This document shows positions 1-28,603 of a stretch of 28,603 bases of DNA, one piece after another. The DNA lies in the IMG/VR virus record IMGVR_UViG_3300023500_000019, positions 1 to 28,603 of that record; one strand, written 5' to 3'. The DNA comes from a virus. Within the stretch, counting starts at the first letter, position 1, and each line of letters begins with the position of its first letter. Below the pieces are notes generated by a model that did no database searches, was not told where the DNA came from, and saw nothing but the letters and a program-made list of their open reading frames with translations. The position numbers and the translations under genes are program-made.

Positions 1-1546
1 CGGCACCGCCTGCGCCACCTCCACCTCCACCTCCACCTCCACGAATCGAGCCATTGGCGTTGTCAATCGAAAAGCCCGCGGCACTAACAGCAGACAAGAT
101 AGCCGTTCCGCCATCTTCTCCAGACATCGGGTCGTGCGCAAAAGTTGCTGTTGCGAGCGTGTCGACCGAGCGGCCGCCTCTGCCACCCCAGCCAGCGTAG
201 CCGTAAATTCTACCAGCGTTTATGACTATGATATTCGACCCTGCTGGCAAATCAGAAATCCGAATTGCCGCGTCTGCATAGATATGCGTGAAATCGGCTT
301 CCCACTTGTAGCGACGCGGTGTGTAGATTACAGCCTCTGGCAGGATGCGAATCGTAACAGCTAAAGGCGCCACGCCATTCCAACCAGCGGCAGCGAGATA
401 CTCGACCGTGTCGAAAGCCGCAACTATTTTGCCGACGAAGATTTCGGCAATGCCTCCCGCGAAATTGAGCACGTGGCCTTGTGCTGTTCCATACCGCTGC
501 TGTTCCCAATTCAGGAATTGGCCACCTTCAACAAGCGCGCCAGGTGCACCGCCTGTTCTACCTGCAATTGGAAGCACTCCGTCATAATGACCGCCAGGAA
601 AGCCAGGCGCACCGCCAATGCCGCCGCTACGCGGGTTGAAAAGTGCTTTGTCAGGCGACGAATTCGGACTATAGCCAAATGGCGGGTTCAGCGTCATATC
701 GCCAGCCCCACCAAAGCCCGGAAAGTCACTAGTTCCAGGCTGTCCGTTGTTTGCTGAGCCTGCACCCCCTAGGCCAGCAGGGAAGCCACCTCCACCTCCA
801 CCTCCACCTCCACTATTCAGCTCGATGGTTACGGCTCCACCTCCGCCTCCACCTCCGCCCATAATCGTACCATTGGCATTGTCAAGCGTAGTTGGCACTT
901 GCAACTTTATGGCCGTCCCGCCCGCTGTGCCTTGCGAAGTAGCGGCAGTTCCAGACGAGTCTCCGCCAGTGCCGCCTTTTCCCAGAATTACGCCGTTGTT
1001 TATTAGCTTGACTGTTGAGCCTGCAGGTAGTGCGCCAGTATCGAGCGCTTGAGACGCAATTGACGAGCCGATCAGAGTGCCCTTAGTCACGGTCACGGTC
1101 AGCGTTAACGGACGCACTCCAGTGTAGCTTTGAATTTGGCTTTGCGCTTCCTGGAAGAGATCGACGTCGAGCAGCAAGCCGGGTCCGAGCACGATTGACG
1201 CTTCTGCTGGCGGCTCGGTTACAGCAGGAGCTAGCACGAATGGCTGGGCTGGGCTGGCTAGCCACCGGCCGGCTACGCTTTTGAACAGTTTGACGCAAGT
1301 AGTAGGCGCTAGAGTAGCAAGCAATGTGTTGTCTGGCGCAAGTATCTGCAGACTTGACGTCGCATGCTCATTTGCGATAAAATGCTGGACTCCACCTAGC
1401 CGAACAAACGCGTTGGACAGCTTCACAATACCGACTGGCGCACTTGGACTTGCAACATAGACCCGGACATGCGAGCTGAGTGTTTGTGCAGGTGCACCAG
1501 GTGTAATATAGACGGCTCGGCCGTAATACTCAGCTTTGGAAGTCAC
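1..1546 (-). CDS. Glycine-rich tail tip / receptor-binding protein (partial)
   Basis: The frame is open from a GTG at 1546 to the left edge (515 codons, no stop), so the C-terminus is missing. AAGGAG sits 5 bases before the GTG, and the gene follows the DUF2460 gene by 9 bases. Residues about 1-105 look like a beta-rich attachment domain. Two related modules follow, each opening with L-P-A-G-S, then I/V-N-x-G-x-I-x-G, then G-T-A-I, then D-N-A-N-G-x-I, and ending in runs of 8-9 glycines (14-40 and 785-859). Glycine runs of this kind form packed polyglycine-II helices in phage adhesins such as T4-like gp38. Position after the distal tail protein fits a tail-tip adhesin or central fibre. The role is inferred; the open frame and repeats are seen directly. 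Confidence 0.8.
   Translation of the reverse strand, partial: MTSKAEYYGRAVYITPGAPAQTLSSHVRVYVASPSAPVGIVKLSNAFVRLGGVQHFIANEHATSSLQILAPDNTLLATLAPTTCVKLFKSVAGRWLASPAQPFVLAPAVTEPPAEASIVLGPGLLLDVDLFQEAQSQIQSYTGVRPLTLTVTVTKGTLIGSSIASQALDTGALPAGSTVKLINNGVILGKGGTGGDSSGTAATSQGTAGGTAIKLQVPTTLDNANGTIMGGGGGGGGAVTIELNSGGGGGGGGGFPAGLGGAGSANNGQPGTSDFPGFGGAGDMTLNPPFGYSPNSSPDKALFNPRSGGIGGAPGFPGGHYDGVLPIAGRTGGAPGALVEGGQFLNWEQQRYGTAQGHVLNFAGGIAEIFVGKIVAAFDTVEYLAAAGWNGVAPLAVTIRILPEAVIYTPRRYKWEADFTHIYADAAIRISDLPAGSNIIVINAGRIYGYAGWGGRGGRSVDTLATATFAHDPMSGEDGGTAILSAVSAAGFSIDNANGSIRGGGGGGGGGAGGA
14..40 (-). repeat. Poly-Gly coding repeat (GGAGGT units)
   Basis: A six-base GGAGGT unit repeats here and encodes nine glycines. 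It closes the second glycine-rich module of the truncated tail-tip protein. Confidence 0.85.
785..859 (-). repeat. Paired poly-Gly coding repeats
   Basis: Two glycine runs (836-859, eight Gly; 785-811, nine Gly) are built from GGAGGT/GGCGGA units and separated by a short A-V-T-I-E-L-N-S strand. They close the first glycine-rich module of the tail-tip protein. The near-perfect six-base units could gain or lose copies in frame. Confidence 0.8.
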
Positions 1547-1555
1547 GCCAGCTCC

Positions 1556-2530
1556 TTAAACGGCCAACCAGGCTAGTGTCGTCGCACTGACTCTGGCAAG
1601 AAGCACAGTCACAACTTCGCCAGGAAGAATTGTTCGCACTGCAATGTCTGCACTTGTGCGCAGCAACACGTTAAACGTGTTTCCAGTCTCGTTTTCCACG
1701 TAAAACCATGGCCCGCCGGGTGGCGTTTGTGCTGTAATTTCTGGCAAGAAAGCTTTGCGATCTGCCGTGAGGCTAAGCAGCGACACTACTCGCCCGAGAC
1801 TCTCAGCGAGAATTACATTCTGATCCGCTACCACTTGAGCTCCTCCGAAATAAGCCTCGCCTGACAACTCGCTGGAATCAAGCACCTCGACGCACTCTAG
1901 CGCACTTGACCCATAGTCGAAGGTGTCGAATGACATAGCGAGCAAATCATCAGCAGAGTCTGCAAAACGAACGTGTGTGTCGAATTCGCCGCCCCAGGTG
2001 ATTTGGACACCTGCGGCAGGAGCAGAAGCGAAGGACACACGTCCCGATGCCGCATCGACTACGAAGCTACCGAGGGCCTGCTGCACTGCATCTAGGCCGA
2101 CAGTGATTGTAGTTGCAATCGGCTTGGTGATCGTTCGCACAAAAGTTGTCGGACCGCTCTGATAGCGCTTGACGAGTTGAAAGACTTTCGTAAACCCATC
2201 GCCGATACCAATCAGCTGATCGGTAAATGTGGGGAGCGTGCCGCCGGAGTTCACTTGGACCGGGATGTCAGCCGAAGTAAAGTCCTGGAAGTCCTTAAAC
2301 CGAAAGCTGTTCGCAGCGCCAATTCGTGCAAGGTAGAACGCTTTCAAGGCCGCAAGATCGCTGTAGTCCTTAATGCCGTAACCAATCGAATACCTGTGCC
2401 GCGGCTGTGACCAGCGAGAGAGTCGGCGTTCTTGGCCAGAGTCGAGCTCGATAATCTCGGTCTTGAAGCCTGGTCCACCACGCGAACCGTAGCTAATTCC
2501 AGTTGGAAACCGAACAGCGTGAAAAGCCAC
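1556..2530 (-). CDS. DUF2460-type distal tail protein
   Basis: This 324-aa protein starts at GTG with AAAGGA 8 bases upstream, 3 bases after the tape measure stop. Residues 8-24 carry the DUF2460 signature (FPTGISYGSRGGPGFKT), followed by a Gly-Ile-Gly-Asp-Gly-Phe-Thr-Lys-Val-Phe-Gln-Leu segment near residue 110 and the R-x-I-x-K-P segment near 132-138, all typical of the family in siphophages and gene transfer agents. Members lie between the tape measure and tip genes and form part of the distal tail. The family is usually about 200-210 aa. The last 100 residues here are an added beta-rich domain (E-N-E-T-G-N-T then L-P-G-E-V-V-T-V-L) resembling fibre-type domains, perhaps for binding sugar or docking the tip. 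Confidence 0.85.
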   Translation of the reverse strand: MAFHAVRFPTGISYGSRGGPGFKTEIIELDSGQERRLSRWSQPRHRYSIGYGIKDYSDLAALKAFYLARIGAANSFRFKDFQDFTSADIPVQVNSGGTLPTFTDQLIGIGDGFTKVFQLVKRYQSGPTTFVRTITKPIATTITVGLDAVQQALGSFVVDAASGRVSFASAPAAGVQITWGGEFDTHVRFADSADDLLAMSFDTFDYGSSALECVEVLDSSELSGEAYFGGAQVVADQNVILAESLGRVVSLLSLTADRKAFLPEITAQTPPGGPWFYVENETGNTFNVLLRTSADIAVRTILPGEVVTVLLARVSATTLAWLAV

Positions 2531-2533
2531 GAA

Positions 2534-5512
2534 TTAGGTCCTTTCGATTTGCTGCTGCAGGCTGTTGATGATTTGCCGCTGCGAGCGTCTAAACGAGCTA
2601 CTGTCTTGTGTCACTACGGTCATGTTAACGACGACTGAAGGTCCATTGCTTGCCGCACCCGCTGTGTCGTTTGCTGTAACGCCTAGCCGACCGAACTTGT
2701 CGCGAGATAAAGGCAAGATACCTTCAGGTCCTGCTTCACCGGCTAGACCAGTATTGCCGCTCGCAAGTGGAAACGTGGTCGGTGCAGAAAGGATTGTTCC
2801 AGACGCAAAGCGCTGCACCCGTCCGCCGCTCACAACGTCGCCAGCAGCGTTTCCAACGAGCTTTGAAAACGCGCGCTGCAATTCACGACCAACGCGGCTA
2901 AGAGAGTTAGTGATTCCGCCTGCTGCACGATCAATCGAGCGAGCAGCGTTTTCAAAGCTACTTGAGATTGATCTTGCTGCAACGTCTGAAGCATTCGCTA
3001 TGGTTCCAAGCGCAAAGATAAGGCCTTGAATGTCGCCTGCTGTTAGCGTTCCAGCTGGCTGGCTGGCTGAAGCCGTTTGGCCTTGAACTGATGCGCCTCC
3101 GCCTCCACTAGCTGATGTTTGCGTAGTACGCGCATTCCGTACTGTATCAACATTCGCTTGGGCTGCTTCGCGCTTTGCAATTTCAAACTGTGCTTGTTCA
3201 GCTTGCACTTGCTCTTTCGCTGCCTGTGCTTCTGCACGCTGTGCTGCAAGCAAGCTTTGTTTGTCAAGTACTCGCTGTGCTGTCAGATCGCGTAGTTTCT
3301 GTGCAAGGTCTAGTTGCTCTTTTGCGCTATCAACGAATGCTTTCTGCGCTTCTTTGTCTAGCGGAAAACGGCGCTCCGCAATCGCGGCCGCTTCCTGGAG
3401 TAGAGCGAGCCGCCGCTGTTGCGCATCCGTAGCCCCACTTTCGAGCTGGTTGAGCGCACCTTGAGCTTTAGCTTGGTCGTCTATAAGCTTGAGTTGAAAT
3501 GTGGCGGCGTCAGCCTTGGCTTGAGCTGCCGCTTGGACTACATCAGTTTCTGCCTTACTAGCTGCTTCTAGCGCTACGGCTTGGACTGTCAACGCCTTTT
3601 GTTTGTCGAGCAGCTTGCTGCGCAGCTCGTCAATACGCGCAAGTCCGCGAATTACGAATGTTTGGCCTTGTAGCTGTGCCTGGAAAGCTGGTTCTGTTCC
3701 TGTTTGAGCGAGTGCGCCTCCGAAAGGTACATTGTCGAAACCACGGCGCAAAAACTTGTTTCGTGCTTCAGCTAATCCAGCTTGAACTTTTGCCTGCGCT
3801 TCCTTAACGGATTTCACGTCTCCGAGCAAACGCCCGCCAGACGCAACTACACCTGTCGAGCCGCGATTGAACACTCCAAGGTCTAACGTTGATTGGCCAG
3901 CTTTTTGTAACTTGTCGAGCTCGTCTCGAATTTTGGCAATTGCTTTAGCTTGTTCTCTTAGCTGAACGGCTTCGTCAATCTTGTTCGCTTCGAGACGAGC
4001 ATTGTTTGCTCGACGCTGCGCGTTCGCTAACAAGTCCGATTCTTTCGCTAGCGAGCGGACTGCAGCGGCGTTTCTACGGGCAGCTACAGAGTCGTCTTGA
4101 AATGCGACCGTGAGTGCAACAATTCCGCCGGTCAAGAGCGAAATTGCTAGAGCAGCTGCTCCGAATGGGTTTGCGGCTAAGACGGCAGTAAGTGTGGCAC
4201 CTGCTGCGGACGCCGCAAGTAGACCTTGAGTAAGCTCGCTCAAGAATACGATTATTTTAAGAGCGAGTAGTGTAGCAAACGCGGCCGATAAGCCTTTGAC
4301 AGCGGCCGCAAGCGCGATAATCAAGCCTCTGTTTTCGGTTACTGAGTCGCCCATTCCTGCGAGCACACGAATGACACCGGTTGCAATATCGACAAAGTCT
4401 TTCAGTGCCTTTCCAGCACCAGCGTCGCCGGCCGACAAGACTAGCGCTTCAAACGCCGACTTAAGACTGCGCAACGAGCCTGCAAGTGTATTGTCGATCG
4501 TCTGAGCAAGACGCTTTGCAGACCCAGCAGATTCTTCGTTGCTGATTGTTAATTTCTTGACTTCTTTTGCGCTATTCGCTAGCACAATCGCGGCAGCAGC
4601 GTTTCTACGCCCAAAGATCTGAACTGCCAGGCCTGCGCTGAGACCACCTCGCTGCAAACGAGCCAGAATTGTGTTGAACTGATTCGTAGCTGGATTGAGT
4701 GCGTCTAGTGACAAGCCAAGCGCTTTGATAGCTCGCTTTGCTTCTGTCGTTGGTTTGAGCAGGGCCGCGAAGATTCCGCGTAGGTTGGTGCCTGCCTGGC
4801 CACCTGCGATACCTGCATTGCCCAAGGCGCCGATAGCTGCTGCCGTGCTCTCTACAGACTGGCCTAGAGCGCCTGCGACAGGTCCTGCAAACTTGAGAGC
4901 ATCAGCTAGCCCTCGGACGTCCGTGTTCGCTCTGTTACTGGTCGTGATTAGCGTGTCAACAACCCGAGCTGTGCTATCGGCTTTCAGCCCAAACTGGGCT
5001 AGAACATTCGACGCAGTATCCGCAGCGAAGCCTAGACTGACAGCTCCTGCACTCGCTAGCGCTAGGGTGTCAGGCAGCGCTGTGATCGCTTCCTGAGCAG
5101 AGAAGCCTGCTCGGGCTAGGAAGAGAAGGCCTTCGCCTGCTTGAGTAGCTGAGAAGCGTGTTGTAGCACCCATTTCACGGGCAGCTGCAGTGAGCGCATC
5201 AATGTCAGATTGGGTGGCTCGTGTAACGCCACCGACTGTCGCCATGATTTCTTCAAAGTCGGCAACTGTCTTGACTGCTGCAGCGAGCTGAGTGCGTGTT
5301 GCTGCAAGCGCTGCCATCGCAGCTTGGGCTGCGAATAAACCAACAGCTGATGTTTGCGCAGCCTTGCCTAGCTTGTCAGTGTTTTTACCAAGCTTGTTGA
5401 CAGCACGGCCTGCGCCTTTGGCGGTGTTACCCATAGCCAGAACACTAGCGTTGAACGCTGCAGCGCCAGCTTGTGCGTCGCGTGCATCAATCGCTACTTT
5501 CAGTGTCGGCAT
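2534..5512 (-). CDS. Tail tape measure protein
   Basis: This 992-aa protein is the longest in the window. It sets tail length and is threaded through the tail tube, then released during DNA entry. The N-terminal third holds the PhageMin_Tail-type core (A-R-E-M-G-A-T-T-R-F-S then G-L-L-F-L-A-R-A-G-F). Hydrophobic segments follow near residues 400-480, then a long alanine/glutamine-rich coiled-coil region (about 490-790). The C-terminus has a small G-P-E-G-I-L-P-L-S motif common in tape measures. At about 1.5 angstrom per residue, a rule known from other siphophages, the tail would be near 150 nm. ATG at 5512 has GAGG 8 bases upstream and overlaps the end of the frameshifted chaperone by 26 bases. 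Confidence 0.93.
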   Translation of the reverse strand: MPTLKVAIDARDAQAGAAAFNASVLAMGNTAKGAGRAVNKLGKNTDKLGKAAQTSAVGLFAAQAAMAALAATRTQLAAAVKTVADFEEIMATVGGVTRATQSDIDALTAAAREMGATTRFSATQAGEGLLFLARAGFSAQEAITALPDTLALASAGAVSLGFAADTASNVLAQFGLKADSTARVVDTLITTSNRANTDVRGLADALKFAGPVAGALGQSVESTAAAIGALGNAGIAGGQAGTNLRGIFAALLKPTTEAKRAIKALGLSLDALNPATNQFNTILARLQRGGLSAGLAVQIFGRRNAAAAIVLANSAKEVKKLTISNEESAGSAKRLAQTIDNTLAGSLRSLKSAFEALVLSAGDAGAGKALKDFVDIATGVIRVLAGMGDSVTENRGLIIALAAAVKGLSAAFATLLALKIIVFLSELTQGLLAASAAGATLTAVLAANPFGAAALAISLLTGGIVALTVAFQDDSVAARRNAAAVRSLAKESDLLANAQRRANNARLEANKIDEAVQLREQAKAIAKIRDELDKLQKAGQSTLDLGVFNRGSTGVVASGGRLLGDVKSVKEAQAKVQAGLAEARNKFLRRGFDNVPFGGALAQTGTEPAFQAQLQGQTFVIRGLARIDELRSKLLDKQKALTVQAVALEAASKAETDVVQAAAQAKADAATFQLKLIDDQAKAQGALNQLESGATDAQQRRLALLQEAAAIAERRFPLDKEAQKAFVDSAKEQLDLAQKLRDLTAQRVLDKQSLLAAQRAEAQAAKEQVQAEQAQFEIAKREAAQANVDTVRNARTTQTSASGGGGASVQGQTASASQPAGTLTAGDIQGLIFALGTIANASDVAARSISSSFENAARSIDRAAGGITNSLSRVGRELQRAFSKLVGNAAGDVVSGGRVQRFASGTILSAPTTFPLASGNTGLAGEAGPEGILPLSRDKFGRLGVTANDTAGAASNGPSVVVNMTVVTQDSSSFRRSQRQIINSLQQQIERT

Positions 5513-6232
5513 TAGGCTTGCCTCGTTTCCTGGGAGTCGCTAGCCAAACTACGTCGAGTGCTCTGACTAAGTGCCAAAGTTCTGGCCAGCGGCGTTTCGG
5601 TTCCTGGAGCAGCTGGAATAGAGCAAGCGCATTGGACGGAGTGATCGGCTGTTGGCCGGATGAACTTGCGCCACGCGTTGCTGACAGATCCATGAAAACT
5701 TGCCAGACCCACAGTAAGTCTTGAAACAGAACAGGCCGCGAAGCCAGCGGACCAATGGGGCGGCCAGCTTGTTTTGCTGCTGCCTCCAGTCTGCTCGCAT
5801 GTGCGGCCCATTCTAGCTCCCATTTCAAGACTGCGGTCAGTTTCCCGCTTCGTCCTGCAGGTCGTCGTCGTCGTCGTCCTGCATGTCAGTCGCCATCTCC
5901 ACAATCGTCTTGTAGAAACGGTGATTCTTGCCAAACAGGTCGAGTGCAGTTTTCGCCGAATACTCAATCGGCTGGTCGTCGTCGCCGGTCAAACCTTTCC
6001 AGCCAACCAGTACGCAGCGTGCTGTGGCTTTCATGGTCATGAGTGCCAAGGCTTCGTCATCGATCCGCCCAAGCCTGGCGCCTTTTCGTGCTTTTCGTGC
6101 GACGCGCTGCAGCTCAAGGTCGTAGTCGCGATTCCCGACCGGTTTGAGTTTGACGTCGAAACCTGGACTGAATTCGCGCCAGACACCGTCGGTCAGTCTC
6201 GCACCGTCGTTTGCCAACTCGCTGAACTTCAT
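5487..6232 (-). CDS. Tail assembly chaperone, -1 frameshift fusion (gpG-T type)
   Basis: This is the extended product made when ribosomes slip -1 at GGGAAAC (5846-5840), which lies directly before the TGA of the short chaperone. After the slip the frame reads Leu-Thr-Ala-Val into the downstream 113-codon frame and ends at 5487, giving about 248 aa. The second half is tryptophan-rich (W-E-L-E-W, V-W-Q-V-F, R-R-W-P-E-L-W). It has only a TTG at 5828 as possible independent start and no good ribosome site. In lambda and many siphophages the equivalent fusion binds the tape measure and recruits tail-tube subunits, and the gene always lies just before the tape measure, as here. The site and frames are seen; use of the shift is inferred. 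Confidence 0.85.
5787..5846 (-). promoter_or_regulatory. Programmed -1 frameshift signal
   Basis: The heptamer G-GGA-AAC in the zero frame is a textbook X-XXY-YYZ slippery site (positions 5846-5840). Six bases downstream begins a possible stem, CAGTCT (5833-5828) pairing with AGACTG (5792-5787). The stem is short with a 35-base loop, so its contribution is uncertain. The heptamer is the stronger evidence. Confidence 0.8.
5837..6232 (-). CDS. Tail assembly chaperone, short form (gpG type)
   Basis: This 131-aa protein starts at ATG 6232 with GGGAGG 6 bases upstream. It lies between the tail tube and tape measure genes, the conserved place for the siphophage tail assembly chaperone. The N-terminal half resembles a small alpha/beta chaperone domain (V-K-L-K-P-V-G-N-R-D-Y). 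The C-terminus is very acidic, with six consecutive aspartates encoded by GAC repeats just before the slippery site. The zero-frame product ends in A-G-N at the slippery codons and is expected to be much more abundant than the fusion. No sequence motif alone proves the family; position, size and frameshift carry the call. Confidence 0.88.
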   Translation of the reverse strand: MKFSELANDGARLTDGVWREFSPGFDVKLKPVGNRDYDLELQRVARKARKGARLGRIDDEALALMTMKATARCVLVGWKGLTGDDDQPIEYSAKTALDLFGKNHRFYKTIVEMATDMQDDDDDDLQDEAGN

Positions 6233-6265
6233 GATGATCCTCCCGGACTAGGTGCTGGAACAAGC

Positions 6266-6298
6266 GGAGCCGCCAGGGAGTGTAGTCCTGACGGCTCC
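6266..6298 (-). terminator. Hairpin terminator/attenuator after tail tube gene
   Basis: A 12-bp stem (6298-6287 with 6277-6266, one U-G pair as RNA) encloses a 9-base loop and is followed by GCTTGTT on the minus strand. It sits in the 80-base gap between the tail tube and chaperone genes. The T-tract is poor, so it may be a partial terminator or a stabilising 3-prime end. Confidence 0.65.
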
Positions 6299-6312
6299 AT
6301 CAATGCCCCACG

Positions 6313-7536
6313 TTACGCTGCCGGGAAGCGCGCAATGCGGATGGTGACGCCTTCGGTTTCGTGCCGATAAGCGGTGAAATTCAGATCGAGTAGCACATCT
6401 GTGTTCTCGCCACCTGCGATCTTCGTTCCTTGGGAAAACTTGATGCGCGGCAGCTCAATCCAGTAACGATTCCCTTTGTCGTCAGACACCACGAAGCACA
6501 AACTGGTCGGCGTGAAGTTCAGATACTTGTCTGCTGCGGCTTGTGCCTCAAAGAATGCTTGAAGCGTGCCAGTCACTTCGATCTTGCCAGCGCCGATGGA
6601 ATTCGCGCCGAGCTCACCAATACACGCTCGTTCCCGGAGGTTGTTAGCAACGCTGACCGACAGTGCGGTGGCACAAAACTTGTTGTCCGTATTCACAGCC
6701 AACCCGCCTTCGATAATGGCGAGCACGTTGTCGATAGCGTTCATCACACTGCCGACTTGCGGAGGCGTGTTCGTGCCGTCCCCAACAGTAGCAAGCGCAA
6801 GGGGTGCTTCGTCTTTTCCGAGGAAGCCAAATGACCCCGTCATGATTGCATCAGCAGCCAAACTGAGCTGCACGCTTTCAGGCGTCATACCGTTGAAGAC
6901 CGCGAACCGTGCAGCAAGTAAGTCACTGAACTCTTTCTCAAACGTGAATGAGCGCTGCGTTACGCCATTCGTGATGGCTGCACCTCGCCTAATTTCAGCG
7001 TTCAGTCCCGCTGCAGATGCCGCTCGTGTCTCATCAGCCAGAGGAACCGCGCCAGCAACGACAACGTTGTTCGAGTCCGGTTTACTCAGCACGCGAACGA
7101 GCACATTGTTCAGCGGGTTGATGAAGTTCCGCAAATCAAGGATGTCGCCCGGGTTGAGTGCTGCGAACAAACTGCCTGCAGCGTCGTCAGAGATGTTTCC
7201 GGTAGCAGCAACGATCGTGATTGCGTTGTTGCCGTTGATGTCCACGACGACAGAGGCGGCCGGGAAGTCCGCGGAGAAAAGCACAGCGGCTAGGAACACG
7301 TCGAATGCGGTATACGACATTTCAAAATCGAAACCACCTTGCGCCCGAATTCCGTTTCGGACCAAGTCGATGACCTGACGGTCCGCCCGGATTTCGGTGC
7401 TTCGTGTCGTGTCGGTGACTTTCGCCAGCGATTCAGCCGTAAATCGAATATCCTGGAATTTCGGTGGACCACCAGGGACTTGTCCAAACACAACCTCCTC
7501 AACGAAGGCCAACTTAACGCGATCAGCGTCAGACAT
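6313..7536 (-). CDS. Major tail (tube) protein
   Basis: This 407-aa protein starts at ATG 7536 with AAGGAG 7 bases upstream. It lies after the tail terminator and before the chaperone, the standard place for the tube subunit that forms stacked hexameric rings around the tape measure. The N-terminus (about 25-75: S-L-A-K-V-T-D-T-T-R-S-T-E-I-R then Q-G-G-F-D-F-E-M-S-Y) resembles the Phage_TTP_3-type tube family. The length is larger than lambda gpV, suggesting an added domain, perhaps residues 80-180. Codon choice is C/G-ending and low in CTAG, like the capsid gene, consistent with high expression. A strong hairpin follows. Family assignment is from memory of motifs and context. Confidence 0.85.
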   Translation of the reverse strand: MSDADRVKLAFVEEVVFGQVPGGPPKFQDIRFTAESLAKVTDTTRSTEIRADRQVIDLVRNGIRAQGGFDFEMSYTAFDVFLAAVLFSADFPAASVVVDINGNNAITIVAATGNISDDAAGSLFAALNPGDILDLRNFINPLNNVLVRVLSKPDSNNVVVAGAVPLADETRAASAAGLNAEIRRGAAITNGVTQRSFTFEKEFSDLLAARFAVFNGMTPESVQLSLAADAIMTGSFGFLGKDEAPLALATVGDGTNTPPQVGSVMNAIDNVLAIIEGGLAVNTDNKFCATALSVSVANNLRERACIGELGANSIGAGKIEVTGTLQAFFEAQAAADKYLNFTPTSLCFVVSDDKGNRYWIELPRIKFSQGTKIAGGENTDVLLDLNFTAYRHETEGVTIRIARFPAA

Positions 7537-7560
7537 AGCTTAACTCCTTCTCGCGGGCCT

Positions 7561-8007
7561 TCAGCTCAGCGAGTCATACTGGAACGGACAGACAACATTC
7601 CACTGGAACCAATCGCCAGACCTACCGACAATTCTGTCCACTGGAGTACGAAACAATACGCCATCAATTGTGACTGACTGGAAGAGCACAAGTAGAGAGC
7701 TCACGAGATCAGAAAGCTCACGTTCTCCAGCGTTTAGGGGCGAAAACAGCTGCACAACCATATTGCCAATAACACGGCGGCGTGCAACACCGCCTCCACA
7801 TGCTGAGACTTGAAGCCGTGCGCTCGCTTCAACCGTCAAACGAGCCCAAATGCGCTGTGTGCTAACCGGCGATGGTGGCTCAAACTGTGCGTTTGGAAAG
7901 TGGGTAAAGTCCGTGAGGTCATTACAGTCGCCAAAGCGCTCCACATACGCTTTGCGAATTACATCCCTGTAGTAAGTAGCGCAGTCTGGGCTCGGACCGT
8001 TTGCCAT
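7561..8007 (-). CDS. Tail terminator / tail completion protein
   Basis: This 148-aa protein starts at ATG 8007 in a TAATG overlap with the HK97-gp10-like gene, with AGGAGG 4 bases upstream. Size and place (between the gp10-like protein and tail tube) match tail terminators of the DUF4128 / lambda gpU type, which cap the tube and join it to the head. The central beta-rich part (R-I-W-A-R-L-T-V, then V-I-G-N-M-V-V-Q-L-F-S-P-L-N-A-G) and the C-terminal W-F-Q-W-N-V-V-C-P-F fit this fold: an opening strand, a middle strand naming the small-volume binding edge, and a closing strand. Assignment rests mainly on synteny. Confidence 0.75.
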   Translation of the reverse strand: MANGPSPDCATYYRDVIRKAYVERFGDCNDLTDFTHFPNAQFEPPSPVSTQRIWARLTVEASARLQVSACGGGVARRRVIGNMVVQLFSPLNAGERELSDLVSSLLVLFQSVTIDGVLFRTPVDRIVGRSGDWFQWNVVCPFQYDSLS

Positions 8008-8426
8008 TAGTCCTCCTCTACTTTGCCACCGAATATGCTAGCGACACGTTGCACATTCTTGCGAACCATTCCAAACGGCGCAACCTTCGGCGTTCCATCT
8101 TCCAGGAAAGCGATATACTCGACATTGTTTTGGATGAACACAACGGCGAATGGCTGTAGGCTAGCCATAGCGCGCTGCGCTTCCTGTATAGCGACAGTTC
8201 CTGTCTTGTCTTTTCGATCAGGCGCTTGGGTAGTAGGGCTGTTGAGTGTAGTTTGCCACCCGCCTCGCGCTCTACCAGTGTCTACTGGCGTGTCCAACAC
8301 GATACCGACGAGCAAGTCTAGCGTAATCCGCTTTTGGAAGAGCACGATTTGAGCTGGTAATAGGCGCTTGCTGAAGTCTTGCAATTCGCTGTTGAACCGC
8401 GCTAAATTCTTGAAGAGGCTTGCCAT
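8007..8426 (-). CDS. HK97-gp10-like tail completion protein
   Basis: This 139-aa protein starts at ATG 8426, directly after the stop of the head-closure gene. The family signature D-T-P-V-D-T-G-R-A-R-G-G-W lies at residues 45-57. The second signature, Y-I-A-F-L-E-D-G-T-P-K-x-A-P-F-G-M-V-R, lies near residues 107-125. Together these identify the HK97 gp10 / neck family, which helps attach the tail to the head. The start has only a weak ribosome site and probably depends on translational coupling. Confidence 0.88.
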   Translation of the reverse strand: MASLFKNLARFNSELQDFSKRLLPAQIVLFQKRITLDLLVGIVLDTPVDTGRARGGWQTTLNSPTTQAPDRKDKTGTVAIQEAQRAMASLQPFAVVFIQNNVEYIAFLEDGTPKVAPFGMVRKNVQRVASIFGGKVEED

Positions 8427-8819
8427 TCAAGGTGCTACCTCGCCGCCACCACGGCGTAGGTTTGCGAGCCATAAGGTAACTGACTCGCCTGAGTATACGG
8501 GCTGCACTCGCTCTACTAAATACTCGCGTCCGTCAAAGACGACTGACGTTCCTGGAGTAGGCTCGAATGCTAGGCCTTGTCCTGCGACGCCGGTCTGTAA
8601 GTCTGTCTGTCGGATAGTTGCTTTGTCAGCGAAGAAGTTTGAGAAGTCGCCTGGAGGTAGCGATTTAACTGTGAATGTTGTCGGCGCATTCTTAACAACG
8701 TCGCCTGTGATTGGGTCATAGACCGCCGCAGTGTCAGCTACAAGCCAGTCCATATCCTTACCAAAGTCCGCAAGAATTCCGAAAACAGCAGGCAGGAGCG
8801 CGCGATCGAGAATTGTCAT
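8427..8819 (-). CDS. Head closure / head-tail joining protein
   Basis: This 130-aa protein starts at ATG 8819 in a TGATG overlap with the connector gene. It lies between the DnaT-like connector and the HK97-gp10-like protein, where siphophages place the head-closure (stopper) protein. The C-terminal half is beta-rich (G-T-S-V-V-F-D-G-R-E-Y-L-V-E-R-V-Q-P-V-Y-S-G-E) and resembles the small beta-barrel of head-closure proteins such as lambda gpFII and SPP1 gp16. I see no exclusive motif, so the call rests on size, fold impression and position. Confidence 0.7.
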   Translation of the reverse strand: MTILDRALLPAVFGILADFGKDMDWLVADTAAVYDPITGDVVKNAPTTFTVKSLPPGDFSNFFADKATIRQTDLQTGVAGQGLAFEPTPGTSVVFDGREYLVERVQPVYSGESVTLWLANLRRGGGEVAP

Positions 8820-9727
8820 CAGGCTCTCCGCAATATGCCTGCTGGTCGAATAAGCTGCGTTAAGAGCAGCTCAGCGCGCTGGAACAGGCGTTCACCAGGG
8901 ACATTACCGCCTGCTCCAAATGCAAGATCCTGTTCAACAGGGCCCGCTTTAACCTTGTTGCGCACAATTGGAGCTGCATCGTCAACAGTTGGTGCCAATT
9001 CGCCACCTGCCGTTGGATCAAGACTAGCAAGGGCTAGCTCAACGCAAGCTTTCTTCAGATTCACTGGGATTGTACTAGCAAAAAGTAGGAAGCCAGAATC
9101 GTCAACAGCATCAACGCGCGGCCACTCTAGCGCTTGCTCGAGCCACGATCGCGTGCCTCTAAATCGTGGTCCAAAGCGGCCATCAAGGTACTGAGTCGCG
9201 CGACGCAAAGCTTGCTCTTTTTGCTTGATTGAAATGCGCGCCGTCCCGCCTTCGAGAGTGGGCGTGTCCCAAAAGTTGTTGTCGCTTACTGTAGCTGCAG
9301 CAAGCGCGATAGCATTGCCGGCGATGCCCTCTTTCCTGGCAAAGAAAAGTGTGGCCGCGGCAACTCCACTTGGCTGGTCAGCTCGCACGGTCGGATGCGC
9401 TGTCATGAGCAGGGCATAGTCTACGCCAGGAGCGCCCGCCAGGCTCAGAGCATTGACCAGGTTGAGCACGGAGGCAAGCGGTGATGCTCCGATCAGAATG
9501 TTGCCGTCGACGTTCGTGAGCGCAGCCTGGAAGGTGTAGACTTTTGCGTCAATCGTGAGCTGGTCACCATCTGAGAAATTATCGGCGACAAGGAGCACAC
9601 TTTCTGCGTGCTGCGCACTCCAGCCGTTCTGATTGCCAAGACCTTCGGCGTAAGCATCTGCAAACGCTAGATCGGCATAGGCTTCAGCATTCGCGTCGCC
9701 GTTTCCGGTCTCGACAATCAAGCTCAT
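8819..9727 (-). CDS. DnaT-like head-tail connector with inserted domain
   Basis: This 302-aa protein starts at ATG 9727, one base after the previous stop. Residues 1-38 (M-S-L-I-V-E-T-G-x-G then A-x-A-Y-A-D) and 166-300 (E-Q-A-L-R-R-A-T-Q-Y-L-D, Q-A-L-E-W-P-R, I-P-x-x-L-K-K-A-x-x-E-L-A) match the phage family labelled putative DnaT-like ssDNA-binding protein, whose members are head-completion adaptors of HK97 gp6 type. Between them, residues about 43-163 form an extra domain (G-D-Q-L-T-I-D, Y-T-F, N-L-V-N-A-L, G-I-A-G-N-A-I-A-L). A related domain occurs in the 415-aa fibre-like protein. The usual family length is about 170-200 aa, so the size difference equals the insert. Confidence 0.8.
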   Translation of the reverse strand: MSLIVETGNGDANAEAYADLAFADAYAEGLGNQNGWSAQHAESVLLVADNFSDGDQLTIDAKVYTFQAALTNVDGNILIGASPLASVLNLVNALSLAGAPGVDYALLMTAHPTVRADQPSGVAAATLFFARKEGIAGNAIALAAATVSDNNFWDTPTLEGGTARISIKQKEQALRRATQYLDGRFGPRFRGTRSWLEQALEWPRVDAVDDSGFLLFASTIPVNLKKACVELALASLDPTAGGELAPTVDDAAPIVRNKVKAGPVEQDLAFGAGGNVPGERLFQRAELLLTQLIRPAGILRRA

Positions 9728-9728
9728 C

Positions 9729-10064
9729 TCAAGCTCGCTTCAGATCGCTGAGGCTTTTGCGGACTTTCTTTGTTGCTGGGTCTGTTCCTTTGGACACGTA
9801 GGCCAAGCCAGCGTCAGCGTCAGCCATGCCTCTGAACAAACCGCGGACGATCTTGTTCTTGGCGTTGAGCCAGGTCACAGTATCACCGTCCGCGAGCGGT
9901 GCCGGAGGATCGACAGGCGTTGAAGGATCGGCAGGCGTTGAAGGATCGGCAGGCATGAGCGCGCTCGACGCTTCAAATCCTTGCGCTTGGTAAGCCGCAA
10001 GCTCGTTTGCACGAACTAGCAGTTCCTTGCCGCCCTTCTTGACTTTCACGAGTTTGTACAACAC
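9729..10064 (-). CDS. Small capsid-associated protein with PADPST repeats
   Basis: This 111-aa protein starts at GTG 10064 with GGGAGG 6 bases upstream. It follows the major capsid gene and its terminator. The N-terminus (K-V-K-K-G-G-K-E-L-L-V-R-A-N-E-L-A-A-Y) resembles small proteins found just after capsid genes. A proline-rich linker of repeated P-A-D-P-S-T units follows (about residues 38-57), then a small C-terminal domain (G-D-T-V-T-W-L-N-A-K-N-K). It may be a head accessory or a Rho-N/SAP-like small head protein. I do not recognise a precise family. Confidence 0.65.
   Translation of the reverse strand: MLYKLVKVKKGGKELLVRANELAAYQAQGFEASSALMPADPSTPADPSTPVDPPAPLADGDTVTWLNAKNKIVRGLFRGMADADAGLAYVSKGTDPATKKVRKSLSDLKRA
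9907..9956 (-). repeat. 18-bp tandem repeat in the post-capsid gene
   Basis: Nearly three copies of an 18-base unit (GGATCGRCAGGCGTTGAA on the plus strand) encode P-A-D-P-S-T repeats. Copies two and one differ at a single base. Confidence 0.8.
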
Positions 10065-10089
10065 AAGTAGCCTCCCGGCAAAAGTAGTG

Positions 10090-10137
10090 AAACAAGAAAG
10101 GCCGCGCAGCTGAGTGCGAACAAACAGCTGCGCGGCC
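10090..10137 (-). terminator. Rho-independent terminator after major capsid gene
   Basis: A perfect 13-bp inverted repeat (10137-10125 with 10112-10100), GC-rich with a 12-base loop, is followed on the minus strand by TTTCTTGTTT. It lies in the 118-base gap after the capsid stop. The downstream gene has its own ribosome site, so read-through or a new promoter must supply it. Confidence 0.88.
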
Positions 10138-10182
10138 CAATCAAGTGCCGCGTCAGCGACAGGTACGCGCCGATCTACTCAA

Positions 10183-11373
10183 TCAGATCGAACCCATGAG
10201 ACGCGTGGCGAGTTCCGGTCGAATCAAACGGCGACCGAACAGAATGTCGAACTCCCAGACAACCTGCTTGTGCTGGCGACTCGCTTCGAGGCGAATCACC
10301 AAGCCGGTTTGTGGGTCTTGCATGGAAATGATTTCCGAGCCGAAACTCACGTCCATGGTGGCACTGACGAGTGGCCGCGTCGCGAAAGCAAAAGCGTCGC
10401 GGTGGAAAACGAGATTGACTTTGTGACTGGCGACGAAGGTCATCGCTTCATTGTCAAGAACCGCAGCTTTCAAACCAGGACTGACGACAAGGTCAGACTG
10501 GAACGTCGGGCCGGCGCCGATGATCGTGGAGTTGGCGATCGAGCGAACAACGTATTGCTGAGCATGACCAGCGAAAGTGAACACGTCACCGGGCGCGGGA
10601 TCAGCCGTGTGCCCGTCGACGTGAATCGTCGACGTGAGTGCAGTCGGATCGGCAACGTAGCCAGCTGCGTTCGCAATCGCGATGCCACCAACGAGAGGTG
10701 CGGCGCCTGTGATATGCGTCGGAACATCGTCGTCCGCAATCCAGTCGATGCCGTATTTCCGACCGATTTCACCTTCGATCCGAACGTTCGCGCTCATAAT
10801 CTTGTTGGCGTCAGAGAACTCGCTGAGAGCCAGTGCACTCGCTTCTGCCTCGAAGTCAATCACACCACGCCGGTTGTCTCGAGGAGCCAAGTTGATCGAC
10901 AGGGCCTTGCGTGCCGCAGTCGCGTCCTTGACACCATTGAGTCCAAACGGAATCTGCGCCGGGTCACCAACGGCCGTGTAGATGCGCTTGTAGTCGTCGA
11001 TGATGGTCTTGTTGACGAAGCTCGCGAGACTCCGAATCGCTTCGCCGACCTGCATGGGCAGGTAGTGCTTGTTGCGGTCAATTTCGACGAGGTCTTTGTC
11101 GGTGAGATGGAACGGGTTGGTCTGGCGCCATTGGTCCAGCGGAATCTGAACTTTGCGGGCCGCAAAGTCGGTCGGAACGGGCGGAACACTGGACGGAACC
11201 ACGTCCATGGTGCCGACAGCCGTCGGGATGGGCACGTCGATCGTGTCGCCCTTCTGGGCTGCTTCCTGGGAGTAGCTGCTGTTGACAAGGCGCGGCATCA
11301 CCGCCCGCTCACGCAGGACAGAGAGACTTCGCGCCAGGATCTTGGGCATGATTGCCGCAAGGGTATTCGCCAT
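10183..11373 (-). CDS. Major capsid protein, P22 coat-like
   Basis: This 396-aa protein starts at ATG 11373 with AGGAGG 8 bases upstream. It follows the scaffold gene and precedes the connector genes. The N-terminus (M-A-N-T-L, I-M-P-K-I-L-A-R-S-L-S-V-L-R-E-R), the G-D-T-I-D-V-P-I-P strand near residue 42, and the C-terminal strand with L-F-G-R-R-L-I-R-P-E match the P22 coat (gene 5) family. That family has the HK97 fold and an inserted I-domain, here perhaps about residues 220-290. Subunits assemble around the scaffold into the icosahedral shell. Codon use is strongly biased toward C/G-ending codons, and a strong terminator follows, both fitting very high expression. Confidence 0.9.
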   Translation of the reverse strand: MANTLAAIMPKILARSLSVLRERAVMPRLVNSSYSQEAAQKGDTIDVPIPTAVGTMDVVPSSVPPVPTDFAARKVQIPLDQWRQTNPFHLTDKDLVEIDRNKHYLPMQVGEAIRSLASFVNKTIIDDYKRIYTAVGDPAQIPFGLNGVKDATAARKALSINLAPRDNRRGVIDFEAEASALALSEFSDANKIMSANVRIEGEIGRKYGIDWIADDDVPTHITGAAPLVGGIAIANAAGYVADPTALTSTIHVDGHTADPAPGDVFTFAGHAQQYVVRSIANSTIIGAGPTFQSDLVVSPGLKAAVLDNEAMTFVASHKVNLVFHRDAFAFATRPLVSATMDVSFGSEIISMQDPQTGLVIRLEASRQHKQVVWEFDILFGRRLIRPELATRLMGSI

Positions 11374-11466
11374 TTGAATTGCCTCCTAGGGCTTGATGGC
11401 TGATTGTGAACCTGACATTTGAGCGGCCATCCCGGCCTACGTAAGAATGAGCTGCAGCATCCCGCT

Positions 11467-12270
11467 TTAGCCGTCGACCACCTCGGCGCTGCCGTCGGCA
11501 ATCTTTTCCCAGTTGTCATTTATGGCCTGCTGGTCGGACCGATTGATCCTGAGAACGCCAGTTTGTGTTTGGACTGGCGCGCGCGGCACGCCAGTGCTTC
11601 CATTCGATGAGCCAGTGCCAGTTGAACCAGTGCCAGCGAAAGCCCCAGCGAAAGTCTTGTCGCTTCTGAGCTCTTCGACCAGCTGAGGAATCGTCATCGG
11701 GTTGCCCATCCCGTCACCAACGCGCGCAATTCCCGTTGTCGGATCAACAACTTCGGCGATCAGTTGGTCACCAGACTGGCGCATCCGCACACGATTCGCG
11801 ACATGCGGCTCGAGGAGACCGATGTTTCCACCAGCATCCTGCAGCGCTTTGGTGACCGCATTCGTGACGAGCAGCTTCTCCAGCTGGCCGTGCAAAACCT
11901 TGTGCTTGCCAGTGGCCGCCTCGAGCTCTTCCTGGTGACGCGCAACAAGCTGACGCTCGCGCTCGGCAATGCGTTCAGCGACTTCTTTCTGCGGGTCCCA
12001 GTCGGCCATTTCGGTGACCTTCTTGAGCGCAGACTTGGCTTTCTTTGCGTCAAGTCCGTCAAACGCTTTCAATTGCGCCGTGGCGTCTTTTGCGGCTTGC
12101 CGTTCTTTCTCAAGCGCGCTTCTGAGCCCTGACACATTCTCAAGCCTGATTCCGTTGACCGCTTCGACATCGAGTCGGTAGGTGCCGTCGTCCTGCTTGA
12201 TGAACTCAGGCTTGAGCGCGTCGTTGAGCGCTGCAAACTCTTCTTCCGTGATGCTTGCTTTGATTGCCAC
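11467..12270 (-). CDS. Capsid scaffolding protein
   Basis: This 267-aa protein starts at GTG 12270 with AGGAGG 9 bases upstream. It is highly charged and helical. A short N-terminal domain is followed by coiled-coil-prone sequence (about residues 50-150, E-K-E-R-Q-A-A-K-D, then E-R-I-A-E-R-E-R-Q-L-V-A). A small domain (about 155-200) follows, then a Gly/Ser/Thr linker (about 207-225) and a C-terminal tail. This architecture and the place right before the coat gene match phage scaffolds that template the procapsid and leave before packaging. No protease domain is seen in it or next to it, so it may be released intact, as in P22. Confidence 0.87.
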   Translation of the reverse strand: MAIKASITEEEFAALNDALKPEFIKQDDGTYRLDVEAVNGIRLENVSGLRSALEKERQAAKDATAQLKAFDGLDAKKAKSALKKVTEMADWDPQKEVAERIAERERQLVARHQEELEAATGKHKVLHGQLEKLLVTNAVTKALQDAGGNIGLLEPHVANRVRMRQSGDQLIAEVVDPTTGIARVGDGMGNPMTIPQLVEELRSDKTFAGAFAGTGSTGTGSSNGSTGVPRAPVQTQTGVLRINRSDQQAINDNWEKIADGSAEVVDG

Positions 12271-12381
12271 GTCCCGTAGCCTCCTGCTTGCTTGAAGTTC
12301 CCGACATTGCTCTGCACCTCCCGCGCAGTTAGCTTCAACACTTTAACTCGATAGTCCGGTAAGGCGCAGTTAGGAACGTTC

Positions 12382-13494
12382 TTAGTTTGGTTTGTTAGCC
12401 GTTTTGTCCAGTCCGCGCAATTGCTTTAGCGTTAACGGCCGATTCCTGGGATCAGTGAACCGAGTAATGTCTACACGGCCCGCTCTAAACAGCCTGGCTT
12501 TGCCTTTGCCAAGTACTTTGTCTTGAATACTCGTAGGCTGACGTTTTAGCCATTGTCCGTAAGTTTCGTCGCCAGGAACGGTTCCGCGTAATGCGGTTTT
12601 GAGGTCCTTATAATTCTTCGCAGCCCGTGTAGGTGGCGGCGGATTGTCAAGATCGATTCCCATTTCACGAAAGCTTTTGAGGACTGGTACGATTGTCGAG
12701 CGACACTGGATATGCGCTGGTGGTCTGATCCCTTCGCCCAACGGAAATACTTTCCCGTCGAGTGACGCGCATATGGTGGAAGTACGGGCATCGAGCGTAG
12801 AAACCCAACGCTCACCTTTGATAACGTCTTCATTCGCTTTCGCTGTTTCTGCTCGTGCTTGAGCACTTATATGCGTTACTGAGGTGCGTACTACAGCTTC
12901 TGTCTGGCGTCTTGACTTTTGCCATACACCATCGCGAAAACCGCCAGCCTTCGTTCCGCGAACTCGTCGAACTATGTCGTCGACCCCTTCGCCGGTCGAC
13001 ACACCAATTCGCACTTGGCCCATGACACCGTCTTGAGTGCTTTTCTTCAGCCCACCCCACCACTGGTTCCACGAACGGCCTAAAGGCGGTCCACCGGGTC
13101 CTTTGCTACCTAGAGCTGCAGAGATGAGTCCTGCCGGAGGCGTCGCAAGGTCTACGTTGATAGGCATGAGCGCTCTGGTCTGCCCTACAAGCCAGGAAGC
13201 TTCGTCCATGCCTAGCTGCACTATTCGCTTCCGCGATTCGGCTTGAACTTGACCAAACCCAGCTTTGACCGTATCGCTAATACCGGTTGCGAGCTCTGTC
13301 AGTCGGCGCTGTCGTGCTCTTGGATTCCTGGGAAGGCGAGGAACCGTTCGCTCGATCTTCGACAAGATACTGGGCAGCACTTCACGGTCAAGGAATCCGA
13401 CAACCTGCTGAACTTCGCCGACTTTCAAGCGTTCTAGCTGCGTAGCTCTAAAGATGACAGAATCAAGCAGGGCGCTATTGACATCCTTAGGCAT
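12382..13494 (-). CDS. MuF-like minor head protein
   Basis: This 370-aa protein starts at ATG 13494 in a TAATG overlap with the portal gene. The second half has the phage Mu gpF / SPP1 gp7 head-morphogenesis domain: R-T-S-V-T-H-I-S-A-Q-A-R near residue 213, W-V-S-T-L-D-A-R-T-S-T-I-C-A-S-L-D-G-K-V-F near 237-257, and P-P-A-H-I-Q-C-R-S-T near 265-274. Family members are carried in small number in the head next to the portal and may enter the host with DNA. The first half is helical with no motif I know. Length is normal for the family, with no toxin domain attached. Confidence 0.9.
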   Translation of the reverse strand: MPKDVNSALLDSVIFRATQLERLKVGEVQQVVGFLDREVLPSILSKIERTVPRLPRNPRARQRRLTELATGISDTVKAGFGQVQAESRKRIVQLGMDEASWLVGQTRALMPINVDLATPPAGLISAALGSKGPGGPPLGRSWNQWWGGLKKSTQDGVMGQVRIGVSTGEGVDDIVRRVRGTKAGGFRDGVWQKSRRQTEAVVRTSVTHISAQARAETAKANEDVIKGERWVSTLDARTSTICASLDGKVFPLGEGIRPPAHIQCRSTIVPVLKSFREMGIDLDNPPPPTRAAKNYKDLKTALRGTVPGDETYGQWLKRQPTSIQDKVLGKGKARLFRAGRVDITRFTDPRNRPLTLKQLRGLDKTANKPN

Positions 13495-14981
13495 TAGAGC
13501 GGCTGCCCTTGCGCATCAAGGCCCATGCTTGCGGCGTCAGGAATACTGCTCAATGGGTCGGTCATGCCGAACTCTTCTGCGATCTGAGCCGCTTCTACGT
13601 CCGGGTCCACTGAGTCGGCGAGCTGGCCACGTCGCTTGATTTCCTGGAGGAAGGTCAACGTGCTCAGACGACCTTTGGTGGTTGCATCAAGCAAGAATGC
13701 GAGATCTGAGTTGCCGAAGCTAACTGTGAAGTCGCTGAAGACATCGACACCAAAATCCGCAGGCAGTTCAGTCTGGTGCCACTGTGCTGCGAAGCGATAT
13801 GCTTCCTCTAATCCTGTTTCTAGTGAGCGCACCCAATCTTGAGCACGAGTGCTACTCGACGCTTCATCGATCGCTTTGCCAGTTGCAGTCGCACCTGCAG
13901 ACTTGTCGACGAATGGCTCAATGCCTAGCACCTCCATTCGGCTCTCAAGGTCAAGCAGATCTTTGCGTCCTGCTTCTACTGCCTTGCCGCCATGCTCGAC
14001 ATATTTCAGGTCAGCATCTTTCGATGATGCCGACGTTGAGACCATGTTGAAGGGCCCAATTTCAAAGCCTTGCTCGGCTTCGCGCTTGGTCAGGCCGGAT
14101 GCAAAGAGTACAGCAAAGCGAGCAACACGCAAGATGTTGCGCTGGTCAGAATCTGATTGCCAGTGCGCCAAGTTCAACCAGGCCAGGCCGTCAAACGGCG
14201 GATCGGCTTCTAGTACCCCGATCTTCTTCGCATAGATGGTCACTAAAGGTATATGACCAAGAGTTAATGGACCTTCATCAGCTAGATCCCACTGCTCGCT
14301 GCCTTGTACGTCAGACTTACGCCATAACTCAAAGCGGTCGCGCTCGATCACACGAACATAGTCGACCTGGTGCGACGCGAAGCGCGAGCCGTCAACTTGC
14401 TCGGTTCGTGTTTCACGAATACGGATTTGTGACAACTCTGGGTCTCCAGCACCACCTGTGTTCGATTCCCGCGAATCCGTGAGCCATCCAATTAGTGCAG
14501 GAGGTGAAACTCGGACGAAAGTAGCTCTCGCTCCAACAGCTTGCTCTTGTGCAATTGACGCGATGCCGCCTCCGACGTTTTCTGGCACGGCAGTGAAGTC
14601 GATCAGGATGTGCGCCTTGCCGTATGTCAGCGCGTCTTCAAAGATCGATCTTGCGAACTTGCTTAGCGGCTGACCACAATCGTCAGTGTCGACTTCGAGA
14701 AAGTCGAGCAAGGTTGGCGCGTTCTTCGCGGTGACTGGCCTGGTGAATGGTCGTGCAACAGCGCGATCAATGGCGTTCGCTAGCCCTTCAAACAACACGC
14801 TGCGCGAAAGACGCCGATTGTAGTTTGTGTCAGTTTCTGCTTGTTCTTTCGGTAGCCAGACCTGGGCCTGGTCACGCATACGCTGCGTGCCGCCAAGCAG
14901 GTCGTGGATAAGAGCCCATTTACGCGCCATTCGACGCCAGGCGGCATTGGGCTTAGCGACTGGATGCTCTTCGTGTGCCAC
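13494..14981 (-). CDS. Portal protein, DUF4055 family
   Basis: This 495-aa protein starts at GTG 14981 with GAGG 8 bases upstream. It carries the DUF4055 pattern: W-A-L-I-H-D-L-L-G-G-T-Q-R-M-R, then W-L-P-K-E-Q-A-E then Y-N-R-R-L-S-R-S, then G-K-A-H-I-L-I-D-F near residue 115. A central H-W-Q-S-D-S-D-Q-R-N-I-L segment and a G-A-T-A-T-G-K-A-I-D-E-A-S-S-S segment before the helical C-terminus also fit. The portal forms the dodecameric ring at one vertex, the docking site for terminase and the channel for DNA. In most tailed phages it directly follows terL; here about 10 kb separates them. Confidence 0.9.
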   Translation of the reverse strand: MAHEEHPVAKPNAAWRRMARKWALIHDLLGGTQRMRDQAQVWLPKEQAETDTNYNRRLSRSVLFEGLANAIDRAVARPFTRPVTAKNAPTLLDFLEVDTDDCGQPLSKFARSIFEDALTYGKAHILIDFTAVPENVGGGIASIAQEQAVGARATFVRVSPPALIGWLTDSRESNTGGAGDPELSQIRIRETRTEQVDGSRFASHQVDYVRVIERDRFELWRKSDVQGSEQWDLADEGPLTLGHIPLVTIYAKKIGVLEADPPFDGLAWLNLAHWQSDSDQRNILRVARFAVLFASGLTKREAEQGFEIGPFNMVSTSASSKDADLKYVEHGGKAVEAGRKDLLDLESRMEVLGIEPFVDKSAGATATGKAIDEASSSTRAQDWVRSLETGLEEAYRFAAQWHQTELPADFGVDVFSDFTVSFGNSDLAFLLDATTKGRLSTLTFLQEIKRRGQLADSVDPDVEAAQIAEEFGMTDPLSSIPDAASMGLDAQGQPL

Positions 14982-14983
14982 GC

Positions 14984-15373
14984 TTACTTCCTCGCTTCCT
15001 TCAGAATTCGGCGCAGCAATTTAGAGCTCCGTAGGGCCGTGCGGCGTGATACGTCTGGAAGAACCGCATCAGCTTGAACCCATGCGTCATGCCGATCCAG
15101 GACTGGCTCCAGGACTGGCTCCAGGACTGAGGCTTTCACGAAGCTGCCTAGCTTCTTGACCAAAGACCTGCACTTCGCCGACTGGCCGAACCAGGCAGCA
15201 GAATCGACTGGTGAGATACCAGCCGCACTGGTTAGGTAGTGGTCATGACGCAGCGTAACAGGCGCGATAAGCACGCGAACACTGTCACTACGAATTTTGC
15301 CTTTTGATAGCCAGCTGCACCCTTGAAGCCCAGTGCACAGCAACACAATCAGCAATAACTTACGCATGCTCAT
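14984..15373 (-). CDS. Phage-encoded lipoprotein
   Basis: The ATG at 15373 has GGGAGG 6 bases upstream, giving 129 aa; the same frame extends upstream without a ribosome site. A signal peptide (M-R-K then a hydrophobic stretch) ends in a lipobox L-Q-G-C with Cys19, so the product should be lipid-anchored. The mature part starts S-W-L-S-K-G-K and contains a repeated V-L-E-P motif (residues about 86-96) and a basic C-terminus. Possible roles are superinfection exclusion, an o-spanin-like lysis function or an envelope factor during assembly; it is far longer than typical Rz1. It lies between a helical protein and the portal. Confidence 0.75.
   Translation of the reverse strand: MSMRKLLLIVLLCTGLQGCSWLSKGKIRSDSVRVLIAPVTLRHDHYLTSAAGISPVDSAAWFGQSAKCRSLVKKLGSFVKASVLEPVLEPVLDRHDAWVQADAVLPDVSRRTALRSSKLLRRILKEARK
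15097..15129 (-). repeat. 12-bp tandem repeat in lipoprotein gene
   Basis: CCAGGACTGGCT (plus strand) occurs in about 2.7 tandem copies and encodes repeated V-L-E-P. Confidence 0.8.
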
Positions 15374-15389
15374 AACGATCCTCCCGGTC

Positions 15390-15719
15390 TTAGACTGCGG
15401 CGAGTAGTGCAGTCCCACCAATGCGAATCGATGCAGACAGCGCGACACCCATAATTCGCTTCGAGCGCTCCCAATTGTCGTTCACAGCGCGAAGGCGGCT
15501 CAACTCAGCGAGCGCAGACACCTGGCCGCGCAGCTCAGCTACCACCGCCTCGCGCTGTGCAGGATCTTTGAGACGCATCGCGGCGAGCGCGTCTTTCAGC
15601 ATTTCGCCAGCGAATTCTTTCAGGTCGTCGGCTGCGCCTTTGAACGCTGACTTCGCTGCAGCTTTCAGCTCGTGCTCAACAGCTGGTTTGAGTTCTTCGT
15701 ACAGCGCTTCAAAGTCCAT
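15390..15719 (-). CDS. Helical protein with hydrophobic C-terminus
   Basis: This 109-aa protein starts at ATG 15719 with AGGAGA 7 bases upstream. It is rich in Ala, Glu, Lys and Leu and predicted almost wholly helical, with charged amphipathic helices to about residue 88. A C-terminal apolar segment follows (I-M-G-V-A-L-S-A-S-I-R-I-G-G-T-A-L-L-A-A-V), long enough to insert in a membrane but interrupted by an arginine. It sits 16 bases before the lipoprotein gene, so the pair may act together at the envelope. I do not recognise the family. Confidence 0.65.
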   Translation of the reverse strand: MDFEALYEELKPAVEHELKAAAKSAFKGAADDLKEFAGEMLKDALAAMRLKDPAQREAVVAELRGQVSALAELSRLRAVNDNWERSKRIMGVALSASIRIGGTALLAAV

Positions 15720-15773
15720 AGTTGCGTCTCCTGGGAATCAATCATGCGGCAACGAGTGATGCACTGAGTATGA

Positions 15774-16349
15774 CTAACGGGATTCAACAGCCGCGCCTCG
15801 TGCAATGCCATGCACAATTGTTGAAGACGTATTAACGGCGCGCATCCTCAGGATTAGGCGCTCCTGCACACCAAGTGTTAGAGGCATAGACAAAGCAGGG
15901 CGCTCAGGCAACGATGGAATGGTTGAGTCAAATGGAAATGCGTTCTCGTCAATGGCTGTAAGGAGCTCGTTTACTATTCCGACCCACAGTCCTGCGACCC
16001 TGTCAAGGGCGACTGTTTTGTTTACCGTGTCTAGGAGCAGAAAGTTTCTGATTGGTCCGTCTGCAGCGCTTGTTGTACGCACGGTTTTGGCTCCTGCACT
16101 TGACCCAAAACCACTGGTCCATTTTGCTTGGTGAACAGGAGTTAGCGAGCCGTCTTCAGTTTCAATAACGAGCTGTGCGTAATACTCGGGTGTAGAGCTA
16201 GCGAAGTTAGAGCTCATAGCAAGAACAAGGTTGTCCCAGTGGTCGAGCTTTCCGACTCCGACAGCTGGCGCATACAGCTCAAGAACTTCTTGATAGGTAC
16301 TCGTCAGAAGTGTGACCTTATCGCGCTTAAAGATCCGAATTTCTGACAC
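15774..16349 (-). CDS. Hypothetical virion-type protein, paralog of 16575-17177 product
   Basis: This 191-aa protein starts at GTG 16349 with CGGAGG 5 bases upstream, one base after the previous stop. It shares with the 200-aa product two genes earlier an N-terminal T-Y-Q-E/D-x-x-E-L motif and a C-terminal strand pattern (P-L-T-L-G-V-Q-E-R-L-I-L-R-M-R-A-V versus P-L-I-L-G-P-G-E-A-V-R-I-Q-A-K-I). The core appears beta-rich. No enzyme motif is visible. The surroundings of fibre and collagen-like genes suggest a structural or decoration protein, but the function is unknown. Confidence 0.65.
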   Translation of the reverse strand: MSEIRIFKRDKVTLLTSTYQEVLELYAPAVGVGKLDHWDNLVLAMSSNFASSTPEYYAQLVIETEDGSLTPVHQAKWTSGFGSSAGAKTVRTTSAADGPIRNFLLLDTVNKTVALDRVAGLWVGIVNELLTAIDENAFPFDSTIPSLPERPALSMPLTLGVQERLILRMRAVNTSSTIVHGIARGAAVESR

Positions 16350-16350
16350 G

Positions 16351-16575
16351 TCAACCTCCGAGTGGACTCGCGAGTGGATTGCCTACAGCTGAAGAACGCC
16401 CGAGCTGCCCAAACAAGCCGGACGCTTGCGGCGTCGTTATAAGCTCGTCAGTGAGAATGCCGCTAGAGCCGCCGCCGACTACGCTGCCTGCACCATTAGC
16501 AACAAGTGGTGTGCCGTTAGCAAGTGTGCCGGCGTTCAGCATCCTGATTTGAACCGGAGGGCCTTCGTTTGCCAT
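16351..16575 (-). CDS. Small glycine-rich hypothetical protein
   Basis: This 74-aa protein starts at ATG 16575 in a TGATG overlap, with GAGGAGG 7 bases upstream. It is rich in Gly, Ala, Ser and Asn (G-A-G-S-V-V-G-G-G-S-S-G) and probably unfolded or a linker-like structural part. It lies between the two paralogous proteins, coupled to both by overlaps or a one-base gap. No family recognised. Confidence 0.6.
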   Translation of the reverse strand: MANEGPPVQIRMLNAGTLANGTPLVANGAGSVVGGGSSGILTDELITTPQASGLFGQLGRSSAVGNPLASPLGG

Positions 16576-17177
16576 CAGGCAGCCTCCTCAACCGCATTCG
16601 CCATGAACCTCCAGCGAACATTCGTAGCACCGAGCTGTCCTGTGATCTTCGCCTGAATGCGAACAGCCTCTCCTGGCCCGAGAATCAAGGGCTGAACGAT
16701 TGGAGCGTGCAACTCGATAGGCCCAGTTGATGCGTATTTCTTTGTTGGAACGGCTTCTTCGCGCTGCGCGAAAGTGCTTGTCCACCAAGCTGAAGCCTGG
16801 CGTAGGCGTAAACCATTAAGCACATTGAAGCGCAGAAGATCGTTACCAGGATTTTGGCCAAATAAATCGCCTGGATCAGCTGCAAAAAGATCATTCAGGG
16901 CGCTTAAAGAGCTGCCGCCATTCGCTGGGAACTCATAGTTGAGAATCTCGAGAACTTGGTCTGTTGTGCCGTCATTAAGCAAGATACGAAACTCAATACC
17001 CGCCACCGCAGTACCAAATCGAGCTGTGTTGATGTGCAAGTATGCTGAGAAGATGTCGGCCTGCTCTAAGCTTGTGCGCTTACCGGTAGCGCTCGAGAGC
17101 AGCTCGAACAAGTCCTGATAAGTGTTGTTCAGAACCAGAGAGCCGTCTAGCACGCGAACTGGCTTAAGAGTCGACAT
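16575..17177 (-). CDS. Hypothetical virion-type protein, paralog of 15774-16349 product
   Basis: This 200-aa protein starts at ATG 17177 with AGAGGAG 5 bases upstream. It carries the N-terminal motif N-T-Y-Q-D-L-F-E-L and a C-terminal segment G-P-G-E-A-V-R-I-Q-A-K-I followed by V-R-W-R-F-M-A-N-A-V. The same features appear in weaker form in the 191-aa product downstream. Predicted mainly beta. Position in the fibre-like block suggests a virion component. No exact family recognised. Confidence 0.65.
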   Translation of the reverse strand: MSTLKPVRVLDGSLVLNNTYQDLFELLSSATGKRTSLEQADIFSAYLHINTARFGTAVAGIEFRILLNDGTTDQVLEILNYEFPANGGSSLSALNDLFAADPGDLFGQNPGNDLLRFNVLNGLRLRQASAWWTSTFAQREEAVPTKKYASTGPIELHAPIVQPLILGPGEAVRIQAKITGQLGATNVRWRFMANAVEEAA

Positions 17178-17206
17178 CTGAGCTCCTCTGTGCGCTTAGT
17201 TTGATA

Positions 17207-17237
17207 CCTCGCCACGACCTAGCTAGCTGCGGCGAGG
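17207..17237 (-). other. Inverted repeat between fibre-like gene and next gene
   Basis: CCTCGCC (17207-17213) and GGCGAGG (17231-17237) form a 7-bp stem with a 17-base loop that itself holds AGCTAGCT. The following minus-strand bases lack a T-tract. It could be an RNA-stabilising or attenuating hairpin in the 88-base gap. Confidence 0.4.
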
Positions 17238-17265
17238 GTGCTATTATTGCCCGTCAGCTCCTGGA

Positions 17266-18522
17266 TCAGAAGGTGTAGTCGACGGTCATTTTGTCGGTGG
17301 CCTTGATGATCGAGAAACCACTGGTCGCGCCGAGCCAAGTGATGATGGTACCGGCTCGCGTGAAGTGCGCGCCCTCGAGCATGCGGATCTGATTGAGGTA
17401 GAGCTTGAACGACCCAGCAACCGGCGTGTTGTTGATCGTGTCCGTGAGCGCCAAGTCGGTAACGACGTCGCCAGCTTCCAAAGCCAAGTTGATGACTTCG
17501 CCACTGACCGGCGTTCCACCTGCGGCAGCGATCGCAGTGCTGAATGCTTCGAGCACGCCCTGCACAGTGTCCGTCGTTCCAGCGTTAGCGCCGATCGCAG
17601 TCGCATCCGTTCCAATCTTCGCAGCGCCGGAGGTGGTATTCGGATTGGTCGCAGTTCCAATTGCCAGGAGTTCGATCTCTGTAAAATAGCGAGCATCATG
17701 CGTGTGCAGCGCCGTGTCCAAACCACCGGTCAAAGCACCGAGATTTGCAGCCGTCACATTCGCAGAAACGCCACCGTTGACCTGGTTGACTTCAGCTGCA
17801 GTCGCGGTCACGTCCGTGATTTGGGCAAGAGGATGCGTGTGGCTCGCAGCGATGTCCGAGATGTCGCCAAACGTTGCGCCAAGCAGCATCGCTTTGAGCG
17901 GAAGGCTGTCAGCATCGAACACTTCCGCGAACAAGATGTCGATCGAGGCAGCTGGAATCGCGATCGCAACACCGACAGCTGTGTAGTAGGTGAGCGTCCA
18001 GACCGCAGTGGCAAACGACAGAACGCCATAGACTTCGCCGCCAGCGCCATCGTTGAGTGGCTGTTTGGTCACCGAGTCGCGAATCTGCACTTTGTAGTTC
18101 TGGACGGCTGTTCCAAGCGTATCGGCAAGCGCTGCGCCAGTCGACATGATCCCTTTAACGGCGCCATCCTGCGTCGGAGTTGTGACGGTCGCAGCCGCTT
18201 GAATGTCCGTGGTTACGTCGTCATTCAGGCCACCCGCAGCTGCAACAACGCGCTGCACCCAGCCCGCCAAAAGCTTCGACTGCAAGGTAGACTGCTTCGC
18301 CGGGGTGCTCATGTGAACGGCAAGAACAGCACCGTTCGCAACTTGAGCGGAACCGACAGCTTGAGCGGCGACTTTCGCCGCGAAAGTCGCTTGATCGAAG
18401 AAACCGGCCGCCATTTTGCCGCGACCTGCTGCGGATGCTGCGAGCAAACCATCCAAGAGTTCGGCCGTGTCGACCGCCCCATCTTGGAGGTATCTGTTGT
18501 CCATAAATCCAGTTGCACTCAT
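17266..18522 (-). CDS. Tail fibre-like protein
   Basis: This 418-aa protein starts at ATG 18522 with AAGGAGG 8 bases upstream. The N-terminus (N-R-Y-L-Q-D-G-A-V-D-T-A-E-L-L-D) has the repeated G-A-V/A-A-K-V pattern common in fibre shafts. Two His-rich fibre motifs lie at H-T-H-P-L-A-Q-I-T-D-V (about 228) and H-T-H-D-A-R-Y-F-T-E (about 263). The C-terminal 70 residues form a beta domain ending D-K-M-T-V-D-Y, related to the end of the collagen-like protein encoded next to it. Codon use is as C/G-biased as the capsid gene, implying an abundant product. It may be a fibre or a head decoration protein; placement far from the tail genes keeps both open. Confidence 0.7.
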   Translation of the reverse strand: MSATGFMDNRYLQDGAVDTAELLDGLLAASAAGRGKMAAGFFDQATFAAKVAAQAVGSAQVANGAVLAVHMSTPAKQSTLQSKLLAGWVQRVVAAAGGLNDDVTTDIQAAATVTTPTQDGAVKGIMSTGAALADTLGTAVQNYKVQIRDSVTKQPLNDGAGGEVYGVLSFATAVWTLTYYTAVGVAIAIPAASIDILFAEVFDADSLPLKAMLLGATFGDISDIAASHTHPLAQITDVTATAAEVNQVNGGVSANVTAANLGALTGGLDTALHTHDARYFTEIELLAIGTATNPNTTSGAAKIGTDATAIGANAGTTDTVQGVLEAFSTAIAAAGGTPVSGEVINLALEAGDVVTDLALTDTINNTPVAGSFKLYLNQIRMLEGAHFTRAGTIITWLGATSGFSIIKATDKMTVDYTF

Positions 18523-18535
18523 GCGTCAAGCCTCC

Positions 18536-19042
18536 TTAGGCCTTTTGGTAGTAGATGGTCATGACGTCGGAAGCCTTGACCGGGAACGATGGGATTGTGA
18601 TTGTTTGAAGTGTTGGACCAGACGCTGCGAAATCTACGATTGGATGAAGAACAAGACGGTTACTTACGATCCAAATCGCTTCGGCACTGATCGGCTGGAA
18701 GTTGAGCGTAAATACAGTCTGGCCGTTAACCGGTGTTTGCGGCTCATTCGTCAGTGCAGTTCCGGCTCCGATTCCTGGAGGACCAGCTGGTCCAACAGGT
18801 CCAATAAGCGAGACTGGAGGAAGCGGCCAAACACCTGCTACTCGTGGACCGTACAGCTCGCTTGTGTTAGTCCTGAGATAGAAGTCGCCATCTACACCGA
18901 GAGCGTTAGGCGGCACGACTGTTCCGTTAAGGACTGTGCGACCAGCTGCACCTGGGTTTCCCTGGACTCCTGCGGGACCTTGTGCTCCTTGCGGCCCTTG
19001 TTGTGCTACCTCGACAACAGGTTGGCCGTTGCATAGAGCCAT
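18536..19042 (-). CDS. Collagen-like fibre protein
   Basis: This 168-aa protein starts at ATG 19042 with GAGGTG 4 bases upstream. Six Gly-X-Y triplets (residues 16-33) follow a short N-terminal head, and a second short run lies at 81-94 (G-P-V-G-P-A-G-P-P-G). Between them is G-V-D-G-D-F-Y-L-R-T-N-T-S-E-L-Y-G-P, a module often found in collagen-like phage proteins. The C-terminal beta domain ends S-D-V-M-T-I-Y-Y, resembling the end of the downstream fibre-like protein. Collagen triplets would trimerise the product. Its N-terminus (C-x-x-x-x-V-V-E-V then G-P-Q-G) parallels the 99-aa collagen-like protein at 22670-22969. Confidence 0.78.
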   Translation of the reverse strand: MALCNGQPVVEVAQQGPQGAQGPAGVQGNPGAAGRTVLNGTVVPPNALGVDGDFYLRTNTSELYGPRVAGVWPLPPVSLIGPVGPAGPPGIGAGTALTNEPQTPVNGQTVFTLNFQPISAEAIWIVSNRLVLHPIVDFAASGPTLQTITIPSFPVKASDVMTIYYQKA

Positions 19043-19045
19043 GGG

Positions 19046-19402
19046 TCACCTCGTGACTTCGGGTTTAATGCGTGCCCGACCTTGAACAAGGCGAGTAACG
19101 GTGCCAGTTGGACTGACGAGCTCAAGGTCATAAACGCCAGCTACGCGCGGCAGCAAAGCCGTTTGCGCGGCAGTGAGTGTGACGGCTATCTCGCCTAAAC
19201 CACCAACTTGAAGCTGCACTCCTCCTTTGGCAGCGGAGTCCACATCTACTAGCGGCGTTGTGCTGTCGAATGAGTTGCGCACTTGCATACGCGCTAGGTA
19301 GCCCGTGAGATCAACCAAGGCGCCGTCTCCATCACGCCACCGAAACAGCTTCTGGAAAGTAGCGCCTTGATCGATCGCAATGTTGTGAAGCGCGAGAGCC
19401 AA
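19046..19402 (-). CDS. BppU-like baseplate/fibre protein, copy 2
   Basis: I place the start at TTG 19402, giving 118 aa. The open frame extends further but inside the previous gene, and the TTG start lines up with the 120-aa paralog at 23223-23585. Shared positions include Q-G-A-T, F-R-W, G-Y-x-A-R-x-Q-V-R-x-S, T/S-A-x-Q-T-x-L-L, A-G-V-x-D-L-E-L and a final V-T-R-L-x-Q-G-R-A-R then P-E-V-T. The pattern resembles the N-terminal domain of phage baseplate upper proteins (BppU family), a beta-sandwich that attaches fibres. The ribosome site is weak. It is followed, as in the other copy, by a collagen-like gene. Confidence 0.75.
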   Translation of the reverse strand: MALALHNIAIDQGATFQKLFRWRDGDGALVDLTGYLARMQVRNSFDSTTPLVDVDSAAKGGVQLQVGGLGEIAVTLTAAQTALLPRVAGVYDLELVSPTGTVTRLVQGRARIKPEVTR

Positions 19403-19406
19403 TGGA

Positions 19407-20654
19407 TCAGACCAACTTGCCCATCTGGACAGAGTAGACTTCCAGAAATGCGCCGTCGAGAGCGCCGACATTCCAATACTTCTTGCCGTTCGTTCCGACA
19501 GAGATAGCAACATCGCCAGGGACAGAAATCACGCCCGTAAAATCAGCTTTCGCAGGGCGTGGACCTGTTTGCGTGACCTGCGGCTTCCAGTAACTGGTCT
19601 TCGCAATCGTCAGGCTTCCGTCTTTGACTTGAACACCGTTAACAGGATTGGTTTCAAGGGTGACGCCATCAACTTTCACGGCCACGTCGTTTGGCCCGAT
19701 AATCAAGGAGTTGTCAGCCGCAACAAGGTCAATCACACCTGCGTTGTTCGCCAGACCTGCGCCTGCTGTGTTCGCGGAGATACCGGAGCTGAACCAAACA
19801 TCGGAGTCGCCAGCCCACGTTTTCTCGGAGCGCCCATCAACAATCTTGTGCGTTTCCTGGGAGGCGAGTAGCGCGAACAAGCGTCCGAAACCGACCTGAC
19901 CGACACCGCCGTCTGCACCAAGCAGGTTGCCTTGAACGCCGTCATTGGACGCGTACTCCTTTGCGCCGTTGAAGTCGATCACTTGCACGTCGGCTTGCGA
20001 GTTAGCGATTGTTCCAAACACTCTCGTGTTCGCAGCACCAGCTGACTCCTGGGCAAGCACATAAAGCACTAGCTGGTCTACCTGACCACCGCTGAACCAG
20101 CCATCGAATGCCGTAGACGCTTGCCCGTTGTATTTGAGGCTGTCAGCGGTGATTGCGGCAGCCAGGTTAGCAATGGTCGCAGCGGAGCCAGACACGGCAA
20201 CTACGAATTGATTCGCAGCGGGAACGCCCGGAGCAATCGCAGTGAAGACCTCAGTCGTCACACCGTCAGCAATGGAGATGGTGTCGCCTGGCTGAAGGTT
20301 CTGGACGAGTGTCAGCAGCAGCGCTTGGCGCACACCTCCAACACCGTTGCCGTCGCGAAGCTGTGTCTCGACTAGGACAAGCTCCTTCCAGGTTTTGCCG
20401 CCAGCAAACTGAGCGTCAACGTAAGCACGAGAAGCTGCGTGCTTCCCTGCTGTCGGGTTTAACGGCACTTCCACTTGGCCGCCTGCATCGCGCTGCGCGA
20501 GCTGATTCACAAGCGCGGCAACGTTGAACTCGATTTCAGCAAGCAAGCCGGCACCATTCGTTCCGAAAACGGTGCTCGCTGTGCCGGGCAAGTGGTTGTC
20601 GTGCCCGTGCTCTTTCTCGTGTGAGCCAAGGACTTCAGGTGTGATGGCAGCCAT
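19407..20654 (-). CDS. Tail fibre-like protein with GDT-type beta domain
   Basis: This 415-aa protein starts at ATG 20654 with AGGAGG 6 bases upstream. Residues about 66-82 (N-P-T-A-G-K-H-A-A-S-R-A-Y-V-D) match a segment found in many phage fibre proteins. Residues about 118-215 hold a domain opening P-G-D-T-I-S-I-A-D-G-V with I-A-N-L-A-A-A-I, similar to the domain inserted in the DnaT-like connector. A His-rich N-terminus (H-E-K-E-H-G-H-D-N-H) could bind metal. The C-terminus includes W-x-V-G-A-L-D-G-A-F. Codons are moderately biased, suggesting good expression. Role as fibre or decoration protein is inferred. Confidence 0.7.
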   Translation of the reverse strand: MAAITPEVLGSHEKEHGHDNHLPGTASTVFGTNGAGLLAEIEFNVAALVNQLAQRDAGGQVEVPLNPTAGKHAASRAYVDAQFAGGKTWKELVLVETQLRDGNGVGGVRQALLLTLVQNLQPGDTISIADGVTTEVFTAIAPGVPAANQFVVAVSGSAATIANLAAAITADSLKYNGQASTAFDGWFSGGQVDQLVLYVLAQESAGAANTRVFGTIANSQADVQVIDFNGAKEYASNDGVQGNLLGADGGVGQVGFGRLFALLASQETHKIVDGRSEKTWAGDSDVWFSSGISANTAGAGLANNAGVIDLVAADNSLIIGPNDVAVKVDGVTLETNPVNGVQVKDGSLTIAKTSYWKPQVTQTGPRPAKADFTGVISVPGDVAISVGTNGKKYWNVGALDGAFLEVYSVQMGKLV

Positions 20655-20766
20655 TTGGCGCCTCCTGGAGAGAGGGTTGACTGGTCTGCGAGAGGCGTCC
20701 CGGCTCGATCCCGCTGGTGAAATAATGGACTGTTGAGCGGCTTGCTAGCTTAGCCCAAACGCTTCG

Positions 20767-21438
20767 CTAGTAAAGGATGTCGAATCGCGGCCTAACTCGA
20801 ACAACTGAAGCACTCTTGTTGTCATAGCTTATGCGAATCGCGGTGCCAGCTGGAAGTGGTGAAGCACCGAATTTTGAGTTGCCAACCGCCTGCTCTATAG
20901 CCCCGTTGTCTAGCTCGATCCAGTTTGCTTCGGTAAACGGGTTGAGCGTCATGACAACTGTCGCCAGGAAAAGGGTCGCAGTCGGCCAGCTACGCGTTGT
21001 CGCTTTGGTAACAGTAATCGTGCTCGCGTTTAGGTCTATGCTTGAGATTAACCCAAGCCCATCGCGATTAGTACCATCGTCAAAAGCAAGACACATTCCC
21101 TTGAAGATCTTGCCGACAGCGGCAAGCATCTGCATAGCCACAGACATTGGCAGCACGGTAACACCTGCTGCTACCGGGCTCTCGAGTCCACCAATAGGTG
21201 AGTCAGGGCCTACTTCTAGTTTTACGCGGTCACCTGCGCTTACCAGCGTTGTTTGCATACTCGTCTGCAACGTGCTAATCAGAATTGGCGAAGTGAAAGT
21301 TACAGCAGTAATTACGCCTGGCGCAGCATCAAACGGCAAGGTGAAGGCCGAAAAGTGCCCGCCTGTCTCTTCACCTGGCTCTTCTTCACGCAAAGTTACG
21401 ACAGCGGGTGCACCTCTGTTTGGATTTACGCTAGCCAT
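20767..21438 (-). CDS. Hypothetical virion-type protein
   Basis: This 223-aa protein starts at ATG 21438, 6 bases after the previous stop, with only a weak ribosome site. It has an acidic N-terminus (R-E-E-E-P-G-E-E-T) and then appears beta-rich, including I-S-S-I-D-L-N-A-S-T-I-T-V-T-K-A and a C-terminal A-G-T-A-I-R-I-S-Y-D. A G-D-R-V-K-L-E-V-G-P-D-S segment near residue 69 and the E-A-N-W-I-E-L-D-N-G segment near 175 suggest binding or structural strands, not catalysis. Context suggests a virion accessory protein. No family recognised. Confidence 0.62.
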   Translation of the reverse strand: MASVNPNRGAPAVVTLREEEPGEETGGHFSAFTLPFDAAPGVITAVTFTSPILISTLQTSMQTTLVSAGDRVKLEVGPDSPIGGLESPVAAGVTVLPMSVAMQMLAAVGKIFKGMCLAFDDGTNRDGLGLISSIDLNASTITVTKATTRSWPTATLFLATVVMTLNPFTEANWIELDNGAIEQAVGNSKFGASPLPAGTAIRISYDNKSASVVRVRPRFDILY

Positions 21439-21444
21439 ATGCGC

Positions 21445-21930
21445 TTAGTCCTTGACTTCGTAGTCTTGCACATCGCTCATGACGATTTCAGCGGCGTCGC
21501 TTGTTTCGATGGCGAAAGTGATTGTGTGCTTACCATCGGCGAGGTTGAGCGCCTTCAAATCAACTTCGACAAACTTCGCAGTCATGATGGTGTCGCCAGT
21601 GTGGAGCACTGAGCCGTCAGGAGTACCGCTAACGAAGTCGCCATTGACATCGAAGCTCGCGCTCTTGTCAATCCAGACGGTGAACTTTGCGGTCGCCAAT
21701 GCGTTGCTGATTTGCAGAGTGGGATATACCTGCAGCTTTTTGAAGTCGCGATCGTGGGCTGCATCCTTGACGTAATCGAACTCAATGATTCGTTTCGGTG
21801 TGACTGCACCCGTCTGGATGAAATTGTTGTTGACACCCTCAAGCGAGCGGCCAAGCACGCCAGGTGCCATGCTGGATGCAGGAATTGACGCAGCTGGTGG
21901 AATGCCCGATTTCGGATTGTAAGCAGCCAT
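21445..21930 (-). CDS. Hypothetical virion-type protein
   Basis: This 161-aa protein starts at ATG 21930 with AGGGGA 5 bases upstream. The N-terminus (about 1-50) is Pro/Ser/Gly-rich and contains the fibre-like turn I-Q-T-G-A-V-T-P-K-R-I. The remainder is a beta-sandwich-like domain with L-A-D-G-K-H-T-I-T-F-A-I-E-T-S near residue 130. Codons are C/G-biased like the capsid gene. No exact family recognised; a decoration or fibre-associated role fits its neighbours. Confidence 0.62.
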   Translation of the reverse strand: MAAYNPKSGIPPAASIPASSMAPGVLGRSLEGVNNNFIQTGAVTPKRIIEFDYVKDAAHDRDFKKLQVYPTLQISNALATAKFTVWIDKSASFDVNGDFVSGTPDGSVLHTGDTIMTAKFVEVDLKALNLADGKHTITFAIETSDAAEIVMSDVQDYEVKD

Positions 21931-21939
21931 GATTGTCCC

Positions 21940-22248
21940 CTACTTGTGCAGCATGATGAGCTCGCCATACGTGAATGAAGTTGGCGCTGCACGCGCTATT
22001 AGCGTGAGCGTTCTAACTCCAGTCGCATCGGCAAAGATGTCGATGTCCAACTCACTTCCAGTTAACACTGCTCTGTCTACCGTGTCACCATCCAAACGTA
22101 TCCCGATACTGCCGGCCAAACCAACAGTGACCAAGCGTAGATCTAGGTCACCAACGAGCTTAGTGAAGCGGACTGTGACCAGCACATCGCCGATGGCAGG
22201 TACGGCAAGAGGCACGTCCCAAGTGTTAATGAGTCGGCTGCGGTTCAT
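21940..22248 (-). CDS. Hypothetical beta-rich protein
   Basis: This 102-aa protein starts at ATG 22248 in an ATGA overlap with the preceding gene. It is composed largely of alternating hydrophobic strands (V-L-V-T-V-R-F-T-K-L, D-L-D-L-R-L-V-T-V) and resembles a small beta-sandwich of the kind found in virion accessory proteins. No motif identifies a family. Confidence 0.6.
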   Translation of the reverse strand: MNRSRLINTWDVPLAVPAIGDVLVTVRFTKLVGDLDLRLVTVGLAGSIGIRLDGDTVDRAVLTGSELDIDIFADATGVRTLTLIARAAPTSFTYGELIMLHK

Positions 22249-22670
22249 ATCCCTTGCGCTCCCCAGTTCACGCCGTCGCTCCTAAACACCCTAAACTCGT
22301 CACGGCCTAACTGATAGCTAGCTAGACGGCTAATAGTCTGACCAGCCATGCCGATAATCACGACTTTATTCGCACCTCTGCTCTCGCCAAGATAGTCCCA
22401 AACTAGCACTCGCTTTCCTGGCGAGAGAGGCGCACTCGGAAGCTGAAAGGTAAGCCCGCCTGCTCCAGCGGAGTTCACTCGGTTGAGTGTGTCTACGGCG
22501 AGTACGCCTGCTGCTGTGAGCGGTGCAGGGACTGACGGAACGGGTTCGCCACCTATCGATGCCGGAAGATTCGCCACAGGGACTTTGGAGCTTGCGTCCA
22601 GCGGGGCGATACCGTTTGGCTCGCCATAAAGCGGTCCCCAGTCCTCATGCGAGCCTGGCGATGTAGCCAT
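22245..22670 (-). CDS. Fibre-associated protein with G-I-A-P-L-D-A motif
   Basis: This 141-aa protein starts at ATG 22670 in a TAATG overlap, with GGAGG 8 bases upstream. Residues 20-37 (G-I-A-P-L-D-A-S-S-K-V-P-V-A-N-L-P) match a linker common in phage tail fibre proteins. The C-terminal part is a beta domain (F-Q-L-P-S-A-P-L-S-P-G-K-R-V-L-V-W-D) ending S-D-G-V-N-W, typical of fibre-tip or lectin-like folds. It follows the short collagen-like gene and may be its partner or knob. Confidence 0.7.
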   Translation of the reverse strand: MATSPGSHEDWGPLYGEPNGIAPLDASSKVPVANLPASIGGEPVPSVPAPLTAAGVLAVDTLNRVNSAGAGGLTFQLPSAPLSPGKRVLVWDYLGESRGANKVVIIGMAGQTISRLASYQLGRDEFRVFRSDGVNWGAQGI

Positions 22671-22969
22671 TAGGTGAGCCTCCGAGCTTCTACGACGTAG
22701 ACCCGGCCAGCTCTACCAACAGCGAAGCGCACACTCTCAGGAACGACGGACGAGTCCACCCAAACGACGACTACCCCGTCAGGCACCTGAATCGGTGTTG
22801 GGGGTGCTGGTTGGACCAGAAAAGCGAAGGTGCCAGCTGGACCTTGCGGACCTTGCGGACCTTGCGGACCGGGTAGACCTTGCGGACCGGGTAGACCTTG
22901 CGGGCCTTGCGGACCGCTGTCAATAACTTCAACGACACGTGTGACTGTGTCTGACGATACGCAGCCCAT
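22670..22969 (-). CDS. Short collagen-like protein
   Basis: This 99-aa protein starts at ATG 22969 in a TGATG overlap with the zinc-motif gene. Nine consecutive Gly-X-Y triplets span residues 19-45, mainly Gly-Pro-Gln and Gly-Leu-Pro. A short N-terminal head has C3 and V-V-E-V, and a beta C-terminal part follows (G-V-V-V-V-W-V-D-S-S-V-V). It should form a trimeric triple helix. The head and first triplet match the start of the 168-aa collagen-like protein. There is no good ribosome site, so it probably relies on coupled translation. Confidence 0.75.
   Translation of the reverse strand: MGCVSSDTVTRVVEVIDSGPQGPQGLPGPQGLPGPQGPQGPQGPAGTFAFLVQPAPPTPIQVPDGVVVVWVDSSVVPESVRFAVGRAGRVYVVEARRLT
22835..22915 (-). 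repeat. Collagen-type coding repeat
   Basis: Nine-base (GGTCCGCAA) and eighteen-base units repeat nearly perfectly and encode Gly-Pro-Gln and Gly-Leu-Pro triplets. Near-identity at the DNA level suggests recent expansion. Confidence 0.85.
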
Positions 22970-23226
22970 CAGGAGGTAAGCTCGAGTCGCCGTTTATTCG
23001 CCAGCGTCCAGGTTGCGAAGTTTTCCTCTACGATCTTTCCGGATGCTGCATTCGTGATAGCCCACGAACCAGTGGATCTAAGCAACAACACGCGAAAGGT
23101 GCCTTGTGGCTGTGCCCAGCTGCAGCCCTTAGCCGTATGAGCTGTCTTGTGGCCGACCGGGAGCTCACAGACCAGACGCGGCAGCAGTCCTGGATGCGTC
23201 GCCTCGCATGCTGAGTCGTAGCTCAT
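22969..23226 (-). CDS. Small Cys/His-motif protein
   Basis: I start at ATG 23226, in an ATGA overlap and with AGAGGTG 5 bases upstream; an upstream ATG in frame lies inside the preceding gene and lacks support. The 85-aa product has C7, then C20-E-L-P-V-G-H-K-T-A-H (H26, H30), then C35. A C...C-x-x-P-x-G-H-x-x-x-H arrangement occurs in small phage and actinobacterial proteins and suggests bound zinc. It sits between the BppU-like and collagen-like genes of copy 1 and has no equivalent in copy 2. Function unknown. Confidence 0.65.
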   Translation of the reverse strand: MSYDSACEATHPGLLPRLVCELPVGHKTAHTAKGCSWAQPQGTFRVLLLRSTGSWAITNAASGKIVEENFATWTLANKRRLELTS

Positions 23227-23585
23227 TTGGTCACCTCTGGAGAGACACGAGCCCGGCCCTGAAGAAGCCGAGTAACAACACCTGCGAGTTCTAGCTCTAA
23301 ATCCCACACTCCAGCCCAAGGTGCTTCGAGTAGTGTGGTCTGCGTGGCGGACAACTCAGCGTCAATTCTGCCAAGCTGTCCGCTCGCTTCAAGCACAAGG
23401 CCTTGACCACCGCTCGCTAGGCTAATCACAGGGTCAGGCGAGTTGTACGACTTACGAACTTGTAGCCTGGCCACGTAGCCCGCAAGATTGATAGGTACGT
23501 TCAAACTGTCAAGCCAACGAAAGCTTTGGAGCCACGTCGCTCCCTGGCTGATGCGCAAGTTGTAGGTGCCAGGGAGCGTGGCCAC
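23223..23585 (-). CDS. BppU-like baseplate/fibre protein, copy 1
   Basis: This 120-aa protein starts at GTG 23585 directly after the previous stop, with AAGG 9 bases upstream. It is clearly related to the 118-aa product at 19046-19402, as shown by Q-G-A-T, F-R-W, G-Y-V-A-R-L-Q-V-R-K-S, S-A-T-Q-T-T-L-L and the closing V-T-R-L-L-Q-G-R-A-R. The pattern resembles the N-terminal domain of phage BppU-type proteins that anchor fibres. Both copies end P-E-V-T-R/K with the stop embedded in GGTGACC, which also serves the next gene as ribosome site. Probably a paralog for a second fibre. Confidence 0.75.
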   Translation of the reverse strand: MATLPGTYNLRISQGATWLQSFRWLDSLNVPINLAGYVARLQVRKSYNSPDPVISLASGGQGLVLEASGQLGRIDAELSATQTTLLEAPWAGVWDLELELAGVVTRLLQGRARVSPEVTK

Positions 23586-23819
23586 TTATTTCGCCTTCGG
23601 AGCCTTACGGCCTTCCGATGTGACATCGTCGTCGCGAGCCGACACGCCACCAAAGCCGATGCCAAGTGCAGCAGCGATAAACAGCACGCCCTGGAGCATC
23701 TTCGCCATGTTGGCCGTGGTGCTCGGGTCAGCATCGAACATCGCAGCCAAGCCCGCCAAAATCAAGGCAAGAGCGGCAGCGATTCCCGCAAACGTAGTTT
23801 TCGTCGATTTCTTGTTCAT
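23586..23819 (-). CDS. Two-helix membrane protein, holin-like
   Basis: I use ATG 23819 (77 aa), which lies 9 bases after AGGAGG; the ATG at 23825 is only 3 bases away from it. Two hydrophobic helices span about residues 10-27 and 43-58, with a D-A-D-P-S-T loop between them and a charged C-terminus (S-A-R-D-D-D-V-T-S-E). This layout matches small membrane proteins common in phage lysis and late regions, sometimes annotated as holins. Holin function cannot be shown, and no endolysin gene lies in the window. Confidence 0.68.
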   Translation of the reverse strand: MNKKSTKTTFAGIAAALALILAGLAAMFDADPSTTANMAKMLQGVLFIAAALGIGFGGVSARDDDVTSEGRKAPKAK

Positions 23820-23824
23820 GCTCA

Positions 23825-24205
23825 TCAGCCTCCTGGTACAGTCGTCAAGCGCTTGGCGTCAGGCACTTCCGGCGCCTCGTCATCTTGTAAATGAAAGACA
23901 TTGTGCGGCGCTCGCCGGATCAACACCCCCACTACGTCGTCGGGCCGAACCATCAAGACAGCAGGAACGATAAGCGGTGTCGCAAGGAATCCCTCAATCT
24001 CGACAGGACCAAGAGGTGCCGCAGCGAGGATAGCATCGTCAGCGTACTCCTTGCTCGTTCGGCACAGCAAGTCATGGCTGTAGGCTAGGGCTTTCCACTT
24101 GCCCTGCACCAGGATGATGAGCGACTCCATCGATTGACTCAAAGCTACTTCGATTTCCCACCAGCTGTTCAGCTTCACGCCTGGGGCAATGTCGTCTGGT
24201 TCCAT
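23825..24205 (-). CDS. Hypothetical protein
   Basis: This 126-aa protein starts at ATG 24205 with a weak GAGA site. It has an acidic start (M-E-P-D-D), W-W-E-I-E-V-A-L and several hydrophobic strands (P-L-I-V-P-A-V-L-M-V), and ends acidic. No motif or family recognised. It is coupled by an overlap to the holin-like gene. Confidence 0.55.
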   Translation of the reverse strand: MEPDDIAPGVKLNSWWEIEVALSQSMESLIILVQGKWKALAYSHDLLCRTSKEYADDAILAAAPLGPVEIEGFLATPLIVPAVLMVRPDDVVGVLIRRAPHNVFHLQDDEAPEVPDAKRLTTVPGG

Positions 24206-24217
24206 TGTTTCTCGCTT

Positions 24218-24460
24218 TCAGCTTGCTTCGCGTAGCAAGCGCTTGATTTCCTGGGCAGAGAGGCGAGGCAAACCGCGACAAGGGCTGGAAAGGCGCACAC
24301 TTTGTAGACGAGTCTTAGCCCTGGCCAACTTCGTCGTGTCGTTTACGGCGCCTCTTTGTGACGCTAACTCCATCATGATGATTGCGGTTTCCTCCTTAAG
24401 GCGAGCATCAGCTGCCTCCGAATATGCCGGAGGAGGAGGAGGAGGAGGAGTCGCTGCCAT
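24218..24460 (-). CDS. Small protein with N-terminal poly-Pro, overlapping gene
   Basis: This 80-aa protein starts at ATG 24460 with AAGGA about 8 bases upstream. The first 53 bases lie inside the end of the preceding gene in another frame. M-A-A-T is followed by seven prolines, then a helical region (A-D-A-R-L-K-E-E-T-A-I-I-M-M-E-L-A) and a basic C-terminus. Function unknown. The good ribosome site and downstream coding beyond the overlap support it as real. Confidence 0.6.
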   Translation of the reverse strand: MAATPPPPPPPAYSEAADARLKEETAIIMMELASQRGAVNDTTKLARAKTRLQSVRLSSPCRGLPRLSAQEIKRLLREAS

Positions 24461-25031
24461 TGGAACTTCCTTTCAGCGTTTTGTAAGTGAGAGCCATTAG
24501 CGCATCGCTTGTAGCTAGCTTGTCGGCGAAAGTCTCACCGAGTTCAGCGACCGTTTCCTTGAGCGCGTCAAGTGTTTCTGTGCTGTCAACCAGTGCGGCA
24601 AGTAGCTCATCTTTAAGCTCGTGTGTTTGCTGTCGCCAATAGTCCCGATCTTGGCGAAGTTCTGCAATGGCAGCCTCGAATGTGGTTCGGAGCTGCTCTA
24701 TGTCAGAAGCCTTATCGCGCTTGATTTCAGCGATGACCGGAATATAGCTTTGCCGAATTTCGCCCTGCCATGCGATTCGCTTAGCTTCCTCACTCTTGGA
24801 GATGCTTGCAGCGAGCTCTAAGGCCTGCTCTTGCGCAGTCTTGGCACGAGCGAGAGCCTTTTCTGGCGCCGAAGCAGCTGCTTGTTCGGCAGCGACTTCG
24901 CGCTTTTCTGAGCGCTTGAAGTACTCAACGATTTCTGGCCAGAACTTGGTTGTTAAGAATGTCAGCAAGATTGCGCCCGCACCAGAGCTAAGCCAACCAG
25001 CATCCGAAACAGCCATTGCGAGGAACGACAT
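24408..25031 (-). CDS. Membrane-anchored coiled-coil protein
   Basis: This 207-aa protein starts at ATG 25031; its ribosome site is weak. A hydrophobic N-terminal segment (about 13-33, with S-G-A-G-A-I-L-L-T-F-L) is a likely membrane anchor. A long charged coiled coil (about 38-185) follows, with many Glu/Lys/Arg and repeated A-L-x-A patterns. The C-terminus is seven serines then G-I-F-G-G-S. Gene order after terminase and the shape suggest a lysis or envelope function (i-spanin-like) or virion-membrane contact, but no specific family is recognised. Confidence 0.68.
   Translation of the reverse strand: MSFLAMAVSDAGWLSSGAGAILLTFLTTKFWPEIVEYFKRSEKREVAAEQAAASAPEKALARAKTAQEQALELAASISKSEEAKRIAWQGEIRQSYIPVIAEIKRDKASDIEQLRTTFEAAIAELRQDRDYWRQQTHELKDELLAALVDSTETLDALKETVAELGETFADKLATSDALMALTYKTLKGSSNGSDSSSSSSSGIFGGS
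24429..24449 (-). repeat. TCC trinucleotide tract read in two frames
   Basis: Seven near-perfect TCC/CCT units on the minus strand encode Ser7 at the end of the coiled-coil protein and Pro7 at the start of the next protein. Confidence 0.85.
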
Positions 25032-25090
25032 TTGAGGCGACTTTCAAAGCGTGGGAGAGTAGGCTTTAGCTTGAGGCACTGGGCTGGTCG

Positions 25091-26479
25091 CTACCGTCGC
25101 ACAGTCGTGACAGGACCACCCAGCGGGTGAGCTTCGCAGATATAGTAGCCGATACCGTCAGAGATGTGAGTTAGCGGGTCTCCGGCTGTCTTGATGATGC
25201 TACCCTGAGAGTCCGCCTGGACGCCCTCAAAGTCACGGATGACATGTGGAGCAGCCTTGGCATCAACAACCAGGCCGATGCGGCCGTCGGCTGCCTCAAG
25301 TCGCGAATTTACACTGTTCAATCGCACTCGTATCCTGGGAGCGGATGTAGCGACACGGTCGATGAGTCGTCGCCCAAAAGCAGGGCGCAGATGCGCGTCA
25401 ATCAAGTCCCAGTCAGAGCCCTCGATCGCAGAGCTGCCTTTCGCGCCGCCAGCAGGGTCACCATAGAGCACGACATCGCCGCGGTGCAGGTCTGCCCAGT
25501 CTGCAAGAATCCGCTCGCAAACTAGCTTTGTGTTTGAGCGACGCCGGATGAACACCTCGCCAATGACCGAAGTAATGCAGCCTTGGCGACTGATGTTAGG
25601 GTTCTTCAGCCATCCGATTCGATTCGCGGGGATCTCTTGGATATAAGCGCAGACACCTGGTTCGCGGTTGAAGTCAAACGCCAGGATAAGCGGAAGGTCT
25701 GGTTGATAAACGACACGATCGCCATTGGCGGCAACATTAGCTGGTGAAAACGCATGATAAGCAAGCCCCTCGAAGCTGATGAAACGAGCACGATATTCCT
25801 GATCGTAGGTAAGTGTGTCCAGCGACTCTTTCGCTTCTGCAATTTCTGCAGCTGCGCGCTTTTCGCCAAGCCACAAGTGCAACACGTCTTCAGTCGTCCA
25901 ATGATGGTGCACTCCGCCTGGAAGTTTACCGTCAAGCACCCGAGTCGCAAGATCGTAGTAGTGGTTGCGACCTTCCGGTACGCCCTCGATGTCAATCCAA
26001 CCACCACGCGTCATCATTGGGCGGATCACTTCGCTGAACACGTTGGCCTTGCAGTTCCCGAATTCCGAGATTACACCGCCGTCCCAATCTTTGCCCTCAA
26101 TTCGTTCCGGCTTGTCTAAGCCTGCGACCTTAATCTTCGCCCCGTTCACCAGGCTGATCGTGAGTTCGCTGTCGCTAATACCGCGCCGCCTGCCACCTTG
26201 GATCGCCCAATCGGGGACCATTGCCTTCAAGTCAGTCCAAAAGATGTCCTTGGACTGGCGATGCGTTGGAGCTGTGGCATAGAAGCGTCCATCGGAGAAT
26301 TCGGTAAATCCGATGGCGGCACGGATGAGCCGACGTTTAGCGCCTTCGGTCTTGAATGAGCGACGACCAGCGATAACTAGGTTGACACGGGCAGTAGACC
26401 GAACATAGCCAAGCTGAGGCGGTGAGAGTCGCGCAGGGTGCCAGCGAGGCGGAAGAGCAAAAGCGTCTTCGTCACTCAC
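25091..26479 (-). CDS. terL: Terminase large subunit
   Basis: This 462-aa protein starts at GTG 26479, overlapping the previous stop by four bases (GTGA). It has the two-part terminase layout. The ATPase has a Walker A-like G38-R-R-S-F-K43-T44, a Walker B-like G-V-I-S138-E139 and a coupling motif near 165-171 (E-G-V-P-E-G-R). The nuclease has acidic positions D269 (L-A-F-D-F), D341 (L-Y-G-D-P) and D441 (I-S-D-G). It cuts concatemeric phage DNA and pumps it through the portal. Length and motif spacing are normal for the Terminase_6/TerL group. The aspartate usually before the Walker B glutamate is a serine. Packaging type (cos, pac) cannot be told from this sequence alone. Confidence 0.93.
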   Translation of the reverse strand: MSDEDAFALPPRWHPARLSPPQLGYVRSTARVNLVIAGRRSFKTEGAKRRLIRAAIGFTEFSDGRFYATAPTHRQSKDIFWTDLKAMVPDWAIQGGRRRGISDSELTISLVNGAKIKVAGLDKPERIEGKDWDGGVISEFGNCKANVFSEVIRPMMTRGGWIDIEGVPEGRNHYYDLATRVLDGKLPGGVHHHWTTEDVLHLWLGEKRAAAEIAEAKESLDTLTYDQEYRARFISFEGLAYHAFSPANVAANGDRVVYQPDLPLILAFDFNREPGVCAYIQEIPANRIGWLKNPNISRQGCITSVIGEVFIRRRSNTKLVCERILADWADLHRGDVVLYGDPAGGAKGSSAIEGSDWDLIDAHLRPAFGRRLIDRVATSAPRIRVRLNSVNSRLEAADGRIGLVVDAKAAPHVIRDFEGVQADSQGSIIKTAGDPLTHISDGIGYYICEAHPLGGPVTTVRR

Positions 26480-26802
26480 CGATAGCGCCAGATTTTGTGG
26501 CGGTAGTTCCTGGCGGTGGAAGACTGGACCTGACAGGCTGCGGCAACTTCAAGCTCACCGGCTCCACTAGCGAACATGATTGCAGCGAGTTGCCTGCGAA
26601 CAGTGGTCAGCAAAGCTCTGACTTCGCGTACCCGAAGGTCACGCTCGCCGAAGGTTGTCAAGTAGCTCGCTGGTCCAGGCCTGGCTTTGGACTTCTTCCG
26701 CTTCTCCAGACAAGCGGTAAGTCGCACAACAGAGTCGCGCAGCTCTTGCTCGCTTTGCTCAGAAATGGCATCCTTCGACAAGGTGCTCAGCGTAAAGCTC
26801 AT
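26476..26802 (-). CDS. Terminase small subunit candidate (HTH)
   Basis: I start at ATG 26802, 9 bases after GGAGG; a GTG at 26826 is in frame but lies before the ribosome site. The 108-aa product has a helical core and a C-terminal helix-turn-helix (about 77-102: A-S-G-A-G-E-L-E-V-A-A-A-C-Q-V then S-S-T-A-R-N-Y-R). Size, DNA-binding motif and GTGA coupling to terL fit TerS, which recognises the packaging site and regulates TerL. The HTH lies at the C-terminus instead of the more usual N-terminus, so the call is not certain. The 391-aa protein further upstream is an alternative. Confidence 0.6.
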   Translation of the reverse strand: MSFTLSTLSKDAISEQSEQELRDSVVRLTACLEKRKKSKARPGPASYLTTFGERDLRVREVRALLTTVRRQLAAIMFASGAGELEVAAACQVQSSTARNYRHKIWRYR

Positions 26803-26868
26803 CAACTCGTGCCTCCACAGAGCCACATCTTGCAGCCTTATGCGTGTAGCAAGCTCAAGTAAACGCAG

Positions 26869-27060
26869 CTAAAAGTTCAGCGGTGCAGACTTGTGGAGCT
26901 TGTAGGCAAGCACAGAAGCGCCTGGATCTTGACAGGCTTTCCTGGCAGCGACAAGCCAGCGAAGGTAGCTGGCTCCATTCGCGCAATGCGGATTCGTGCA
27001 TCGGCTGTCGATGCCAAACAGCGGGTTAAGACAGCAAGTACATACGTTAAGCCAGCTCAT
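26869..27060 (-). CDS. Small zinc-ribbon-like protein
   Basis: The ATG at 27060 has GAGG 6 bases upstream and overlaps the 391-aa gene by 14 bases; a longer frame upstream lacks such a site. The 63-aa product has C7-T-C9-C10 and, ten residues later, C21-T-N-P-H-C26, so C7/C10 with C21/C26 could bind one zinc ion. The rest is helical and ends in an aromatic residue. It may bind DNA or a packaging protein, given that it lies between the terminase genes. No family recognised. Confidence 0.6.
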   Translation of the reverse strand: MSWLNVCTCCLNPLFGIDSRCTNPHCANGASYLRWLVAARKACQDPGASVLAYKLHKSAPLNF

Positions 27061-28222
27061 TCTTCGCCTCGATCTGTGCGTCCCATGCTTTGTTGACGAA
27101 TCCGCGAATCCTAGCAGCGACACCGGCTTCGTCGAGTGTTTTGTTGCCGTTGATTTCGTGTCGAGTCGCGATCAGGCGGCACAGCTGAGCCACGATAGAA
27201 GCAACTTCTTTGCTGTAGTCGCGAACTTCCTTCGTAGCTGTGACAGAACCATAGTTCCCTTCAGGCCCATAGCCGTCAACGGTCTGGAGGCTCTTGAGCT
27301 CAAGCACCTCGTCGCGATTCTTGCGAGTGAGATAGAACGCTTGGCGGGCTTCCTTCTTGACCTTACGCCGCAGCCTGATCTTCATCATCGAGATTTCGGC
27401 ATTGAGCGAATCAACCGGGTCTTCAATCATGGACAAGAGCATTTCTGCTTCTTCAGGATCAAAACACGCGGCGTAAAAGCTGCCCTGCTCCATGATTCGC
27501 TCTTCAGTAGCCGCGAGTGTGAACTGCCCAGCATGGGCATAGCAGCGAATAGGTCTGCAACCGATGGGATTGGTAGCAAGCAGCAGCTCAGGCGGACGAT
27601 GGCGACAATGCAATTGAATAGCACCGTCGGCCAAGTGTGCGAGCTTTGGGTCACTTTGTAGCTCGTGAATTCGCGTGTACAGGACACGGCCATCAGCAAG
27701 TAGCGAGCGTCGGTGTCTTGCGCCGCACATGCGACCATTCGCGACCAAGTAGGCCAGCCAGAGGGGCATGTCTTTGTCTGGCTCCCACTTGCCTTGTCTT
27801 CCACTTGCTTTGCGCACCTTTGCAGGAACGTAGGCGAGCTTTCCGTCATCAATAAGCGAGCAAGCCTCGGCATAAAGAATATCGTCGCCTGCAAGCTGTA
27901 GCTCGCCTAGCTTAGTTTTGATGCGAGTAGCGAGGCGGGTAGGCTTCTTCTTACGCCAAGCCATTCGCTTTGCGTGGTCGCTAGTTTTCGCTTTAGCATT
28001 CGCAGTTCGTGTCTTGCGCTGTGCGGCATTTCGCTTTGCTGTGGTCTTTCTGCGAGCCGCAGCAAGTGCGTCTTGCTCTTCGCGTTTCTCAGCAAGCGCT
28101 TTCTCTTTCGCTAATGCCTTTTCGAGTTTTGCTTGCTCTTTAGCCTTTCTACGTGCTCTACTCTCACGAGCTCGCTTATTTCTAGCTAGGCGTTTCTCGT
28201 CGTCTGTCCTGTCGCTTGCCAT
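27047..28222 (-). CDS. Basic coiled-coil protein, possible packaging protein
   Basis: This 391-aa protein starts at ATG 28222 with AAAGGAGG 5 bases upstream and is the first gene of the unit. The first 110 residues are extremely rich in Lys, Arg, Ala and Glu and likely form a charged helix that binds nucleic acid. The middle (about 140-240) has several Cys/His (C-G-A-R-H, L-H-C-R-H, G-C-R-P-I-R-C-Y-A-H). The C-terminal third has S-L-N-A-E-I-S-M-M-K-I-R-L-R-R-K, a pattern I associate with some small terminase or packaging-associated proteins. I do not recognise an exact family. It could be a TerS with a long basic arm, or a regulator. Confidence 0.68.
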   Translation of the reverse strand: MASDRTDDEKRLARNKRARESRARRKAKEQAKLEKALAKEKALAEKREEQDALAAARRKTTAKRNAAQRKTRTANAKAKTSDHAKRMAWRKKKPTRLATRIKTKLGELQLAGDDILYAEACSLIDDGKLAYVPAKVRKASGRQGKWEPDKDMPLWLAYLVANGRMCGARHRRSLLADGRVLYTRIHELQSDPKLAHLADGAIQLHCRHRPPELLLATNPIGCRPIRCYAHAGQFTLAATEERIMEQGSFYAACFDPEEAEMLLSMIEDPVDSLNAEISMMKIRLRRKVKKEARQAFYLTRKNRDEVLELKSLQTVDGYGPEGNYGSVTATKEVRDYSKEVASIVAQLCRLIATRHEINGNKTLDEAGVAARIRGFVNKAWDAQIEAKNELA

Positions 28223-28398
28223 AGTGGCCTCCTTTGCTAGCGAGTATACCCCATAAAGTGGTCAGGTTTACTACTGATTTCTAGGGGTATATACAGTCTA
28301 CGTCGCAGTATACACGTCGTGGGCACGCGGGACTGCGTATAAAATATATATATACTTAAATACAATAAATAAATTAACGAAAAAGAGTAAAAAACAAT

Positions 28399-28422
28399 CC
28401 CAATCTTTACCCCAATCTTTAC
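28399..28422 (+). repeat. 12-bp perfect tandem repeat
   Basis: CCCAATCTTTAC occurs twice, end to end without mismatch, next to the A/T-rich tract. Such iterons occur in origins and operators; function is not shown. Confidence 0.85.
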
Positions 28423-28533
28423 GCTTTTCCGCCACCTCTTAGCGAGCGTTTTTTAAGCGGCTCTATATATATACCCAAAGAAATGAGTAGTAAAGCCCTT
28501 CCCGGAGGCAGTGTTTCCAAGCATTACTACACC

Positions 28534-28550
28534 AAAAAGGCCCCAGGCCT
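28534..28550 (-). terminator. Rho-independent terminator (minus strand)
   Basis: On the minus strand AGGCC-TGG-GGCCT (28550-28538) is followed by four T (28537-28534). The short GC-rich stem with T-run is a plausible terminator for a unit transcribed from further right. On the plus strand the hairpin is followed by a weaker CAGTTTT. Confidence 0.6.
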
Positions 28551-28559
28551 CAGTTTTCC

Positions 28560-28580
28560 AAAAAAAGGCACCTTAGGGCC
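28560..28580 (-). terminator. Second terminator-like element (minus strand)
   Basis: GGCCC...GGTGCC with a mismatch in the stem is followed by seven T on the minus strand (28566-28560). The T-run is good and the stem weak, so it may assist the neighbouring terminator. Confidence 0.35.
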
Positions 28581-28603
28581 CCCTCGCTGTAGAAAAGGCT
28601 GCG

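Follow-up and report, generated by a model that had tools for sequence, protein, structure and literature searches.

Gene layout between the terminase and portal genes

The window, which is the whole stretch of viral DNA analysed here (28,603 nucleotides), carries the genes for the terminase large subunit (TerL) and a DUF4055 portal at a distance of 10.1 kb. Between them, an almost gapless minus-strand run of ~7.8 kb (15774-23585) holds ~13 fibre-like and orphan genes, two of them collagen-like. The earlier note had reported a gap of about 10 kb with nearly 8 kb of fibre-like, collagen-like and beta-rich coding sequence. From the upstream to the downstream boundary, the features are as follows.

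25091..26479, minus strand: TerL, upstream boundary of the slot (PHROG 2, E 2.8e-31)
23586..23825, minus strand: 79-aa membrane protein, possible holin (hydrophobic stretches in the sequence; weak PHROG holin match, E 0.014)
23223..23585, minus strand: LtfC1, LtfC/p132-like beta-sandwich fibre adaptor (PHROG 1084, E 1.1e-20; PHROG 3304, E 1.7e-5)
22969..23226, minus strand: 85-aa protein, read from the sequence, its start overlapping the LtfC1 stop
22670..22969, minus strand: 99-aa collagen-like protein (Pfam Collagen, E 3.8e-5, below the curated cut-off; tail-fibre PHROGs)
22245..22670, minus strand: 141-aa fibre-type protein with a GIAPLDASSKVPVANLP motif (PHROG 1446, minor tail protein, E 5e-4)
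21940..22248, minus strand: 102-aa orphan, beta-rich in composition, no match
21445..21930, minus strand: 161-aa orphan, beta-rich in composition, no meaningful match
20767..21438, minus strand: 223-aa orphan, beta-rich in composition; sole match a sub-threshold one to the LtfC Pfam family, E 0.057
19407..20654, minus strand: g415, 415-aa orphan with fibre-type motif KHAASRAYVDAQ (by eye); codons mildly MCP-like, z 2.7
19046..19402, minus strand: LtfC2, LtfC/p132-like beta-sandwich fibre adaptor (PHROG 1084, E 6.7e-25; PHROG 3304, E 4.6e-11)
18536..19042, minus strand: 168-aa collagen-like protein (Pfam Collagen, E 5.6e-4, below the cut-off)
17266..18522, minus strand: g418, 418-aa fibre protein (PHROG 2012, minor tail protein, E 0.0016)
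16575..17177, minus strand: 200-aa orphan, possible tip or decoration, no match
16351..16575, minus strand: 74-aa orphan, no match
15774..16349, minus strand: 191-aa orphan, possible tip or decoration, no match
14984..15373, minus strand: small lipoprotein, possibly an outer spanin (signal and lipobox LQGC in the sequence)
13494..14981, minus strand: portal (DUF4055), downstream boundary of the slot (PHROG 145, E 9e-93; Pfam DUF4055, E 4e-31)

Another assembly of this sample, G001, repeats TerL, the block and portal residues 1-303 with zero differences; because the junction is identical, the order TerL-block-portal is no single-assembly chimera. Two start sites were read by eye. For the listed ORF 22969-23319, ATG 23226 is the probable start and yields 85 aa (the longer, 116-aa reading of the frame matches no family in Pfam or PHROGs), and LtfC2 probably starts at TTG 19402, immediately past the g415 stop. 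The possible holin gene directly precedes LtfC1.

Collagen-type GGxCCx repeats number 10, against 0.23 expected. The 99-aa collagen-like protein begins with TRVVEVIDSGPQGPQG and contains 10 Gly-X-Y triplets, with a 9-bp tandem repeat in its gene, and the 168-aa one begins with QPVVEVAQQGPQGAQG. The 85-aa protein separates LtfC1 from the former and has no counterpart in the other LtfC loci compared. A motif resembling GIAPLDASSKVPVANLP was seen by eye in Acidovorax phage AP1, in the second gene past its LtfC.

When the 418-, 415-, 200- and 191-aa proteins were searched against PDB sequences, nothing matched at E up to 1, and the sole hit of the 168-aa collagen-like protein, at E 0.094, was irrelevant. 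For g415, an IMG/VR scan recovered this phage alone and a phage-genome search was empty; phage-genome searches with the 418- and 191-aa proteins likewise gave no match. The 191-aa orphan, whose structure is not predictable from one sequence, reached a pLDDT of 34 in single-sequence AlphaFold2. g418 carries HTH motifs, which are common in tail fibres, and its one outside relative is a 1027-aa protein in contig L193 (31% identity over 311 aa), encoded near a baseplate wedge gene.

It had been assumed that the portal normally follows terL at once, which does not hold for the DUF4055 portal family: across 43 other contigs in which both genes were found, the gap is 0-6.2 kb with a median of 2.2 kb, a single junction is gapless, and 10.1 kb is the widest observed. 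Proteins with starts similar to that of the lipoprotein at 14984..15373 were seen by eye in many other TerL-portal gaps. The contents of these gaps vary, with lipoproteins and likely glycosyltransferases (partly by eye), and those of phiH1 and Donnerlittchen carry nucleotide-metabolism genes. Such variety would fit a slot that gathers unrelated late genes, for lysis or other accessory functions, few of whose products reach the virion. The block, however, is one tight run with two sets of LtfC and collagen-like genes ordered as in other phages, and we regard this explanation of it as improbable.

LtfC-like adaptors and their fibre partners

Both LtfC1 and LtfC2 are members of the LtfC/p132 family (PHROGs 1084 and 3304), as established by profile and predicted fold. 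PHROG 3304 represents L-shaped tail fibre assembly, and PHROG 1084, over which both alignments span ~110 of the 123 profile positions, is annotated as 'unknown function'. The two proteins are paralogous (48% identity). A profile of seven LtfC relatives matches the KPP25 structural protein 26dk_M (E 4.9e-15; placed in KPP25/phiR18 by identity), DT57C LtfC 8hqz_Q (E 0.006) and T5 p132 7qg9_R (E 0.0085). For KPP25, a structure containing the portal (26fb) is deposited as well. The AlphaFold2 model of LtfC2 (pLDDT 85.9) has DT57C LtfC 8hqz_Q as its top PDB fold match (E 1.2e-8, TM 0.67/0.62). It additionally matches the Douge and 80alpha baseplates and, among predicted folds, a phiM12 protein annotated with a BppU N-terminal domain. 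The earlier note had found the block but left these two key genes unrecognised. Scanning bacterial genomes with LtfC1 turned up no relative and hence no pointer to a host.

Pairs of an LtfC-like gene and a fibre gene recur across several phage lineages. By eye, a strand-rich start followed by Gly-X-Y is found in the gene after LtfC in AP1, DC31, ACP17, phiHAP-1, KPP25, L012 and L014, as well as in the collagen-like partners of LtfC1 and LtfC2; a PDB search did not recover the neighbour of KPP25 LtfC. Over its first 60 residues, the post-LtfC gene contains 39% V/I/T, against 18% in background ORFs, some of them non-coding. The LtfC-like genes of AP1, phiHAP-1, a cyanophage and a Pelagibacter phage sit among tail, fibre or baseplate genes.

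In two unrelated lineages, the pair adjoins the portal gene. In five contigs (L012, L118, L134, L138 and L149) the order is TerL, LtfC, a ~980-aa fibre and the DUF4055 portal, and L115 and L133 have the same order, minus TerL only; Tail Collar and CBM_5_12 domains were present in all three of the ~980-aa fibres scanned in this clade. In the L014-type lineage (445 contigs found, 80 examined), LtfC lies in the portal-protease interval. There, the portal directly precedes LtfC in 77 of the 80 contigs, and the gene after LtfC is collagen-like in 54 of these 77. The 168-aa collagen-like protein of the window is related to the post-LtfC fibre of L014 (E 2e-15).

Probable accessory fibres and their likely place on the virion

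Taken together, the block is probably an accessory module for receptor-binding fibres. It would consist of two cassettes, each anchored by an LtfC-like protein, and it shares the cargo slot between TerL and the portal with probable lysis genes. Add-on host-binding fibres are the most likely product because each gene set opens with a relative of the protein that fastens the side fibres of T5. Cassette 1 would comprise LtfC1, the 85-aa protein, the 99-aa collagen-like protein and the small fibre-type and orphan proteins; cassette 2 would comprise LtfC2, the 168-aa collagen-like protein, g418 and the small possible tip proteins. On the model of T5 and DT57C, each LtfC-like protein may form a ring on the tail, whose sheets would be completed by the V-x-V strands heading the collagen-like partner. 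The Gly-X-Y stretch would then trimerise that partner, so that the 99-aa and 168-aa proteins would each act as strand donor and trimeriser in their cassettes, and the downstream proteins may lengthen the fibre and bear the binding tips. Since most block proteins are orphans, the shaft and tip roles are guesses.

As for location, the earlier note favoured head fibres or capsid decoration over tail fibres, that is, proteins bound to the capsid lattice and displaying adhesins. Capsid fibres are known from other phages, the block lies inside the head gene cluster, and the slot of a distant relative (L106) holds a protein matching the 'head protein' PHROG 240. The claim that several genes use capsid-like codons is largely wrong: it applies to g418 (z 6.2, strongly MCP-like and consistent with high copy number) and g415 only, and the majority in the block score neutral or negative. 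The same bias occurs in the tail-tube, scaffold and tail-chaperone genes, and we rejected it as evidence for a capsid location. Against head fibres, the tested block proteins have no match to decoration or head-fibre families in Pfam, PHROGs or PDB sequences. The sole recognisable attachment fold is that of a tail-tip adaptor relative (T5 p132/DT57C LtfC), the partner domains among relatives are of tail-fibre type (the slot of related phages has LtfC with a tail-collar fibre), and the relative of g418 lies near a baseplate gene. We therefore hold capsid attachment to be very improbable.

A different location is the neck, where LtfC-like rings at the head-tail junction would carry collagen-like fibres radiating outward as whiskers or collar fibres. 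Neck-attached fibres exist in cyanophage A-1(L) (PMC10966104), and in Sf14 two whisker proteins (gp30/gp31) are encoded right after the portal, ahead of the capsid genes (PMC11821841). A neck location would explain why the portal adjoins LtfC in two unrelated lineages, including the 77 L014-type contigs. The LtfC2 model also matches the connector collar protein of Bas63 (9mt4_G, E 7e-5), a homologue, like Sf14 gp127, of FelixO1 ORF54, in a genome with the order portal, ORF54, ORF55, protease. However, unrelated immunoglobulin domains such as that of PD-1 score equally, and hmmsearch and hhalign gave no significant match between the LtfC-like proteins and ORF54 or ORF55. The block sits between TerL and the portal and not in the portal-protease interval of the Ounavirinae whiskers; several LtfC relatives are found inside tail or baseplate gene clusters; and the top fold match, together with the only sequence matches of known location, is the tail-tip LtfC/p132. 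Neck whiskers are the main rival but rather unlikely, and tail side fibres are the most likely location.

One point against fibres at the tail tip is that the phage already encodes, beyond the window edge, a tail tip of GTA-like type that bears a Gp38-like adhesin, so it need not have another adhesion set there. One bolder scenario is that LtfC rings were relocated from the tip to the portal or neck in two or more unrelated lineages, which would place collagen-like fibres close to the portal, here with two rings and two different fibre sets besides the tail-tip adhesin; we consider it unlikely.

Significance and comparison with known systems

PHROG 1084, a large unannotated class of environmental phage genes, becomes linked to fibre attachment, and many uncultured phages encode fibres, presumably receptor-binding ones, among their head genes, a place that annotation would pass over. 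If the fibres do sit at the neck, this would be a new attachment site for an LtfC-type adaptor. The earlier suggestion of an undescribed adhesion system is right in that a fibre or adhesion module lies in an unusual place, but the kind of system has already been described. No description of a double LtfC cassette in the TerL-portal slot was found in searchable papers, with subscription journals mostly outside this scope.

The block resembles the T5/DT57C system in its small beta-sandwich adaptor and in a fibre with a strand-forming N-terminus. The LtfC of DT57C forms a dodecameric ring at the tail tip, to which the N-termini of the fibres contribute strands; T5-like phages have a single LtfC, and past its strands LtfA is an alpha-helical coiled coil (PMC10713586). 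The window differs in its two LtfC-like proteins, its collagen-like partners and its position beside the portal gene. The Ounavirinae whiskers (Sf14 gp30/gp31, FelixO1 ORF54/ORF55) share fibre-like, portal-adjacent genes with the window and, at a level also reached by unrelated immunoglobulin domains, partly resemble LtfC2 in fold, but have no sequence similarity to the LtfC-like proteins. In lactococcal-type baseplates, the adaptor beta-sandwich of the BppU N-terminal domain carries receptor-binding trimers; its likeness to LtfC is one of fold, with no sequence family match between BppU and the LtfC-like proteins.

Further parallels are AP1, DC31 (a Limnohabitans phage), phiHAP-1 (Halomonas) and KPP25 (Pseudomonas), which share with the window an LtfC-like protein followed by a strand-rich N-terminus running into Gly-X-Y. 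In AP1, phiHAP-1 and KPP25 a single LtfC copy was seen in each, with the pair near tail or fibre genes; the neighbours in DC31 are unannotated. In the L012-type clade (L012, L118, L134, L138 and L149), the TerL-DUF4055 portal slot has an LtfC-like protein and a fibre, as in the window, but with one LtfC and one ~980-aa fibre in 4.4 kb, compared with two LtfC-anchored sets in 10.1 kb here.

Gene order and composition of the block

The genes of this 28.6-kb IMG/VR virus record lie on the minus strand in the order TerS-like, TerL, the block (15774-23585), portal (DUF4055), MuF-type head protein, scaffold, capsid, connectors, tail tube, tape measure and DUF2460. An earlier note had placed about 10 kb between TerL and portal; the distance measured is 10.1 kb. 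Two other contigs of the same sample each depart from the window at a single position (510 and 28477); one of the two repeats the order, spanning TerL, the entire block and the beginning of the portal gene with zero differences across them.

The block is a run of fibre-like and orphan genes whose starts and stops overlap or almost touch in the stretches read directly. It encodes two relatives of the fibre adaptor LtfC, here LtfC1 and LtfC2, that are 48% identical; pairwise comparison of the window proteins gave no other clear paralogous pair. Each LtfC gene heads its own cassette, a division that is our interpretation.

Features of the block and its flanks
Directly ahead of LtfC1, minus strand: possible holin (weak identification or by eye)
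23223-23585, minus strand: LtfC1, LtfC relative
19046-19402, minus strand: LtfC2, LtfC relative
After the block, minus strand: small lipoprotein (weak identification or by eye)
Cassette 1: LtfC1, 85-aa protein, 99-aa collagen-like protein, 141-aa protein with fibre-type motif, orphans of 102, 161, 223 and 415 aa
Cassette 2: LtfC2, 168-aa collagen-like protein, 418-aa fibre-type protein, orphans of 200, 74 and 191 aa

The Gly-X-Y stretch of the 99-aa protein is encoded by a 9-bp tandem repeat (8.6 copies, 22839-22915), so that slippage could alter fibre length; the repeat did not vary in length between the two assemblies compared. Elsewhere in the window, the head-tail adaptor (PHROG 477, 8819-9727) carries roughly 115-130 additional residues near its N-terminus relative to four relatives of 169-174 aa, and this insert has at most a marginal resemblance to part of the 415-aa block protein (E 0.088). 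At 5487-6232, two neighbouring ORFs match consecutive parts (positions 7-139 and 146-249) of the tail-assembly-chaperone family PHROG 8233, which suggests a split or frameshifted gene.

LtfC relatives and their downstream partners

Two families match both LtfC1 and LtfC2: PHROG 1084, of unknown function, and PHROG 3304, annotated as L-shaped tail fibre assembly. A profile built from seven relatives retrieved 26dk_M (4.9e-15), a sequence belonging to Pseudomonas phages KPP25 and phiR18, followed by DT57C LtfC (0.006) and T5 p132 (0.0085). The AlphaFold2 model of LtfC2, made from 45 sequences (pLDDT 85.9), has DT57C LtfC as its top PDB fold match (E 1.2e-8), with the Douge baseplate next and many Ig domains scoring less well. 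At the tail tip of DT57C, LtfC is assembled into a dodecameric ring, and its sheets are completed by strands from the N-terminus of the fibre protein LtfA (PMC10713586). According to search results, the KPP25 LtfC-like protein (26dk_M) and portal (26fb_F) are solved structures in separate PDB entries.

By eye, the gene after LtfC in Acidovorax phage AP1, Limnohabitans phage DC31, ACP17, Halomonas phage phiHAP-1, KPP25 and several IMG/VR contigs encodes short V-x-V type strands followed by a GxxGPxG-type stretch, and both collagen-like window proteins show this pattern (TRVVEVIDSGPQGPQG and QPVVEVAQQGPQGAQG); MW202615 is an exception in lacking such a partner gene. The share of V, I and T in the first 60 residues is 39% in 44 distinct downstream genes vs 18% in 1588 background ORFs, and 15/44 vs 145/1588 have at least three consecutive Gly-X-Y within 150 residues, a rough comparison in which the background includes non-genes and one lineage supplies many of the 44.

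The TerL-portal interval as a cargo slot

In 43 other DUF4055-portal contigs with both genes, which are best matches rather than a random set and include a few near-duplicates, the TerL-portal gap spans 0 to 6.2 kb (median 2.2 kb); the interval therefore serves regularly as a cargo slot, of which the window holds the largest example sampled. Five related contigs (L012, L118, L134, L138, L149) have TerL, LtfC, a fibre of about 980 aa and then portal; L115 and L133 keep the last three in the same order, TerL being absent at the contig edge. All three of the ~980-aa fibres scanned contain Tail Collar and CBM_5_12 domains.

The LtfC of contig L014, used as query, matched 445 contigs. The 80 kept from these are mostly one lineage and thus count as one or a few independent events. 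An HK97-type portal lies directly upstream of LtfC in 77 of these 80; among the 77, the next gene is collagen-like in 54 and a protease stands one gene further on in 60. PHROGs confirmed the labels portal, LtfC, protease, capsid and tail tube in one contig, L036.

Other cargo was also seen. The 5.9-kb gap of a DUF4055-portal contig (L106:4089-10001) holds small genes, of which one is collagen-like and another matches 'head protein' PHROG 240. In a close TerL/portal relative (L011:3766-6067), the slot encodes 630-aa and 134-aa proteins, possibly a different fibre adaptor, that gave neither a family match nor an LtfC match. Glycosyltransferase-like proteins, judged by their starts, are encoded in the TerL-portal gap at L140:5427-7648 and after the capsid gene at L036:13901-15747; these putative enzymes could modify fibres.

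Location on the virion and relation to known fibres

The roles of the orphan proteins, oligomeric state, strand donation and virion location are at most inferred. For the last, tail side fibres rank first as the probable site. The LtfC/p132 relationship by sequence and fold argues for the tail, as do the LtfC-like genes of AP1, phiHAP-1, S-CAM1 and HTVC008M in tail, fibre or baseplate neighbourhoods, the tail-collar fibres occupying the same slot in related contigs, and a relative of the 418-aa protein, at 31% identity, encoded close to a baseplate wedge gene. A neck location ranks second: the whisker genes of the Ounavirinae phage Sf14 come after the portal (PMC11821841), FelixO1 has the same layout, and its ORF54 is a homologue of the Bas63 collar protein 9mt4_G, which is among the LtfC2 fold matches, but that match is no stronger than the one to PD-1 domains and comparison with FelixO1 ORF54/55 at the sequence level was negative. 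Head fibres or capsid decoration, as the earlier note proposed, we place last, favoured only by where the genes lie and by the codon usage of the 418-aa gene, which resembles that of the major capsid protein gene.

The second same-sample contig extends the tail of the window with a Gp38-like adhesin-domain protein, a baseplate-hub N-terminal-domain protein with BR0599, an Rcc01698-like tail protein and a DUF2793 protein.

Adhesin gene
1-1546, minus strand, complete as L019:12557-14578: 673-aa glycine-rich protein, Gp38-type adhesin domain PF05268 (E 5e-11), PHROG 2056 (host specificity)

This gene comes after DUF2460 and is cut by the window edge; it contains position 510, the sole mismatch to the second assembly in that half of the window. 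A GTA-like tail tip that has an adhesin of its own is thus encoded elsewhere, and the block between TerL and portal comes in addition to it.

The arrangement is real and unusual, but the part arranged is of a known kind, namely LtfC-anchored fibres; the undescribed system that the earlier note thought possible is not upheld. The double cassette, with its collagen-like partners, and the repeated portal-side placement in unrelated phages appear to be new.
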